This document shows, in pieces, positions 1 to 64,000 of a stretch of DNA of 64,000 bases. The stretch spans positions 124,001 through 188,000 of the forward strand of contig NZ_JANFLT010000006.1 in the NCBI RefSeq assembly GCF_024385505.1, written 5' to 3'. This stretch comes from Arthrobacter zhaoxinii. GTDB lineage: Bacteria > Actinomycetota > Actinomycetes > Actinomycetales > Micrococcaceae. Position numbers and translations under genes: made by a program. The notes beneath the pieces were generated by a model that was given only the letters and a program-made list of their open reading frames with translations, was not told the DNA's origin and did not search any database. The stretch's first letter is position 1; the number at the start of each line of letters is the position of its first letter.

Positions 1-526
1 CATCCCACACGGAGTCGCCCACAAAAACTGTATCTTCAGCCTGCAGCTCGCCGGCCTCGAGGGCGGCTTCGAGAATGTCCGGGGACGGCTTGCTGGCCTC
101 GGCATCTGAGGAACTGGTGGCACCGGTGATTGCGGCATCGGCATCGATCACGGTGCGTAGGTACTTCAGCTCGGCGCCGGTGGCCGAGGACGCCAGGACC
201 ACGGTGAGGTCCTTGTCCGAGCAGGCCTTCAGGAGTTCGCCGGCTCCATCGAAAGACCGCAGCGACGGCCACCAGGTGGAGAAGATGGCGCCGTGGGTGG
301 CGTCGAGCTGCTCGTCCTCGTCCTTGTTGCGGTCCTCGCCCAGCAGGTGCTCCACGAGCTTGTCGCCGCCCATGCCGATGGACCGGTGGATCTCGGACAT
401 CGGCACATCGTGCTCCATCCGGCGGAAGGCCTGCCACCACGCGACCGCGTGCAGGTAGTTGGAATCCACCAGCGTTCCGTCCACATCGAAAAGGACGCCC
501 CGCTTGCCGGTGCCTGTATCGCTCAT
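1..526 (-). CDS. HAD-superfamily phosphatase, C-terminus beyond left edge
   Basis: A haloacid-dehalogenase-type hydrolase of the phosphoglycolate phosphatase / beta-phosphoglucomutase group, reading leftward from ATG at 526 and still open at base 1 (about 175 codons present). Motif I DVDGTLVDS begins at residue 14, with the nucleophile Asp14 and acid/base Asp16. A helical cap region follows, then the motif II stretch LASSA, the motif III lysine in SKPSPD, and the beginning of motif IV (VGDSVWD) right at the edge. The family dephosphorylates small phosphorylated metabolites in the cytoplasm, but the substrate cannot be told from sequence. It lies 11 bases downstream of the vsr gene on the same strand and may be co-transcribed with it. 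Confidence 0.9.
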   Translation of the reverse strand, partial: MSDTGTGKRGVLFDVDGTLVDSNYLHAVAWWQAFRRMEHDVPMSEIHRSIGMGGDKLVEHLLGEDRNKDEDEQLDATHGAIFSTWWPSLRSFDGAGELLKACSDKDLTVVLASSATGAELKYLRTVIDADAAITGATSSSDAEASKPSPDILEAALEAGELQAEDTVFVGDSVWD

Positions 527-537
527 GAAGTGCCGCC

Positions 538-1086
538 TCAATCTGTGCTGGTGCTGATCTCTGGCTCCGAGTCTAATGCCGGGACCGGCACCGCCGCTGC
601 CCCTGCGGATGAGGCTGCGGCCGGCGCCCGCCCGGGCGGGCCCAGGAAGGTCCGCAGCTGTTCTTCGAGGATGCTGCGGTCCCGCAGCTCACACTCCCAC
701 ACCACCAGCACGTCCCAGCCCTCCGCCTCCAGCCGTGCCTGGGCGGCAGCATCGCGCTCGACGGTCCGGTTCCGTTTCGCCGCCCAGAATTCGCTGTTGG
801 TTTTGGGTGCGTGCTGGCCCGCACGGCAGGAATGGAAGTGCCAGAAGCAGCCATTGACGAAGAGGACCTTTTTGCGGCCGGCAAAAACCAGGTCCGGTTT
901 TCCCGGCAGCCGAACCTTTCCAAACGAACCGTGCAGACGGAACCGGTACCCCGCAGCGTGAAGGACACTGCGGATCAGGAGTTCGGGTCTGGTGTCCTTG
1001 CCACGGATGCGGGACATTGCGGCTGCGTTGTTCCGGACTGACGGTATCGGCCATGGGTCCAGTCTAGGAACAGATACCAATTGCAT
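538..1086 (-). CDS. vsr: Very short patch repair endonuclease (Vsr) with shifted N-terminus
   Basis: Vsr nicks DNA 5' of the T in T:G mismatches that arise by deamination of 5-methylcytosine. The core is complete: SRIRGKDTRPE, LPGKPDLVF (metal-binding Asp), NGCFWHFHSC (catalytic His and zinc ligands), a conserved FW and Lys/Arg stretch, and VVWECEL. The open frame can start at 1086 (182 aa), but its first 23 residues do not look like Vsr. The expected family N-terminus, MADTVSPEQRSRN, is present from ATG 1054 in a different frame and meets the core at about 1017, as if two bases (AACATG to AATG) were lost. An internal ATG at 1017 would give a 159-residue core protein. No cytosine methyltransferase gene lies nearby in the window. 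Confidence 0.85.
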   Translation of the reverse strand: MQLVSVPRLDPWPIPSVRNNAAAMSRIRGKDTRPELLIRSVLHAAGYRFRLHGSFGKVRLPGKPDLVFAGRKKVLFVNGCFWHFHSCRAGQHAPKTNSEFWAAKRNRTVERDAAAQARLEAEGWDVLVVWECELRDRSILEEQLRTFLGPPGRAPAAASSAGAAAVPVPALDSEPEISTSTD

Positions 1087-1179
1087 TTCGCACTACCTGA
1101 CTTACGCCGCGGGGGTCCGCAAACTCCTAAGGTGTCTTAGGATTGGAGGCACTGATGACCCCTTACAAGGAGGTAAGTG

Positions 1180-1416
1180 ATGTCGGGTTACTTCAAGCTG
1201 GTGGACGCACATGAGGGAAGTTACCGCATTAAGCTCGTTGCCGGCGACGGAACGCTGATGGCGGTATCCACAACATTCGAAACCAAGCAGGAGGCGGCAG
1301 CTGGGATTGCCCAGCTGCGGGAAATCGCAGGAACAGGTCCTGTCATTGACCAGAGCCGGGATGCGGATGTGCTGGGCGAAGCCCGGAACTCGGCCCGCAA
1401 GGCCGCTGCCAGCTGA
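1180..1416 (+). CDS. YegP/DUF1508-like small protein
   Basis: A 78-residue protein with one DUF1508 (YegP) unit: GYFKLVDAHEGSYRIKLVAGDG followed, after a short strand, by TKQEAAAGI. The family is a small beta-alpha fold of unknown biochemical role, often present as one or two tandem units. The ribosome-binding site AAGGAGG at 1167-1173 is spaced 6 bases from ATG 1180, which is preferred to the in-frame GTG at 1177. The C-terminus (about residues 55-78) is polar and Ala/Arg-rich. A strong hairpin terminator follows directly, so it is probably monocistronic. Confidence 0.8.
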   Translation: MSGYFKLVDAHEGSYRIKLVAGDGTLMAVSTTFETKQEAAAGIAQLREIAGTGPVIDQSRDADVLGEARNSARKAAAS

Positions 1417-1432
1417 CGAGTCGACGGATCAC

Positions 1433-1472
1433 AACAGGCCTCCGGAACCCCAGACGGGGAACCGGAGGCCTG
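1433..1472 (+). terminator. Hairpin terminator after the DUF1508 gene
   Basis: A 12-bp perfect stem (ACAGGCCTCCGG pairing with CCGGAGGCCTGT) with an inner CCCC/GGGG pairing and a small loop. It lies 17 bases after the stop at 1416 and before the convergent small gene ending at 1516, so it may act in both directions. Confidence 0.75.
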
Positions 1473-1515
1473 TGTGTGTCGCGCTGACGAATCAGCTGCA
1501 CTATTAAGGGCCCGC

Positions 1516-1659
1516 TTAGGCCTGGTCTTCGCCGCCTTCGGCCGGCTCCTGGGTGTGCTCGCGCTGTTCGTTTGCCTTTTCGGTGGTGTCCCCTTCGGAC
1601 GGCTCCTGCGGATGTGTCCGGTTGGAGTCCTTTTCCTCGTTGGCGCTCTGTTCGCTCAT
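1516..1659 (-). CDS. Small hydrophilic protein, 47 aa
   Basis: A short gene found by reading the minus strand from ATG 1659 to TAA at 1516. The product is 47 residues and almost wholly polar: it starts MSEQSANEEKDSN, is dominated by Glu, Gln, Asp, Thr and Pro, and has no hydrophobic core. The motif QEPxEG occurs twice (residues 18-23 and 38-42 approximately). A ribosome-binding sequence GGAGAAAACC stands just before the start. The composition predicts an intrinsically disordered, acidic protein. I do not recognise a family. The clean start, binding site and lack of an overlapping gene support it. Confidence 0.6.
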   Translation of the reverse strand: MSEQSANEEKDSNRTHPQEPSEGDTTEKANEQREHTQEPAEGGEDQA

Positions 1660-1732
1660 GTGGTTTTCTCCGATTTCTCTTACCGGCCGGCACCGGCATT
1701 CGCCGGTTCTCCTTCAGAGCGGCCCTACCTGC

Positions 1733-1762
1733 AAGTCTAGAAACCCATGCGGAAGTCTAGAA
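1733..1762. repeat. Short direct repeat upstream of the FAD dehydrogenase
   Basis: The sequence AAGTCTAGAA occurs at 1733-1742 and again at 1753-1762, exactly 20 bases apart. It lies about 105-135 bases before the dehydrogenase start. The 20-base (two helical turns) spacing would suit a regulator bound on one DNA face, but no function can be proved from sequence. Confidence 0.35.
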
Positions 1763-1865
1763 CCCCCGCCCGGACGCAACCGCCTTCCGGCAGGGGTGTT
1801 GGTGGCAGGACACGCCTGACTCGAGCTGCTGGCCAGCACCGGCCGGCGCCGGTAGCGTGAGCCGG

Positions 1866-3536
1866 ATGCAGCCCACAGACGCAGACGTCATTGTTGTAGG
1901 TGCCGGACTTGCCGGCTTGGTAGCCACCGCCGAACTGGTGGACGCCGGGCGTTCGGTGATCCTGGTGGAACAGGAGGGCGCCCAGAGTATCGGCGGCCAG
2001 GCGTGGTGGTCCTTCGGCGGGCTATTCCTGGTGGATTCCCCCGAGCAGCGCCGGCTGCGGGTGAAGGACTCAGTGGACCTTGCCTGGCAGGACTGGCTGG
2101 GCACCGCAGGCTTTGACCGGGCAGAGGATTATTGGCCGCGCCAGTGGGCGGAGGCATACGTGCACTTCGCGGCGGGGGAGAAGCGGGCCTGGCTGCAGCA
2201 GATGGGACACCGGCTCTTCCCCGTGGTGGGATGGGCGGAGCGCGGCGGCTACGGGGCCAACGGCCCGGGCAATTCCGTTCCCCGCTTCCACATCACCTGG
2301 GGAACCGGCCCCGGGATCACGGCACCCTTCGAGGCCAAGGTGCGCGACGGCGTCGAACGCGGGCTGGTGCGCTTCGCGTTCCGCCACCGCCTCGATGACC
2401 TCGTCCTGACGGGCGGTGCCGTGACGGGAGTGCGCGGCAGTGTCCTGGAGCCGACGACGGCGCCGCGCGGCACTGCCTCCAGCCGTACCGTCGTGGGGAG
2501 CTTCGAATTCAGTGCCTCCGCCGTGGTGCTCACCACCGGGGGGATCGGCGGGGACCACGACGCCGTCCGTGCCGCCTGGCCCCGGCGGATGGGCCCCGCA
2601 CCCGTAAACATGCTCAGTGGCGTGCCTGAATACGTGGATGGCCGGGGCATCGGCATTGCCTCCGCTGCCGGCGGACGGGTGATCAACCCGGACCGCATGT
2701 GGCATTACGTGGAAGGGATCCGGAACTGGGATCCGGTCTGGAAAAACCACGGGATCCGCATCCTGCCCGGTCCGTCCTCACTGTGGCTGGACGCGGCCGG
2801 CAACCGGCTGCCCGTGCCGTTGTTTCCGGGTTTCGACACCCTGGGCACCTTGGAACACCTGCGCCGCAGCGGACAGGACTACAGCTGGTTTATCCTGAAC
2901 AAGGCCATCATCCGCAAGGAATTTGCGCTGTCCGGGTCCGAGCAGAACCCGGACCTCACCGGAAAATCCGTCCGCGACGTCCTGAAGCGTGCCACTGCCG
3001 GGGTTCCGGCCCCCGTGCAGGCGTTCCTGGACCACGGCGAGGATTTCATCACCGCCGATTCGGTCGAGGAACTCGTGGCCGGCATGAACCTGCTGGCCAA
3101 AGGATCCTCGGTGCGGGGCGATGCCCCGGAACTGTCCGCCGAGGCCGTGCGGCACGAGCTGGAGGCCCGGGACCGCGAAATCCGCAACCCGTTCACCAAG
3201 GACTCGCAGGTCACCGCCATCCGCGGGGCGCGCACCTATCTGGGGGACCGGCTGATCCGCACGGCTGCCCCGCATCCCATCCTCGATCCCAAGGCCGGAC
3301 CCCTGATCGCCGTCCGCCTGTCCGTGCTCACCCGCAAGACCCTCGGCGGGCTGGAGACCGATCTGCAGTCCCGGGTGCTGGCCGACGACGGCGCTCCGGT
3401 ACCCGGTCTTTTCGCGGCCGGGGAGGCTGCGGGCTTTGGCGGCGGCGGCATGCACGGCTACCGGTCCCTGGAGGGGACGTTCCTGGGCGGCTGCCTGTTC
3501 AGCGGCAGGGCCGCCGGCCGCGCCTCCGCCGGCTAA
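1866..3536 (+). CDS. FAD-binding dehydrogenase (FAD_binding_2 / KsdD-like)
   Basis: A 556-residue flavoprotein of the fumarate reductase/3-ketosteroid dehydrogenase-like group; actinobacterial homologues are usually named simply FAD-binding dehydrogenase. The N-terminal dinucleotide-binding motif VVGAGLAGLVAT is at about residues 9-20, followed by a Glu-ending second strand (VILVEQE) and the flavin-contacting GGQAWWS segment. The C-terminus carries the second FAD element, LFAAGEAAGFGGGGMHG, then a small-residue-rich closing helix. It is cytoplasmic with no signal peptide. ATG 1866 is chosen because the fold starts immediately after it; GTG 1857 in the same frame is possible. The substrate is unknown, since the context (FMN reductase downstream) only suggests redox chemistry. 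Confidence 0.85.
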   Translation: MQPTDADVIVVGAGLAGLVATAELVDAGRSVILVEQEGAQSIGGQAWWSFGGLFLVDSPEQRRLRVKDSVDLAWQDWLGTAGFDRAEDYWPRQWAEAYVHFAAGEKRAWLQQMGHRLFPVVGWAERGGYGANGPGNSVPRFHITWGTGPGITAPFEAKVRDGVERGLVRFAFRHRLDDLVLTGGAVTGVRGSVLEPTTAPRGTASSRTVVGSFEFSASAVVLTTGGIGGDHDAVRAAWPRRMGPAPVNMLSGVPEYVDGRGIGIASAAGGRVINPDRMWHYVEGIRNWDPVWKNHGIRILPGPSSLWLDAAGNRLPVPLFPGFDTLGTLEHLRRSGQDYSWFILNKAIIRKEFALSGSEQNPDLTGKSVRDVLKRATAGVPAPVQAFLDHGEDFITADSVEELVAGMNLLAKGSSVRGDAPELSAEAVRHELEARDREIRNPFTKDSQVTAIRGARTYLGDRLIRTAAPHPILDPKAGPLIAVRLSVLTRKTLGGLETDLQSRVLADDGAPVPGLFAAGEAAGFGGGGMHGYRSLEGTFLGGCLFSGRAAGRASAG

Positions 3537-3623
3537 GGGGAGCTACGGAAGGGGCAGCCCCGGAATAAGCCTGCACCCGGCGCTGTTGAAACTCACATGC
3601 AAAAGCATGAAAAGGAGGACAGC

Positions 3624-4247
3624 GTGGTGGATCGCAGGATAGTAGTGGTTTCGGGCGGACTGGGTGTTCCGTCGTCGTCCCGGATGCTCGCGGATGCCCT
3701 TGCCGCGGCGGCCAAGGCGGAAATTGAGGCCCTGGGGCTCAGCGTCAGCGTCACCACTTTCGAACTGCGTGAATACGCTGTGGACATCGCCAACAACATG
3801 GTGACCGGGTACGCCGCGCCCCGGCTGGAAGCAGCCATTAACGAGCTTATTGCCGCTGATGCGCTGGTTGCGGTGACGCCGGTTTTCACGGCTTCCATGA
3901 GCGGGCTGTTCAAGTCCTTCTTCGACGTTGTCGACAACACTGCGCTGGACGGCAAGCCGGTCCTGCTCGGCGCCACCGGCGGCAGTGCCCGGCACTCCAT
4001 GGTCCTCGACTACTCCCTCCGGCCCATGTTCAGTTACCTTCGGGCACGGATCGCTCCGACCGCCGTCTACGCCGCGCCGGGGGACTGGGGGACGGGTGAA
4101 ACCGGAACGGGCTCGCTGGAGCAGCGGGTCCGACGCGCCGCCGGTGAACTTGTGGCACTGCTGGGCGATGCCCCCGCACCTAAGCGCCGGGATCCTGCGC
4201 AGTCGCTTCCCTTCGAGGAACTGCTCGCCCAGACACAGCGCAAGTAG
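3624..4247 (+). CDS. NAD(P)H-dependent FMN reductase, CE1759 type
   Basis: A 207-residue flavodoxin-fold reductase that would use NAD(P)H to reduce FMN, commonly supplying a two-component oxygenase. The N-terminal strand and phosphate loop read VVVSGGLGVPSSSRMLADAL. Further landmarks are AVTPVFTASMSGLFKSFFDVVD, LLGATGGSARHSM and a C-terminal tail. This pattern matches the CE1759-type subgroup. The start is set at GTG 3624 because AAAGGAGG lies at 3611-3618, five bases before it; the upstream ATG at 3597 has no such site. The gene follows the FAD dehydrogenase by about 90 bases on the same strand and could share its transcript. Confidence 0.8.
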   Translation: MVDRRIVVVSGGLGVPSSSRMLADALAAAAKAEIEALGLSVSVTTFELREYAVDIANNMVTGYAAPRLEAAINELIAADALVAVTPVFTASMSGLFKSFFDVVDNTALDGKPVLLGATGGSARHSMVLDYSLRPMFSYLRARIAPTAVYAAPGDWGTGETGTGSLEQRVRRAAGELVALLGDAPAPKRRDPAQSLPFEELLAQTQRK

Positions 4248-4268
4248 GCCCGGCCCGGGGATGAACTC

Positions 4269-4721
4269 CTAGGTGTCGACCCGGGGGCCGGAGGCGACGT
4301 CGCCGTCCCAGCCCAGGTTGCTGGCCATCCGCTGCAGGACCGCCAGGAGGGCCGTGTATTCCTCTTCGGTGATGTTGTCCGTCATCAGCTGCCGGATGCG
4401 GTCCACCGCACCGCGGAGGTTTTCCAGGCTTCGGCTGCCGAGGTCGGTGAGGTGGTACTGGCCGTCTTCCAGCAGTACCCAGCCGGATTCGCGCAGCTCT
4501 TCGATGAGCTCCGCGGAAGTGCCGGTCTCCACCGCAGGGAAGAAGGGGCGCAGCCCGTCCGACAACTCCTTGGAGGAGGCGGGGCCTTCCACCAGCAGGT
4601 TCATCATCTGCCATTGCCGGCGGGTGACGCCGTGTTCTTCGAAGCTGGCGCCAAACTGGTCATCAACCAGTTGGTCGACGAGCTTGAGCCAGAATCCGAT
4701 GGGCCGCTCCTGATTCGCCAT
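4269..4721 (-). CDS. MarR-family transcriptional regulator
   Basis: A 150-residue winged-helix regulator. The N-terminal dimerisation helix contains FWLKLVDQLVDDQF. The reading helix region is VTRRQWQMMNLLVEGPASSKELSD, the wing is GWVLLEDGQYHLTDLGSRSL, and the C-terminal helix returns to the dimer interface. MarR proteins repress nearby or own genes and are released by small aromatic or oxidising ligands. It converges with the FMN reductase (21-base gap), so the regulated promoter is probably its own, at 4722-4760. The ligand is unknown. Confidence 0.8.
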   Translation of the reverse strand: MANQERPIGFWLKLVDQLVDDQFGASFEEHGVTRRQWQMMNLLVEGPASSKELSDGLRPFFPAVETGTSAELIEELRESGWVLLEDGQYHLTDLGSRSLENLRGAVDRIRQLMTDNITEEEYTALLAVLQRMASNLGWDGDVASGPRVDT

Positions 4722-4839
4722 CACTCCACTGTACAAATCATTCCCCGTGCAGGGAATGGCAGTGGTGCAGGCAGTCGGCCGCAGTTGAAGCGGGCTTGGG
4801 TGCAGGTTCCGGACCGGGCGCCCGGGGTCGGGGTCTTGC

Positions 4840-5100
4840 TCAGTCGAAACGGGCCTGGGTACCGCACCGGGGACAGGGGGCGGACCTGGCCAGGTCCAGG
4901 CACACCGCGCAGACGGGAAGGTCGCCGGTGTCATCGCGCAGCGGACGGTTGGGCATCTGTTTGCCGCAGTAGGGAACCGGGCGCCGCGCACGGCTGCGTG
5001 CCCGCCGCTTGCAGGGGGTGCAGAAAACGTGCACCAGGTCGTCCTCATCCTTGGGGCGAGTCTCGACCGGCCGGACCAGCGTTGAATCCTGGACGCTCAT
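4840..5100 (-). CDS. Small zinc-ribbon protein, 86 aa
   Basis: An 86-residue basic protein starting at ATG 5100, preceded by the Shine-Dalgarno-like AAGGAAAGG. Cysteine pairs CTPC (about residue 28), CAVC (about 64) and CPRC (about 77), plus a single Cys in VPYCGKQ, suggest one or two zinc ribbons. A patch of Arg residues (RRARSRARR) follows the first pair, suiting nucleic-acid contact. I do not recognise the family, and the function is unknown. The region from 5101 to 5305 holds no other gene I can support. Confidence 0.65.
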   Translation of the reverse strand: MSVQDSTLVRPVETRPKDEDDLVHVFCTPCKRRARSRARRPVPYCGKQMPNRPLRDDTGDLPVCAVCLDLARSAPCPRCGTQARFD

Positions 5101-5305
5101 TGCCTTTCCTTGGTACGCATGTGGCTCTGCCCGCAGACGTCCGACGGCGGAAGCGGGCCCTGGTTCCAAGGTAACGGTTTCTATGCACTGTAGAATTTGG
5201 CCGAGCCGGTACCGGGGCGCAATTCAGCGGGTATCCGGCGGTGCGGCGTGCTCGAATTCACGGACATAGGCCAGCCTCACGAACACCGGAAGGAGGCCCT
5301 TGTTG

Positions 5306-8300
5306 CTACTGCAGCAGTGACCGGATGTCGTCCGCCGTGAGCGCGGAACTGAAGACGGCGTCGTCGTCCATGACGGACGTGAACAGCTTCGCCTTTTGCT
5401 CCTTGAGCGCCATGACCTTTTCCTCGATGGTGTCCCGGGCGACCATGCGGTAGACCATCACGTTGTTTTTCTGCCCGATCCGGTGCGTGCGGTCCACTGC
5501 CTGGGCCTCTGCCGCCGGGTTCCACCACGGATCCAGCAGGAAGACGTAGTCCGCTTCCGTCAGGTTCAGGCCGAATCCGCCGGCCTTGAGGCTGATCAGG
5601 AACACGGGGACCACGCCGTCCTTGAACGAGGCAATCACCTCGGCCCGGTTGCGGGTGGAACCGTCGAGGTAGGCGTACTTGATGCCCTGTTCGTCCAGCC
5701 GCTGGGCAGCCTTCTTCAGGAACGAGGTGAACTGGCTGAAGATCAGGGCGCGGTGGCCTTCGGCGGTAACGTCTTCGAGCTGGTCAAAGAGCACGTCCAG
5801 CTTGGCGGACGGTACGCCGTCGTACTCCTCCGGCTCCACGAGTGACGCGTCGAGGCTGAGCATCCGCAGCAGGGTGAGGGAGCGGAACACGATCATCCGG
5901 TTCCGGTCCATGTCCTGGATCAGGCCCATGAGTTTCTGGCGTTCGCGCTGCAGATGCGTCTCGTAGATCTTGCGGTGCTTCGGATGCAGTTCCACCTCGA
6001 GGACCTGCTCCTGCTTTTCCGGCAGGTCCTTGGCCACGGCTTCCTTGGTGCGGCGCATCAGCAGCGGACGGATGCGCCGGCGCAGCCGTGCCAGCAGTTC
6101 CGGGCTGTCGCCGCGTTCGATGGGCCGCTGGTATTCGTCGGCGAACTTCCGGGCGGACGGGAACAGGCCGGGTGCCACAATGGCGAACAACCCCCAGAGC
6201 TCCATCAGGTTGTTTTCCATCGGGGTGCCGGTAATGGCCAGCTTGAACGGTGCGGGCAGGTCCCGGGCGCACTGATGCACGCGCGTCACCCGGTTCTTGA
6301 CGAACTGCGCCTCGTCCAGGATCAGTCCGTCCCAGTCCAGCTTCCGGTAGGAGGCGAAGTCCAGGCGGAACACGGCGTAGGAAGTAAGGACGACGTCGGC
6401 GCCGGCCACCACTTCGGCCAGCGGGATGCGGGACTTGCCGCTGGTGTCGGAGACCGTCACCACCTTCAGCCCGGGGGCGAAGCGTGCCGCCTCGGAGGCC
6501 CAGTTGGGGACCACTGACGTGGGGGCGACCACGAGGAAGGGATGAGCCGGTTTGGTCCCGCCCTGCTCCCGGGCATGGGCCAGCAGGGCCAGGGTCTGCA
6601 GGGTCTTGCCGAGCCCCATGTCGTCCGCCAGGATTCCGCCGAGGCCGTGATCCCACAGGAACGCCAGCCAGTTGAAGCCTTCCTGCTGGTAGGGCCGCAG
6701 GCTGGCCTCGAGTCCGGCCGGCAGCGGCACCGGGTCCACCGAATCCAGCTCCAGCAGGGCGGAGACGGACTCCCGCCAGGCGGCAGCTTCCTCGGTTTCC
6801 TCCGCCAGTTCCTCCAGCTCGGACCACAGTCCGGCCTGGTACCGGCTGATGGACAGTTCCCCGGTATCCCATTCCTGCAGGCCCTGTGCTTCATTGATCA
6901 GCGCATGCAGGTGTTCGAATTCAGGCCGGTCGAGGGAAAGGTAGGTGCGGTCCACCAGCAGGAGTTTGGTTTTGCCCTGGGCGATCGCTTTGAAGATATT
7001 GGCGAATGGCACCAGCCGGCCCTCCACGGTGACCATGACGGCGAGGTCGAACCAGTCGCGGCGTTCGGTTTCCACCGTGGTGATCTTCAGCTTCGGCGCC
7101 TCGAGCAGCTCCCGGTAATCGGGCCGCGTTCCGGAAATTTCCACCTGGACGCCGGTCAGCTTCTCCAGCTCCGGCAGGACATGCTCGGTGAACTCGGCGG
7201 CTTCAATCTCCCGCAGGGTCCGGTCGCGGGGCACCGCGTGCAGTGTTTTCCCCACGGCAGCCAGGATTTCCGCCTCGGCGGGGATATCGCGGTAGGAGGT
7301 GTCGTCGTCGTCCGCCGGCCTGCCTGTCCGCGGCACGCGGGTGAGCGGCAGCCGGGTGGAGGAGCTTCCGTGCCGGTAGGACCAGTTCCAGGTCAGGGTC
7401 AGCTGGTCCTCGGGACCGAATCCGGCGGTGAGGACCAGCACCGGAGGCTCGATCTCGGGGAACTCCACGGAGTCATCGCTGCTCGTGACAGGCAGTACCT
7501 GCCGCAGCCGGGGATAGAACTTTTCGAGGAAGACCGGAGCATCCGCCTTCGGCACCATCACCGGAGCGCCCTGCAGTAGCAGGCCCTTGTCCTGTTCGGT
7601 GAGGGTCTTGGCGGTGGGCGCCAGCGTGATGGTGTTCTGCGGCGAGCGGAGGTAAATGCCGTGGCTGCCGATGATCCCGGCATCCTCCAACGGGACCGGC
7701 ATGCCGTCCACTTCGAGTGTGGGCAGCAGCTGCAGCGGCGCCGGAGTGTCCCCGCCGGCGGCCCGGACGTCGAGGGACAGGGTGGCCAGCTTTCCCACCC
7801 GGACCGCGGTGTCCTTCTTGGTGCCGACAAAGGGGATGCCCAGCCGCACCGCTTCATCCAGCAGCTGCCAGAGCAGGGGATTGGCAAAGTCGTCCAGATA
7901 CAGCCAGGAATCGTTCTGCCCGAAGTAGCTCACGCCGTTGGAGCGGTGCAGGGCGGGGAACTGGGAGAACCAGCGGTGCTGGTCCGGATCCAGCCGCAGT
8001 CCGTAGGTCTGGTAGCTGATGTTGCTCCAGGCCAGGTTGTTTTTGACCCAGTTGCCCTTGGAGTTGCGCACCACCGGACGGACGCCCAGCCGGAAGGGTG
8101 TGGCCCGGTGCCGGCTGCGCGGGGCCGGGGCGGCACCCCACCGGGACGCTGCGGCCGCGACAATGTTCCGCAGTTCGAACTGCAGTGCCAGGGGAGTGGT
8201 TTCAACGGGCTTGGTGCTGTCCGCCAGATCCGCATCAATGAGGGTCTGCAGCGATTGCTGCCAGGCCGGCACGGACGGACGCATGGTCGGGGCGGAGAGC

Positions 8301-8620
8301 TCCTGCCGGGAAATCAAGTGCTCGGTGTTGCTCTGCAGGGCAGCGGCGGCCACGTGCTTGCAGTCGAAGCCCAGGGGGCAGCTGCAGTGGTTATCCAGCA
8401 GACGGTAGTCACCCTGGCGTTTGGCGCCGAGCTGGAGCATGATCCGGTAGGGAACAGCCGCACTGCCGCGTACCTGCGCACGCAGCACCTCGCCCTGGGC
8501 ATCCCACTCCAGGGCTTCCACGGCGCCGCCCTTGGCATAGGTCTGGCCCCGCTGGAACGCCGATCCGCCGACCACGCGGATGACGTCGGTAACGTCTACG
8601 AGCGGAGGGGTTTCGAGCAT
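5306..8620 (-). CDS. SNF2-family helicase with N-terminal SWIM zinc finger
   Basis: A 1104-residue DNA translocase of the bacterial SNF2/RapA-like group. An N-terminal SWIM finger reads CSCPLGFDCKH (CxCx5CxH, about residues 79-89). A long central region of the bacterial_SWI2_SNF2 type follows. The ATPase core has Walker A DDMGLGKT, motif II DEAQ, motif III ITGTPMENN, and the C-terminal helicase half with FSQFTSFL, SLKAGGFGLNL and DRTHRIGQ. Such proteins remodel protein-DNA complexes; the target is not known. All ATPase motifs are intact, so it should be active. It stands alone on the minus strand with about 200 bases free downstream. Confidence 0.92.
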   Translation of the reverse strand: MLETPPLVDVTDVIRVVGGSAFQRGQTYAKGGAVEALEWDAQGEVLRAQVRGSAAVPYRIMLQLGAKRQGDYRLLDNHCSCPLGFDCKHVAAAALQSNTEHLISRQELSAPTMRPSVPAWQQSLQTLIDADLADSTKPVETTPLALQFELRNIVAAAASRWGAAPAPRSRHRATPFRLGVRPVVRNSKGNWVKNNLAWSNISYQTYGLRLDPDQHRWFSQFPALHRSNGVSYFGQNDSWLYLDDFANPLLWQLLDEAVRLGIPFVGTKKDTAVRVGKLATLSLDVRAAGGDTPAPLQLLPTLEVDGMPVPLEDAGIIGSHGIYLRSPQNTITLAPTAKTLTEQDKGLLLQGAPVMVPKADAPVFLEKFYPRLRQVLPVTSSDDSVEFPEIEPPVLVLTAGFGPEDQLTLTWNWSYRHGSSSTRLPLTRVPRTGRPADDDDTSYRDIPAEAEILAAVGKTLHAVPRDRTLREIEAAEFTEHVLPELEKLTGVQVEISGTRPDYRELLEAPKLKITTVETERRDWFDLAVMVTVEGRLVPFANIFKAIAQGKTKLLLVDRTYLSLDRPEFEHLHALINEAQGLQEWDTGELSISRYQAGLWSELEELAEETEEAAAWRESVSALLELDSVDPVPLPAGLEASLRPYQQEGFNWLAFLWDHGLGGILADDMGLGKTLQTLALLAHAREQGGTKPAHPFLVVAPTSVVPNWASEAARFAPGLKVVTVSDTSGKSRIPLAEVVAGADVVLTSYAVFRLDFASYRKLDWDGLILDEAQFVKNRVTRVHQCARDLPAPFKLAITGTPMENNLMELWGLFAIVAPGLFPSARKFADEYQRPIERGDSPELLARLRRRIRPLLMRRTKEAVAKDLPEKQEQVLEVELHPKHRKIYETHLQRERQKLMGLIQDMDRNRMIVFRSLTLLRMLSLDASLVEPEEYDGVPSAKLDVLFDQLEDVTAEGHRALIFSQFTSFLKKAAQRLDEQGIKYAYLDGSTRNRAEVIASFKDGVVPVFLISLKAGGFGLNLTEADYVFLLDPWWNPAAEAQAVDRTHRIGQKNNVMVYRMVARDTIEEKVMALKEQKAKLFTSVMDDDAVFSSALTADDIRSLLQ

Positions 8621-8771
8621 GGTTTTATCGTCTCACGCAGTACTGACGGTTTCCGCCGTCGGGTTCCTGCGGGGGATTTGGCAGGCTTCGGGGTGCCCTG
8701 TTTAGGATGTTAGTAGCGCGGGTCACAATGGCGTGATCTGCGTGTCACTCTTCTTTTAGCGTTCGGCTCTT

Positions 8772-9690
8772 TCACTGTTCGGCGCAGGCCCCCTGGACAA
8801 AGCCATAGACGGCGGCCGTGAAGTCATCCGGAGGTGCCAGGCGGACCTGGCCGGAGTATCCACCCACCGTCATGGTCAGGGGCAGATGGGTTCCCAGCTT
8901 GTCCTCGGCAAGCGCATGCGCGTCGCAGCGCTGGGGCGCAACGCCCAGCGCCAGCTCTTGAGGCCCGTCGAAACCGTTCACCCTGATTTCGGTCGGCCAG
9001 GCGGGCCCCGCCGGTGCCAGCAGGGGTGTGGTATCAATCCGGTGCAGGAGCATGGTGCCGGTGCCGGCGGGTTCAATCAGGACGCGGACGACGGCGGTAC
9101 GGCCGTTGGGTGCCACCTCCAGATGCGGATCGGTGGAGAAACGGGCCACCGCGGCCATGCCCTGCCGCAGGCAGTCTTGGTAGTGCAGCACCGAGAAGTC
9201 GCCGCGGGGGTCGGCCGCAGCCAGTTCTCGAACCCCTGTGGACAGTTCCACGGAAACCACAGCGGGACGGAGGTCCGGACCGTCCGGCGGGCAGGCCGGA
9301 CCGGCCAGGGGGACCGGCAGGCTGATGGTCGCTCCGGAGCGCGGCCGGACCGGTTCCGGGCGTGCAGGCAGCCACTCCTGCGGATCGGAATAGCGCTCTG
9401 TGAGCAACCGGGCGCCGGAGACCTCCACGGCTTCAGGAGTGGAATTGAAGAGTTTTAGCAGGACAGTGGGTTCGGCCGCGAACAACCTGCTGGCGGACAG
9501 CTCAGCGCTGACGCCTGACGTTAGCTGTTCCGGCAGGGGATCGGTTGGCGCGCCCTCCACTGTGTCTCCGGCCAGAAGCGTCTCCGGCCAGAAGCCCGAC
9601 CGTGAGACAGGTTGCCACACCGATGGACAGGGCACTGGCGGCAACGTTCGTCCGACGCCCGTGGAACCGGACAGGAACAGCGCGGATCAT
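8772..9690 (-). pseudogene. Exported protein gene split by a 16-bp tandem duplication
   Basis: Two reading frames make one protein. From ATG 9690 (or GTG 9696) the first frame reads a typical export signal: Arg-containing start (RFHGRRTN), then a hydrophobic stretch AASALSIGVATCLTVGLLAG. It meets a perfect 16-bp tandem repeat at 9564-9595 and is thrown out of frame. The second frame continues from LLAGDTVEGAPTDP to the stop at 8772 (about 265 residues, beta-rich, with cysteines near the end). Removing one repeat copy joins GLLAGD directly to TVEGAPTDP without any other change. The mature domain belongs to no family I recognise. As written, the only intact ORF (start 9644) lacks an export signal. 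Confidence 0.75.
9564..9595. repeat. Perfect 16-bp tandem duplication inside a coding region
   Basis: GTCTCCGGCCAGAAGC occurs at 9564-9579 and again, immediately and without a mismatch, at 9580-9595. Sixteen is not a multiple of three, so the duplication shifts the reading frame of the surrounding minus-strand gene. Collapse to one copy restores it. Confidence 0.95.
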
Positions 9691-9754
9691 GAGCACAACG
9701 TTCCCACTATGGATGGCATAAACCCACCCCCCGTACTGTGCTACCTTGTGGAAG

Positions 9755-9769
9755 ATAAATCTGATTTAT
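9755..9769. promoter_or_regulatory. 15-bp palindrome, probable operator of the idonate/gluconate operon
   Basis: ATAAATCTGATTTAT is a perfect inverted repeat (7-base arms around one T), lying 54 bases before the kinase start at 9824. It is an AT-rich island in GC-rich surroundings, which fits a core promoter with a repressor site. The best candidate binder in the window is the GntR/FCD regulator at 15144-15881, because this family commonly controls gluconate-type operons. The pairing is inferred. Confidence 0.6.
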
Positions 9770-9823
9770 TGTCCGCTGGGTCACACGAATCAGAGGTGAA
9801 GATGCGTCTGAGGGAGTGTGGCC

Positions 9824-10345
9824 ATGCCGTCGTCCAATGTTCCGCCGCTGATCGTGATGGGCGTTCAAGGCAGCGGTAAGTCCACATCCGGACGCGCTAT
9901 TGCCGAGGTCCTGGGTCTGCCGTTCATCGACGGGGATGATCTGCACCCGGCCGCCAACAGGGAAAAGATGGCCTCCGGCCATCCCCTCAACGATGCGGAC
10001 CGGGAGCCCTGGCTGCGGGCCATCGGAACGGTCCTGGCGGACGGACTCGCCCGCGGCGAATCCACCGTCGTCGCCTGTTCGGCGCTGAAACGCCGGTACC
10101 GGAACCTCATCCGCTCCTTCGCGCCGGACACCCGGTTTGTGCACCTGACCGGCGACCGCGACCTCATCGCGGACCGGCTCTCGCACCGCAACCACGAATA
10201 CATGCCGCCCGCACTGCTCGACTCCCAGTTCGAAACCCTGGAACCGCTCGGGTCCGACGAAGCCGGTATCCCGGTGGACATCCACCTGCCACCAGCTGAA
10301 ATTGCCGCGGCTGTCGCTGCGGTATTCACCGCCAACGGACACTGA
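9824..10345 (+). CDS. gntK: Gluconokinase
   Basis: A 173-residue P-loop kinase that phosphorylates D-gluconate to 6-phosphogluconate, which enters the pentose phosphate pathway. The Walker A loop GVQGSGKS is at about residues 13-20. The family signature DGDDLHPAANREKM follows, then GHPLNDADREPWL and ACSALKRRYRNLIR. The length is normal for the GntK/IdnK family. ATG 9824 follows GAGGGAG at a 7-base spacing; GTG 9818 is an alternative. It is the first gene of a four-gene operon, 30 bases ahead of the permease, so it could equally be called idnK. Confidence 0.93.
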   Translation: MPSSNVPPLIVMGVQGSGKSTSGRAIAEVLGLPFIDGDDLHPAANREKMASGHPLNDADREPWLRAIGTVLADGLARGESTVVACSALKRRYRNLIRSFAPDTRFVHLTGDRDLIADRLSHRNHEYMPPALLDSQFETLEPLGSDEAGIPVDIHLPPAEIAAAVAAVFTANGH

Positions 10346-10375
10346 CGTCCGTACCCCACCCCAGATAGGACGAAA

Positions 10376-11779
10376 ATGACCGATCTAGAACTCAACTGGA
10401 CGTTGAGTACTCCCGGCCTGCTCGCCGTCGCCGTCGCAGCCATCGCGCTGCTGCTGGTGATGATCATGAAATTCCGTATCCACGCGTTCCTGGCGCTGAT
10501 CACGGTCAGCCTGCTGACCGCCGTCGCCACCGGCATCGCCGCCGCCGATCTGGTGCCCACGCTGCTGAGCGGCTTCGGCACCACCCTGGCCAGCGTGGCG
10601 CTGCTGGTGGGCCTCGGTGCCATGCTGGGACGGATGCTTGAAGTTTCCGGCGGTGCGGAGGTCCTGACCAACGCGCTGATCACCAAGTTCGGACAGAAGC
10701 GGGCCTCATTGGCCCTTTCGGTGGCCTCGTTGATGTTCGGCTTCCCGATCTTCTTCGACGCCGGCCTGGTGGTTATGCTGCCGATCATCTTCACCGTGGC
10801 CCGCCGCATGGGTGGCTCGCTGCTGACGTACGCCTTCCCCGCGGCCGCGGCGTTCTCCGTCATGCACGTGTTTGTGCCGCCGCACCCCGGCCCCGTGGCC
10901 GCCACCGGCCTGCTCGGTGCCGACATCGGCCTGGTCCTGATCTTCGGCCTGCTTGTGGCCATCCCCACCTGGTACCTGGCCGGCTACCTCTTCGGTACCT
11001 TCCTGGGCCGCAAATTCGACATCCCGGTGCCCTCCATCCTGGACGCACCTAAGGGGTCGGCGGAGTCCGAATTCCGCTCCGCTCCCAAGCTCGGCACCAT
11101 CGTGCTGCTGCTCCTGCTTCCGTTCGTTTTGATCTTCCTCAACACCGGCCTGAACATGCTGGCCACCGCCGAGGTCGTCTCCCTGGACACCGGCTGGGTG
11201 CAGGTCCTCCGCTCCCTGGGTGAAACCCCGGTTGCCCTGCTGATCACCGTTTTCCTGGCGATGTGGTTGCTCGGCCGCCGCGAGGGCAAGAGCGCCTCGC
11301 TGATCGAGACCGTTGTGGACAGTGCCCTGGGCCCGGTCTGCTCGATCATCCTGATCACCGGCGCCGGCGGCATGTTCGGCGGTGTGCTGCGTGCCAGCGG
11401 CATCGGCACCGCCATCGCCGATTCCCTGGACGCGGTGGGACTGCCGGTGATCGTGGCCGGCTTCCTCATCGCCGCCATCGTCCGCCTGGCTCAGGGATCG
11501 GCCACCGTTGCCCTGACCACTGCTGCGGCGCTGGTGCAGCCGGTGGTCCTGGACAACCCGGACTTCAACGGGGTCCAGGTGGTGGCCATTGTGCTGGCAC
11601 TCGCCGGCGGCTCGGTCTTCGCCGGCCACGTGAACGACTCCGGCTTCTGGCTGGTCAGCAAGTTCTTCCAGATGGACACCAAGACCACCCTCAAGACCTG
11701 GACTGTCGGCCAGGCCCTGATCGGTGTGATCGGTTTCGTCTTCGCCCTGGCCATCTACCTCATCGCAGCGCAGTTCTAG
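10376..11779 (+). CDS. gntP: GntP-family gluconate/idonate:H+ symporter
   Basis: A 467-residue inner-membrane permease with about 12-14 hydrophobic segments, typical of the GntP family that imports gluconate, L-idonate and related aldonates with protons. Recognisable segments include FGFPIFFDAGLVVMLPI, HVFVPPHPGPVAATG and the C-terminal RLAQGSATVALTTAAALV with GHVNDSGFWLVSKF. Spacing to the kinase is 30 bases and to the dehydrogenase 16 bases. Because the flanking enzymes are those of L-idonate breakdown, the substrate is probably idonate and/or gluconate. Confidence 0.93.
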   Translation: MTDLELNWTLSTPGLLAVAVAAIALLLVMIMKFRIHAFLALITVSLLTAVATGIAAADLVPTLLSGFGTTLASVALLVGLGAMLGRMLEVSGGAEVLTNALITKFGQKRASLALSVASLMFGFPIFFDAGLVVMLPIIFTVARRMGGSLLTYAFPAAAAFSVMHVFVPPHPGPVAATGLLGADIGLVLIFGLLVAIPTWYLAGYLFGTFLGRKFDIPVPSILDAPKGSAESEFRSAPKLGTIVLLLLLPFVLIFLNTGLNMLATAEVVSLDTGWVQVLRSLGETPVALLITVFLAMWLLGRREGKSASLIETVVDSALGPVCSIILITGAGGMFGGVLRASGIGTAIADSLDAVGLPVIVAGFLIAAIVRLAQGSATVALTTAAALVQPVVLDNPDFNGVQVVAIVLALAGGSVFAGHVNDSGFWLVSKFFQMDTKTTLKTWTVGQALIGVIGFVFALAIYLIAAQF

Positions 11780-11795
11780 GGGCCGGGGAACAGCG

Positions 11796-12569
11796 ATGAC
11801 TACCAGCATGTTTGATATTTCCGGCCGGATCGCCCTGGTGACCGGCTCCAGCCGGGGCATCGGCAACGCGATTGCCCGCGGCCTGGCCGGCGTGGGCGCC
11901 GTCGTCGTACTCAACGGACTGGACCCGGACCGGCTGGAGGCCGCCCGCGCAGAGCTCGCCGCTGAGTTCGGTGCGGACCGGATCTTCGCCCGGCGCTTTG
12001 ACGTCACGGACGCGCAGGCAGCGGCCGACGGCGTCGCCTGGGTGGAGCGCGAAGTCGGGCCCCTGCGCATCCTCGTCAACAACGCCGGAGTCCAGCACCG
12101 TGAACCGATGCTGGACCTGGACGTGGCGGACTGGGAGCGGGTGCTCCGGACCAACCTGACCAGCGCGTTCCTGGTGGGCCGTGAGGCAGCCCGGCACATG
12201 ATCGCCCGCGGGAGCGGGAAGATCATCAATATCGCGTCGGTCCAGACGGACCTGGCCCGGCCGACCATTGCCCCGTACACGGCATCCAAGGGCGGCGTCC
12301 GAAACCTCACCCGCGCCATGACGGCCGAGTGGGCGGGGGAGGGACTGCAGATCAATGCGATTGCCCCGGGCTACATCCAGACGGAGATGACGCAGAGCCT
12401 CGTCGATGACGAGGCGTTCAACTCGTGGATCCTCGGCCGCACTCCGGCCCACCGCTGGGGCACTGTGGAGGACATCGTGGGCCCGGCGCTCTGGCTCGCC
12501 TCGGATGCTTCGAACTTCGTCAACGGCCAGGTCGTCTTCATTGACGGCGGCATGACCACCGTGGTCTGA
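11796..12569 (+). CDS. idnO: Gluconate 5-dehydrogenase (5-keto-D-gluconate reductase), SDR family
   Basis: A 257-residue classical short-chain dehydrogenase. The cofactor loop TGSSRGIG is at residues 16-23, NNAG near residue 92, the catalytic Ser in IASVQ, and the Tyr/Lys pair in YTASKGG. The end IDGGMTTVV is typical. Its place between a gluconate permease/kinase and an idonate dehydrogenase supports reduction of 5-keto-D-gluconate to D-gluconate. A Shine-Dalgarno-like GGGGAA stands before ATG 11796. A generic SDR acting on another keto-sugar acid remains possible. Confidence 0.85.
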   Translation: MTTSMFDISGRIALVTGSSRGIGNAIARGLAGVGAVVVLNGLDPDRLEAARAELAAEFGADRIFARRFDVTDAQAAADGVAWVEREVGPLRILVNNAGVQHREPMLDLDVADWERVLRTNLTSAFLVGREAARHMIARGSGKIINIASVQTDLARPTIAPYTASKGGVRNLTRAMTAEWAGEGLQINAIAPGYIQTEMTQSLVDDEAFNSWILGRTPAHRWGTVEDIVGPALWLASDASNFVNGQVVFIDGGMTTVV

Positions 12570-12584
12570 AAAGGACACCCTGCC

Positions 12585-13634
12585 ATGACCGAACTGCCAG
12601 CCACCACCCTCGGGGTAGTAGCCCACGGCGCCGGGGACCTCCGGGTGGAACACGTGCCGCTGGTACCCGCGGGGACTGATGAAGCCGTGGTGGAAATTGC
12701 CTACGGCGGCATCTGCGGGTCTGACCTGCATTACTGGCAGCACGGTGCGGCGGGGGAGTCCATCCTGCGTGCGCCCATGCTGCTGGGGCACGAGGTAGTG
12801 GGACGGGTGCTGGCGCCGGCCGCGGACGGCACCGGGCCGGGTCTCGGCACCGCCGTTGCCGTGCACCCGGCAACCCCCGGCCCGGGGAACGGAACCCGGT
12901 ACCCTCTGGACCGGCCGAACCTTTCGCCCGGCTGCACGTATCTGGGCAGTGCTGCGAGGTTTCCCCACACGGATGGCGCCTTCGCCCGCTACGTGAACCT
13001 GCCGGCGCGGATGCTGCGGGTGCTTCCGGAGGAGCTGCCGCTCCGCCGCGCCGCATTGGTGGAACCCGCGGCGGTGGCCTGGCATGCCGTGTCCCGTGCG
13101 GGCGACGTTCGGGGTAAACGGATACTCGTGGTGGGTTCGGGCCCTATCGGAGCGCTGATCACGGCCGTGCTGCGGACCCGCGGGGCCGGGGAAATCATTA
13201 CCACGGACATGCACGAAGGCCCCCTGGCCATTGCCCGCACGCTCGGCGCGGACCGAAGCCTTCCCGCAACCGATGCGGATGCCATTGCCGGCGTCGATGC
13301 GGACATCTGCTTCGAATCCTCCGGGAGCTACCGCGGCCTGATGTCTGCGGTGACGGGAGCCACCCGCGGCGGCCGGGTGGTGATGGTCGGGTTGCTGCCT
13401 TCGGGTGAGCAGCCTGCCCTGATCTCGCTGGCGATCACCCGGGAACTGGAACTGGTGGGTTCCTTCCGGTTCAACGACGAAATCGAGGAGGTCATTGCTG
13501 CCCTGGCCGACGGCAGCCTGCAGGCGGATGCGGTCCTCACGCACGAGTTCGCCGTCGAGGACACCCTGGCGGCCTTCGAGACGGCACGGGACGCCTCCCG
13601 CAGCGGAAAGGTGCTGCTGCGCTTCGGCGACTGA
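12585..13634 (+). CDS. idnD: L-idonate 5-dehydrogenase, zinc MDR family
   Basis: A 349-residue medium-chain dehydrogenase that would oxidise L-idonate to 5-keto-D-gluconate. The catalytic zinc region is CGSDLHYW, then GHEVVG; the Rossmann loop is VVGSGPIGAL. FPHTDGAFARYV matches the idonate-dehydrogenase branch. The usual structural-zinc loop with four cysteines (as in Escherichia coli IdnD) is replaced by a Pro/Gly-rich stretch at about residues 90-110 containing only one Cys. The protein therefore appears to have lost its structural zinc. It is the last gene of the operon, 15 bases after idnO. Confidence 0.87.
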   Translation: MTELPATTLGVVAHGAGDLRVEHVPLVPAGTDEAVVEIAYGGICGSDLHYWQHGAAGESILRAPMLLGHEVVGRVLAPAADGTGPGLGTAVAVHPATPGPGNGTRYPLDRPNLSPGCTYLGSAARFPHTDGAFARYVNLPARMLRVLPEELPLRRAALVEPAAVAWHAVSRAGDVRGKRILVVGSGPIGALITAVLRTRGAGEIITTDMHEGPLAIARTLGADRSLPATDADAIAGVDADICFESSGSYRGLMSAVTGATRGGRVVMVGLLPSGEQPALISLAITRELELVGSFRFNDEIEEVIAALADGSLQADAVLTHEFAVEDTLAAFETARDASRSGKVLLRFGD

Positions 13635-13729
13635 CCCGCCGCGACTGACCCGCCGTGAATCCGGGCCTTCGACCATCCGGGCCGGTGCCAAACCGCGGGA
13701 GGAAAACCCGGCTGCGTTATGATCCCGGC

Positions 13730-14302
13730 ATGAATGATTACCTGAGGCTGCAGGAATGGTCATCGGCGCTGCTCAGCGGGGAAAGGATCCGGTTCCGTGA
13801 GCTCCGGGAGCAGGATCTGCCGCATCTGTCCGAATGGTGGAATGATCCCGCTTCCGCCATCCTGCAGCAGAACAGGGTGGCCGCCCGTCCGCAGGAAACG
13901 ACGGCGGACATGTTCCGGGCGTGGAGCAAAAACGAGTCGCCGTCCGGCTTCGGGTACAGCATCGTCAATCCTGCCGAGCGCCTGATAGGGCATATCAGTG
14001 TCTGGGGCATGTCCGTCCCGGAGCGTATTGCCACCATGGCGATCATCATCGGCCCCGAATTCCAGGACCAGGGATTGGGGCGTGAATCCCTGCAGCTGGG
14101 ACTGCGGATTGTCTTCGAGGAAATGGGTGCGCACAAAGCCGAGCTGCAGACCTGGTCCTACAACGAGCGGGCTCTCCATCTGTACCGGTCGCTGGGGTTC
14201 AAGGAAGAGGGGCGCCGCCGTGCCGCGGTGTTCCACCAGGGGGTTTTCCACGACCAGATGCTGCTGGGGATGCTGGAGGAGGAGTACCGGGTTTCCCCGT
14301 AG
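13730..14302 (+). CDS. GNAT-family N-acetyltransferase
   Basis: A 190-residue acetyltransferase of the RimJ/RimL-like GNAT type. It shows RIRFRELREQDLPHLSEWWND at the start, the acetyl-CoA-binding region IGPEFQDQGLGRESLQLGLR (pyrophosphate loop QDQGLG), and NERALHLYRSLGFKEEGRRR near the C-terminus. The acceptor is unknown; homologues modify ribosomal proteins, polyamines or antibiotics. ATG 13730 is chosen because the family fold starts close to it, although the upstream GTG 13655 is in frame. The gene converges with the following hydrolase gene, with only three bases between the stops. Confidence 0.82.
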   Translation: MNDYLRLQEWSSALLSGERIRFRELREQDLPHLSEWWNDPASAILQQNRVAARPQETTADMFRAWSKNESPSGFGYSIVNPAERLIGHISVWGMSVPERIATMAIIIGPEFQDQGLGRESLQLGLRIVFEEMGAHKAELQTWSYNERALHLYRSLGFKEEGRRRAAVFHQGVFHDQMLLGMLEEEYRVSP

Positions 14303-14305
14303 CGG

Positions 14306-15091
14306 CTACCGGGGGAGAGCGGGCGCGTGTGCCCGGGCGCTGGTCAGCCAGTCATCCATAAGCACCGAGACTGCGGCGGGACGCTCCATGTACAGATGGT
14401 GGCCTGCGGCGTCGAGCACTGCGAACGTTCCGCGCACGTAGTGGTCTCTGAGCGCCAGGCCGTCCTCATATCCGGTGACGTGGTCCTGCCGGCCGAAGAT
14501 ATGCAGCGACGGCGCCTCGAACGGTTCCGGATGGGCTGCCTCCGGCTCCTGCCGCAGCGCGTAGTCCGCGGCAATCCGCCCGGTCACCTGCTGATCCGTC
14601 CCCCGAAGACCGGGAAGGACAAATTCGTTGAACGCCGCGAGGGTGCCCGGAGTCTGGATTACGGCTATTTCCAGGAAGTCATCATCGGCTGCTTGGTCCG
14701 GAAGGGCCGCGGAGATGACTGCGCGTGCGGGGAGCACCCGCTTGCGGTGGTTGGCTGTGAAGACCGCTCCGAGGGTAGCCAGCCCGAGCACCTGGCTGCG
14801 CATCGCGTGCGCCACATGGCGGGCAACCATGCCGCCGAAGGAATGTCCGATGATCGCGAACGGCTCGTCTCCCAGTCGGTCCCGAAGCTCGTTGACGACG
14901 CCGTCGGCCACGTCCTGTGCGCTGGCGACCGGTCCGGGAACCGCCTGTTCGGTCCACGGCAGGTCGAGGTAGATGCGCCGCCATGAACTGTCAGCCAACG
15001 AGCTTTCGAGGGGCAGCATGCTGCGGTGGTCGAGCTCGAAACCGTGCACCAGTATCAGCGTTGTGCCCTGTCCCGCCTCATGTGCTATCAC
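14306..15091 (-). CDS. Alpha/beta-hydrolase
   Basis: A 261-residue alpha/beta-hydrolase. The oxyanion strand reads LILVHGFELDH, the nucleophile elbow is GHSFGG, the acid lies in IFGRQDHVTGYE, and the catalytic His is in DAAGHHLYMERP. No signal peptide is seen, so it is cytoplasmic. The family includes esterases, lactonases and haloperoxidase-like enzymes, and the substrate cannot be stated. Being between the idonate operon and its probable regulator, a sugar-acid lactonase role is conceivable but unproven. Confidence 0.82.
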   Translation of the reverse strand: MIAHEAGQGTTLILVHGFELDHRSMLPLESSLADSSWRRIYLDLPWTEQAVPGPVASAQDVADGVVNELRDRLGDEPFAIIGHSFGGMVARHVAHAMRSQVLGLATLGAVFTANHRKRVLPARAVISAALPDQAADDDFLEIAVIQTPGTLAAFNEFVLPGLRGTDQQVTGRIAADYALRQEPEAAHPEPFEAPSLHIFGRQDHVTGYEDGLALRDHYVRGTFAVLDAAGHHLYMERPAAVSVLMDDWLTSARAHAPALPR

Positions 15092-15143
15092 CGCATCATC
15101 CTATGCGTGCTGTCACTGAAGGAAGGGGAGGAGTCACCGGTCT

Positions 15144-15881
15144 TCAGACCGATTCTGAAGAGGGCAGCGGCTGGAAAATCCGCGGCTCGTGCGCCCAGAC
15201 CCCGCCGACCTCGTCCATGGTCCGGCGCATAATCTTCTCCATCGCATTCCGGGCCAGCTCAGGGTTGTGGGCCTGGATGGCGTGGGCAACGTCCATATGC
15301 AGCTGCAGGGCCTCGTCATGCGGGTGGTCCGGCATCAGTCCGTAGTGGGTCCGGCCGCGCAGCACCTCAGCAATCATGGACTGCATCTGGTTGAACATCT
15401 CATTTCCGGATGCCGCCAGCACCAGTCCGTGATACCGGATGTCGAGGTCCAGGAACAGCTCCAGGTCTCCGGTCCGGCCGGCTGCCCGCATCTGCGTTGC
15501 CACCGTCAGCAGCTCGGCTGCCAGCTCGTCGGGGGCATGGACCGCTGCCAGTTCCGCTGCGGCGGGTTCGACGGCGGAGCGCAGCTCGGTGAGTGAGCGG
15601 AGCTGGCCGCCTTTTCCGGAAGCGGCGAGACGCCACCGGATCACCGTGGCGTCAAAGACATTCCAGTCAGTTGCGGGGAGAACCCGGATACCCACGCGCT
15701 TGACGGTTTCCACGAGGCCCAGTGACTGCAGCACCCGCACCGCCTCGCGGGCAACGGACCGGGACACCTGCAGTTCGGTTTCGAGGTGTTCCGAATGCAT
15801 GGTGTCTCCGGCAGCAAGGTCACCGGAGACAATCCGCATGCCCAGCGTTTCCATCACGAGGTTGTGCAGCCGGGAACTCAT
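15144..15881 (-). CDS. GntR-family regulator, FCD (FadR-like) subfamily
   Basis: A 245-residue repressor. The N-terminal winged helix includes ETLGMRIVSGDLAAGD, the recognition helix VSRSVAREAVRVLQSLGL and wing ETVKRVGIRV. The C-terminal all-helical FCD ligand domain has the metal-binding pattern with Asp/His residues (LDLDIRYHGLVLAASGN, MDVAHAIQAHN). FCD proteins of this kind usually bind sugar acids. It is the only GntR gene in the window and lies 1.5 kb beyond the idonate operon, so I infer that it controls that operon through the palindrome at 9755-9769. No similar palindrome was seen before its own start. Confidence 0.87.
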   Translation of the reverse strand: MSSRLHNLVMETLGMRIVSGDLAAGDTMHSEHLETELQVSRSVAREAVRVLQSLGLVETVKRVGIRVLPATDWNVFDATVIRWRLAASGKGGQLRSLTELRSAVEPAAAELAAVHAPDELAAELLTVATQMRAAGRTGDLELFLDLDIRYHGLVLAASGNEMFNQMQSMIAEVLRGRTHYGLMPDHPHDEALQLHMDVAHAIQAHNPELARNAMEKIMRRTMDEVGGVWAHEPRIFQPLPSSESV

Positions 15882-15962
15882 GCGGACCGGCGAGGCATTG
15901 CTGCGGTAAGAATCACCTCTGTATTGTACGCACCGGCGTCGTAACGTCCGTCACAGCAGTAG

Positions 15963-17000
15963 CTAGCCGACAGCCTGCGTTGTCGCGTTTCCCTGCGGTT
16001 TCACCACCGGGAAGCTGCCGTGCGGTTCGTCGTCCTCTTCGAAATGGTTATAGGCCCGAGCCACAATCAACGGATCAGGTGCGTGTGCAATGGAGCGATC
16101 CTTGTTCGGGTATTCCACCGTGTTCAGCACGTGGCGCATCGCCTCGAGCCGGGCGCGTTTCTTGTCGTTGGACTTCACTGCGGTCCAGGGAGCGTCTCCG
16201 GTATCCGTGTAGAAGAACATGGCCTCCTTCGCCTCCGTGTAGGCGTCCCACTTATCCAGGCTGGCCAGGTCAGTAGGTGAGAGCTTCCACTGCTTCACGG
16301 GATCGGTTTCCCGGGCAGCGAACCGGGCCATCTGTTCCGCCCGGCCCACCGAGAACCACAGCTTGTGCAGCAGGGTGCCGGAGTTGACGAGCATCCGTTC
16401 GAGCTCCGGAACCTCCCGCATGAACTCAAGGTACTGCGCCGGGGTGCAGTACCCCATTACGCGTTCGACGCCGGCCCGGTTGTACCAGGAGCGGTCCATC
16501 ATCACAATTTCGCCGCCGCTGGGCAGCGTACGGATATACCGCTGGAAGTACCACTGGGTCTGTTCCTCGGAGGTGGGCTTTTCCAGGGCCACCACCCGTG
16601 CACCGCGGGGATTCAGGTGCTCGTCGAACCGCTTGATCGCTCCGCCCTTTCCGGCGGCATCCCGGCCCTCGAAGATGATGAGCATTTTTTGGCCGGTTTC
16701 CTTGACCCACAGCTGCATCTTCAACAGTTCAATCTGGAGGCGGCGCTTCTGCCGGTCATAGGTCCGCCGGTTGAGCTTGGTGTCATAGGGATAGTTCTGC
16801 CGCCAGGCGTCGTCATCGACGTTGATCTTGAGCTTCTTGCCCTTCTTTTTGAGCTCCTGAAGCTCATCGAGTTCCTGGGCGTAGTCCTCAGCGACAGCGA
16901 CGCGCTGCCCGTTCAGGCTTTGCCCGTCCGACTCCGCTCCGTCGGTTACCGGCGGCTGCCGGGGCGAAACTTCTTTGGTGCCGTTCTTATTGTTTGCCAT
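15963..17000 (-). CDS. ppk2: Polyphosphate kinase 2
   Basis: A 345-residue PPK2-family enzyme, which transfers phosphate between polyphosphate and nucleotides (class I members make NTP from NDP). Walker A is FEGRDAAGKGG, followed by the lid-related DEHLNPRGARVVALEKPT, and Walker B with MMDRSWYNRAGVERVMG. The single-domain layout and a charged N-terminal extension (about 60 residues, with KKKGKKLK) match class I/II enzymes. It stands alone between the GntR gene and a divergent exported protein gene, and should be cytoplasmic. Confidence 0.92.
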   Translation of the reverse strand: MANNKNGTKEVSPRQPPVTDGAESDGQSLNGQRVAVAEDYAQELDELQELKKKGKKLKINVDDDAWRQNYPYDTKLNRRTYDRQKRRLQIELLKMQLWVKETGQKMLIIFEGRDAAGKGGAIKRFDEHLNPRGARVVALEKPTSEEQTQWYFQRYIRTLPSGGEIVMMDRSWYNRAGVERVMGYCTPAQYLEFMREVPELERMLVNSGTLLHKLWFSVGRAEQMARFAARETDPVKQWKLSPTDLASLDKWDAYTEAKEAMFFYTDTGDAPWTAVKSNDKKRARLEAMRHVLNTVEYPNKDRSIAHAPDPLIVARAYNHFEEDDEPHGSFPVVKPQGNATTQAVG

Positions 17001-17151
17001 GACATCTCCGCTGCAGGTCCGTTTTTTCCGAATCTACGCGGCACTGCCCACGGATTGGAAGAGGAAACGGGTTCTGTGCACGACGGCGTCGGGCAGCTTG
17101 GGCGGCGCGCCTGACCGGGAGCCGGTGCCCGGCCGCAGATAATGGGTGGCG

Positions 17152-18204
17152 ATGACTTCACTACGCACCAAAGCTCTGTCCTTCATTGCCCTGCTTGCCC
17201 TCGGTACCGTCGGCTGCACCCCGGTTACCGACAGCCATTCCGCACCAGCTCCGTCCGCTGACATCTCCGAGTCGGCCTCCGCCCAGCCTGCAGCGACCGA
17301 GCCCGCCGACGTCGAGCCCGCCCAGCAGGAACCGGCCGAACCGGCGGCACCGGCCGCGGCAGGCACCGCCCTGGACCAGCTGGCCGGCATCCCGATCAAG
17401 GGCCGCGCCCCGAAGACCGGATATGACCGTGAACAGTTCGGTCCGGCCTGGGCTGATACGGACCACAACGGCTGCGACACCCGCAACGACATCCTCGCCC
17501 GGGACCTGGTGGACGTCGTGTACAAGGACGGAACCCGGGAATGCGTGGTTGCTTCCGGCACTTTCCTGGACCCCTACACGGGAAGCACCATCGCATTTGT
17601 CCGCGGCAACGCCACCAGCACCGCGGTTCAGATTGACCACGTCGTGGCCCTGTCCGATGCCTGGCAGAAGGGGGCCCAGCAGCTCTCCGCCGAGGAGCGC
17701 CGCCAGCTGGCGAACGATCCGTTGAACCTCATGGCTGCCGACGGTCCGGCGAACGGCTCGAAGTCCGACAGCGACGCCGCCACCTGGCTGCCCGCCAACA
17801 AGGGATTCCGCTGCGAATATGTGGCCCGGCAGACAGCGGTCAAGGCCGAATACCGGTTGTGGATGACGCAGGCCGAGCACGATGCCATTGCCGCGGTGCT
17901 CTCGGGCTGCCCGGAGGAGCCGGTGCCCGCCCGTGAAGGGGCGATGCCCGTAGCAGCCGTTGCCGCCCAGCCTGCTCCTGCTGCACCTGCTCCTGCTGCA
18001 CCTGTTCCGGCGGCTCCCGCACCGGCCGCGCCTGCTCCGGCGGAACCTGCGCCTGCCGCGCCTGCACCGGCCGCTCCCGCAGGGGCGAGCTACGCCAACT
18101 GCTCGGCGGTCAAAGCCGCGGGTGTTGCGCCGATCCGCCCCGGAGACCCCGGATGGGATCCGAAATTCGACCGGGACGGCGACGGCGTCGGCTGTACGTC
18201 CTAG
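17152..18204 (+). CDS. Exported HNH-type nuclease-like lipoprotein with excalibur domain
   Basis: A 350-residue protein. The N-terminus has a signal peptide ending in a lipobox-like TVGC at about residues 20-23, so it is probably a membrane-attached lipoprotein. A DUF1524/HNH-like domain follows: IDHVVALSDAWQKGAQQ, then NDPLNLMAADG and a basic end. A Pro/Ala repeat linker (about residues 275-310) leads to a C-terminal excalibur calcium-binding motif, with DRDGDGVGC. Related actinobacterial proteins are annotated as secreted HNH or DUF1524 proteins, and degradation of extracellular DNA is a reasonable guess. Start ATG 17152 or GTG 17146. Confidence 0.83.
   Translation: MTSLRTKALSFIALLALGTVGCTPVTDSHSAPAPSADISESASAQPAATEPADVEPAQQEPAEPAAPAAAGTALDQLAGIPIKGRAPKTGYDREQFGPAWADTDHNGCDTRNDILARDLVDVVYKDGTRECVVASGTFLDPYTGSTIAFVRGNATSTAVQIDHVVALSDAWQKGAQQLSAEERRQLANDPLNLMAADGPANGSKSDSDAATWLPANKGFRCEYVARQTAVKAEYRLWMTQAEHDAIAAVLSGCPEEPVPAREGAMPVAAVAAQPAPAAPAPAAPVPAAPAPAAPAPAEPAPAAPAPAAPAGASYANCSAVKAAGVAPIRPGDPGWDPKFDRDGDGVGCTS
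17971..18080 (+). repeat. Pro-Ala repeat linker in the HNH/excalibur gene
   Basis: Coding DNA made of repeated CCTGCTCCTGCTGCA-like units giving PAPAAP-type repeats of about 30-35 residues. It is a flexible cell-wall-spanning linker, and the DNA repetition makes it prone to length change. Confidence 0.75.
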
Positions 18205-18219
18205 GCCGCCGGCAACATC

Positions 18220-18263
18220 ACAGGCCCCGCCCTGCAGCGAAATGCTGCCCGGACGGGGCCTGT
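18220..18263. terminator. Bidirectional terminator between HNH gene and gluQ
   Basis: ACAGGCCCCG at 18220-18229 pairs with CGGGGCCTGT at 18254-18263, with a smaller inner stem. It lies 16 bases after the plus-strand stop and 7 bases after the minus-strand stop, so it can serve both convergent genes. Confidence 0.75.
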
Positions 18264-18269
18264 GTCGCG

Positions 18270-19187
18270 TCAGGAGTTACTGCGTGCGGTTCGAAGATCC
18301 CGTGCGGGGTCGAAAATCCAGGGCTCCAGCGGGATCCGGGCAGGGGAGAAGGCGGCCAGCGCCGCGTGCAGGTCCCCGGGCAGTCCCAGCGAACCGAGGA
18401 TCAGGGCCCGGACGGCATCGGCGTCCAGCCCGGCTGCGGCGAGGTCGGAAAGGGTGACGGCGCCGTCCCGCTTGGCCAGCCGCTGCCCGGCGGTGTTCAG
18501 GGCCAGCGGTACGTGGGCATAGCCGACGGGCGGCAGGCCGAGGAGGGAACCGAGATAGGCCTGCCGGGGTGCCGAGCTGAGCAGGTCATCCCCGCGGACC
18601 ACCTGGTCGATGCCCTGCAGTGCATCATCCAGCACCACCGCAAGGTTGTAGGAGGGGGCGCCGTCGTTGCGCAGCAGCACCAGGTCATCAACAGCCGAGG
18701 TGTAGCTGCCGTGCAGCTCGTCGGTCACGGTGAACTCGCGAACCTCCGCCCGCAGGCGCAGCGCCGCCGGACGGTCCCGCCGTCGTCGGGCGCGTTGTTC
18801 TTCGGTCAGGTGGCGGCAGGTGCCGGGGTAGGCTCCGGGCGGTGCATGCGGAGCCGAGGCCGCTTCCGCCACCTCCCGTCGGGTGCAGAAGCACTCGTAC
18901 ACCAGTCCCGCCCGGCGCAGTCCGTTGATCGCGTCGAGATAGATGTCGGTGCGTTCTGACTGACGGATGATGTCTGAGTCCCAGTCCAGGCCGACGGCGG
19001 TAAGGTCGCGCAGCTGGGCGGCTTCGGCGCCGGAGCGAACCCGGTCCAGGTCCTCCATCCGCAGCAGGAACCGGCGGCCGGTGCTGCGGGCGAAGAGCCA
19101 GGCCAGCAGGGCGGTGCGCAGGTTTCCTACATGCAGCTCTCCGGTGGGACTGGGAGCGAAGCGGCCGGCGGCGGAGGAAATAGGCAC
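18270..19187 (-). CDS. gluQ: Glutamyl-Q tRNA(Asp) synthetase
   Basis: A 305-residue paralogue of the catalytic core of glutamyl-tRNA synthetase. It attaches glutamate to the queuosine base in the tRNA(Asp) anticodon. Seen: GRFAPSPTGELHVGNLRTA (HIGH-like HVGN), the zinc site CFC with Y and C in GAYPGTC, and the KMSKS-like LAKRDGAVTL. The anticodon-binding domain is absent, as expected for GluQRS. The start at 19187 is followed at once by the family N-terminus. It is probably monocistronic. Confidence 0.9.
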   Translation of the reverse strand: MPISSAAGRFAPSPTGELHVGNLRTALLAWLFARSTGRRFLLRMEDLDRVRSGAEAAQLRDLTAVGLDWDSDIIRQSERTDIYLDAINGLRRAGLVYECFCTRREVAEAASAPHAPPGAYPGTCRHLTEEQRARRRRDRPAALRLRAEVREFTVTDELHGSYTSAVDDLVLLRNDGAPSYNLAVVLDDALQGIDQVVRGDDLLSSAPRQAYLGSLLGLPPVGYAHVPLALNTAGQRLAKRDGAVTLSDLAAAGLDADAVRALILGSLGLPGDLHAALAAFSPARIPLEPWIFDPARDLRTARSNS

Positions 19188-19348
19188 AGCTTCAGTCTAT
19201 TCCGGCGCCGTGGTGTCCGCCGGTCGTGCCCTTTCCGCTCCGGGCGGAAGGGAAGTACATTAGCGGGGTCTCTGAGGTGCGAGTCTGCGGACCGGGGATG
19301 TCCGCAAGACGATGGTTCATCCGCGGGGCGGTGCCTAGCGTTGCAGGC

Positions 19349-19603
19349 ATGGGACTTATGGAGCTCGAGGTCGCGCGGATGGAACACCGCCTGCGGGTGG
19401 CCGAGGTAGAGCGCCGCCACGCCCTCCGCCGAACCCTGCAGGAGCGGAAGCAGTCGGACGGCCCGGAGCGTGCCGAGACCGACTGGCCGCTGGCCACGCT
19501 TCGCCTGGGCCGGTTCAGCTTCGCGTTGTTCCGCACCGTCCGGCTGCCGGACGAACCCGGTGTCCGCCGTTCACCAGGGACGTCCAGACTTCTTCCGGGG
19601 TAG
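19349..19603 (+). CDS. Hypothetical small basic protein, 84 aa
   Basis: An 84-residue ORF starting at ATG 19349 (a second ATG lies at 19358). The first 35 residues are strongly helical and charged (ELEVARMEHRLRVAEVERRH), suggesting a short coiled coil; the rest is basic. I do not recognise a family. The start is supported only by a weak upstream purine stretch (GCAGG). It converges with the permease gene with a 15-base gap. It may be a real small gene or a chance ORF. Confidence 0.4.
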   Translation: MGLMELEVARMEHRLRVAEVERRHALRRTLQERKQSDGPERAETDWPLATLRLGRFSFALFRTVRLPDEPGVRRSPGTSRLLPG

Positions 19604-19618
19604 CGGGAACAGTGGAAC

Positions 19619-21052
19619 TCAGACCCTGTTGTCCGCGGCCCCCTGGGTTCCGGCGTCGTACGTTTCATCAACCAAATCCGCACGCACCAGGCCCTCGCCG
19701 TGGACCCAGAGACGGTAGGCGCCGAACAGGAACGCGATCCACACTGCGCCCACGATCAGGGCCACCCGGGTTTCGGGCATGATGCCGAGCAGCACCACAA
19801 TGAAGACCATAAAGGCCAGCGCAGCATAGGACGCAACCGGCCAGAACGGCACGCCGAATTCGGAGGCCGGCAGGTGCCGGCGCTTGATTTCCCGCTTCAT
19901 CGCGATGTGAGAGAGCAGGATCATCAGCCATACCCAGACCGTTGCGAAGGTGGCAATCGAAGCGATGATCGTGAACAGCGATTCGGGCAGCAGCGCATTC
20001 AGCACGACGCCGGCCAGCAGCACCACGGCCATGGTCGCCACAGTCATCCAGGGCACGCCGTGCCGGGAAATCCTGGCGAACGACGCCGGAGCCTGGCCTT
20101 CCTGCGAGAGACCGTAGAGGACTCGGCCGGCACCGAAGATGTCGGAGTTGATGGCGGAGATCGCGGCGGTGATCACCACGGCGTTGAGGATGTGCGCTGC
20201 CGCAGGGATGCCGAGGGCGTCGAAGATCTGCACGAACGGACTGGTTTCGCCGTTGATGTCCTGCCACGGGAAGATCATCATCAGGATGCCCAGGGCGCAC
20301 ACGTAGAAGAGCAGGATGCGTACCGGCACGGTGTTGACCGCGGCCGGGATGGCCTTCTTGGGGTTGTCCGCTTCGCCGGCGGTAATGCCGATGGTTTCAA
20401 TGCCGCCGAAGGCAAACATCACAATCGAGAAGGACGCCAGCAGGCCCCAGAACCCGTTGGCGAAGAACCCTCCGGAGCCGAGCATCGTGTCCAGGCCGGG
20501 GTTGGCGACGTCGGGCAGTCCGAAGCCGAACACTACAATGGCCGCTCCGCCTACGATCATCGCAATGATTGCGGCGACCTTGATCAGCGAGAGCCAGAAT
20601 TCCGTTTCGCCGAACACCTTCACCCGCATCAGGTTCAGTGCGGCGATCAGCATCACGACGGCGAGGATCCAGATCCAGCGCGGTACGTCTTCGAACCAGA
20701 AGCCCATATAGATACCGAACGCAGTGACGTCCGCAATGGCGACGATGGCCATTTCGAAGGCGAACGTCCAGCCGGTGATGAACCCTGCGAACGGGCCAAG
20801 GTAGCGGCTGGCGTAGTGTCCGAACGATCCGGAGACCGGATGCCGGACAGCCATTTCGCCGAGTGCCCGCATGACCAGGAAGACAGCGGCTCCGCCGATC
20901 ATGTAGGCCAGCAGCACGGACGGTCCGGCGGACTGGATGGCTGAGGCGGACCCGTAGAAGAGGCCGGTGCCGATGGCCGAACCGAGCGCCATGAAGCGGA
21001 TGTGCCGGACATTCAGCCCGCGGGCCAATGCCTGGGTAAAGGAGGACTTCAA
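19619..21052 (-). CDS. APC-family amino-acid permease
   Basis: A 477-residue integral membrane transporter with 12 predicted segments, of the amino acid/polyamine/organocation superfamily (proline/aromatic/GABA permease-like group). The signature [21 protein letters not shown] is immediately N-terminal, followed by [22 protein letters not shown] and [21 protein letters not shown]. The substrate cannot be decided. No ATG stands at a suitable place: TTG 21052, preceded by AAGG, is the best start, and TTG 21100 is a longer alternative. Confidence 0.88.
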
Positions 21053-21156
21053 GAAAACGCACCTTGGAATGTGGGGGAGGTAGGCCGATTCAGGGGCCAA
21101 TCCATATTACGCCCATGGGCGGGATGCCGTTTTCAGGGGGACCCAAGCTGACATGA

Positions 21157-21188
21157 CGGTGGGGACCCCCGTCGAGGGATCCCCACCG
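21157..21188 (-). terminator. Terminator of the ArsR-AHSA1-VOC operon
   Basis: CGGTGGGGA pairs with TCCCCACCG around a 14-base loop, about 23 bases after the stop of the minus-strand VOC gene. It separates that operon from the permease promoter. Confidence 0.65.
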
Positions 21189-21210
21189 AATAAGGTTCTG
21201 CCGCTGCGCG

Positions 21211-21648
21211 TTAGTGCTGCTCCGCCGGATAGCTGATCCGTGCATCATGCGGAATCAGCGGCTTGTCCGCCCGGACCTTCATCTCCTGCACGGTCCAGGC
21301 GTTGCCGTCCGGATCCGCAAAGCTGAAGAAGGTTCCGCCGTCGCGCTCGTCAAAGACGGTCACGTCGCCGACCTCCACGCCGCGGTCCAGCAGTTCCTGG
21401 CGGGCCGCCTGCGCATTCGGCACCACCAGCTGCAGCCCCCGCAGGGAACCGGGCAGCATGCCCTGTTGGGAAGCCGGATCGCCGAGCACGATCGAGCAAC
21501 CCGAGCCGGTCGGTGTCAGCTGCGCGAAATCCATCTGCTCGGTCGACGTGCGGTGATCCAGATGGAAGCCCAGCTGGTCGCGGTAGAAGGCGATCGCCCG
21601 GTCCTGGTCACTGACCGGGACGATCATTACCTCGAGGGTCCAGTCCAT
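21211..21648 (-). CDS. VOC-superfamily (glyoxalase/bleomycin-resistance-like) protein
   Basis: A 145-residue VOC protein with two beta-alpha-beta-beta-beta units: RAIAFYRDQLGFHLDHR in the first and FFSFADPDGNAWTVQEM in the second. The latter is the typical closing motif with the metal-binding Glu. Function within the family ranges from lyases to resistance proteins. GGAGGA just before ATG 21648 supports the start. It is the last gene of a four-gene operon led by an ArsR regulator and is 4 bases after the second AHSA1 gene. Confidence 0.85.
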   Translation of the reverse strand: MDWTLEVMIVPVSDQDRAIAFYRDQLGFHLDHRTSTEQMDFAQLTPTGSGCSIVLGDPASQQGMLPGSLRGLQLVVPNAQAARQELLDRGVEVGDVTVFDERDGGTFFSFADPDGNAWTVQEMKVRADKPLIPHDARISYPAEQH

Positions 21649-21652
21649 GGCG

Positions 21653-22141
21653 TTATCCTCCGGTTCGGGCGGATGCGAGCAGATCATCCAGCTGGTTGTA
21701 GCCGTCAGACATGCCCTCTTCCATGCCGTTGCCCAGGAACCCGTCCCGGGATTCCACCGATGGGTACAGGGAACGGCCGGTCACCCGGCTCCTGCCGCCG
21801 GGCAGCTCAGTGAAGGTGTTGTATTCGAGCGTCACGACGTCCGGGTAGCCCTCGAATTCGAACGTCTGCAGTACGAAATCGTCCTGCCGCACCGAGTGGA
21901 ACATGCCGCGGAAGGCATATTCCACACCGTCGTCTCCGGACTGGACGACCCGGTAGGCACCGCCGGATCGCGGCTCGAACACGTCCAACCGGGCGGTCAG
22001 GTCCCCCGGGCCGATCCACTGCACATAAAGGTCCGGATCCATGTGTCCTTGGAAGACAGCGCTGACCGGGAAATCGAAGTCGCGTTGATACTCCAGGAAG
22101 GGTTCACCCGCGGGTGCGTGAATTGTCAGCGGGTTGCTCAT
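21653..22141 (-). CDS. SRPBCC/AHSA1-domain protein (second copy)
   Basis: A 162-residue protein with a START-like AHSA1 fold. Motifs: DFDFPVSAVFQGHMDPDLYVQWIGPG, GGAYRVVQSGDDGVEYAFRGMF and QTFEFEGYPDVVTLEYNTF. The family binds hydrophobic small molecules, and in such ArsR operons its role is poorly known. It overlaps the preceding paralogue by one base at the TGATG junction, so translation is coupled. It is clearly a tandem duplicate of its neighbour. Confidence 0.87.
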   Translation of the reverse strand: MSNPLTIHAPAGEPFLEYQRDFDFPVSAVFQGHMDPDLYVQWIGPGDLTARLDVFEPRSGGAYRVVQSGDDGVEYAFRGMFHSVRQDDFVLQTFEFEGYPDVVTLEYNTFTELPGGRSRVTGRSLYPSVESRDGFLGNGMEEGMSDGYNQLDDLLASARTGG

Positions 22142-22647
22142 CACGCACCCCTTCCCTGCAGCGCCTCCGGCTGAAGCTGGGCGAGGAGCTCCTCCATCCG
22201 GTCGAAGCCCTCGGAGACCCCGCCCTCCATACCGGAGGCTGCCATGCCGTCGCGCGCCTCCATGGAGGGGTAGACCGCATGGGTGGTGATCCGGGTGCGG
22301 CCGCCGTCGAGCGCCTCGAGCGTCATGAACTCCAGGCTGGTGACGTCCGGATAGCCGGAGAATTCGAAGGTCTGAATCGCGGACTCGTTCTCCCGCACGG
22401 TGTGGAAGATGCCCCGGAATTCGTAGGGCACTCCCTCCGGCCCGGTATGGACGTAGCTGTAGGACCCTCCCGTGCGGAAATCGTAGTGGTTGATGTCCAT
22501 CTTCATCCGGCGTGGTCCCAGCCATTGGACCAGCAGGTCCGGTTCGGAGTACGCCCGGAAGACCTGGTCCACGGGATAGTCCAGCTCGCGGCTGAAATCG
22601 ATGAAGGGGACACCGTCTGGAACGGTGAGCTGCAGTGCATTGGTCAT
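22141..22647 (-). CDS. SRPBCC/AHSA1-domain protein (first copy)
   Basis: A 168-residue paralogue of the next gene, with ELDYPVDQVFRAYSEPDLLVQ, WLGPRRMKMDINHYDFRTGG and a C-terminal EGGVSEGFDRMEELLAQL. It forms the expected hydrophobic-pocket fold with the AHSA1 closing helix. Its start overlaps the stop of the ArsR gene (ATGA), so the repressor and these proteins are made together. The ligand is unknown. Confidence 0.87.
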   Translation of the reverse strand: MTNALQLTVPDGVPFIDFSRELDYPVDQVFRAYSEPDLLVQWLGPRRMKMDINHYDFRTGGSYSYVHTGPEGVPYEFRGIFHTVRENESAIQTFEFSGYPDVTSLEFMTLEALDGGRTRITTHAVYPSMEARDGMAASGMEGGVSEGFDRMEELLAQLQPEALQGRGA

Positions 22648-23012
22648 GATGAATCCTTTGCCTGCGGACCGCCTTTCGCTGCGGCCCGTGCGTTGAGCAC
22701 GGCGTCAAGGCTGCGGAACTGCTCCTCGCGGGTCAGCCGGTACTGGCCGATCCAGGCGGTGAGCGCCTCCAACCGTGCGGGATTCAGGTGGACGGGCCGG
22801 CGCTGGGCGTCACGGCTGCGCGTGACCAGCTGCGCCTGCTCGAGGACCTGGATGTGCTTCGAGATGGCCTGCTTCGAGATCTCGAAGGGTTCCGCCAATT
22901 CGTTGACCGTGGCAGGGCCCCGGGATAGCCGGGCGATGATCTGGCGGCGGGCCGGATCGGCCAGGGCCAGGAAGGCCTTGTCCAGAAGGGGTTCGTCGCT
23001 GGAGGATTCCAT
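22644..23012 (-). CDS. ArsR-family regulator
   Basis: A 122-residue winged-helix regulator. The helix-turn-helix is ARLSRGPATVNELAEPFEISKQAISKHIQVLEQAQLV, followed by the wing TRSRDAQRRPVHLNPARLEAL. No ArsR-type cysteine metal site is visible, so it belongs to the non-metal branch usually found next to AHSA1 genes. It heads the operon 23012 to 21211. A paired inverted repeat at 23054-23093 is its probable binding site, giving autoregulation. Confidence 0.87.
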   Translation of the reverse strand: MESSSDEPLLDKAFLALADPARRQIIARLSRGPATVNELAEPFEISKQAISKHIQVLEQAQLVTRSRDAQRRPVHLNPARLEALTAWIGQYRLTREEQFRSLDAVLNARAAAKGGPQAKDSS

Positions 23013-23053
23013 GCTGTTGGTCAGCTTCTGTCTGCTCGCATATTAGTAGCGGT

Positions 23054-23093
23054 GTAATCAAGGTGCTGGTTGTTCAACCTTTCGGTTGATTAC
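23054..23093. promoter_or_regulatory. Probable ArsR operator/promoter
   Basis: Two nested inverted repeats lie 42-82 bases before the ArsR start. TCAACC (23074-23079) pairs with GGTTGA (23084-23089) around TTTC, and GTAATCAA (23054-23061) pairs with TTGATTAC (23086-23093). The AT-rich dyad in this position fits autorepression. No other feature was seen from 23094 to 23313. Confidence 0.6.
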
Positions 23094-23313
23094 GAACGTA
23101 CGACGGCGCCGGGGGAGGGTCAAGGGGTTGGTGAAGTTTTCTTAAGGACGACTGGGCGCCTGGGGCGGCAGAACGGAGCTATGTGAGTCGCTGTGCTGTG
23201 TCGATGCCTGCGCTGTGTGTGCGGAAGGTGCCGGCAAAGCCTGCGTTAGGGTTGTCGCGCAGGCCTGATACCTGCGGGAACGACGCCTAAGGTCATGGAA
23301 AAACGGGGGACCC

Positions 23314-23760
23314 ATGGAATACCAGTATCCGTACAACGGAGATGAGCCGACGTCGTCGTCGTCTCCGCCACCGCCACCGCCTGCTGCAAGCCCGGAATCG
23401 ACGGTTGTTCTTCAGGAAGCCCGGAGCGGGATGGACGGTGCAGCCGGCGGTACCGGAGATCTGCCGCCGTTGGGCGTGCTGGGGACGACGTTGATGGTAG
23501 TGGGCAACATCCTCTATCTATTGACGGCCGTTCCCGCCTTTGCCATCTTTGCGTTAGCGACACAGTTGCTCGAGGAATCGCAGTTGGACCCGCTTACCTT
23601 CTGGGCGAGTTTCGGGTGGCTGATCTCGTTCGCCGCCGGCTGGGGCGCCTTCGTATGGCTCTACCGCGACGGGGCGGCCAGACGCGGCGCCGTGGTATTC
23701 CTCGGAATCTTCTTCTTCTGGTCTGGAACATCTCTGCTGTCTCTGTTTGCGTTCGCGTAA
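23314..23760 (+). CDS. Hypothetical three-helix membrane protein, 148 aa
   Basis: A 148-residue protein. About 50 N-terminal residues are polar, with a run of Ser and Pro (after residue 14), then three hydrophobic segments around residues 55-85, 92-112 and 121-147. The Pro-rich tail followed by a membrane region is common among actinobacterial small membrane proteins. ATG 23314 is preceded by ACGGGGGACCC, which contains a usable ribosome-binding sequence. No family is recognised, and the role is unknown. Confidence 0.65.
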   Translation: MEYQYPYNGDEPTSSSSPPPPPPAASPESTVVLQEARSGMDGAAGGTGDLPPLGVLGTTLMVVGNILYLLTAVPAFAIFALATQLLEESQLDPLTFWASFGWLISFAAGWGAFVWLYRDGAARRGAVVFLGIFFFWSGTSLLSLFAFA

Positions 23761-24010
23761 GAACCGGCAATCGGGGAGGCGGTCGACGTCGCGCGCCGAA
23801 GTAGGCGCTGGGGCGGGTCTTGACTGCAGGTCTGTCCCGCGGGCCGTGACTGCAGGTCTGTCCGGCGGGAACAATCACGCCTCGGCGGGAGGGGGCGCCG
23901 CTGTTTCGCCGGAAAAGGGAGGCCCCCGTACCCAGTGCTTCAGGTTCCTTCCCCGCGACCGTAAACTGGCGGCAATTTATCCCCGGCAGCCCTGTGGAAG
24001 GGATGAGCGG

Positions 24011-25300
24011 ATGGACGAGCAGCCTCTCGATCCAGCAAAGGGATCCTCCGGAGAGCCCGGTGCTTCCGCGGCGTCGGGTGCTTCTGCGGCGTCCGGGCGG
24101 AAGCCGCGCATGAGGGTCGATCCCAAACGTTCCGCCATTCTGGGCGCCATGTTCCTGATGGCCACAAGTGCCATCGGACCCGGATTCATCACCCAGACCA
24201 CCGTGTTTACCGTTCAGCTCGGGGCGGCCTTCGCGTTCGCCATCCTGGTGTCGATCCTGGTGGACATCGCCGTCCAGCTGAATGTTTGGCGCATCATCGG
24301 CATTTCCGGGCTGCGGGCCCAGGTGCTGGGCAACAAGGTCCTCCCCGGGGCCGGGCTGGTACTCGCGATTCTGGTGTTCATTGGCGGACTCGTCTTCAAC
24401 GTGGGCAACGTGGCCGGTACCGGCCTGGGATTGAACGCCATGCTCGGCCTGGACCCGAAGATCGGTGCTGCTGCTTCCGCTCTGCTGGCCATCCTGATCT
24501 TCCTTTCCAAGCGGGCCGGTCTGGCGCTGGACCGGGTGGTGGTGGTCCTTGGTGCCCTGATGATCCTGCTGATGCTTTACGTCGCCATTGTTGCCGGACC
24601 TCCGGTGGGGAGCGCGCTGAAGAACACCGTCCTGCCCGAGCAAGTGGATTTCCTGGCCATCACCACCCTGATCGGCGGGACAGTCGGTGGATACATCACT
24701 TATGCAGGGGCGCACCGGATGGTCGACTCGGGAAATTCCGGGCTTGAAAACATCAAGCCCATTACCCGTGCTGCTCTGTTGGGTGTGATTGTCACCGGGG
24801 TGATGCGGGTACTGCTGTTCCTGGCCGTTTTGGGTGTGGTTGCCGGGGGAGCGGTGCTGAGCGGAGAGAATCTGGCTGCCGATGCCTTCCGCATCGCTGC
24901 TGGAGAGATCGGCATCAGGTTCTTCGGCATTGTGTTCTGGGCTGCGGCCCTGACCTCGGTAATTGGTGCCTCGTACACATCCGTTTCCTTCGTCACCAAG
25001 CTTTCCGGCACCGACCGTGTCCGGAACCTTCTCACGGTGGCGTTCATCGCGGTCTGTGCGGGAGCCTATCTGCTGCTGGGCCAGCCGCCGCAGACGCTGC
25101 TGGTTTTTGCCGGGGCCTTCAACGGGCTCATTCTGCCGCTCGGGTTTGCCATCCTGCTCTGGGCTGCCTGGCGGCGCCGGGACCTCCTGTCCGGGTATCA
25201 GTATCCGCGGTGGTTGCTCATCGTCGGTGTCCTGGCCTGGCTGCTGACCCTGTACCTAGGTTGGAATTCGCTTGCCGGTCTGCAGGCTCTCTGGGCATAA
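24011..25300 (+). CDS. NRAMP-like divalent metal transporter family protein
   Basis: A 429-residue membrane protein with about 11 hydrophobic segments, of the broad NRAMP superfamily. In place of the canonical DPGN of the first helix it has SAIGPGFITQTT, and the sixth helix reads TYAGAHRMVDSG instead of the usual metal-binding Met-Pro-His. It therefore belongs to a divergent branch and may not carry Mn2+/Fe2+. The N-terminal 35 residues are polar with a repeated ASG motif. Start ATG 24011 follows GAAGGGA; earlier codons lack a ribosome-binding site. The substrate is unknown. Confidence 0.75.
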   Translation: MDEQPLDPAKGSSGEPGASAASGASAASGRKPRMRVDPKRSAILGAMFLMATSAIGPGFITQTTVFTVQLGAAFAFAILVSILVDIAVQLNVWRIIGISGLRAQVLGNKVLPGAGLVLAILVFIGGLVFNVGNVAGTGLGLNAMLGLDPKIGAAASALLAILIFLSKRAGLALDRVVVVLGALMILLMLYVAIVAGPPVGSALKNTVLPEQVDFLAITTLIGGTVGGYITYAGAHRMVDSGNSGLENIKPITRAALLGVIVTGVMRVLLFLAVLGVVAGGAVLSGENLAADAFRIAAGEIGIRFFGIVFWAAALTSVIGASYTSVSFVTKLSGTDRVRNLLTVAFIAVCAGAYLLLGQPPQTLLVFAGAFNGLILPLGFAILLWAAWRRRDLLSGYQYPRWLLIVGVLAWLLTLYLGWNSLAGLQALWA

Positions 25301-25327
25301 GGCTTCGTGGACATAAGGCTTCGTGAA
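25296..25327. repeat. 16-bp tandem duplication at the transporter stop codon
   Basis: CATAAGGCTTCGTGGA at 25296-25311 is followed directly by CATAAGGCTTCGTGAA at 25312-25327, differing at one base. The first copy contains the TAA stop of the NRAMP-like gene, so the duplication does not alter the protein. The rest of the gap to 25429 holds nothing I can support. Confidence 0.85.
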
Positions 25328-25429
25328 AATCGGGCTCTGTGAACACAAGGCCTTAGGGACCTAGCCGGTACACCATGGCTTCTTCGGTCCGGACGGCGGC
25401 GGCTGCATAGTCATCGGTGCATAATCCGC

Positions 25430-27199
25430 TCAGAAGGGTGGAGGCTCGCAAGCTGCGGCATAGTGCTCGTTGCGGCCCTGATCCGCGGAGGCTGTCCCAT
25501 TCCCTGATGTCGTTCCGGACGTCGAGGCTGCTCCATACGCTGAGGCTGCTCCATAGGCTGAGGCAGCTTCATACGTTGGTTGCGCGTCATAGGCAGGTCT
25601 CGTTCCGGCTGGTACGGAGTCTCGGTGCAGTCCGGCCTTGTTCCCATCCGTCTCGTTCCCGCCCATCTGGAGGTGCGCCCGTGTCTGGTACTTCCGCCCG
25701 GCCGGAGACGTCCACTCGAGAAGCCCCGGTTCAGGCTGCCGGGCAGTCCAGAATCCAGCGGTTTTAAGGGCGTGGTGTTTTCGGCAAAGGCATTCGAGGT
25801 TCCCATGGTCCGTTGGTCCTCCTCTGGCCCACGGGATGGTGTGGTCGATCTCGGCAGTGAGTGCGTTGGCTGAGCAGCCCGGAAAGCGGCAGGTCGAATC
25901 CCGGGCCTGCAACCATCGGCGGAGTCCCGGAGGTACCCGGCGTTGCCTACCGACGCTGAGGATCTCACCGGTGTCGCCATCCTGAAGCAGCCCGGTCCAA
26001 TGTCCGATGCTGCGCACCAGTTCCCGAGCCGAATCCGCGCTGATGGGTCCGTATCCATGTAGTTCTGCGGGACGGTTGTCCAAACCAAGCAGGGTTTCCG
26101 CATTGATGAGGACCATTACTTCGGCTTTCACCCGCGGTCCAAGCGGAGCGACCGGCCGTGCGGAGGTCTCCGGGGTATTCGGGGCGGAAACACTATCCGG
26201 GGCCGAAACACGGAAGGCTCCAGAGGGGGAGTGATCAGAACGCGAAGGCACTTGATTGGAAGGCGCTTGGTTGGAAAAAGCCGGGTCGGAAGGTGCGTTG
26301 TGTGGGCGGGCGGATGTCCTGCCGCGACGGTCGCTTCGGGATGAACCGAAACTCGTGCGCTCCTCGCGCCCGACGGTGCGGCTTTCACCGAGGAGCAGGG
26401 ATACCAAGATGTCCGCCCGCAGCTGGTCAACGGTTCGGGGATCACCGGCCGCCTGTTCGGAGCGGGCACACGTCGTCAAACCGGTAAAGATGGCTTGGCC
26501 TTCGGGTGCAGGAAGACGGGCCGATAGGAAGCACATCCCATCCAACTGAGGTTCGAGGCACACCCTGCGGTCATTTCTAGCCTGACGGTGGCGGACATTC
26601 ATGTCCGTTTCCGGCACCAGTGCCTCATACAGCCTCCGGGCTTTGCGCTCCAGCTGCGCAGCGGTCAGGCCCTGCGCTTCGCTCAGCAGGCGGTTCTCCA
26701 GTTTGGCGCGAGTGGTCTCCGGTAGCGAAACGGCCGTGGAACAGATGATCTGTGCCTTGCGGTAGCTGATTCTGCCCGCTTCCAATTCAGCCAATACGGC
26801 GGGGCACCCGGAGCAAAGCGTGGACGAATCAATCACAAGACGCTGGGCAGTCATGGGAGGGAGGGACAGGAGCGCGCCTATCTCCGAAGCCGCCAGTCGG
26901 AAAGCGGTCTGGGAATCGCACAAGGCGTCCAGGGTCCCGTCCGGATCCACGTCGCGGGTGACCAATGCTTCGAAGCGCGTTACGGCCCGGGCCTGTTGTG
27001 CCTGCGCCCACCCGATAAGAGCGTCCAGGCGTTCCAGTATTCGCAGGAGGTCGTCGCGTCCGAGGGCTTGGATATTTTGGAGCCGCAGGTCGCCGCTGAG
27101 TCCGTCGGCAATTGAGGCAAATGAAGTCGGGTCGGTACAGGCATCACTGCCGGCGCTCGCCGACCCTGACTCCGACACATGGAACTCGTATGACTGCAT
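25430..27199 (-). CDS. DUF222 / HNH endonuclease domain protein
   Basis: A 589-residue member of the multi-copy actinobacterial DUF222-HNH (13E12-repeat-like) family. The N-terminal half is helical DUF222, with LDALIGWAQAQQARAVTRFE, AFRLAASEIGALLSLPPMTAQ and RKARRLYEAL. The HNH nuclease region is CRFPGCSANALTAEIDHTIPW, then GGPTDHGNLECLCRKHHALK. Between them, about residues 275-335 are disordered and Ser/Pro-rich. The C-terminal 80 residues are low-complexity with repeats. The family has been linked to mobile or repeated elements, but its biological function is unknown. It is likely monocistronic. Confidence 0.85.
   Translation of the reverse strand: MQSYEFHVSESGSASAGSDACTDPTSFASIADGLSGDLRLQNIQALGRDDLLRILERLDALIGWAQAQQARAVTRFEALVTRDVDPDGTLDALCDSQTAFRLAASEIGALLSLPPMTAQRLVIDSSTLCSGCPAVLAELEAGRISYRKAQIICSTAVSLPETTRAKLENRLLSEAQGLTAAQLERKARRLYEALVPETDMNVRHRQARNDRRVCLEPQLDGMCFLSARLPAPEGQAIFTGLTTCARSEQAAGDPRTVDQLRADILVSLLLGESRTVGREERTSFGSSRSDRRGRTSARPHNAPSDPAFSNQAPSNQVPSRSDHSPSGAFRVSAPDSVSAPNTPETSARPVAPLGPRVKAEVMVLINAETLLGLDNRPAELHGYGPISADSARELVRSIGHWTGLLQDGDTGEILSVGRQRRVPPGLRRWLQARDSTCRFPGCSANALTAEIDHTIPWARGGPTDHGNLECLCRKHHALKTAGFWTARQPEPGLLEWTSPAGRKYQTRAHLQMGGNETDGNKAGLHRDSVPAGTRPAYDAQPTYEAASAYGAASAYGAASTSGTTSGNGTASADQGRNEHYAAACEPPPF
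25524..25577 (-). repeat. Three tandem 18-bp units in the DUF222/HNH gene
   Basis: Units GAGGCTGCTCCATACGCT (25524-25541), GAGGCTGCTCCATAGGCT (25542-25559) and GAGGCAGCTTCATACGTT (25560-25577) encode a hexapeptide repeat of the AYGAAS type near the C-terminus. Repeat number could vary between strains. Confidence 0.85.
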
Positions 27200-27449
27200 G
27201 AACTGATTCCATCAAGAGGCGGGGCGCCTGTCGCCAGCAGTGAGCGCGGTTGTGGAGAACCAGCCGGTGCCATGCAGGAAGTCTCAACTGTGGAGGAAGA
27301 GTGCGGATTGCGGACGGTAAACGGAATGGATGGAGCGGGGAGGTGAAGCGTTGGACCCGGGAGGTGCGGCGGTGGAACCGCGGGTTCGAGCACTGGAACG
27401 GGAAGCGAACGGGCAGGGAACCTAGGCGATCCGGAAAACCGCCCCAGGC

Positions 27450-29198
27450 TCAGGAACGGATCTCCCCAAACGAATCCCCACGCCCAACAGCAGTACCAGG
27501 CTCAATATCAGCACGGGAGAAAGCACCCGTACGGTGCGCACGGACAGTGGTCTCCATCTTCATGGCCTCCAGCACCGCCACGGGATCGCCTTCGGCCAGC
27601 TCCGCACCGTCGTCGGCCACCCACTTCACCAGGTTTCCGGCCATTGGGGAGGCGAGCACGGCGTCGTCAGCCCCTGTGGAACCCGCGGAATGCGCAGCAC
27701 CGCCGCCCCCAGCACCGGAACCACCCGCCCGCAACGCATTCAAAAGCGCGGCCGGAACGCCCAGCACCACAGCTCGGCCGTCGACATCTATAGTCACCGT
27801 TTCCCGCTCGGCACCGGGGACCGATGCAGCAATTTCCGGCGAAGCAGCCAACGGTTCAGCAAATTCCGACTCAATCCACGTGGTGTAGACGCCCATCCGA
27901 TCGGCACGTGTAAACGCTTCAGAGCGGACAACAGCACGGTGGAAGGGAACGACTGTCGGCACACCACGGATCACCAGCTCGTCCAGCGCAGCCCGGGCAC
28001 GACGCAAAGCCTGCGGCCGGTCCTCGCCCCAGACGATCAGCTTGGCCATCAACGAGTCATACTCGGCAGGCACCACAGAGCCGGACCGCACACCCGAATC
28101 CATCCGAATCCCCGGACCGGTCGGCGGCTCAAACGCCTCCACAAGACCCGGTCCGGGCAGAAAACCCCGCGCGGGATCCTCGGCATTGAGCCGGAACTCA
28201 AACGCATGCCCGTACGGAACCGGATCTTCAGTGAGGGACAGCGGCAGCCCGTCGGCAATCCGGAACTGCTCCCGGACCAGGTCGACGCCGGTGGTCTCCT
28301 CGGTCACCGGATGCTCGACCTGCAGCCGGGTGTTGACTTCCAGGAAACTGATCAGCCCGTCCGGGGAAACCAGGTATTCGACAGTCCCGGCACCGGTATA
28401 GCCGGCCTCCCGGCAGATGGCTTTGGCCGATTCGTGGATGGTCACCCGCTGCTCGGAACTCAGAAACGGTGCGGGCGCTTCCTCCACAAGTTTCTGGTTC
28501 CGCCGCTGCAGCGAACAATCGCGGGTGCCGACGACGACGACGTTCCCGTGCGTGTCGGCCAGCACCTGCGCCTCCACGTGCCGGGGGCTGTCGAGGAACC
28601 GTTCCGCAAAACACTCGCCGCGGCCGAACGCCGAAACAGCTTCACGCACCGCGGATTCGAACGCGTCCTCCACATCCTCCATCCGGCGGGCGATCTTCAT
28701 GCCGCGTCCACCGCCGCCGAACGCCGCCTTGATCGCCACGGGAAGCCCGTGTTCCTCGGCAAAGGCCCGGACCTCTTCAGCACTGGAAGCCGGGCCCTCG
28801 GTGCCCGGAACCAGCGGTGCCCCGGCCCGGACAGCAATCTCCCGCGCAGTGACCTTATTGCCCAGGTCGCGGATGGCCTGCGGTGACGGACCGATCCAGG
28901 TGAGCCCGGCGTCGAGCACCGCCTGCGCAAAGTCCGCATTCTCCGAAAGAAACCCGTAACCGGGATGCACCGCGTCGGCCCCTGCCCGGCGCGCGGCGTC
29001 GATCAGCTTCGGAATATTCAGATACGTGTCCGCAGCCGAGGAACCGCCCAGCGCATAGGCCTCATCTGCCACCCGCACGTGCAGCGCGTCGGCGTCGGGC
29101 TCCGAGTACACGGCAGCCGAGGCGATGCCGGCGTCCGAGCAGGCACGGGCCACCCGCACCGCAATCTCGCCGCGGTTGGCGACCAGGACCTTTTTCAT
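27450..29198 (-). CDS. Biotin carboxylase with biotin carrier domain (AccBC/acetyl-propionyl-CoA carboxylase alpha type)
   Basis: A 582-residue enzyme. The ATP-grasp biotin carboxylase has the Gly-rich loop FGGGGRGMK, the catalytic [18 protein letters not shown], and [11 protein letters not shown] in the C-terminal part. The biotin carrier domain ends with [10 protein letters not shown], the Lys being biotinylated. It carboxylates biotin with ATP and bicarbonate; a carboxyltransferase partner is needed and none is encoded nearby. It forms an operon with the 5-oxoprolinase genes (ATGA overlap at 29195-29198), a common actinobacterial arrangement whose purpose is unclear. Confidence 0.9.
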
Positions 29199-30910
29199 GG
29201 GGTTCCTTCCGGAAACAGCGCGGCCGTGTCCTCAGCGCCGAGCGGTGTCAGGGTATCGGGATCGACAAAAACAAAACGTATGGGGTGCCCGGGCGGCAGC
29301 TGCGCGGCCAGGGGCAGGTCCTGCGGAACGACGACGGCGATCACCGGGTAGCCGCCGGTAACGGGATGGTCGGCCAGGAAGAGGACGGGCAGGCCCGACG
29401 GCGGCACCTGCAGCGAGCCGGCGACCACGCCTTCACTGGCCAGCTCCCCGTCCCGGACGCGGTGCAGCGGCTGCGCCGCAGAGTCCTCCGGGTCGGTCGC
29501 CAGCCGCACGCCGATCCGGTTGGACTCGTTGGTAGTGAACCAGACGGAACGAGTCAGGGCCGCGGCGGCGTCGGGCCCGAACCAGTCCTGCCGCGGGCCT
29601 GCGGTAATCCGCAGCAGGGTCGGGGTGGTTCCGTGACCGAGAACGCCCACGCCGCCGGGCGCACCCAACGACGACGGCTCCGGCGCCCCGACCGGAACCA
29701 CACCGGACACCGCACCCACCGGTAGCCGTGCCCCGGAGTCCAACGCCGACGGACCGATGCCGCTCATGGTGTCCGTGCTCCGGCTGCCCAGGACCGGTTC
29801 AACGGGAATGCCGCCGCGAACCGCGACATAGCTGCGTACTCCGCGGAAGGGAGCACCCAGGGTCAGGGTTTCCCTATCGAGCAATGCAAAGGGAGCATTC
29901 AGTGGTGCTGGACGGTCCCGGATGCCGTCGGGGGAGACGACGGCGGCGGGCAGCTCCGCGCCGGCAAGGGCCAGGACGGCATCCCCGCGGGCCACCAGCT
30001 CCAGACCGCCGAAAAGGTTCTCGATCACGGCGACCTCGGGAGGATTGCCGACCAGCCGGTTCGCCTGCCGTGCGGACCGGGGGTCTGCGGCACCGGACAC
30101 GGAGACGCCGAGGTCGGCATAGCCGGGGCGGCCCAGATCCTCGAGGAGGGACTGGAGGCCGGGGCTGCGGACCTCCAGCGAGGTGTGGTTGCGTTGGGTG
30201 GGCGAGGGAACCTGGTCCGTCGCCTCCGGTTTGGTTTCGACGGCCCCGTCCCTTGGAGATGTAGTGGCGATGAGTTTCCGGACCGGCTTGAACCAGACCG
30301 AATCGCCGGGCCGAATCAGTGCCGGAGACTCCCGGGCCAGGTCCCACATCACAGCATTCGTGCGGCCGATCAGCTGCCAGCCGCCCGGGGATTCGCGCGG
30401 ATAGACAGCTGAGTAATCGCCGGCGAGCGCCACCGAACCGGCTGGCACCGCAGTGCGGGGAGTACTGCGGCGGGGAACTTTCAAGACCGGGTCACCGCCC
30501 ACCAGATAAGTGAACCCGGGCGCAAATCCTCCGAATCCGCCGGTCCACGCGGTACCGGTGTGCGCCTTGATCACGGCGTCTTCGGACAGGCCGGTGAGCC
30601 GGGCAACCTCGGCGAGGTCCTCGCCGTCGTACACCGTCTCAATGGTCACCGTCCGCGCATCCGGCACCTCGCCGTGCGTGAGGTCCAGCGCCTCAATGAG
30701 TCCTTCAGCGGCAACTGTTTCCCGTCGTCTGGCAAACCGGACGAGGACGGTGGCAGCGGCAGCCAGCACATCCACCTGCCCGGGCAGCGGCCGGGTGCGG
30801 AGCTCGGCGGAGAGGGCGACGACGTCGGACAGCGACTCGAGCTCGACCAGCAGAGCGCGCGTCCCGGCCGGCCGGATGCCCCGGACACGCGTGCCCCCGC
30901 CCCTGCTCAC
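29195..30910 (-). CDS. pxpBC: Fused 5-oxoprolinase subunits B and C (PxpB-PxpC)
   Basis: A 571-residue fusion. Residues 1-220 are the KipI/PxpB domain ([30 protein letters not shown]). Residues 260-571 are the KipA/PxpC biotin-dependent-carboxyltransferase-like domain ([46 protein letters not shown]). With PxpA it forms the ATP-dependent 5-oxoprolinase that opens 5-oxoproline to glutamate, a metabolite-repair reaction. In many bacteria B and C are separate genes; here they are one. It overlaps PxpA and the biotin carboxylase by four bases each. Confidence 0.88.
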
Positions 30911-31665
30911 ACGAAACTCGAAATACTCACGCCGGCGTCTTCCAGCCCGGCGCGGACCGCCTTCGCCATCGCGACCGCGCCAGCGGTATCGCCGTGGACG
31001 CAGATCGATTCGGCGGACATCGGAATCTCGGTGCCGTCGATGGCGGTGATAGTGCCCTGCGTGGCGAGGCGGACCATGTTGGCGGTGACCGTACCGGCGT
31101 CGGAAATCACGGCGTTGGCGTCGCGGCGGGAGACGAGCGTGCCGTCGGGGTTGTAGTTGCGGTCAGCGAAGGCTTCGGCGACGCCGCGCAGGCCGGAGTC
31201 GGCCACCATCTCCAGGGCGACGGCGCCGGGCAGCAGCAGGACGGGCAGGTCCTTATTGAAGGTCCGGACCGCGTCGACGACGGCACGGGCGTGCACCTCG
31301 TGGCGGACGATGGTGTTGTAGAGGGCGCCGTGCGGCTTCACGTAGCGGACCTCGGATCCCGCTGCGCGGGCCAGACCCTGCAGGGCACCGAGCTGGTACA
31401 GCACGTCGTCGAACAGTTCGGTGTAGGAGCAGTCCAGGAACCGGCGGCCGAACCCGGCCAGGTCCCGGTAGGCCACGTGCGCGCCGATGGTGACGCCGGC
31501 GGCGACCGCGTCGCGGCAGGTTTGCGCAATGGTGGACGGATCGCCGGCATGGAAGCCGCAGGCCACGTTGGCGCTGGAAACGGACTCGAAGATGGCGACG
31601 TCGTCGCCCATGGTCCAGTTGCCGAAGGATTCGCCTACGTCGCTGTTCAGGTCGATGACCGGCAT
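30907..31665 (-). CDS. pxpA: 5-oxoprolinase subunit A, LamB/YcsF family
   Basis: A 252-residue TIM-barrel-like protein of the LamB/YcsF family. The signature [18 protein letters not shown] opens the protein, followed by [29 protein letters not shown] and VKPHGALYN. It is the subunit that binds 5-oxoproline. It is the first gene of the pxpA-pxpBC-biotin carboxylase operon; GGTTCCACC precedes ATG 31665. The promoter should lie in 31666-31816, where no clear motif was recognised. Confidence 0.9.
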
Positions 31666-31816
31666 GGTGGAACCTCCGCACTGATGGGAACGCCGAATGG
31701 GGAACGTGGTGGGGAGCGTCCGGTAACAGTGTGCCCGTTGAGGTCAGTGTGTTCAATAACAGGCTGTGCAGCTACCCGGTCGCAGGGGCTGGAGCCGGGT
31801 AACGGAAAAGCCCCAG

Positions 31817-33211
31817 CTACCCGGTTGGCACGATGTTGTGGTTGCGCCGGAAGAGGTTCTGCGGATCGTAGGCGGTCTTCAAGGCGGTGAGGCGGGCCAG
31901 CTTGTCCGGGCCGTAGACGGACGGGGCAGTGCCCTGCGCCACCGGATCCTCGGCGCCCATGAAGTTCACGTACTGCGCGCCGGAGGAGAACGGTTCCACC
32001 GTCTTCGCCAGCCCGCGGACAAAAGCCGTACGGGCGGCGTCGTCCGCCGGGTCCTGCCAGAAGCCGTAAATGTTCAGCCAGTAGGGGGCATCCCGGGTGG
32101 GAAAGGCGGTGGCGTCGTCCGCGATCCGGCCGTAGGCGCCGCCCAGATGGTGGATGTCAAAGCCGGTCCCGTGCCAGGTCTGCTCACAGCCGGCGCGGAC
32201 CAGGACGTCGATGGCGGCGTCATCCAGGCGGTCGATGGACGCGTTTTTCCAGTAGGCGCGGGAGCCTGGCGGGAACGTTGAATCCATGGCCGTCTGCCAG
32301 TCCGACCAGGGCACCGCCTCCACTGCCTCCATGTCAGGGGGAGCGGCGGCGGCAAGCTGCCGGATCAGCGCGTCCCCGGCCTCCTGATCCGGGTCCGCCC
32401 AGGCGAGTCCGATTACCAGCAGCGGTTGGTCGCCCATGTCCCATTCCTCGATCGGTACCAGGCAGCTGATGATGGTGGTCATCTCGTCGGGCAGGCCGGC
32501 CGCCCACGCGTCATAGGCGCGCAGAGCCTGGCGCCAGTGCATATTGCCGTACGCCAGGTTCCCGGTGAGGACTTGCGCGGGCAGCGGATGCGCCCGGAAG
32601 GTAAAAGACGACACGACGCCGAAGTTCCCGCCGCCGCCGCGAAGCCCCCAGAACAGTTCCGAATGATCATCGGCGGACGCGTGGACCTCCTCGCCGCCGG
32701 GGGTAACGACGTCGGCAGCCTCCAGGTTGTCGATGCTCAGTCCATGCGCGCGGGTCAGCCAGCCGACACCCCCGCCGAGGGTCAGCCCGGCCACCCCCGT
32801 GCCGGAAACGACGCCCATGGGAACGGCCAGGCCGTAGGGTTCGGTGGCGGCGTCGACGTCGCCCATGGTGGCTCCCGCCTGCACGGTAACGGTGCCGCTG
32901 TCCGCGTCTACGCTGACGTCCCGCAGGGCACCCATATCCAGCACGACGCCGTCGGCGACCGTGCCGTTGCCGGCCACATTGTGCCCGCCGCCGCGGACCG
33001 CCAGCGGCAGGTCCCACTGCTGCGCAAAGGCGAGGACCGCGGCAATGTCCTCAACGGAAGCAACACGCACCACCATCGCCGGCAGGACGTCGATCATGCC
33101 GTTCCAGACGCGGCGGGCGTCGTCGTAAGTCTCGTCCTGGGGTAGGACAACGGAACCGGACAGGGACGTTCGCAGGGCGGCTACGGCGTCAGGGGAGAGT
33201 TCGGGGACCAT
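31817..33211 (-). CDS. Berberine-bridge-enzyme-like FAD oxidoreductase
   Basis: A 464-residue FAD-linked oxidase. The N-terminal PCMH-type FAD domain shows VRVASVEDIAAVLAFAQ, the GGGHN motif (the His is a likely covalent FAD attachment), then GVAGLTLGGGVGWLTRAHG and DDHSELFWGLRGGGGNFGVV. The C-terminus contains the BBE domain with Y-NF-MGAE and AYDPQNLFRRNHNI. There is no signal peptide, so it is cytoplasmic. The substrate (sugar or alkaloid-like alcohol in the family) is unknown. ATG 33211 is preferred over GTG 33220; earlier codons lack family sequence. Confidence 0.87.
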   Translation of the reverse strand: MVPELSPDAVAALRTSLSGSVVLPQDETYDDARRVWNGMIDVLPAMVVRVASVEDIAAVLAFAQQWDLPLAVRGGGHNVAGNGTVADGVVLDMGALRDVSVDADSGTVTVQAGATMGDVDAATEPYGLAVPMGVVSGTGVAGLTLGGGVGWLTRAHGLSIDNLEAADVVTPGGEEVHASADDHSELFWGLRGGGGNFGVVSSFTFRAHPLPAQVLTGNLAYGNMHWRQALRAYDAWAAGLPDEMTTIISCLVPIEEWDMGDQPLLVIGLAWADPDQEAGDALIRQLAAAAPPDMEAVEAVPWSDWQTAMDSTFPPGSRAYWKNASIDRLDDAAIDVLVRAGCEQTWHGTGFDIHHLGGAYGRIADDATAFPTRDAPYWLNIYGFWQDPADDAARTAFVRGLAKTVEPFSSGAQYVNFMGAEDPVAQGTAPSVYGPDKLARLTALKTAYDPQNLFRRNHNIVPTG

Positions 33212-33409
33212 GGGGTCCACCACCTTTGGGCGGCCCACCGCCGGACGCCCGGATGGTGTTCGGTCACTTGGTTTTCCTGCCGCACTAAGAATTCTTCGCC
33301 TACCGCCCGGGGGAATCAAGGGTTTGCCCGCTCCCACCCGTGCCGACGGAGCGCCGCGCTTCCTGCTCCGAGTTCAGAGCCAGCAGCACCACCGTGAGCG
33401 GAAAACAAA

Positions 33410-33443
33410 AGGCCTCCCGGACCATCTTTCGTCCGGGAGACCT
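33410..33443 (-). terminator. Rho-independent terminator after the thermonuclease gene
   Basis: CTCCCGGAC (33414-33422) pairs with GTCCGGGAG (33431-33439). On the minus strand the stem is followed by a T-rich run (complement of GAAAACAAAA at 33401-33410), a classical terminator 22 bases after the stop. Confidence 0.85.
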
Positions 33444-33464
33444 CAGTGTTGTTTCAGCTCGTTT

Positions 33465-34577
33465 CTAGCAGGGACGCCAGGATTGGCCGCCGGGCGCATA
33501 GCAGCGCGGCCCGGTGTAACCCGGGGGGCCGCTCTGCGCCGGCGGAGCCACATATTCCGGCGCAGGCGGTGCCACATACTGCGGCGTGGCAGCGCGCCGG
33601 TTCGCCTCGGCCTGTTCCGCCGCGATTCGGTTGGCCTCGGCCTGTTGGGCAGCAACACGGTTCGCCTCAGCCTGCGCGGCTTCCGCTGCCTTCCGGTCTG
33701 CCTCGGCCTGGGCCGCCGCTACCCGCTCCGCTTCAGCTTCGGCAGCCACCCGCTGAGCCTCATCCTCAACGGCCTGACGCTCATTCTGAATGCTGACCAG
33801 CGTCTCGTGACGCTCGTGCACCTTCGTCTTGGCTGCGGCGGCACGCTCTTGGAAGACTGTCTTTTCCTCGTCGGAAAGCGCGGCCCACATCATCGACGTG
33901 CCTGCTTTCGCACCGGCGTCGAGCACGTCAAAGGCAGCGTCCGCCGTCCTCACCAGGGCCAGGACGGCGGCCGCGGCGCTAGCTGCGGTCGCCACCGAAG
34001 AACCTTCGGCCTGAGCCGCAGCCTCTTCTGCGGTCTGCTCCAACGCGTCGACCATGGCAGGCACGGTGCAGGCGACGTCGGCGTTGTACATCCCGGCCTG
34101 GTTGTCCCGGGCTTCCTCGTACGCTGCATCCACCGGAGGCCGGAACTTGGCGTTCGGTTCGTATGTGACAGGAATGCCAAGACCCTGCCGTGCCACTTCG
34201 GCGTTGATGAGACGGTCGTCAGCGTCGTAGACACCGGCAAGGGTGCGTCCGTAGCGGTCCTCGCGCTCGACGTCGAACTCCAGGGTCACCGTACTTCCGG
34301 GCGGCAGAGCGTCTTCGAGGAAGTCGGTTGCTTCCGGACCCAGGCATTCCACGGGCTTATTGGGGTCCTTGGTTTCCGGAGTGTCCACGTTCAGGAGCCG
34401 AACGGTGAGTTCCTGGTCCTCGAAGTTCACCACGAGGGTGTCGCCGTCGATGACGCGGACAACTTCCCCTTGATTTGCGTTCGATGTATCGGCGGTGGAG
34501 GCGGAGGTGCACCCCGCCGTAGAGGCGGCAACGACGACGGCGGCGGCTGCGGCCAGCGCTGCTTGGCGGCTGATCAT
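33465..34577 (-). CDS. Thermonuclease-family lipoprotein with coiled-coil repeats
   Basis: A 370-residue exported protein. The signal peptide ends in the lipobox ASTAGC at about residue 24. A staphylococcal-nuclease fold follows with catalytic residues: Arg in VRLLNVDTPE, the Glu of TPE and Arg in DRYGRTLAGVY. After about residue 160 a helical region passes into Ala/Gln/Glu repeats (AEANRVAAQQ units, about residues 270-340), then a Pro/Tyr-rich tail ending CYAPGGQSWRPC. It should hydrolyse DNA/RNA outside the cell or at the surface. ATG 34577 with GGGGAA before it is preferred to the ATG at 34613. Confidence 0.87.
   Translation of the reverse strand: MISRQAALAAAAAVVVAASTAGCTSASTADTSNANQGEVVRVIDGDTLVVNFEDQELTVRLLNVDTPETKDPNKPVECLGPEATDFLEDALPPGSTVTLEFDVEREDRYGRTLAGVYDADDRLINAEVARQGLGIPVTYEPNAKFRPPVDAAYEEARDNQAGMYNADVACTVPAMVDALEQTAEEAAAQAEGSSVATAASAAAAVLALVRTADAAFDVLDAGAKAGTSMMWAALSDEEKTVFQERAAAAKTKVHERHETLVSIQNERQAVEDEAQRVAAEAEAERVAAAQAEADRKAAEAAQAEANRVAAQQAEANRIAAEQAEANRRAATPQYVAPPAPEYVAPPAQSGPPGYTGPRCYAPGGQSWRPC
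33601..33690 (-). repeat. Tandem 30-bp units in the thermonuclease gene
   Basis: Three 30-bp units starting at 33601, 33631 and 33661 (TTCGCCTCGGCCTGTTCCGC and variants) encode AEANRxAAxQ coiled-coil repeats; a diverged fourth unit follows to about 33725. The repeat length may vary between strains. Confidence 0.8.
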
Positions 34578-34842
34578 AAATTTTCCCCAACTATTGAATT
34601 GTCCGAAAGACATCTATCGGCCGGGTTCGGCTGCCGGGTAGCGGTGGCGAGGTGTTTTGGGTCACAGGTGCGGGGTGTGCCGGGCATCACGGCCACGGTT
34701 TCGTCGTTACACAGTTGGTGCCTCGGGAGGCCCGAAACCGGGTCAATCCGGAGATCGCGGCTGAAATAATAGGAAAGGCGGCTTACTTCCTCGGGGCCGC
34801 CCGTGCCACCAGAGTCTCGTGTCCAGGAATGGAGCCCCCCAA

Positions 34843-35232
34843 GTGTCTTCCGAATCAGCCCAGCCGTTTGAACTTTCCGCAACGGACCGCATCACCGTTT
34901 ACGGTGCCAAGAACTTCCCCGAGGTGGCCGGGCTGCTGCCGGCGTCCGCGTTCCTGGCTGAGGATGACGGGCGCTTCCCGGCCGACGTCGTGCTCCTGTT
35001 CGTCGCCTCCGCAGCGGACCTGGCCCATGACCTGGCCACCGCCGCTGCCGCCGTCGAACCCGGCGGAGCCCTGTGGGTCTGCTATCCGACCGCGCAGGTC
35101 GACGGCGGAGCCCCGGACCTGAACCGGGACACGGTGGCTTCCCTTTTCGAAACCAATGACTGGGAGCCGGTGGGCGACACCGTGCTCAGCAGCGAATGGT
35201 CGGCAGTGCGCGGACAGCCCGCGGGGAAGTAA
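34843..35232 (+). CDS. Hypothetical protein, 129 aa
   Basis: A 129-residue soluble protein. It resembles the actinobacterial DUF3052-like group in layout: ITVYGAKNFPEVAGLLPAS, FPADVVLLFVASAADLAHDL, and WVCYPTAQ followed by a strand and DWEPVGDTVLSSEWSAV. I do not claim the family assignment. GTG 34843 stands 8 bases after GGAG; GTG 34819 is a longer option in the same frame. Function is unknown. Confidence 0.6.
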   Translation: MSSESAQPFELSATDRITVYGAKNFPEVAGLLPASAFLAEDDGRFPADVVLLFVASAADLAHDLATAAAAVEPGGALWVCYPTAQVDGGAPDLNRDTVASLFETNDWEPVGDTVLSSEWSAVRGQPAGK

Positions 35233-35255
35233 GGCTTAGGCCGGTTTGAGGCGGC

Positions 35256-35396
35256 CTAGTTGCCGGTGGAGCAATGCGGACACTGCACTGTGACCCCGTT
35301 CCAGGAACTCTTTGCCCAGAACGTTTTGTTGCAGGAGCGGCAGGTATGGACCTGTGTGTAGTCCCCCGTGCGACTCGCGGATGCGGTAAACGCCAT
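35256..35396 (-). CDS. Small zinc-ribbon protein, 46 aa
   Basis: Read from ATG 35396 to TAG at 35256. The protein has VHTCRSCNKTF and, 20 residues later, VQCPHC, i.e. a CxxC-x17-CxxC zinc ribbon, which is the whole protein. It resembles the small actinobacterial zinc-ribbon proteins often found alone. It may help nucleic-acid or protein contacts; function is unknown. Confidence 0.6.
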   Translation of the reverse strand: MAFTASASRTGDYTQVHTCRSCNKTFWAKSSWNGVTVQCPHCSTGN

Positions 35397-35462
35397 TCAA
35401 AGTCCCTCACTTTCAACTGACGCAGTGTCCGTTGGCGTCTTCCTCTCCGTCGGACTGCTGCT

Positions 35463-35591
35463 TTACGGCTTGTCGGGGCTCTTCCACTCGTACTTGCACA
35501 GCTGACAGACGTACTTGTACCACCCCTGCCTATCCGGGCTGCCGACATCCATTCCGGTTTTCTTGCTGCAATTCGGGCATACTGCCGCCAT
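35463..35591 (-). CDS. Small zinc-ribbon protein, 42 aa
   Basis: A 42-residue protein from ATG 35591, with AAGGAGAAC as a strong ribosome-binding site just before. Cysteines CPNC and CQLC are 28 residues apart, giving a single zinc ribbon with a basic tail. It sits 66 bases upstream of the neighbouring 46-residue zinc-ribbon gene on the same strand, so the two may be co-transcribed. Function is unknown. Confidence 0.6.
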   Translation of the reverse strand: MAAVCPNCSKKTGMDVGSPDRQGWYKYVCQLCKYEWKSPDKP

Positions 35592-35727
35592 TTTGTTCTC
35601 CTTGGGACGGGCGAAGACTGGTGGTGGTGGAATGTACATGCGGGCCGCACTCCTGAACAGGGAGAAAGGAATAGTTAATGATCGGAATCACCCCGCGGCG
35701 CATCCGGGTGGAGTAATAAGGCTTGGA

Positions 35728-38166
35728 TTATGCCTTCAACGTGGCCAGTGGATCGATGAGTTCGGCTCGGCCAGCTTGGATAGCAGCAATCGCTGAAAGG
35801 TAGTGCCGCCACGCAGCCGCCTGATTCTCGGTGAGTGCGTTGTTGGAGATTTCATTGGAGATGCCGTTACGGATTTCGATGAGCCACGCAGATTGGCGGC
35901 CCCAGTTCTCCGGGCCTTCCTTTACTGGTACCAAAGAGGCCAGGATTTCGGGCAAAAGGTGGGAAACCGGTTGGCCTGCTTTTGTCAGAATGATGGCGCG
36001 GTTCAGGCTCTGAATGAGAATACGCTCGGCCTCATCTGCCCATCGGGCAGGAGACAAATATGCGTGTTGGGTAACTTGGGTGGTCAATCTTTCGGAAAGA
36101 TCGGGGTGGAGCCGGATCCGGTGCAGCGGCGGGCGCTGCGTCCAGCGGACCTCGCGTACATCGCGCTCGAGACGGCCGTTGTCGAGGAAAGGTGTGTGGA
36201 GCAGGGATGCCTTTCCATTGGCCAGACGAATTCCGGCGGCGCGGTGGCCCCTTCCATACTTTTGCCGGTATTCCTCCGACACTCCCGCGGGCGTCAACGC
36301 CAGAAGTTCCGCCCCGTCGCTTGATACCGCCGGGAACCAAAAGTGCGGTAGTTCGGCCTGCGCCGGAACATCCAGGGTAATCGCCGGGAAGGACCTGCCG
36401 TAGGAATTGGTAGCCAGATTAAAGAGGCGGGGCACCGCCTGGCCGCGGTCATTATCGATAGTCAGCAGGCAGCTTTCATCAAGGGGCCACCACGCGGCAT
36501 TGCTGATCTGAAGTACAAGGAACCGGCCGCCGGCGGTCTCGATCAGAGTGGAGTTTTGGCTTCCGCTGACTAGGAGCCACTTTCCGTCGCCGCTGAAGCG
36601 TATCGGTTCATTTCCCACGATGCCCTCGACGACCGTAAGCACCCGCCGCTGTCCGTCCGGGCCGTAAGTGGCAACAGCTCCGGTGGAGCCGCCCAGGAAC
36701 TCCAAGGCGGCAATGGTACCGGTAGCTCCGTGGAGGTCCACGGAGATCACGTCTGCTCTCGAATCGAGGGGGAGGAAGACGCCGCTCTGCGAGGAGCCCA
36801 CGTACAGCGAGGATGACGGTCTCAAGAGACCGTCGGGTTTCCCCTCATTCCGAAAGGTGAACCCATTCCTGCCGTCGATGGCCCCCAGATCATATGCCGG
36901 TGGGAGCCCCCAGACTTCGTGTGTCAGGTGGCCGCTGGCTACCGCGCGTCCGGTCCGGGGGTCGAGGCAGGCGGACTGAAGCGTCAACCAGGATGGTGAA
37001 ATCGGCGCATCGCCTGAGGCCCGCCATGTGTACTCGAATCCCGATCCGCCCCGGCGGGAACGCAGGTCCATCGCTAGCGCGTTCGCCGATTCGAAGGTCG
37101 AGTCCGGCACGGACTCGCGGATGCGTTCGGTTGTCGTGTAGCGGGCCAGTGCCGGCCAGTGGAATGGACGACCTGCCAAGTTCTCCTCGGAGGCAGCCTC
37201 TAACCGGTCCCACAGCGACCGGCCGTCAGCAACCGGCAGTTCGGATACAGTCAGGCGGTCCGGGGCGTCGAACGTCCCGCTGTCGGGTGGGCCGGCGAGA
37301 AAATCAGCTGCCATCCGCTCGCTGAGATCCTCGAGCCCGGCGGCGTCGATGCCGGTGGGGACATCGAGGACTAGCGCTAGCTGGTCGGCAACATGTTCCA
37401 GAGAGTATGGTCCTTTCGCAGCGAGGGCCCGGTATTTCCAAGCATCATCTCCGGACAGGGCGTCGGGCGGGGCATCAATGCTGATGAGCAAAAGGGTCCT
37501 GCCCCCGATAAGACAGAAGAGGATATTTACCGTATCGCCGTCGCCGTCCTGCAGCACGCGGCGGTACATGTCCAGCTCCAGCCGTTCCCAGGAATGAGCC
37601 GCCCGCCGTGCCCACAGCGGCAGTGTCACGTAATGGTCCGGGTCCTGGCGGAGGCGGATGAATCTCGGGCTCTCCCAGACGGGAACGACGTCGGCCCCTG
37701 CCACGAGGTCAGCGACCGTTCGCGTCGTTGAGCCTAGGTGCACGGATTCCACCGCGAGGGGAGGGCGGGCAGATTGGAGGGGCTGAAGGAGGTGCTTAAT
37801 CACGAAACCGCTATCCGCGTCCGGCGCGCACAAGATCAAAATGGCCGACCCCAGAGGGCCTTCCACCGCACACCAAGTGATTTCCGTGTCTTGCTCCAGT
37901 TGGAAGAAACCTCGGGCCCGGTGGATCGATCCCATCAACGTAGGCGCAAGATCGGCAGCCTCTTCGAGAAGGTCTTCTGCTTTAACCGGTCCGCTGAATA
38001 CAACGCAGAAGCCGCAGGCTTCCAACAGCGAGTACAGCAACTGCCGAGGATCCGAGGGCTCCAGTCCGGGGTTTCGAACCATAGCCGTTTCCCTGGCTTC
38101 CGGCTGCGTCGGCCTAGCGTCCGCGGGCGCAGGCTGCGGACGATTCTCTTTTCGGAACAAGCCCAT
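35728..38166 (-). CDS. Large protein of unknown function with propeller-like C-half
   Basis: An 812-residue protein from ATG 38166, preceded by GGAGAACC; the longer ORF to 38973 has no supported start. The N-terminal quarter is acidic and helical with no recognisable motif (FRKENRPQPAP, then LLYSLLEACGFCVVF). From about residue 430 strands with WD/TolB-like spacing occur (PIRFSGDGKWLLVSGSQNS, RGQAVPRLFNLATNSYGRSF, FPAVSSDGAELLALTPAGV), suggesting a beta-propeller. It has no signal peptide or membrane segment. It is isolated from operons. I do not recognise a family. Confidence 0.7.
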   Translation of the reverse strand: MGLFRKENRPQPAPADARPTQPEARETAMVRNPGLEPSDPRQLLYSLLEACGFCVVFSGPVKAEDLLEEAADLAPTLMGSIHRARGFFQLEQDTEITWCAVEGPLGSAILILCAPDADSGFVIKHLLQPLQSARPPLAVESVHLGSTTRTVADLVAGADVVPVWESPRFIRLRQDPDHYVTLPLWARRAAHSWERLELDMYRRVLQDGDGDTVNILFCLIGGRTLLLISIDAPPDALSGDDAWKYRALAAKGPYSLEHVADQLALVLDVPTGIDAAGLEDLSERMAADFLAGPPDSGTFDAPDRLTVSELPVADGRSLWDRLEAASEENLAGRPFHWPALARYTTTERIRESVPDSTFESANALAMDLRSRRGGSGFEYTWRASGDAPISPSWLTLQSACLDPRTGRAVASGHLTHEVWGLPPAYDLGAIDGRNGFTFRNEGKPDGLLRPSSSLYVGSSQSGVFLPLDSRADVISVDLHGATGTIAALEFLGGSTGAVATYGPDGQRRVLTVVEGIVGNEPIRFSGDGKWLLVSGSQNSTLIETAGGRFLVLQISNAAWWPLDESCLLTIDNDRGQAVPRLFNLATNSYGRSFPAITLDVPAQAELPHFWFPAVSSDGAELLALTPAGVSEEYRQKYGRGHRAAGIRLANGKASLLHTPFLDNGRLERDVREVRWTQRPPLHRIRLHPDLSERLTTQVTQHAYLSPARWADEAERILIQSLNRAIILTKAGQPVSHLLPEILASLVPVKEGPENWGRQSAWLIEIRNGISNEISNNALTENQAAAWRHYLSAIAAIQAGRAELIDPLATLKA

Positions 38167-38400
38167 TCCGGTTCTCCTCTGGTACACGACCCCGACATCC
38201 CGGCTGCCACAGTTCGTCCGTGGCACTAGTGGAGGATTCTTACCACACGGGTCGAGGTAGGCGCTCCCCCTAGTGGATTCCGGACTACCTGTTCGCAGGT
38301 AACGGCGGGTCGGACGTAGTTTCTGTCGACGGCTTCCGCAGGCACGGCCACCGGCGCATACTCGGGTGCATCCGAACCGTTCCCCCGTAAGGAGACCGCC

Positions 38401-38835
38401 ATGCCCTCGAACATGAACCCGTACCTGAACTTCCGGGACAATGCCGCCCAAGCGATGGCGTTCTACCAGGACGTCTTCGGCGGAACGTTGGAAAGCTCCA
38501 CGTTCGCGGAAATGAATATGTCCGATGACCCGTCGGAGGCAAACAAGATCATGCATTCCACGCTGACCACGGACAGCGGTTTTGTGCTGATGGCCTCGGA
38601 TACGCCCAACAGTATGGCCGGCCCGGAAAGCGTGGCACCGGATTCCAGCAACGGGTATGCCATTGCTTTGAGCGGCGACAACAGCGACGAGCTGCGCGGC
38701 TACTGGGACAAGCTGCTCGACGGCGGCCAGATGACCCTGCCGCTGGAAAAGGCACCGTGGGGCGATGTTTTCGGCATGGTGACCGACCGGTTCGGGACCA
38801 GCTGGATGATCAGCATCGAGGGGGAGGACTCCTAG
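38401..38835 (+). CDS. VOC protein, PhnB-like
   Basis: A 144-residue VOC-fold protein of the PhnB/3-demethylubiquinone methyltransferase-like group: PYLNFRDNAAQAMAFYQDVFGG, DSGFVLMASDTPN, and a C-terminal DVFGMVTDRFGTSWMISI. Members are often annotated by homology only, with uncertain ligands. TAAGGAGA precedes ATG 38401. It lies divergent from the large unknown gene. Confidence 0.85.
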   Translation: MPSNMNPYLNFRDNAAQAMAFYQDVFGGTLESSTFAEMNMSDDPSEANKIMHSTLTTDSGFVLMASDTPNSMAGPESVAPDSSNGYAIALSGDNSDELRGYWDKLLDGGQMTLPLEKAPWGDVFGMVTDRFGTSWMISIEGEDS

Positions 38836-38896
38836 TATCCAAGATGCTTGGCACTTCAGCCGCCCTCGCGACGACGGCGGCCCGCATGACGGCGGC

Positions 38897-39430
38897 TCAG
38901 TTGCCTCCACCGGACTGCGTTGCCGCCCACTCCGCGACCCGCCGGGCGCTCTCCTCCTCGGAAAGGTCCTCAACCCGGGACATCACAGACCAGCGGACCC
39001 CGAACGGGTCACGGATACTGGCGAAGCGGTCGCCCGAGACAAAGGTTGTCAGCGGTTCACGGATAACGGCACCGGCCGCCACAGCCCGCGCCACCGTCTG
39101 GTCCACATCAGCGCAGTAGAGCCCGAGCGAGTAGCAGTCGCTGTCCCCTTCAGGGGGAAGCACCAGCCCGAACGCGGGATTGGGTTCGCCCAGCTGAAGC
39201 CGGCCCATTCCGAAGTCGAGATCGGCGTGCACCACCACCCCGTCCATCTCGGTTACGTCCACCACCCGCGCATTGAACACATCACGGTAAAACGCGATGG
39301 CGTTACGGGCATCCGGAACGGCCAGGAACGGGGTCAGGCTGGTGGCGCCGTGCGGAACCCCGCCGGTGGTGTGTTCACCGGTGAGCCCGGCAGCGGTTTT
39401 GTCTGAAGCGGTGTTGTCTGTGAAAGTCAT
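38897..39430 (-). CDS. VOC protein (glyoxalase-like)
   Basis: A 177-residue VOC protein with FLAVPDARNAIAFYRDVF, AAGAVIREPLTTFVSGDRF and FASIRDPFGVRWSVMS. It has a polar N-terminal extension of about 30 residues and an acidic end. It is convergent with the PhnB-like gene and divergent from an AraC regulator (103-base gap), so the regulator may control it. Confidence 0.85.
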   Translation of the reverse strand: MTFTDNTASDKTAAGLTGEHTTGGVPHGATSLTPFLAVPDARNAIAFYRDVFNARVVDVTEMDGVVVHADLDFGMGRLQLGEPNPAFGLVLPPEGDSDCYSLGLYCADVDQTVARAVAAGAVIREPLTTFVSGDRFASIRDPFGVRWSVMSRVEDLSEEESARRVAEWAATQSGGGN

Positions 39431-39533
39431 GCTGCAAGGCTAGGCAGCAGCACCAGGGTGGCGCTTGAAGATTCGCGACAGTAAGATCTCCGACCGCCAG
39501 CAGTACACGAATAACCGGAGAAATGAGCAGGCT

Positions 39534-40337
39534 ATGGAGGACCAGTGGCGCGGGCTGCTCTACCCCGCCCGGCTGCCTGCGTTTCACCGTCTGCTGCCTC
39601 CGGACCTGCTCCGGGACCGCCTGCGCTGGGTCTGGATTCCGGAATGGGATCTGGAACCCGGCCAGGTCTCCCGGCAGGAGGTCCTGCCTTTTCCGGCCTC
39701 GAACCTGGTGGTGCAGGAGGACGGCGTCAGTCTTTCCGGTCCCGCCACGCGGCGCTCCTTCCGCGACCTGGCGGGGCGGGGCTGGGCTGTCGGAATGCTG
39801 CTGCGTCCCGCCGCCGTACCAGTCTTCACCGACAACCCGGGCGGCCTCCGCGACACGGAAATCCCGTTCCACGCCCCGGACCTGCATGCCGCGGTGACGG
39901 CAGCAATGAGCAGCGGCGCCGGCGATGGTGAGGGCGACGGCGCCCTCCGCCGGCAGCGTGCAGCGGAGACGGCTGCCGAGTGGCTGGATGCCCGCGTCCC
40001 GGTACCAACAGCCGAAGCCGACGCAGCCAACAGGTTGGAGGACCTGATCTCCTCCGACCGGGAGCTGACCCGGGTCGACCAGGCAGCTCAACGGCTCGGC
40101 GTCTCCGTCCGAACCCTGCAGCGCCTGGCGCGCCGGTTTGTCGGCCTGCCGCCGCTGGCGATGATCCGCCGTTACCGGCTGCAGGAGGCAGCGGAACGGC
40201 TGCGCGGAAACAGCGGAATCTCCATTGCCGATGTCGCCGTCGACCTCGGCTACGCCGACCACGCCCACCTGACCAACGCATTCCGGGAGGTCCTGGGCTT
40301 CACCCCGAGCGGCTACCGGGACTCCGCAGCCCCGTAG
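39534..40337 (+). CDS. AraC-family transcriptional regulator
   Basis: A 267-residue regulator. The N-terminal half is a DUF6597-like/sensor region (LRWVWIPEWDLEPGQVSRQ, NLVVQEDGVSLSGPATRRSF). The C-terminus carries both AraC helix-turn-helices: VDQAAQRLGVSVRTLQRL and GISIADVAVDLGYADHAHLTNAF. Start ATG 39534 is preferred to TTG 39465, because the fold starts after it, though its ribosome-binding site is weak. It is divergent to the VOC gene. Confidence 0.85.
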   Translation: MEDQWRGLLYPARLPAFHRLLPPDLLRDRLRWVWIPEWDLEPGQVSRQEVLPFPASNLVVQEDGVSLSGPATRRSFRDLAGRGWAVGMLLRPAAVPVFTDNPGGLRDTEIPFHAPDLHAAVTAAMSSGAGDGEGDGALRRQRAAETAAEWLDARVPVPTAEADAANRLEDLISSDRELTRVDQAAQRLGVSVRTLQRLARRFVGLPPLAMIRRYRLQEAAERLRGNSGISIADVAVDLGYADHAHLTNAFREVLGFTPSGYRDSAAP

Positions 40338-40394
40338 GCGCCGCGGATGCTGCACGGTCTCGATCCTGTAACTTTTCGAGTTCAGCTTGTGATG

Positions 40395-40422
40395 GAAGAC
40401 ACTTCAGGGATATGTTGTCTTC
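40395..40422 (+). promoter_or_regulatory. Inverted repeat upstream of the sugar ABC operon
   Basis: GAAGACA (40395-40401) is matched by TGTCTTC (40416-40422) around 14 bases, in the 232-base leader of the ChvE-like gene. It could be a regulator site or RNA hairpin; the ROK repressor at 47097 is a candidate binder. No function is demonstrated. Confidence 0.4.
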
Positions 40423-40569
40423 GCCTACAAATCGTTGATGCCATGCGTCGACAGGGCGCTACAGCGTTGTATCCGCTCGATCCGGCCCGCAGCGGACCCG
40501 TAGCCGTTTCCGTCAACACCAGGCGGAACGGCTCCGCCCCGGCAGGATCCTTTTCGAAGGTTTTCCAGC

Positions 40570-41682
40570 ATGACCAGAATTAAGAATGTTTCGGCCGTTT
40601 TCCTGGCCGTTGGCCTGGCGGCAGGCATGTCGGCCTGTGCACCCGCGGGCTCGACCGAAGCTGAAGGCGAGGCCGGCTCCTGCAACGTCGGGATCTCCAT
40701 GCCCACGCGCAGCCTCGAACGCTGGATCAATGACGGTGAGGGGCTCAAGGAAAATCTCGAAGCCCAGGACTGCACCGTTGACCTGCAGTACGCGGATGAC
40801 AAGACAGACCAGCAGATCAGCCAGATCCAGAACCAGGTTGCCGGCGGTGCGAAGATCCTTGTGGTCGCAGCCATCGACGGCGAAACCCTCGGCCCGGCGC
40901 TCGAAGACGCCAAGGACCAGGACGTACAGGTCATCGCCTATGACCGCCTGATCAACGGCACCGAAGCCGTGGACTACTACGCCACGTTCGACAACTACAA
41001 GGTGGGCCAGCTCCAGGGCGAGTTCATCGAAGAGCAGCTCGGCCTGGCCGAGGGCAAGGGCCCGTTCAACCTCGAGCCCTTCGCCGGCAGCCCCGATGAC
41101 AACAACGCCTCGTTCTTCTTCTCCGGAGCTTGGGACGTACTGCTTCCCTACGTGGAAAGCGGCCAGCTGGTGGTTCCCTCCGGGAAGTCCCCGGCGAGCA
41201 ACGACGAGTGGACGTCCATCGGCATCCTCGGCTGGCAGTCCGCCGATGCGCAGGCCGAAATGGATAACCGCCTGCAGTCCTTCTACACCGGAGGCGAGAA
41301 GGTCGACGTCGTACTGTCCCCGAATGACAGCCTGGCGCTGGGTATCGAGGCCTCGCTGGACTCCGCCGGGTACAAGCCGGGCTCGGACTGGCCGCTCATC
41401 ACCGGTCAGGACGCCGACGTCGCGAACGTCAAGGCCATGCTGGCAGACCAGCAGTCCATGACCGTCTGGAAGGACACCCGCGAGCTGGGTGCCCAGGTGG
41501 AGACCATGATCATGGCCCTCGTTGACGGCGAGGACGTAGAGGTCAACGACACCGAGACCTACAACAACGAGGTCAAGGTGGTCCCCACCTACATCCTCGA
41601 TCCGCAGGTGGTCACCAAGGACACCGTCCAGTCCGCGCTGGTGGAGTCCGGCTTCCTCGAAGCCGGCGACGTCGGTCTCTAA
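40570..41682 (+). CDS. ChvE-like sugar ABC transporter substrate-binding lipoprotein
   Basis: A 370-residue periplasmic-binding-like protein, anchored by a lipobox (GMSAC at about residue 19). It has the type I sugar-binding fold: GISMPTRSLERWINDGEGL, DDKTDQQISQIQNQVAGGAK, VIAYDRLINGTEAVDYYATF. These match the ChvE/XylF group that binds aldoses such as arabinose, xylose, galactose or glucose. It starts at ATG 40570 without a clear Shine-Dalgarno. It is the first gene of a three-gene operon with a hairpin just behind it. Confidence 0.92.
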   Translation: MTRIKNVSAVFLAVGLAAGMSACAPAGSTEAEGEAGSCNVGISMPTRSLERWINDGEGLKENLEAQDCTVDLQYADDKTDQQISQIQNQVAGGAKILVVAAIDGETLGPALEDAKDQDVQVIAYDRLINGTEAVDYYATFDNYKVGQLQGEFIEEQLGLAEGKGPFNLEPFAGSPDDNNASFFFSGAWDVLLPYVESGQLVVPSGKSPASNDEWTSIGILGWQSADAQAEMDNRLQSFYTGGEKVDVVLSPNDSLALGIEASLDSAGYKPGSDWPLITGQDADVANVKAMLADQQSMTVWKDTRELGAQVETMIMALVDGEDVEVNDTETYNNEVKVVPTYILDPQVVTKDTVQSALVESGFLEAGDVGL

Positions 41683-41711
41683 CCCCCGGGCGTTACTTTC
41701 GACGGGCATAA

Positions 41712-41752
41712 GCAGCGGCGTGCGACGGCGGAAAACCGCCGCACGCCGCTGC
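41712..41752 (+). promoter_or_regulatory. Intercistronic hairpin in the sugar ABC operon
   Basis: GCAGCGGCGTGCG pairs with CGCACGCCGCTGC (with a further inner CGGCGG/CCGCCG arm), 30 bases after the binding-protein stop and 34 bases before the ATPase start. Such a structure commonly trims mRNA so that the binding protein is made in excess. No U-tract follows, so it is not a full terminator. Confidence 0.6.
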
Positions 41753-41785
41753 CGCCTGTATTGAAGCTACTGAAGCGAGAACGAC

Positions 41786-43333
41786 ATGACTGACGTCATC
41801 CTGTCCATGGACGGCATTGTGAAGGAGTTCAACGGCATCCGGGCCCTCGACGAGGTGTCCGTGAACGTTGAACGCGGCGAAGTCCACGCCGTCTGCGGCG
41901 AAAACGGTGCCGGTAAATCCACCCTGATGAAGGTGCTCAGCGGGGTCTACCCGCACGGCAGCTTCGCGGGAACCATCACCCTTGACGGCAAACCCGTCAG
42001 CTACAGCTCGATCAACGACAGCGAGCGCGACGGCATTGTGATCATCCACCAGGAACTGGCGCTGAGCCCGTACCTGTCCATCGCGGAGAACATCTTCCTC
42101 GGCAACGAGGTGGCCCGAGGCGGAGTGATCGACTGGAACAAGACGAATCTGTTGGCCGCCGCCCTGCTGGAGCGGGTGGGGCTGGACGAGAATCCGGCCA
42201 CCAAGATCCTCGAGCTCGGCGTAGGTAAGCAGCAGCTGGTGGAGATTGCCAAGGCACTCTCCAAAGAGGTTAAGATCCTGATCCTCGACGAGCCCACAGC
42301 CGCACTGAACGACGACGACTCCGCCCACCTGCTGGGCCTGATCGACCAGCTGCGCGGGCAGGGGATCACCTCGATCATTATTTCCCACAAGCTCAAGGAA
42401 ATCCGCTCGATTGCCGATACCGTCACGGTGATCCGCGACGGGAAGACCATTGAAGATTTTCCGGTGGAGGACACCGACGAGATTGAAACCCGGATCATCC
42501 GCGCCATGGTCGGCCGCCCGCTGGACCACCAGTTCCCGCCCCGGGAACCGGACATCGGCGAGGAGAAGTTTCGCGTGGAGGACTGGACAGTGCACCACCC
42601 GGCGGATCCGGACCGCGTGGTGGTGAAGGACGCGTCCTTCAACGTCCGTGCCGGGGAGATCATCGGGTTCGCCGGCCTGATGGGCGCCGGCCGCACGGAG
42701 CTGGCCATGAGCATCTTCGGCCGCTCCTACGGCACCGGAATTTCCGGGCGGGTCTACAAGGACGGCGTCGAAATCGGCACCCGTACGGTGGGCGAGGCAA
42801 TCCGCAACGGACTGGCCTACGTCAGCGAGGACCGCAAGCGCTACGGCCTGAACCTCATCGGCAACGTGACCGTCAACGTCTCCGCTGCCGCACTGGGCAA
42901 ACTGGCCCGGCTGGGCGTCATTGACCGGCACCGGGAATACGCCGTGGCGGACGACTACCGGCAGCGGATGAACATCCGCACCCCCAGCGTCACCTCGACC
43001 GTCGGCAACCTCTCCGGCGGAAACCAGCAGAAAGTAGTCCTCAGCAAGTGGATCTACTCCGGCCCGGAGGTGCTGATCCTCGATGAACCCACCCGCGGGA
43101 TCGACGTCGGCGCCAAGTACGAAATTTACGGAATCATCAACGAGATGGCGGCCCAGGGCAAAGCCGTAATCGTCATCTCCAGCGAACTGCCCGAACTGAT
43201 CGGGCTCTGTGACCGCATCTACACCATCGCCGAGGGACGGCTCACTGCAGAAGTGGACCGTGCCGACGCCACCCAGGAAGAACTGATGCGACACATGACC
43301 GCCGCCAGGACCCAAGGAGTACAAGTCCAGTGA
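41786..43333 (+). CDS. Sugar ABC transporter ATPase, GguA/XylG type
   Basis: A 515-residue protein with two ABC domains in tandem. The first has Walker [10 protein letters not shown] and Walker [12 protein letters not shown]. The second, from about residue 260, has a degenerate Walker A, the signature [14 protein letters not shown] and Walker [13 protein letters not shown]. This is the arrangement for carbohydrate uptake class 2 (ChvE-GguAB, XylFGH). It overlaps the permease gene by 4 bases (ATGA). Confidence 0.94.
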
Positions 43334-44532
43334 CCACCACAACCCCAGAACAGGCGAAGGCACCGCTGCCGCCGCAAGCCGCGGCTGCGAAGAAGCGCCG
43401 GCGGGTAGACCTGCGCCAATACGGCATCCTGGCCGCACTTGTTGTGATCATCCTGCTGTTCCAGGTGCTCACCGGCGGCCGGCTGCTCTACCCGGGCAAT
43501 ATCAGCAACCTCATCCAGCAAAACGCCTATGTGCTGATCCTGGCCATCGGCATGGTCATGGTGATCATTGCCGGACACATCGACCTCTCCGTGGGCTCCG
43601 TGGTGGCCGCGGTGGGAGCCATTGCCGCCCTGGCCATGAATGACTGGGGAATGCCCTGGTGGGCCGCCGTAGTGCTTTCGCTGGTGGCCGGTGCGCTGAT
43701 CGGAGCCTGGCAGGGCTTCTGGGTGGCGTTCGTGGGGATACCCGCCTTCATTGTCACGTTGGCCGGGATGCTCGTCTTCCGCGGCGTCGCCCTGGTCCTG
43801 CTGACCGGCGGCACAGTCAGCGGCCTGCCGCGGCCGTTCAACGCCATCGGCTCCGGCGCCCTGCCCTCCACCGGCACTCCGGACCTGCTCACCCTGGGCA
43901 TCGGCGCCCTGGCATCGATTGCCCTGGTGGTGCAGCAGCTGAAGGGCCGGGCGGACCTGCGCCGGCTCGACCTGCCGCGGGAACGGATGGGCTCGTTCGT
44001 GTTCAAGAACGCCGTAGCCGTGTTCGCCATCATGTACCTCTGCTACCTGCTGGCCTACAGCCGCGGCCTGCCGATCATCCTGATCATCCTTGCCGGGCTG
44101 GTGATGGCCTACTCGTTCCTGCTGGGCCGAACGGTGTTCGGTCGCCACATCTACGCCATGGGCGGCAACCTGAATGCTGCCATGATGTCCGGCGTGAAGA
44201 CCCGGTGGGTGAACTTCCTGGTGTTCGTGAACATGGGCTTCCTCGCCGGTCTTGCCGCCGTGGTCAGCACCGCCCGCGCCGGCGGAGCAGTGGCCTCGGC
44301 CGGTGAAGGGTTTGAGCTGGACGCCATTGCCGCAGTGTTCATCGGCGGCGCTTCGGTGCAGGGCGGTGTGGGCACCGTGGTGGGCGCCGTGATTGGCGGC
44401 CTGGTGATGGGTGTGCTGAACCAGGGCCTGTCCATCCTGTCCGTGGACGCCGCGTGGCAGCAGATCATCAAGGGCCTCGTGCTGCTGCTGGCCGTTGTCT
44501 TCGGTCTCAGCCGGAAGCGCAACGCCCGGTAG
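43330..44532 (+). CDS. Sugar ABC transporter permease, GguB/XylH type
   Basis: A 400-residue permease with about ten membrane segments. Typical segments are [33 protein letters not shown] and [19 protein letters not shown], then a C-terminal [13 protein letters not shown]. The N-terminal 35 residues are cytoplasmic and basic. It is the last gene of the operon, with a strong terminator behind. Confidence 0.94.
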
Positions 44533-44546
44533 GTTTTCTCGCAGCG

Positions 44547-44594
44547 AACGACGACGGCGGCTTACCTCCCGATGGAGGGGCCGCCGTCGTTGTT
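44547..44594. terminator. Bidirectional terminator between sugar ABC and sugar isomerase genes
   Basis: ACGACGACGGCGGC pairs with GCCGCCGTCGTTGT (one G-U) around a loop, followed by TGTTGTTGAGG. It lies between the convergent permease (stop 44532) and isomerase (stop 44604) genes. Confidence 0.8.
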
Positions 44595-44603
44595 GTTGAG
44601 GCG

Positions 44604-45605
44604 TTAGCGCGAGGAAAAGGCCGCGTCGAACGCCGCATCGGGCGGATCCAGCGCGAGCGAACGGACAAAGGCCAGGGCTTCCGGCGCCCCGACCAGCCGG
44701 TCCATCCCGGCGTCCTCCCACTCCACCGAGATGGGTCCCTTGTAGCCGATGCTGTTGAGCATCCGGAAGGCGTCCTCCCAGGGGACGTCCCCGTGGCCCG
44801 TGGAAACGAAGTCCCAGCCACGCCGCGGATCGGCCCAGGGCAGGTGCGAGCCGAGCCGGCCGTTGCGGCCGTTGCTCATCCGCTTCTTCGTGTCCTTGCA
44901 GTCCACATGGTAGATCCGGTCCTGAAAATCCCAGAGGAACGCCACCGGATCCAGGTCCTGCCAGACAAAGTGGCTCGGGTCCCAGTTCAGGCCGAAGGCG
45001 GGCCGGTTGCCGATCGCCTCCATCGCCCGGACGGTGGTCCAGTAGTCGTAGGCAATCTCGCTGGGATGGACTTCGTGGGCAAAGCGCACGCCCACCTCGT
45101 CGAAGACGTCGAGGATGGGATTCCACCGGTCGGCAAAGTCCTGGTAGCCGGCGTCGATGGCCTCCGCGGAAACCGGCGGGAACATGGCCACGTATTTCCA
45201 GATGGACGAACCGGTGAAGCCGATCACGGTGTCCACCCCCAGCGCTGCGGCAAGCCGGGCGGTGTGCTTCATTTCCTCCGCAGCCCGTTGCCGGACGCCC
45301 TCCGGATCGCCGTCGCCCCACACCTGGTCGGACACCATGTCCCGGTGGCGCTGATCGATCGGATCGTCGCAGACCGCCTGCCCCTTGAGGTGGTTGGAAA
45401 TGGCGAACACCTTCAGGTGGTACTTCTCCAGGATGTCGCGGCGGCTCTGCACGTATTCCTCGTCATCCCAGCGCCAGGGGTCCAGATGGTCGCCCCAGCA
45501 GGCGATTTCCAGCCCGTCGTACCCCCAGCCGGAGGCAAGCCGGGCCACTTCTTCGAGCGGTAGATCCGCCCACTGGCCGGTAAACAGAGTGACTGGTCGG
45601 GACAT
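44604..45605 (-). CDS. Sugar phosphate isomerase/epimerase, AP-endonuclease-2 fold
   Basis: A 333-residue TIM-barrel enzyme of the xylose-isomerase-like family: [58 protein letters not shown] and [12 protein letters not shown]. These hold the metal ligands (Glu, Asp, His). It would isomerise or epimerise a keto-sugar derivative. It follows the Gfo/Idh gene by 39 bases on the minus strand, and the two probably form one operon for sugar breakdown. Confidence 0.9.
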
Positions 45606-45644
45606 ATGCAGGCTCCTTTGCCTAGGGATTCAGGGGCTGGGTCG

Positions 45645-46826
45645 TCAGCGTACGGGCAACCATACGCTGGACTTGGCTGCACTGCGGGCTACGGCATCGA
45701 GGACTTCCTGGACCTGCAGTCCGTCAGCGAACGACGGCGCGGGTGCGGTTCCGGCGGCGATAGCCTCCACGAAGTCCTTGGCCTGGTGCACGAAGCCGTG
45801 TTCGTAGCCCAGCGAATGGCCGGCCGGCCACCACGCCGAGAGGTAGGGATGCTCCGGTTCGGTCACCATGATGCGGGTGAATCCCTGCCGGTCCGGCGGC
45901 AGCGTGTAATCCATAAAGCCCAGGAAATTCAGGTCCTCCAGGTCGAAGCTGATCGCACCGAGACTGCCGGAGATTTCCAGCCGGAACGCGTTCTTGCGCC
46001 CGGTGGCCATCCGGCTGGCTTCGAAGGAGCCCAGCACGCCGTCCTCGAACCGCCCGGTAAACAGGGCGACGTCGTCGACCGTCACCGGGCCTCGGGTGCC
46101 GGCCGCTCCGGCGCCTCCGCCCAGTCCGGTGCCGCGCTGTTCCGCGTCGGGCACGGGACGGGTGGGCACGAGGGTGGCGAGGGTGCCGCTGACCTCGGCC
46201 AGCGGGACCCCGGTGATGTACTGGGCCAGGTCGATGGCGTGCGCGCCCAGGTCGCCGAGGACGCCGGATCCGGCCTTGTCCTGCTGCAGCCGCCAGGTCA
46301 GCGGGGAGTCCTCGTCCACGAGCCAGTCCTGCAGGTACACGGCCCGGACCTGCCGCACCGTGCCGATGGCGCCCGATGCCACCAGGTTCCGGGCGTGCGT
46401 GGTGGCGGGCAGCCGCCGGTAGGTGAAGCCCACCATCGCCTGCACGCCCCGGGCTTCGGCGCGGGCGGCGGCGTCGGCCATCGCCCGTGCCTCTTTCACC
46501 GTGTTGGCCAGCGGCTTTTCGCAGAGCACGTGCTTGCCGGCGTCGAGCGCTGCAATGGCGATCTCCGCGTGGGAGGCACCGGGGGTGACGATGTCCACGA
46601 CGTCGATGTCCTCCCGGGTGACGGCCTCCCGCCAGTCGGTGGCGGACCCGGCCCAGCCCCATTTCCGCGCGGCATCCTGCGTCCGTTCTGCATCGCGGCC
46701 CACCAGCAGCTCCATCTGCGGCTGCAGGGGCAGATCGAAGAACCGGGGAGCCACCCGCCAGGCCTGCGAGTGGGCCGCCCCCATAAAGCCGTGCCCCACC
46801 AGTGCCACCCTCAGCGGCTTGTTCAT
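45645..46826 (-). CDS. Gfo/Idh/MocA-family oxidoreductase
   Basis: A 393-residue NAD(P)-dependent dehydrogenase. The Rossmann motif VALVGHGFMGAAHSQAWR is at the start, the EKP motif is in HVLCEKPLANT, and the C-terminal catalytic Lys/His region is in the sandwich domain (GDLGAHAIDLAQYITG). The family oxidises sugars and inositols. It is divergent from the ROK regulator, with a 270-base intergenic region, so its operon is likely under that repressor. Confidence 0.92.
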   Translation of the reverse strand: MNKPLRVALVGHGFMGAAHSQAWRVAPRFFDLPLQPQMELLVGRDAERTQDAARKWGWAGSATDWREAVTREDIDVVDIVTPGASHAEIAIAALDAGKHVLCEKPLANTVKEARAMADAAARAEARGVQAMVGFTYRRLPATTHARNLVASGAIGTVRQVRAVYLQDWLVDEDSPLTWRLQQDKAGSGVLGDLGAHAIDLAQYITGVPLAEVSGTLATLVPTRPVPDAEQRGTGLGGGAGAAGTRGPVTVDDVALFTGRFEDGVLGSFEASRMATGRKNAFRLEISGSLGAISFDLEDLNFLGFMDYTLPPDRQGFTRIMVTEPEHPYLSAWWPAGHSLGYEHGFVHQAKDFVEAIAAGTAPAPSFADGLQVQEVLDAVARSAAKSSVWLPVR

Positions 46827-47096
46827 GTTTTCTCCTTTGTGCTGTGCTGCATTTGAGACCGTGCGCCCGCCCAGGAAGACTGTGCATTAGGCAAAGACAG
46901 CGGAGGTTGCCTGCGCCAGCAAGATTGTCCTGCGTTGCGATACGCGTCACAATAACAGAAGTCAGGCGATTGCGGTCCAACATACTACTGGGCATCGACA
47001 TAAGTACGGGACACCTGATGGAGGGGTGATTTCCGCTTCCGCGACGGACCATTTCGAAGCAGCACGGCAGTGGCGATCCCATGTTTGAATTGCCCG
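46827..47096. promoter_or_regulatory. Divergent intergenic region between Gfo/Idh and ROK genes
   Basis: A 270-base divergent gap that should hold promoters for both the Gfo/Idh-isomerase operon and the ROK gene. It is more AT-rich around 46940-47000 (CAATAACAGAAGTCAGG, CATACTACTGG). I could not identify a convincing palindrome. Confidence 0.5.
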
Positions 47097-48290
47097 GTGA
47101 TCGAACTCAGGAATAACCCCGCCGCCCCCGGCGCCAGCGAACTTGTCCAGCTCCTGCGGGACGGGCAGCCCCGCACCCGCAGCGAGCTGGCCGATCTGGT
47201 GGGGGTGGCCCGCTCCACCATCACGCTGCGGCTGGAGGCGCTCATGGACCTCGGGCTCGTGGCGCCCCTCGAAGACGCCGTGTCCGCCGGCGGGCGGCCG
47301 TCCTCCCGGTTCGCACTACAGACGGGGGCACGCGTGGTCCTGGGGGTCGACGTCGGCGCGAGCCACCTGCGTGTGGGCCTCACCGATCTGGTCGGCAACG
47401 CTCTGGCCGATGCCTCCCGCGACCTGCCGGTCAGTGACGGGCCGGTGGCGGTGCTGGACACCGTGGTGGAGCTCGGGACTGCGCTGCTGGCTTCGACCGG
47501 GCGGTCCGCTGCCGAGCTGCTCGCCGTCGGCGTCGGCCTGCCAGGGCCCGTGGAGCACCGCACCGGCCGCCCGATTAACCCGCCGATCATGCCCGGCTGG
47601 CACGGCTTCGACGTCCCCGGCTACCTGCAGGAATCCTTCCCCGTCCCGGTGCTGGTGGACAACGACGTCAACGTGATGTCGATGGGGGAGCGCGAGGCCG
47701 CGTGGCCCGACGTCGAGAACCTGGTCTTCGTGAAGGTGGCCACCGGCATCGGCGCCGGGATTATCAGCAACGGCGCCCTGCTGCGCGGCGCCGACGGGGT
47801 GGCCGGGGACATCGGGCACATCCGGGTGCCTAGCGGCGAGGACCTGCTGTGCCGGTGCGGGAACCGCGGCTGCCTGGAGGCGCTGGCTGCCGGACCCGCT
47901 GTCGCCACCCGGCTGCGTTCTCTGGGGCTGGCTGCGGAGGACGGGCGCGACGTCGTTGCCCTGGTCCACTCGGGCAACCAGGAGGCAGTGCAGGCGGTGC
48001 GGCAGGCCGGCCGCGAGGTGGGCGAGGTCCTCGCCACCTGCCTGAGCATGCTCAACCCCGAGGTGGTTGTGTTCGGCGGGTCGATGGCTCTGGCCGGCGA
48101 GCACTTCATTGCCGGGGTGCGTGAAGTGGTCTATTCGCGCACGATGCCGCTGGCCACCCAGCACCTGCGGATTGTGCAGTCCGCGTCCGGGCTCGACGCC
48201 GGGATGCTGGGTGCGTCCCAGCTTGCCATCCAGCATGCACTGTCTGCGGAGAGTGTGGAGCGGATGCTGGCGGGGCGGGTGGGGGTTTAG
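47097..48290 (+). CDS. ROK-family transcriptional regulator
   Basis: A 397-residue ROK repressor: an N-terminal winged helix (SELVQLLRDGQPRTRSELAD, RSTITLRLEALMDLGL), then a sugar-kinase-like ROK domain with VLGVDVGASHLRVGL, VGLPGPVEHRTG, and the zinc site CRCGNRGCLEALA. It would bind a sugar or sugar phosphate and control the neighbouring sugar genes on both sides. GTG 47097 is selected as a start close to the helix; GTG 47070 is a longer option. Both lack a strong Shine-Dalgarno sequence. Confidence 0.88.
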   Translation: MIELRNNPAAPGASELVQLLRDGQPRTRSELADLVGVARSTITLRLEALMDLGLVAPLEDAVSAGGRPSSRFALQTGARVVLGVDVGASHLRVGLTDLVGNALADASRDLPVSDGPVAVLDTVVELGTALLASTGRSAAELLAVGVGLPGPVEHRTGRPINPPIMPGWHGFDVPGYLQESFPVPVLVDNDVNVMSMGEREAAWPDVENLVFVKVATGIGAGIISNGALLRGADGVAGDIGHIRVPSGEDLLCRCGNRGCLEALAAGPAVATRLRSLGLAAEDGRDVVALVHSGNQEAVQAVRQAGREVGEVLATCLSMLNPEVVVFGGSMALAGEHFIAGVREVVYSRTMPLATQHLRIVQSASGLDAGMLGASQLAIQHALSAESVERMLAGRVGV

Positions 48291-48361
48291 GGCTGGTTGG
48301 CGCCGCCGCCTAAACTGAGGGTGCCTAATCTTCGAGCCGCACCTTTGGGAGAACCACCCGC

Positions 48362-49516
48362 ATGATCACCACCCCCATCACCCCGTCCCTGGTCCGCGGT
48401 GCCGCGGAACTCGAAACGACATCGCGCGGGCTGCGGCCGCACCGGCTGCCGGGCTGGGTTCGTACCCGGTTCCCCGATCCGCAGCTGCTCAAGGTGGAAA
48501 GCGAGCCGTCCGGCGTCCGGCTGGCGCTGACGACGACGGCGGAGGTCCTGGCGGTTGTGACGCACCCGTCCCGGATGGTTTACCGTGGCGCGGACCGGCC
48601 CCGGGGCAGTCTTGATCTGGTGGTTGACGGGAAGTTGCTCGAGAGCGACGAGCTCACCGGCGGCGACTACGTCGAGATGGATATGTCGACCGGGGCCGTG
48701 ACTCCTTTTGAAGGTCCGTCGCATACCAGCGTCTTCCGGCTGCCGGCGGGCGAAAAGGTTGTGGAGGTATGGCTGCCGCACAACGAGTCCGTCGAGCTGG
48801 TCGAGATGCGCTCGGACGCTCCGGTGGCACCGTATACCTCGGGCAAACCCGTCTGGCTGCACCACGGCAGCTCAATCAGCCACGGTTCAAATGCCGCCAC
48901 GCCATCCTCTATCTGGCCTGTGGTTGCAGCCCAGCTCGGCGGCGTCGAGCTTCATAATCTTGGTCTGGGCGGCAGTGCCCTGGTTGATCCGTTCACCGCG
49001 CAGGTGATGCGGGATACCCCGGCCGATCTGATCAGCGTGAAGCTGGGCATCAACGTGGTAAATATGGATTCCATGCGGCTGCGGGCTTTTGTGCCTGCGG
49101 TGCACGGTTTCCTGGACACGATCCGCGAGGGACATCCGGAGACACCTCTGATGCTCATTTCGCCCATCTTCTGCGGTATCCATGAGGACACTCCGGGGCC
49201 CGGTGCCTTTGACCCGGCGTCGTTCGGCACGGAGCAGGTTCGGTTTGTCGCTACAGGTTCACCGGAGGGTGTGGCTGCTGGGCAGCTGACGCTGCGGGTG
49301 ATCCGCGAGGCGTTGGAGTCACTCGTGGCCCGCCGGGCGGACGATCCGAACCTGTACTTCCTGGACGGCCTGAGTCTCTACGGGGCCGAGGATGCCGAGG
49401 CGCATCCGCTACCCGACGCGCTGCATCCGGATACGGATACGCACCGGTTGATCGGGGAGCGGTTTGCTGAGTATGCGTTCGCGGGTAGCGGGCCGTTCAA
49501 GGGGTACACAAGCTAG
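48362..49516 (+). CDS. SGNH/GDSL-family hydrolase
   Basis: A 384-residue hydrolase of the GDSL-like lipase family. An N-terminal beta-rich domain of about 140 residues precedes the SGNH core: HHGSSISHGSNA (serine elbow), NLGLGGSALVDP (block II), LGINVVNM (block III), and DALHPDTDTHRLIG with the catalytic Asp/His. No signal peptide is present. It may deacetylate sugars entering the pathway. GGGAGAACC precedes the start. Its 3' end overlaps the convergent SIR2 gene by 20 bases. Confidence 0.87.
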   Translation: MITTPITPSLVRGAAELETTSRGLRPHRLPGWVRTRFPDPQLLKVESEPSGVRLALTTTAEVLAVVTHPSRMVYRGADRPRGSLDLVVDGKLLESDELTGGDYVEMDMSTGAVTPFEGPSHTSVFRLPAGEKVVEVWLPHNESVELVEMRSDAPVAPYTSGKPVWLHHGSSISHGSNAATPSSIWPVVAAQLGGVELHNLGLGGSALVDPFTAQVMRDTPADLISVKLGINVVNMDSMRLRAFVPAVHGFLDTIREGHPETPLMLISPIFCGIHEDTPGPGAFDPASFGTEQVRFVATGSPEGVAAGQLTLRVIREALESLVARRADDPNLYFLDGLSLYGAEDAEAHPLPDALHPDTDTHRLIGERFAEYAFAGSGPFKGYTS

Positions 49517-51065
49517 GGGAGCTAGCGCCAAGCTCTGCCAGCATCTCCCGCAGTCGCACGCCTCCACTGCTTTGAGCTTCATCGTCTGTGAGGCGCTTAC
49601 CCAGATCCAGCAGGGTTTCCCGCAGGGAACGCTCGGATTCGGTCAATGCTCCTTCGTAGCCCTCGGTCAAAAGATACGAATGGCTGTCTGTGGACAGGGC
49701 CACGAGAAGATCCAGGAAGATTTCGAGGGTCCGTCCTGCCGCGGTACTTGATTCCTCACCCATAGGGACCACATTGAGCTGGGAAACCATCCGTCGGTCC
49801 AGGGGATCCGCGGACAGCATCAGCGCCGTTGCGGACCCATCCTCTGTCTGAGGTTCCGGAGGAAGGGCCCGCTTAACGTCGTGCAGGATCTCGTGGAAGT
49901 GGTCATCGGCAAGGCCGAAGCCGACGAACAGGATGTGCTGCGTCATGAGGGTGGCTTTCACCAGGGCCGAGAGCGCGTTGCGTGATGTGTTGAAACCAAG
50001 ATAATCGTCGCGGGTGAGGACGATCGAGTCAGGGTTTGTTACCGAACCATGCAGTTTGAGCAGCCAGTCGTCGTTCTCCCCGCCGCCGTCAGGAATCACC
50101 GACCGGGGGACGCCGGAGTCGTTCGAGGCGAATTCAAAAAGTTCGTCATAGTTGAGGGTGATTGCCTCCCGGCTGCCCAGACTGGCGAGGAGTGCCGGTG
50201 CCAAACCGTAGCGTTTCAGTTCCACCAGATCGGCGATGGTCTGATTGAAACTCCGACCACCCGCTTCGGAGCGTTCCTCATAGATAGAGCGCAGAATGCC
50301 GGCCTGGTCCAGATGCCCGCGCTTCTTGAGTGACTTACATTCATCGTCTGACAGCTGCGCGGCTGTCGCCAGACGGGCGAGGAGATCGTTCCAGCTCGGT
50401 GCACCGGCACTCATGCTGACGCCCGCGCCCATGAAGGGAACAAGCTTGCCGTCCCGGGCATGCGCGCCTAATCGTGCAGCGTGCTCCTGCAGCTCCCGAT
50501 CGAGGGGTTTCCACCAGTCCGGCTGACGTTTCCGAAGCTCCTGGGCGAAGGCGAAGTCCTTTTCGTTCATGAGGACCAGCGCTACGTCGACGCCGAACTC
50601 GGCCGCCGCACTGCGTGCCTCCTGGAGAAGCCGCTGAATCACGTCGCCGCGCACCAGTCCCGCCCCGCCGCCGCCGGTACCGAAAAGCGGCATGGCCAGC
50701 AAGGGAACGGGACGGGACGGGTCGCCGTTCGCAGCCCGCCGCCGTCGTTCACATTGCTCCGCTGCGACTCGAATGAATTCACGCAACGGCGGAACCAGAT
50801 CCTCGACCGAGGAAATGCCGTAATACGGAACAGCAGTGAGGACCGGTAGAGGTTCCTCAGCAGGCCAGACATCGAGGGGCTGCGCGAGCTTAGCCCCGTT
50901 GACGAAGTCGGCATCCCTGCTGCCGGCTATCACTGCTTCCAGCCCGGGGAGAGCCTCCCGCCAGTGCCCAGCAATGTTGTAAGTGCGATCGGTCGGAAGC
51001 AGCCATGCATCGCAAGCGAAGTTGGTCAGGCTGCCTCTGGTCACGAAGACGTGTGATTCCCCCAT
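49497..51065 (-). CDS. Macro domain-SIR2-like NADase fusion protein
   Basis: A 522-residue cytoplasmic protein. Residues 1-180 read as a macro domain: RGSLTNFACDAWLLPTDR (residues 10-27), AVPYYG, and the phosphate loop FGTGGGG (128-134) with VALVLMNEKDFAF. Such domains bind ADP-ribose or its derivatives. Residues 205-400 are SIR2-like: FMGAGVS (211-217), TLNYDELFE (303-311), KLHGS (337-341) and FVGFGLADDHF (380-390), the layout of defence-type NADases rather than deacetylases. No zinc CxxC pairs are seen. It is last in the operon with the ARG-phosphatase gene (68-base gap). A role as an NAD+-depleting effector sensed by its macro domain is inferred. Confidence 0.85.
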   Translation of the reverse strand: MGESHVFVTRGSLTNFACDAWLLPTDRTYNIAGHWREALPGLEAVIAGSRDADFVNGAKLAQPLDVWPAEEPLPVLTAVPYYGISSVEDLVPPLREFIRVAAEQCERRRRAANGDPSRPVPLLAMPLFGTGGGGAGLVRGDVIQRLLQEARSAAAEFGVDVALVLMNEKDFAFAQELRKRQPDWWKPLDRELQEHAARLGAHARDGKLVPFMGAGVSMSAGAPSWNDLLARLATAAQLSDDECKSLKKRGHLDQAGILRSIYEERSEAGGRSFNQTIADLVELKRYGLAPALLASLGSREAITLNYDELFEFASNDSGVPRSVIPDGGGENDDWLLKLHGSVTNPDSIVLTRDDYLGFNTSRNALSALVKATLMTQHILFVGFGLADDHFHEILHDVKRALPPEPQTEDGSATALMLSADPLDRRMVSQLNVVPMGEESSTAAGRTLEIFLDLLVALSTDSHSYLLTEGYEGALTESERSLRETLLDLGKRLTDDEAQSSGGVRLREMLAELGASSPSLCTP

Positions 51066-51133
51066 ATGAAATTCCTACCACGGTCGGCCCCTGGTCCACG
51101 TATTGGTGGATCCAGAGGCCGGTCCGGCCCGAA

Positions 51134-52618
51134 TTACGCGGAGGGTCGATCCGCCGCCTCGGCAGCCAGCAGCTCCCGGAACGCCGGATTCGGGTGGGCG
51201 TTGGGGAGTGCCCGACGCACATGCTCCAGCGCCTCCAACGGAGTCACCCCGGCTACCCGCGCGCCGTAGAGCGCGGCAACCGTCGGCGTCCGCGACTCGG
51301 CCCGTACACAGTGCAGCAGCACCTTCTTGCCCTCGGCACGGAAACGTTCGACGGCGGCGGCAGCCTCCTGCAGCACGTACCCGGCGTAGGCATTGGAATC
51401 CGCGGCAGCCGAATCGACGAGCCAGAACGTGGCATGGTTCTCCGGCGCGATGCCGGGGACATCCGTCGTTCCCAGCCGGCACAGCGAAACCACTGCATCA
51501 ATGCCCAATTCGGCAGTCCTGGCCACAGCGCCCACGCCGCCGAGCCAGACGCCGTCGTCGTCCGGGTGCTGGACCAGGACATCGGTCCGGCTCCACGAGC
51601 TGTAATCGTGGTGCTCGGCGCGCGGCCACTCCTGCGTGCGACGTCCCGCCCCGGAGGCGAGTTCGACGCCGAGCGTCATCAGGTCGTGCGCCCGCAGACC
51701 CGGCCAGCCGTGCAGGTTACGGCGCCATTCAAACGGAACGGCGGAGTAGCCGTAGGCCGCGCCCAGCAGGGAGCCGGCTATAGCGGCCACCGTGTCGGTG
51801 TCCCGGCCGCCGCGGACCGCCTCTTCCAGTCCGGCCCGGAGATGGTCGGGTCCGGACGCGGTGCGCGTGGTGGAGATGGCGCTCCACGCACCCTGGAGTG
51901 CTTCCACCACCCAACCGTTCTTCGCGAAATCGCGCGGCCGGGAGCGTTCGGCCGTTTTGACCCGTTCCAGCCACACCGCGGCGCGGTCCGCCGGCAGCAG
52001 GGGCAGGCCGGTGCGGATGTCCAGCTTTCCGGTCAGGACGGCGTCGCGGATGGCAACGCACCACAGCCCGCAGGCTTCCTGGGCGTCGTCTTCGACGTGA
52101 GTCAGCGCGCTGAGCACGCCGGCCGCCTCCATGAGCTCGGCGGGCTCCCGGTCCAGATAGGCCAGGGCCAGAGGAGCGGTGCGCATCAGGGAGCCGTTGC
52201 CGGCACTGCGGCCTGCGCGGGTGTGGAACTCCTGCGCGGCACGGGTGAAATCGGCGGCCGTCGGGTCGGTCCGGCCGTCGTCGCTGGCGATGCGGCGGGC
52301 GCGGGCGACGACGTTGCTGGTCTGCGCGCCGACGTCCTTGGCATCGCGTGCCCATGCGGTCCAGGAGCGGACCACGGATGTGAGCGCTTCCGGTGTGGCT
52401 CCGGCGTCGAGGAATGCTTCGGCGATGGGGATGGCCATGGAGGTGTCGTCGGTCCATTCGGCCGGGTCGAACCCGAACGGGCCCTCGCCCTTCATAGTGA
52501 CCTCGGCGCCGTCCGGCAGGGGAGCGCCGAATTCGTAGCCGGCGCCGAGGGCATCTCCGGCGGCGAGGGCGACGAGGACACCGGCGGCGCGGTGGTTCTG
52601 CTGTGAGTTCAGGTTCAT
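51134..52618 (-). CDS. ADP-ribosylglycohydrolase fused to dual-specificity-type phosphatase
   Basis: A 494-residue fusion. Residues 1-320 are an ADP-ribosylglycohydrolase (DraG/ARG) with both metal motifs, WTDDTSMAI (residues 55-63) and GRDTDTVAAIAGSLLG, plus SAGNGSLMRTAPLAL. Residues 345-490 are a DSP/tyrosine-phosphatase-like domain with the C-x5-R loop HCVRAESRTPTVAAL. ARG enzymes remove ADP-ribose from proteins or nucleic acid; the phosphatase may act on ADP-ribose-phosphate products. GGAGG precedes ATG 52618 and the stop of the ARPP-1 gene overlaps it (ATGA), so translation is coupled. Confidence 0.88.
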   Translation of the reverse strand: MNLNSQQNHRAAGVLVALAAGDALGAGYEFGAPLPDGAEVTMKGEGPFGFDPAEWTDDTSMAIPIAEAFLDAGATPEALTSVVRSWTAWARDAKDVGAQTSNVVARARRIASDDGRTDPTAADFTRAAQEFHTRAGRSAGNGSLMRTAPLALAYLDREPAELMEAAGVLSALTHVEDDAQEACGLWCVAIRDAVLTGKLDIRTGLPLLPADRAAVWLERVKTAERSRPRDFAKNGWVVEALQGAWSAISTTRTASGPDHLRAGLEEAVRGGRDTDTVAAIAGSLLGAAYGYSAVPFEWRRNLHGWPGLRAHDLMTLGVELASGAGRRTQEWPRAEHHDYSSWSRTDVLVQHPDDDGVWLGGVGAVARTAELGIDAVVSLCRLGTTDVPGIAPENHATFWLVDSAAADSNAYAGYVLQEAAAAVERFRAEGKKVLLHCVRAESRTPTVAALYGARVAGVTPLEALEHVRRALPNAHPNPAFRELLAAEAADRPSA

Positions 52619-53568
52619 AGGGCCTCCATAAGTGGATGTTTGGTGTTCCAGCAAGATAGGTGGGCGAGCTGCTGCTGGCTCCGGGGAGATTGGATGGCAA
52701 TTCCTGCCGCTGTGACCGCACCAATGGTCCCGGAGACCGGACGGCTTTGAGGCATGTGGTGTTCGATGTCTTCTGCCGGAAAGGGACCGTCGGAAAGCGG
52801 TCCGAAGTTTAGTGCCTGGACAACTCCGGCAAAGTCCCGGGCCAGCTGTCCCGAAGTAGGGCCGGAATGCTGTGCCTGTGAGGGCATCAGCGTAACGTCC
52901 AGCAGTGTCGAAGCGACGAGCTGGCGGTAATGCCGGCGGAACAGGGCGCTGGTACCGAAGATTTCCAGGAGCAACGGCCGGTTGCCGACACCGATGACGA
53001 CGCCGCGCTGGCCATCCAGTAGCTTCGGAAACATTTTGCCGTTGCGCAGTTCGTCTTGGTTGGCACGGTCCAGATGATCCAACAGCGAATCGGTCGCGGA
53101 TGGTCCTAAGACGGTGCCGAAACGGCTGACCCGTTCCCAGACCCGGCCCTGACCGTCGCGGGGACGGTGCGAGGTGCCGGCAAGCACGAGCTCGGATCGA
53201 ACGTTCAGGGGTGCCCGCCGGGCCTGACGGCGATGGTTGTTTTGGCCGTGTTCCCATCGGCCGGCTTCCACACAGTAGGTGTCGATGTCCCGGGTTTCGC
53301 CGGCACCGAGAACGACGTCGCGGACGCAGGTGCGGTGTTGCTGGCCGCCTTCCAGCAGTTCGCCGTCGAGCAGAAGGGCCGGTTTCCGGCCGTTGTTGGT
53401 GACCGTCAGTCGGCCTACCTCGGGACCATTGGCCAGTTCGGAGACGCTGACATCCGCATTGGTACCGGTGGCGATGTCCAGGGTCCCGGTGGCGGCTGTC
53501 CACACGGGGAAAACGGTAAGCGGGCCCAGAGTGCTGCCTGCACCGACGTGCAATGAGGGAACTTCCAT
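52615..53568 (-). CDS. ARPP-1-like protein of NAD/ADP-ribose conflict systems
   Basis: A 317-residue protein that I recognise as ARPP-1-like, a domain named for association with ADP-ribosylglycohydrolase and rhodanese-phosphatase genes. It shows GPLTVFPVW near the N-terminus, ALLLDGELLEGGQQHRT, RSELVLAGTSHRP, and a C-terminal GIAIQSPRSQQQLAHLSCW. There is no catalytic motif that I can name. It is the first gene of the operon (GGAGGTCCTT before ATG 53568) and is coupled to the ARG-DSP gene. Its function is unproven; it may recruit or bind an ADP-ribosylated target. Confidence 0.75.
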   Translation of the reverse strand: MEVPSLHVGAGSTLGPLTVFPVWTAATGTLDIATGTNADVSVSELANGPEVGRLTVTNNGRKPALLLDGELLEGGQQHRTCVRDVVLGAGETRDIDTYCVEAGRWEHGQNNHRRQARRAPLNVRSELVLAGTSHRPRDGQGRVWERVSRFGTVLGPSATDSLLDHLDRANQDELRNGKMFPKLLDGQRGVVIGVGNRPLLLEIFGTSALFRRHYRQLVASTLLDVTLMPSQAQHSGPTSGQLARDFAGVVQALNFGPLSDGPFPAEDIEHHMPQSRPVSGTIGAVTAAGIAIQSPRSQQQLAHLSCWNTKHPLMEAL

Positions 53569-53658
53569 AAGGACCTCCAATCTTTTGAGCAGTTATGCGC
53601 TAATCTCTTCAGTATGCACGTCTTGCATCTTTTGCGCAACACTGCGATAAATAGTTCT
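53569..53658. promoter_or_regulatory. Divergent promoter region with TTGCGCAA palindrome
   Basis: This 90-base gap separates the ARPP-1 operon from the NrtR-like gene, so both promoters lie here. It contains TTGCGCAA (53632-53639), a perfect 8-bp palindrome, and a nearby TTGCAT. It is a likely regulator site, although it overlaps the start of the longer ORF beginning at 53614. Confidence 0.45.
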
Positions 53659-54321
53659 ATGAAAGAACCTCAGGAGTCCTCGTCCCTGCTTGCCTATCCG
53701 CGGCCCTCCGTGGCGGTGGATACCGCTGTGCTGACCGTGCTCCGGGGAAGTATCTGTGTGCTGCTCGTGAGTCGACGTGTTGGCGATTCGCCGGGTTGGG
53801 CACTGCCGGGGACGTTCCTTCATGAACGCGAGACTCTGGCGCAGGCCGTGCTGCGGAGCCTGCGTGAGAAAGCCGGAGTCGAGGGACGGGTGCCTGTACA
53901 GTTGCACGTCTTCGATGATCCGGAGCGCGATGACCGGGGCTGGGTCCTGTCGGTGGCGCACGTCGATGCCGTTCCGCTCCGAGCGCTGGAAAGTGCCCTG
54001 CAGTCCGACGCCGTTCGGCTGGCTTCGATCACGGAGGATCGGGAGCTGATCGCGGAACTTCCCTACGGGCACGCGGAGATGGTGGACAAAGCCGTGCAGT
54101 GGCTGCGGGCTGCGTATTTAGACACCCCGGATCCCGGAGGGTTCCTGGACGAGCCCTTCACTCTCAAGGATCTGCGGACCGTGCACGAGGCTGTGGCGGG
54201 GCAGCCGCTCATGCGGGACACCTTCCGTCGGCAGATGGAACCGAAGCTGGTCGGCACCGGGCTGATGTCCGACGGTACTCGGGGGAGGCCTTCGAGGCTG
54301 TGGCGGCACGGAAAGGGGTAA
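53659..54321 (+). CDS. NrtR-type Nudix-domain regulator with degenerate Nudix box
   Basis: A 220-residue regulator. The N-terminal Nudix fold has YPRPSVAVDTAVLTV, GWALPGTFLHERETLAQAV (residues 47-65) and LREKAGV. The canonical REUxEE of the active box is RSLREK here, so two catalytic acids are missing and hydrolysis is unlikely. The C-terminal winged helix is FTLKDLRTVHEAVAGQPLMR (167-186), DTFRRQM, and GRPSRLWR. This is the NrtR pattern, in which the inactive Nudix domain senses ADP-ribose-related ligands and controls NAD genes. ATG 53659 is chosen; ATG 53614 would put the palindrome inside the gene. Confidence 0.85.
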   Translation: MKEPQESSSLLAYPRPSVAVDTAVLTVLRGSICVLLVSRRVGDSPGWALPGTFLHERETLAQAVLRSLREKAGVEGRVPVQLHVFDDPERDDRGWVLSVAHVDAVPLRALESALQSDAVRLASITEDRELIAELPYGHAEMVDKAVQWLRAAYLDTPDPGGFLDEPFTLKDLRTVHEAVAGQPLMRDTFRRQMEPKLVGTGLMSDGTRGRPSRLWRHGKG

Positions 54322-54516
54322 GCGCTCTCCAGGCCGACGAATGGCGGTTAGGTCATAAAAGACATCGCCTTGTTGGTTACGATCCGGAAAATTCTTTTGG
54401 TTACCCGGCGGACGCCCGTAAATTGTCGGTACCCCACGGTACTTTGTTGCTTATCGGCAGTGGTCAGATATTTTACGGCTGGCGACAGGTTTCGATATCA
54501 AGGGGGGGAATAGTCA

Positions 54517-54585
54517 ATGGAAAGTGTTTTTAAGGCGGCTACAACAGGCCGTCGCCGGGAGACGGTGATATCGACCTATGCCTGA
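54517..54585 (+). CDS. 22-codon leader ORF overlapping the next gene
   Basis: ATG 54517 follows AGGGGGGGAA, the strongest ribosome-binding sequence in this area. The ORF encodes 22 residues (ESVFKAATTGRRR and a hydrophobic end) and stops at TGA 54583-54585, inside the 554-residue gene that starts at 54578 in another frame. That gene has no good binding site of its own, so translation of the leader is likely to bring ribosomes to it. The leader peptide itself probably has no enzymatic role. Confidence 0.45.
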   Translation: MESVFKAATTGRRRETVISTYA

Positions 54586-56242
54586 CCCGACAACCCGTTA
54601 CGACGTCTGGATTCCTGCCCGTGAATGGGCCAGGGTTCGGCCCATCGTTGAGTCCATGAACAATCCGAACACGGACGGCCCGCACCTGCGCTGGCCCGTC
54701 GACCCCTGGCCGGTGACCTTCGCTGTGGAGGACAACGGGGATGCCACCTACTCCGGCAACGTGTCCTGGTACAACGACACCATCGGCGAGTCGACCGGAT
54801 ATGACGTCTTCCAAAAGCCCGGATGGACACCGGAAAAGTTCTCCCTCTTCGTGTTCTCTCGGCACAACATGCATCTGGACCTTGGCCGGCGGAGCTACCC
54901 CACACTGGCGGCTCTGGCCAGCTATTTGCAGACGCCGATGGTGGTGGACGAAGACATGGGGTCATTCCACCGGACCTCTCTTCTCGGCACCGACGGCAAC
55001 GTTGCCCTCGTCAGCCACCCAGGCGTGCCGGGAACCATTGAGCACATCCGGACCGCCTTCTTCACGCAGGACCTGGCTGCGGTGCTGGCAGTCCCCGGTG
55101 TTTCCCTCAACAGCAAAAACGTGCGGCAAACGTCCAGCATGAGCGGCGCGGCGTATGGGCGGCAGACGCAGATTCGTGACTGGATGCAGGCCCACGTCCG
55201 CGGGAAGCTGTCCGCACCCAAGGGGGCGGAACTCGCCTGGAACGACTTTAACCTGCCCTACAGCGACGACATCGGGGATACCCGGCCGGTTGTCGCGTGG
55301 GCCCGCAGCTCCAAGCACTTGTACGAAGTGATTTACCCGACGACCGAACAGGTTGGACCGTTGGAGATGCTGTGCGCCGTCGACGGGGAGCTGCAGTCCT
55401 ATGTGGACCCGGATACGGGTGTGGATGAGGGGGTGGGTGCCCACGGTGCCGATTGGGCCCAGTGGGTCCTGCAGCATTCCGTCCCGGAAGGACGCCGGAC
55501 TCCGAAGCAGCCTTGGGAGGGCAACAACCCCGAAGCGCGGCTGTACCGCATGGAGCACAATATCGTCAGCTACGAGGACCACGAGACGGGCACGTCGCAG
55601 TTCGAGTCTGCCCTGGAGCTGCACACCTGGCTGAAGAGGTCCCTGGGGGATCACAACGCGCCGATTAGCGTCCATGTGCTTGATGATGTGTCGTTCATGC
55701 TGGCAGAGGAAAGACTGCCGGTACTTCAGGAGCACACGTATGAGCGGATATCGGGCCCAGGGGTAAAAGTCCGGTACTCAACGCAGACCTTTTTTCCATG
55801 GGTCAACGTTCTGGACTGGCGAAAAGGCGACCATGAAGGTCATTCGTGGAATTCCTCGCTGTCAACCGCCATGGACGGGGAAACCCTGGAGTCTTTTCTG
55901 GGCACGAACTGCGTGGATTTCGCCTCTCTTGAGCCGTACCTGATGCCTGTCGGAGCGCCGGTCAGGATGAACACCTGGTTTCTCCTCCATCTTGACGGCA
56001 CCAGGGTGTGCATGGCGTTTCCGGCCGTCGGCACCATGCTCGAGGTAAGCACCGACCATGACGGGGCAACGGCGCAGATTGCGGCGCGGGAATACAGCAG
56101 CCGCCAGGAGCGGCTCGACCTGGAATATCGGTTCCAGACGAGATGGGCGAACTGGCTTGATGATGACCACCGGCTGACGCACACAGAAATGCGGGAGGGA
56201 ATGAAAGCCCTCGCTGAGCTGATTAAGGAGAACAGCGAATGA
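54578..56242 (+). CDS. Protein of unknown function, 554 aa
   Basis: A 554-residue soluble protein with an acidic, Trp-rich composition. It has no signal peptide, membrane segment or catalytic motif that I recognise. It contains YDVWIPAREWARVRPIVE at the start, HGADWAQWVLQHSVPEGRR in the middle, and a C-terminal charged helix (TEMREGMKALAELIKENSE). The N-terminal 60 residues and DAAAT... segments give no family. The gene is adjacent to the NAD/ADP-ribose operon and next to the 85-residue gene, which it overlaps by 4 bases. ATG 54578 has no strong ribosome-binding site, but a leader ORF overlaps it. Confidence 0.7.
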   Translation: MPDPTTRYDVWIPAREWARVRPIVESMNNPNTDGPHLRWPVDPWPVTFAVEDNGDATYSGNVSWYNDTIGESTGYDVFQKPGWTPEKFSLFVFSRHNMHLDLGRRSYPTLAALASYLQTPMVVDEDMGSFHRTSLLGTDGNVALVSHPGVPGTIEHIRTAFFTQDLAAVLAVPGVSLNSKNVRQTSSMSGAAYGRQTQIRDWMQAHVRGKLSAPKGAELAWNDFNLPYSDDIGDTRPVVAWARSSKHLYEVIYPTTEQVGPLEMLCAVDGELQSYVDPDTGVDEGVGAHGADWAQWVLQHSVPEGRRTPKQPWEGNNPEARLYRMEHNIVSYEDHETGTSQFESALELHTWLKRSLGDHNAPISVHVLDDVSFMLAEERLPVLQEHTYERISGPGVKVRYSTQTFFPWVNVLDWRKGDHEGHSWNSSLSTAMDGETLESFLGTNCVDFASLEPYLMPVGAPVRMNTWFLLHLDGTRVCMAFPAVGTMLEVSTDHDGATAQIAAREYSSRQERLDLEYRFQTRWANWLDDDHRLTHTEMREGMKALAELIKENSE

Positions 56243-56496
56243 TTGGGACGAAGGATGACACTACGGCGGGTACCGGGACGGCGGCAGACTTTGGTTCCCT
56301 GAGATGTCTGTGGCCGGAGTCGGTCTGCGTCGATCCGCCGACGCACTTCGTCGCCCAGGAGCTGGCTGACGGGAGAGACGCTGAAGTGTTCTGCGTGCGC
56401 CACTACGTGTTGACGCTGGCCCGGATCTGCGAGGTTCATCTGCCCCTCTGCGAAGGGGACTTTGCCGGACACGTCGACAGCCACGGGGAGCTTTAA
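56239..56496 (+). CDS. Hypothetical Cys/His-containing protein, 85 aa
   Basis: An 85-residue protein translationally coupled to the 554-residue gene (ATGA overlap at 56239-56242). It has a polar N-terminus, then LRCLWPESVCVDPPTHFVAQ, EVFCVRHYVLTLARICEVHL, PLCEGDFAGHVDSHGEL: five Cys and five His residues in about 65. A metal-binding fold is possible. It belongs to no family I know, but the tight pairing says it acts with its neighbour. Confidence 0.6.
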   Translation: MIGTKDDTTAGTGTAADFGSLRCLWPESVCVDPPTHFVAQELADGRDAEVFCVRHYVLTLARICEVHLPLCEGDFAGHVDSHGEL

Positions 56497-56583
56497 GCGC
56501 TGCCCGCCGTACGCCGTGTGAAGGGCAGCCGCCGGGCACGAGAATTCTGAAGAATGTGAAATTGCGAAGTGTGCTTTTCAATT

Positions 56584-56597
56584 CACGGTGAACCGTG
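56584..56597 (+). terminator. Possible terminator after the 85-aa gene
   Basis: CACGG pairs with CCGTG around TGAA, followed by TTTTGG, in an AT-rich stretch 88 bases after the stop. A weak rho-independent terminator is plausible. The 56497-56707 region is otherwise gene-free and clearly lower in GC than its surroundings. Confidence 0.4.
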
Positions 56598-56707
56598 TTT
56601 TGGCTACGCTTTTGAATATTAGTGTTCGTCCTGCTATAAAAGCTATGCAAGTATACGGTTAGGTGCGCGATACTTCTTTGCGGCTTAGCCTCAAAAATGG
56701 GGGACAA

Positions 56708-57262
56708 ATGGATATTATTGTAAAACTGGCGGAAATTCTGTCCGCCATCGGTACTGTGGGGGCGCTGTTCTTCATCGCCAACCAAACGAAGCAAGCCAAC
56801 AATGCGTTGGATCAGGCGCAGGAAATGCTCCGCATCGAGCAGAAGCGCGAGTTGCGTGCGGTCGCAGACGAAAATCAGCAGCAGGCCTCCGGCATCGTCT
56901 CTTGGCCGGCTATTATGACGACCGAAGAGGGTAAGCAGGTCTGGGGATTCGTTGTCGCGAATACGTCGCCGGCACCGGTATTCGAGCTGAAAGTCTCCCG
57001 CCAATCCGGCCGGGCGAAAGGCGGGGCCCCGATAGCCTTGGTTGAAAAGGGTGCAGCCATTCTTGCGCCTGGACGCTACTTCATGTCTGACCGGAAGGAC
57101 GATCGGTTCATGACGCTCCTAAAGGGCGACGAGGCTGCGCCTCTTCTGGGCAACTCCGGTTACTCGGCGTCGTTGACGTTCACTGACAGCAACGGGTCGA
57201 CCTGGACCAGAGACGCGCGAGGAAGCCTGTCTCTAGTAGATTCGGCCTCCGTCGCGGCGTAA
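56708..57262 (+). CDS. Membrane-anchored hypothetical protein, 184 aa
   Basis: A 184-residue protein. One hydrophobic N-terminal helix (LAEILSAIGTVGALFFIAN) is followed by a polar helical stretch (QTKQANNALDQAQEMLRIEQ) and a beta-rich, exposed domain (FVVANTSPAPVFELKVS, SASLTFTDSNGSTWTRD). The topology is a single anchor with a soluble domain. Start ATG 56708 has GGGGGAC in front; GTG 56663 is an alternative. The upstream DNA is unusually AT-rich. I recognise no family. Confidence 0.65.
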   Translation: MDIIVKLAEILSAIGTVGALFFIANQTKQANNALDQAQEMLRIEQKRELRAVADENQQQASGIVSWPAIMTTEEGKQVWGFVVANTSPAPVFELKVSRQSGRAKGGAPIALVEKGAAILAPGRYFMSDRKDDRFMTLLKGDEAAPLLGNSGYSASLTFTDSNGSTWTRDARGSLSLVDSASVAA

Positions 57263-57276
57263 ACACCCGCAGCAGC

Positions 57277-57314
57277 GAAGCCCTCCAGCATCCGACAGGA
57301 TGCTGGAGGGCTTC
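57277..57314 (+). terminator. Strong hairpin terminator
   Basis: A perfect 17-bp stem: GAAGCCCTCCAGCATCC pairs with GGATGCTGGAGGGCTTC around GACA. It ends the plus-strand gene and stands 33 bases from the convergent helicase stop (57348). Confidence 0.88.
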
Positions 57315-57347
57315 GTCGTTCATCCACCAGCGGCAATGCGCCCGGTG

Positions 57348-60300
57348 TCAGCCGCGGGTCCGCCGCAGAACCTCGGCACCGCTCGCACGGCAGAAAATCA
57401 GCACGAGTTCGCTGACCTCTTCACCCGTGATCCGGCGGATCATCGTGGCATACGCGCCCAGCTGCCGCCAGTACGCAGCGGCCTGCTCTTCGCTGACGCT
57501 GATGTCGGTCTTGAAGTCGGCAACCACCAGAGTGCCGTCATCCTCCCGGTACATCAGGTCGATGATGCCCTCCACGGTGTGGCCGGTCTCCGGCACCACA
57601 ACCGGCAGCTCCAGCCAGTGTTCACGTTCGGCAGCCCGACGGACCGGTGCACTCTCCAGGGCCGCCCGGGCGGACGCCTCCAGGTCGGCAGCGTTGCGCA
57701 GCCCCGCACCGGCGGCGACATTGGCTGCCAGACCGGGGAGCGACGGCGACAGCTTCAGATCCGTGAGTTCCAGCAGACGGTGCAGCGCGGTGCCGAACAC
57801 CGTTCCATGTTCCTCCGGCTTACCGCCGAACCCGGGAAGCCGTTCCTCCGCCCCTGCAGGAATCGAGAACGTATCTGCCGTTCCGTAATCCGTCGTGACT
57901 CCGGCGCCGCTGGCCTTCGCCAGCGCGGTGACCGAGGTACGGGATTCCCGGGCCGACTCCGCGGCCCACCCGGTGCTCGAGCTCAGCCAGTCGGCAAACT
58001 CCGGCACCGGATCGGCCGAGGTCTGTGCCTTGTGCAGCGGCGGAAGATCTTCCGGCAGTTCCAGATCCGGGGCCAGCTCGAGGGAGGTGTTCTCCTTGGC
58101 CAGCAGGCCGCTAAGACTGCTTGGCGACCCGTTGTAGTGCGAGACGACCAGATGGCTCTCGGCTCGGGTGCAGGCCACGTAGAGCAGTCGCCGGCGTTCC
58201 GCGTCCTGGAACGCCTTCTCCGCTCCCGCGGCCTCTTCATAGCCGTGCGTCTCAATCTCTTTGCGGAAGCGCACGAAGACATTGCCGGCAGCGTCCCACA
58301 AAGCGGGGGCGGACGAGTGCATGGGAGCGGAGCCGGCGCCGGCCAGGATCACCATCGGGAATTCCAGGCCCTTGGACGCGTGGATGGTCATGATCCGCAC
58401 CGCCTGCATATCCGTCTCGGGGACCATGGCCTCCTTGACGCGGGCGTTTTCCTCCTGCTGCGAGGCCGCCCAGGCCAGATAATCCCGCAGGCCGCCGTGG
58501 GTCGCCTCGGACCAGGCCCGCGCCTGGTCGATCACGAACCGGATCCGCCGCCACACATCGCGGTAGCGCGGGGTGTCGGTTGCCGCTTCCAGCACCCGTC
58601 GGTCGGCGGCGATGTGCTCGATCAGCTCGGCCGGGGAGAGCAGCTGCTGTTCCCGGTGCAGGGACCGAAGGTAGCCCAGGGCTTTCCCCACAGGTGAGTC
58701 TTCCTGCCCCTCCGGCACCCGTGCACACAGGTTCCAGGCTCCGCCGGCCTGCTTCCAGCGGAAGAGGTCGTCGTCGCCGCAGGCAAAGAGCGCCGAGCGC
58801 AAGGCCAGCACGAGGGCCGCCTGATCGGCAGTGTTGGCCAGCGTCCGCAGCGCCAGCAGCAGATCGGTCACCTCCTGGGTGGCGTAGACCAGAGAGGAGG
58901 CTTCGGCCCGGTACTCGATGCCGGCGGCGTCGAGCGCGTCTTCCAAGTAGGGCAGTGCGGTGCGGGTGGGCAGGAGGATGCAGACGTTCTGCAGCTCCAG
59001 CGGCCGCCGATCAAAGTCGTTCTTGTTTCCGGTCTGATGCTGCCAGGCGTCCGTGCCGCCGCTGCCGGTGGCCACCAGGATAGCGGTGGCGACGTCGGCG
59101 GCTTCCTGCCGGTTCCGGCTTGCCGCGCTGACCTTGCCATTCTCATCCGGAGCGGCGTCCTTGCGTCCGAGTACGACGACGGCGGGCCCGTCGTCGTCGT
59201 TCCAGTCCGGCCGGTCGGGGTCCGGAACCAGGGCGGAATATGCCGGCTGGACGGTTCCGTCGGCGATGATCAGCTTCTTGAACACCGTGTTGATCCAGTC
59301 CAGCAGGGGCGCGGTGGAGCGGAAGTTGGTCTGCAGTGCGGCAACATGGGAGCCGCGATCCGCCTCGGCGCGGGCCCGCGCGGCGAGGAACGTGGCGATA
59401 TCGGCGCGCCGGAAACGGTAGATGGACTGCTTCGGATCGCCCACCATAAACAGACGCCCCGGGGCAACCCGGAGGTCTTCCCAGCCGTCGGTGCCGCAGG
59501 CGGTGTCCGCTGCGAGGCGGACGGCGATTTCAGCCTGGACGGGGTCGGTGTCCTGGAACTCGTCGAGCATGAGATGGGTATAGCGCCGGTGCAGGGGCAG
59601 CCGCGCGGGGGCGTCGGCTTCCGTCTCACCCACCAGCAGGTCACGGGCGTGGACGAGTAGGTCGTGGTACTCCAGTTCACCGCTGCGCTGCCGCGCATTG
59701 GCTGCGGTAAGCAGGACATCCGCTAAGACCGCGCTGACCGTGTTGACCGCCGGGGAAACCAAGCCGGCGATGAGCCCGTTCCGCTCTTCGACCAGTGCCA
59801 GGAACTGCTCCTGGACGCTTTCGACGTCGCCGCCCCAGTTCTTTTTGGAACCCTTCCTGGCGTAGCCGGTGGAGGGCAGGGCGTTCAGTACGTCGATGAT
59901 GCGGCCGAGATCTCCGGAGCCGGCGACTTCCTGCAGTCGGGTCCGCCATTCCTCCACGACAGGGAAGCGCGCCATCAGCTTGTCCGCAGGGTCGGTGCAG
60001 TCGGCCTTTCGTTCGAGCACCAGCTCGGCGGCCCGGAGCAGCGGCCCGACGTCGAGCACCGGAACGCTCTGCCGCTGCGGCGGGTGGGTCCGCAGCCGGT
60101 CCCAGTTGCCGTCCAGGGCAGCGGCGACCTTCCGCAGCTGGTCCAGGGTGACACCGACGGCGAGCAGCACGCGCAGCGCGGCGTCGGCCGTCGGATCGGT
60201 GAACAGCGCCTGCTGCGCGTCTTCCCACCGGCGCTCGAAGGCGATCTGGGAGCGGAGCTCGTCCACCACAGTGATCAGCGGCGGAACCCCGGCCTCGATG

Positions 60301-60689
60301 GGGTATTCGCTGATCAGCCGGGCAGCGAAGGAGTGGATGGTCCCGATGGGCGCGGCATCCAGCCGGTCAAGCGCCGTATTCCGCCGTTCGGACCCGGTAC
60401 TGTCCAACCCGTCGGTCTTGCCCAGCTCGCTGCGCAGCCGGTCCCGCAGTTCACCGGCGGCCTTCTCGGTGAAGGTGATGGCCGCGATGCCGCCGATGTC
60501 GACGCCGCCGTCCACCAGGGCGGCAATGCGTCCGACCAAGGCATGGGTCTTGCCGCTGCCGGCACCGGCCTCCACAAACACGGTGGTGCCCAGTTTTTCG
60601 GCTATGTCTTTCCGGGCCTGCTTGTCCTGCAGGGGCTTCTTAGTACTGCCCGCGGTGTCCGGGGAGGGTGTGACTGTCGGCTGGCTCAT
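57348..60689 (-). CDS. AddA-like UvrD-family helicase-nuclease
   Basis: A 1113-residue protein. The N-terminal SF1 helicase has Walker A VEAGAGSGKTHALVGRI, the DEFQDTDPVQ box, and QSIYRFRRADI. The C-terminal domain has PD-(D/E)XK nuclease residues (ALHRLLELTDL, VADFKTDIS). Together with the following gene it forms an AddAB/RecBCD-like pair that resects double-strand ends. The genes overlap by four bases (60686-60689). The pair is distinct from mycobacterial AdnAB by the absence of a helicase motif in the partner. Confidence 0.88.
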   Translation of the reverse strand: MSQPTVTPSPDTAGSTKKPLQDKQARKDIAEKLGTTVFVEAGAGSGKTHALVGRIAALVDGGVDIGGIAAITFTEKAAGELRDRLRSELGKTDGLDSTGSERRNTALDRLDAAPIGTIHSFAARLISEYPIEAGVPPLITVVDELRSQIAFERRWEDAQQALFTDPTADAALRVLLAVGVTLDQLRKVAAALDGNWDRLRTHPPQRQSVPVLDVGPLLRAAELVLERKADCTDPADKLMARFPVVEEWRTRLQEVAGSGDLGRIIDVLNALPSTGYARKGSKKNWGGDVESVQEQFLALVEERNGLIAGLVSPAVNTVSAVLADVLLTAANARQRSGELEYHDLLVHARDLLVGETEADAPARLPLHRRYTHLMLDEFQDTDPVQAEIAVRLAADTACGTDGWEDLRVAPGRLFMVGDPKQSIYRFRRADIATFLAARARAEADRGSHVAALQTNFRSTAPLLDWINTVFKKLIIADGTVQPAYSALVPDPDRPDWNDDDGPAVVVLGRKDAAPDENGKVSAASRNRQEAADVATAILVATGSGGTDAWQHQTGNKNDFDRRPLELQNVCILLPTRTALPYLEDALDAAGIEYRAEASSLVYATQEVTDLLLALRTLANTADQAALVLALRSALFACGDDDLFRWKQAGGAWNLCARVPEGQEDSPVGKALGYLRSLHREQQLLSPAELIEHIAADRRVLEAATDTPRYRDVWRRIRFVIDQARAWSEATHGGLRDYLAWAASQQEENARVKEAMVPETDMQAVRIMTIHASKGLEFPMVILAGAGSAPMHSSAPALWDAAGNVFVRFRKEIETHGYEEAAGAEKAFQDAERRRLLYVACTRAESHLVVSHYNGSPSSLSGLLAKENTSLELAPDLELPEDLPPLHKAQTSADPVPEFADWLSSSTGWAAESARESRTSVTALAKASGAGVTTDYGTADTFSIPAGAEERLPGFGGKPEEHGTVFGTALHRLLELTDLKLSPSLPGLAANVAAGAGLRNAADLEASARAALESAPVRRAAEREHWLELPVVVPETGHTVEGIIDLMYREDDGTLVVADFKTDISVSEEQAAAYWRQLGAYATMIRRITGEEVSELVLIFCRASGAEVLRRTRG

Positions 60690-63553
60690 TTTTCCTCCTG
60701 GAAGAAGCGGGAATAGTCGCTGAGGGCGGGGTCGTCCTTGAGCCGCTCCCAGGTGTGCCGCACTCCGGCGGCGCCCATCAGGGTGGTGTGGTTGGTGTAG
60801 CGGTCTGATTCGGGCCGGGGCGGGAAGATCCCGGCCTGGAGTGCCGCCATGACCAGTCCGGCGTCCTCGCGGAGCCGGGTTTCGACGTCGGCCCCCACCT
60901 CATAGCCAACGCGTTCGTACTTCCCGTCGGCGGTGATGAACCGGTATTCGGCGCGGACCTCCGCGCCGGGATCGGTGGAGAACCGCCGGGCGAACAGGCC
61001 GTAGACCGGCAGCTGGAACCGGGTGCCGCCCGCGGTGGGATCCTCGCGGGTCAACTTCTTGTACTTGTCCGCCTTGCCCGTTTTGTAGTCAATGACAAGC
61101 ACCTGGCCGCTGGAATGCCGGTCCACGCGGTCCACCTTGCCTCGGAAGCGGACGGTGCTGCCGTTGGGCAGGTCCAGTTCCACCGGCGGTTCACCGTCCT
61201 CGGCGCCGAACTCGGCTTCCACCGAGAGATGCTGCCAGCCGTTCTCGCGTGCCTGCTGGTCCGAATCATGGACCTTTTGCAGGTCGGTGCGGATCCGGGA
61301 TTTGTCCCGGTCCCAGGTGTGCAGCAGCCAGGCAGGATTGGTGGTGGACTCGAAGGCTGCTTCGGCAATTTCCAGCAGCCGCTCGGAAGACACTGTCTGG
61401 CTGCCGTCTGTCAGGCCGCGGACGTAGTCCTCGAGCACCTTGTGCATCAGGTTGCCGCGCTGCAGGTTGCTGATCTGGACCTCGAGGGTCACGTCCTCAA
61501 ACAGTTCGGCGCGCAGGACACGGCGCAGGAAGTAGGCCAGCGGACTGATGACCCAGTCCTCAAGGTTGGTGGGCGAGATGGCCCTCTGCGGATCGATGAT
61601 CGGTCCGCAGACACTTGTGAGGTTTCCGTTGAAACGGGAGAAGGTCCCGTTCCGGCGGTCGGTCCGGATCTCGGACACGGTGGCCAGCACAGCGTCGCCG
61701 GTCAGCGACCCGGTGCTCAGGAGCCGGCGGACGCGCCATTCCTGCCCCGTGGCGGCCACACCCGTGGGGGAGCCGTGCATCAGGCCGTGCGCGAAGGAGG
61801 GCAGATCCGTTACCGTGGTGCCGGCCAGCCAGCGCGAGGCCTGGAGGGTTCCGCCGGCGCGCAGGTTGCCGCGGGGAAACAGGATGGTGCGTTCGGTGCC
61901 GGTGGCGAGAAGCTGCCGGAACTGTTCCCGCCGGGCGGAGGATCGTTCGTGGATGGTGGGCAGCTTTACCGCCAGCAGATGGCCGGCGCTGTCGGGAAGC
62001 AGCGGGTTTTCCCGGATGCGGGCGGGAGCGAGTCCGTCCGCCGCACCGGTGATGAAGACGACGTCGAGATCGCGGCCCACGCCGTCGTCGTATGAACCCA
62101 GGACCACCCCGGTGCCGATGCTGCCGGTCGGGAGGCGGCGGGCCTCGATGCCCTGGGCGACGGCGGCGCGTACCGCCGCAGCGGAGGGTGCCGGGGCAAT
62201 CCCGTGCAGCAGCCCGAGGTCGCGGACCACCTCATCAAGGGCTTTGCGGGCCTTCGCCAGCTCCGGGCGTTCCGTCTCGGACCGTGGACCCAGGAATTCC
62301 GTGACGAACTCCGCCAGGGTCCCGGCGGCCTCCGTCCAGGTCCGGGCGGTGAAGACCTCGGCCAGTCGTTCGCCCAGGACTCCGACGAAGCCGGTGAACT
62401 GGGCGTAGTCCTGCTGGCGTTTCTGCTCTGCCTCGGTCGGTTCGCGGTCTTCATCCGCTTCCTCCTGCTCGGCTGGGGGAGAGGCGTGCAGGCGCTCGCA
62501 GACGGCACTGCTGGGCAGGTTTCCCTCGCGCCAGTGCAGGACGCCCTGCGACATCACATCCAGAATCACCCGGACATCGGGCTTCGCCGGATCCAGGTGA
62601 AGCAGGTTGCCCAGCCCGCGGGCCAGCCCGGTATCGGCAAGAGCGAGTGCGGACGGCCCGGCAAAGCTGATGCCGGCTTCGTCGAAGCGTTGGGCCAGCA
62701 GGGCGCGGTACGGTTCGGCGGCGGAATAGAAAACTCCGATCCGGTGGCCCGGTGTGCCTGTTCGAAGCTTCTCGATGACCAAGCGGACGACGGCGCGTGC
62801 CTCGTCGTCGGCGTCGGATGCGCTGAGGATCTCCTCGCCCGGGGCGGGGGAGGGCATGGCGGTGAGGTACGCGGTTCCTGCCTGCTGCTCCAGCGCGGCG
62901 CGGAAGGCTGCGGCGGACGGGTCCTGCTCCTCGGCGAGCTGGAAACCGATCACCGGGCCCAGAAGTTTGCGGATCCGCGGCGTCTGCAGTGCGGTGGCAG
63001 CCGCGGAGTAGAGGTCATGGCTGGTGTACCAGCTGCCGCCGAGGATCCCAGCGGCGGCCCGGTGGACGCGGGCAACCTCGCACACCAGCGGCGACAGGCC
63101 GGTCAGGGTATCGGGGCAGGCTGCGTCCAGGGCTGCGGAGGTGGCGGCGATCGCCCGCGCGGTGGCCGGCTGGTCGGCGACCTCGGCAAACAGTCCGGGT
63201 GCGTCGGCGAGTACGGCGGTGACGGCACCTTCGCGGACCATCGCCGGGAGCGGAGCGCGGCCGGCCAGCTGCCCGTCGGTGGCGGCGAGTTCCTCGGCCA
63301 GGTCAGCCAATGTTGTGGTGCGGACGGCGGCGCTGCCGCGGCCGTCGCTCAGAACCCGGCCCAGATAGTGGGCTAGGTCCTGTGCGGCTGCCCAGCTGGG
63401 TGCCAGGACGGTTACCGGCTGCAGCGGTTTGCCCTGCTGAGCCTGGGTGACTGCTTCGGCCAGGGCCTGCAGTGCCTCCGGTGTGCTGGTGTAAGTCTGC
63501 GTGGACGAATGGCCCTCCAGCACAGAGCTAGTACTCAATGAATCCGTACTCAA
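60686..63553 (-). CDS. AddB-like PD-(D/E)XK nuclease protein
   Basis: A 955-residue protein with an inactive UvrD-like N-half (VTVLAPSWAAAQDLAHYLG in place of Walker A) and a C-terminal PD-(D/E)XK nuclease: LMHKVLEDYVRG, and VLVIDYKTGKADKYKKL. The cysteines that form the iron-sulfur cluster of Bacillus AddB are missing; for example, LEDWVISPLAYFLR has Ser where AddB has Cys. It is coupled to the helicase gene. The ATG 63553 start opens with a Ser/Thr-rich sequence. Confidence 0.85.
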   Translation of the reverse strand: MSTDSLSTSSVLEGHSSTQTYTSTPEALQALAEAVTQAQQGKPLQPVTVLAPSWAAAQDLAHYLGRVLSDGRGSAAVRTTTLADLAEELAATDGQLAGRAPLPAMVREGAVTAVLADAPGLFAEVADQPATARAIAATSAALDAACPDTLTGLSPLVCEVARVHRAAAGILGGSWYTSHDLYSAAATALQTPRIRKLLGPVIGFQLAEEQDPSAAAFRAALEQQAGTAYLTAMPSPAPGEEILSASDADDEARAVVRLVIEKLRTGTPGHRIGVFYSAAEPYRALLAQRFDEAGISFAGPSALALADTGLARGLGNLLHLDPAKPDVRVILDVMSQGVLHWREGNLPSSAVCERLHASPPAEQEEADEDREPTEAEQKRQQDYAQFTGFVGVLGERLAEVFTARTWTEAAGTLAEFVTEFLGPRSETERPELAKARKALDEVVRDLGLLHGIAPAPSAAAVRAAVAQGIEARRLPTGSIGTGVVLGSYDDGVGRDLDVVFITGAADGLAPARIRENPLLPDSAGHLLAVKLPTIHERSSARREQFRQLLATGTERTILFPRGNLRAGGTLQASRWLAGTTVTDLPSFAHGLMHGSPTGVAATGQEWRVRRLLSTGSLTGDAVLATVSEIRTDRRNGTFSRFNGNLTSVCGPIIDPQRAISPTNLEDWVISPLAYFLRRVLRAELFEDVTLEVQISNLQRGNLMHKVLEDYVRGLTDGSQTVSSERLLEIAEAAFESTTNPAWLLHTWDRDKSRIRTDLQKVHDSDQQARENGWQHLSVEAEFGAEDGEPPVELDLPNGSTVRFRGKVDRVDRHSSGQVLVIDYKTGKADKYKKLTREDPTAGGTRFQLPVYGLFARRFSTDPGAEVRAEYRFITADGKYERVGYEVGADVETRLREDAGLVMAALQAGIFPPRPESDRYTNHTTLMGAAGVRHTWERLKDDPALSDYSRFFQEEK

Positions 63554-63636
63554 TTAACTCCCCCTTGTTATTAAGTGTTCTTCAACCTAGCAGTAGGTTC
63601 TGATGTCTTAGCTGCGGCTTGCACAGGTTTGGAGAA

Positions 63637-64000
63637 TTACCATTCATAGCCGCAGGCATTGTTCATGCAGTGCCATGTTCTGGGGTCATCAGAAATGACC
63701 ACGCAGCCAGCCCGCCACACCTTGGGTTCAGGGTTATCCGGGTCGTGCGCCCATAGGCCACGGACGATCGGCCAGGCATCGTGGGAACATCTAGGACACG
63801 TCGTGGTGTCATCTTCCGTTTCCGCAGGAGTTTCGGGCTGGCTATGTTCCGAGCCGGAGTGGGAATCGCTCTCACTTTGTGCGAACCGAAGGGCAGCGGT
63901 CCAGTTACGGAAATAGTTGCGAATGCTCGATGAAGACGGATACTCCCGACCCACCGCGTTCATAGCGGCGGACCATTGTGTGTATTTGTCATGGCTGGGA
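63637..64000 (-). CDS. Homing-endonuclease-associated-repeat/zinc-ribbon protein, cut by right edge
   Basis: The frame is open through the right edge; ATG 63963 is an internal Met. From the edge it reads PSHDKYTQWSAAMNAVGREY, then PSSSSIRNYFRNWTAALRFAQ. The Trp and Ala pattern (Y..W...PS..I...F..W..A) is that of a homing-endonuclease-associated repeat. A 40-residue polar link leads to a zinc ribbon (CPRC with HCMNNACGYEW) ending at TAA 63637. Such proteins bind DNA; the N-terminal part is unseen. The gap 63554-63636 holds nothing recognised. Confidence 0.6.
   Translation of the reverse strand, partial: PSHDKYTQWSAAMNAVGREYPSSSSIRNYFRNWTAALRFAQSESDSHSGSEHSQPETPAETEDDTTTCPRCSHDAWPIVRGLWAHDPDNPEPKVWRAGCVVISDDPRTWHCMNNACGYEW

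Follow-up and report, generated by a model that had tools for sequence, protein, structure and literature searches.

Tandem duplications in pneumococcal capsule genes were reportedly described by Waite in 2001 and in 2003, under titles that speak of phase variation. In serotype 8 pneumococci the capsule is reported to be lost through a tandem duplication in wchA (PMC4022640). In fission yeast, microhomology-mediated tandem duplications occur in the ssp1 gene, and reversible tandem duplications in fungi are reviewed in the same article (PMC13207564). A further paper (PMC13410964) deals with slippage in a single-base run, which is a mechanism different from the duplication of a 16-bp unit. For Arthrobacter, a limited literature search found hardly anything on phase variation with tandem repeats.

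Here we describe a 16-bp tandem pair in a gene of Arthrobacter zhaoxinii that we call X. The gene lies in a stretch of 64,000 nucleotides (the window), which is part of a 789-kb contig in a 12-contig draft of a 3.5-Mb genome. The explanation that we favour, and that we consider probable, is that a tandem duplication, recent and of an ordinary kind, has shifted the frame of a dispensable gene for an exported protein.

The tandem pair and the reading frames of gene X

Gene X is placed on the minus strand between two other genes of the window. On one side stands a large helicase gene (5306-8620, minus strand), conserved in the other strain of the host species (G028), in the related species G017 and in G016 and G007, whose product we take to be a SNF2-type helicase. 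On the other side stands a gene for a P-loop kinase (9818-10345, plus strand; Pfam AAA_33/SKI), presumably of the gluconokinase type, gntK.

The first-pass annotation had reported two perfect copies of a 16-bp unit at 9564-9579 and 9580-9595. Both copies, on the minus strand like the gene, were confirmed in the sequence, by Tandem Repeats Finder (9564-9595, period 16, 2.0 copies, 100% match) and by our own scan for perfect pairs, which recovered the same pair at 9564. In 200 first-order Markov simulations of a 64-kb sequence, scanned for units of 10-60, none of the perfect pairs had a unit as long as 14 (there were 26 pairs of unit 10, nine of 11, one of 12 and one of 13), and therefore the pair at 9564 is not due to chance.

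Perfect short tandem pairs are not rare in the host species. Three with a unit of at least 10 were found in the window, at 9564 (16 bp), 13627 (14 bp) and 17971 (15 bp, within a longer repeat array), and two in the 75 kb scanned in the sister strain G028; given the lengths scanned, the window strain shows no excess of such pairs. The 14-bp pair (13627-13655) spans the stop codon of a gene for a zinc dehydrogenase-like protein and is absent from G028, in which the surrounding sequence differs in total by about 34 bases and is shorter by this amount. The array at 17970-18081 is an imperfect one of 15, 30 and 45 bp, in which G028 differs by one 30-base unit.

No microhomology was found at the junction of the 16-bp duplication: the perfect match covers the 32 bases of the two copies and stops there, the flanking bases on both sides being different. 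There was also no notable hairpin that might provoke slippage (DNA folds with z of -1.1 and -0.2). A transposon footprint, in which two target-site copies are left behind, was considered as well and nothing else points to it; moreover target-site copies are usually shorter than 16 bp.

The two copies separate two reading frames of the minus strand. The signal-peptide or anchor frame (9502-9696, 64 amino acids) starts at GTG 9696 or at ATG 9690, the latter aligning with the start of the G017 gene, and encodes a basic stretch and a hydrophobic segment before it ends at the stop 9502-9504. The mature part is read in another frame (8772-9686), which is open for 304 codons and is out of frame with the signal peptide; the protein P0001 corresponds to its 8772-9578 portion. 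It is 82% identical to G017, and no further stop or frameshift was found in the mature part. The duplication point falls at the junction of the N-terminal hydrophobic segment with the mature protein. The length of 16 bp is not divisible by three, so translation from the normal start would reach the stop after 64 codons, and the two frames thus bear out the earlier claim that the two-copy state truncates the protein. A candidate internal start is GTG 9560 behind GGAGA (9549-9560, minus strand), in the mature frame, which would give a product without the signal peptide.

The related species G017 has an intact gene of 326 amino acids. Aligned with it, the window shows exactly 16 additional columns at the repeat; apart from the piece ends, the 5' part of the alignment contains a single further gap, which lies before the repeat and is 18 columns long, a multiple of three. 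No tandem pair was found at the matching point of G017, which has the one-copy length and a diverged unit. The intact gene and the exact gap of 16 columns indicate that the one-copy length is most simply the older state and that two copies are derived. This call is made with one relative, G017, the other members of the genus being 36-44% identical in the mature part and having different N-termini.

The mature parts of X and of its G017 counterpart were compared over 266 codons, in an alignment with a few misaligned N-terminal residues. The dN/dS values were 0.107/0.356 (NG86) and 0.093/0.507 (YN00), that is a ratio of about 0.2-0.3, and the differences numbered 30, 21 and 70 at the three codon positions. 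Both results indicate that selection maintained the frame during most of the period after the window species and G017 split. The neighbouring genes are under stricter constraint than X, with NG86 ratios of about 0.14 for gntK, 0.05 for gntP, 0.08 for the SNF2 gene and 0.07 for an SDR gene. As the mature part shows past constraint, little decay and no other stop, the break in the frame looks recent. The recent mutation that had been offered as one option is thus supported by the open mature frame, the low dN/dS and the one-copy length in G017.

Tandem pairs were also looked for in 64 loci of the X family, 14 from the genus and 50 from genome contigs, at least nine of which are the same places seen twice. 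A perfect pair inside the X frame was present in three (L014, L083 and L095), all with units divisible by three, so that among these loci an out-of-frame perfect pair is seen in the window gene alone. Moreover, the G017 linker beside the duplication point contains an imperfect 15-bp array. These observations suggest that tandem changes are tolerated while the frame holds, and that the linker is a stretch with frequent tandem changes, frame-keeping elsewhere, of which the pair in the window appears to be one accident.

Distribution, neighbourhood and family of gene X

The flanks of the locus are conserved in the sister strain G028 (97.1% identical over window 1-8753 and 96.7% over 9733-21138), and nothing of X was found there between the conserved neighbours. 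The interval 8754-9732 is replaced in G028 by 1.85 kb with an unrelated gene on the opposite strand, encoding a 589-aa lipoprotein (L031:2390-4159). Relatives of this lipoprotein occur in three of the 29 genomes of the genus, G028 included, and its gene also comes after the helicase in G016 and G007. In G016 the order is helicase, lipoprotein and a TauE permease with the final 30 residues of X at its C-terminus, which hints that the lipoprotein gene and X were once adjacent and were lost in different lineages. Elsewhere in the window, about 3 kb (35234-38325) are missing from G028, and at 44547 G028 carries about 6 kb more.

Gene X is present in 15 of the 29 genomes of the genus, the one of the window included, and in 45 of the 245 sampled genomes of the host family. 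Two cases in the genus are partial (the last 30 residues in G016 and a part in G024). The permease of G016 (L040:3910-4899) carries just these last 30 residues, as if by an in-frame deletion; the partial gene of G024 (L015:1498-2043) has lost the expected sequence at both ends of the frame and resembles a decayed copy. The absence from G028 and the patchy distribution in genus and family indicate that X is dispensable and often lost. Since G028 lives without it, losing X probably has little or no effect on fitness. At the same time, X was under stronger constraint than a useless gene would be, so that strains lacking it may be at a disadvantage. The close comparison set consists of one intact close relative (G017) and one sister strain (G028).

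When P0001 alone was compared with the genome contigs, 117 pattern matches and no relative were obtained, and a search with the profile A1 gave 50 X loci, in Actinobacteria. In eight of the 50, all from Arthrobacter (L049-L056), a longer frame encodes a TauE/SafE permease with X as its C-terminal portion. BLAST detected no permease in the remaining 42, many of which have a lipoprotein-like N-terminus, as judged by eye. The fused protein of A. citreus (L035:2165-3724) matches the Pfam family TauE with an E value of 3.9e-50, and its gene stands with a rhodanese, a second TauE and a metallo-beta-lactamase/rhodanese protein, a company that suggests sulfur handling. The window strain and G017 are without these sulfur-type neighbours at the X locus.

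Four cysteines are invariant or nearly so across the family. No Pfam family was found for P0001 at E values up to 1; 48 family members gave no Pfam match above the cut-off, with four single-member hits (best E 0.05-0.1), and NCBIfam gave none above the cut-off, with one member at 0.0074. A profile search of solved structures returned four hits of no meaning (E 0.56-0.84). The predicted model of mature X (pLDDT 90.6, pTM 0.83) consists of two beta-sandwich domains and a C-terminal helix. Its best match among solved structures is a domain of the YadV chaperone (Z 7.9, rmsd 2.4, 78 residues), and the best Foldseek hit has an E value of 1.9e-6, but a TM score of 0.23. With Z below 8, these matches of the model probably reflect common Ig-like beta-sandwich arrangements, and no family is claimed. 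We consider the X family, which would comprise exported two-domain proteins with TauE/SafE fusions and no Pfam entry, as the more interesting by-product of this work and as a testable lead on the function of the family.

Alternative readings of the locus

In the explanation that we favour, a single 16-bp tandem duplication would have arisen recently in the lineage of the window strain, at the junction of the hydrophobic segment with the mature protein, where it would shift the frame so that translation stops after 64 codons. The exported protein would then not be made and the gene would be a young pseudogene, whose loss is presumably tolerated, as in G028, and near neutral. We infer both the recency of the duplication and the absence of selection on it. 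The features expected of a frameshift pseudogene are found here: a perfect pair inside the gene with a unit not divisible by three, and in G017 an intact homologue of one-copy length.

The first-pass annotation had also offered a reversible on/off switch, in which slippage or recombination would gain and lose the 16-bp copy and the population would hold both states. The frame-breaking effect of the pair is real, and the switching itself found no support beyond the general revertibility of tandem copies. It is true that tandem pairs can revert in principle, that X encodes an exported product at a locus which varies from strain to strain, and that tandem duplications reportedly knock out or switch capsule genes in pneumococci. 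Nevertheless, there are 2.0 copies and not the several units, or the repeat kept in relatives, that characterize phase-variable genes; G017 has no conserved repeat at this point, its one-copy length containing a diverged unit. The junction moreover lacks the microhomology that would let the same duplication recur, no notable hairpin accompanies it, and the out-of-frame perfect pair has no counterpart in the other scanned X genes. Relatives sharing the two copies had been named as evidence against the earlier claim, and this is not what we found, G017 having the one-copy length and G028 being without X. On balance we regard a switch as unlikely. If the pair did flip it would matter more than a decaying gene, since it is mainly in pathogens that switches of this kind are known. 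A wider version, in which the interval between the SNF2 gene and gntK would be a hot spot for the exchange of unrelated exported proteins and the pair a reversible off state of X, strikes us as quite improbable; if true, the species would vary its surface by gene replacement together with a tandem-repeat switch.

The strain could also really have one copy and an intact X, the second copy being an error of assembly or sequencing. The assembly is a draft of 12 contigs, X is otherwise intact, and an intact gene would need no special history. Against this, the pair lies within a 789-kb contig and its 32 bases are short compared with any common read, and assemblers collapse short repeats more readily than they invent them; there seems to be little chance of such an error. 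Translation from GTG 9560 would make the mature domains without the signal peptide, so that the duplication would alter where the protein is located and not whether it is made. Although GGAGA stands five bases before this GTG in the right frame, the same letters code for Gly-Asp-Thr-Val in the intact G017 gene, and the nearly invariant four cysteines and the lipoprotein relatives suggest a function outside the cell, so that we hold an internal start to be very improbable. We are left with a recent duplication in a dispensable gene as the probable explanation; the break in X would be an ordinary mutation which shows how a dispensable gene begins to decay.

Comparison with known systems

The pneumococcal capsule duplications resemble the case of X in that a tandem pair in a coding region disables a gene acting at the cell surface. 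They differ in the bacterium and in the gene, which is unrelated, and at X no switching, mixture or reversion is seen. With ssp1 of fission yeast X shares a short tandem duplication within the coding sequence that is accompanied by a premature stop, whereas the junction in X has no microhomology and X is bacterial. The closest likeness is with ordinary strain-specific frameshift pseudogenes that arise by short tandem duplication: the perfect pair, the unit not divisible by three and the intact one-copy relative are common to both, and between this class and X we see no difference of note.
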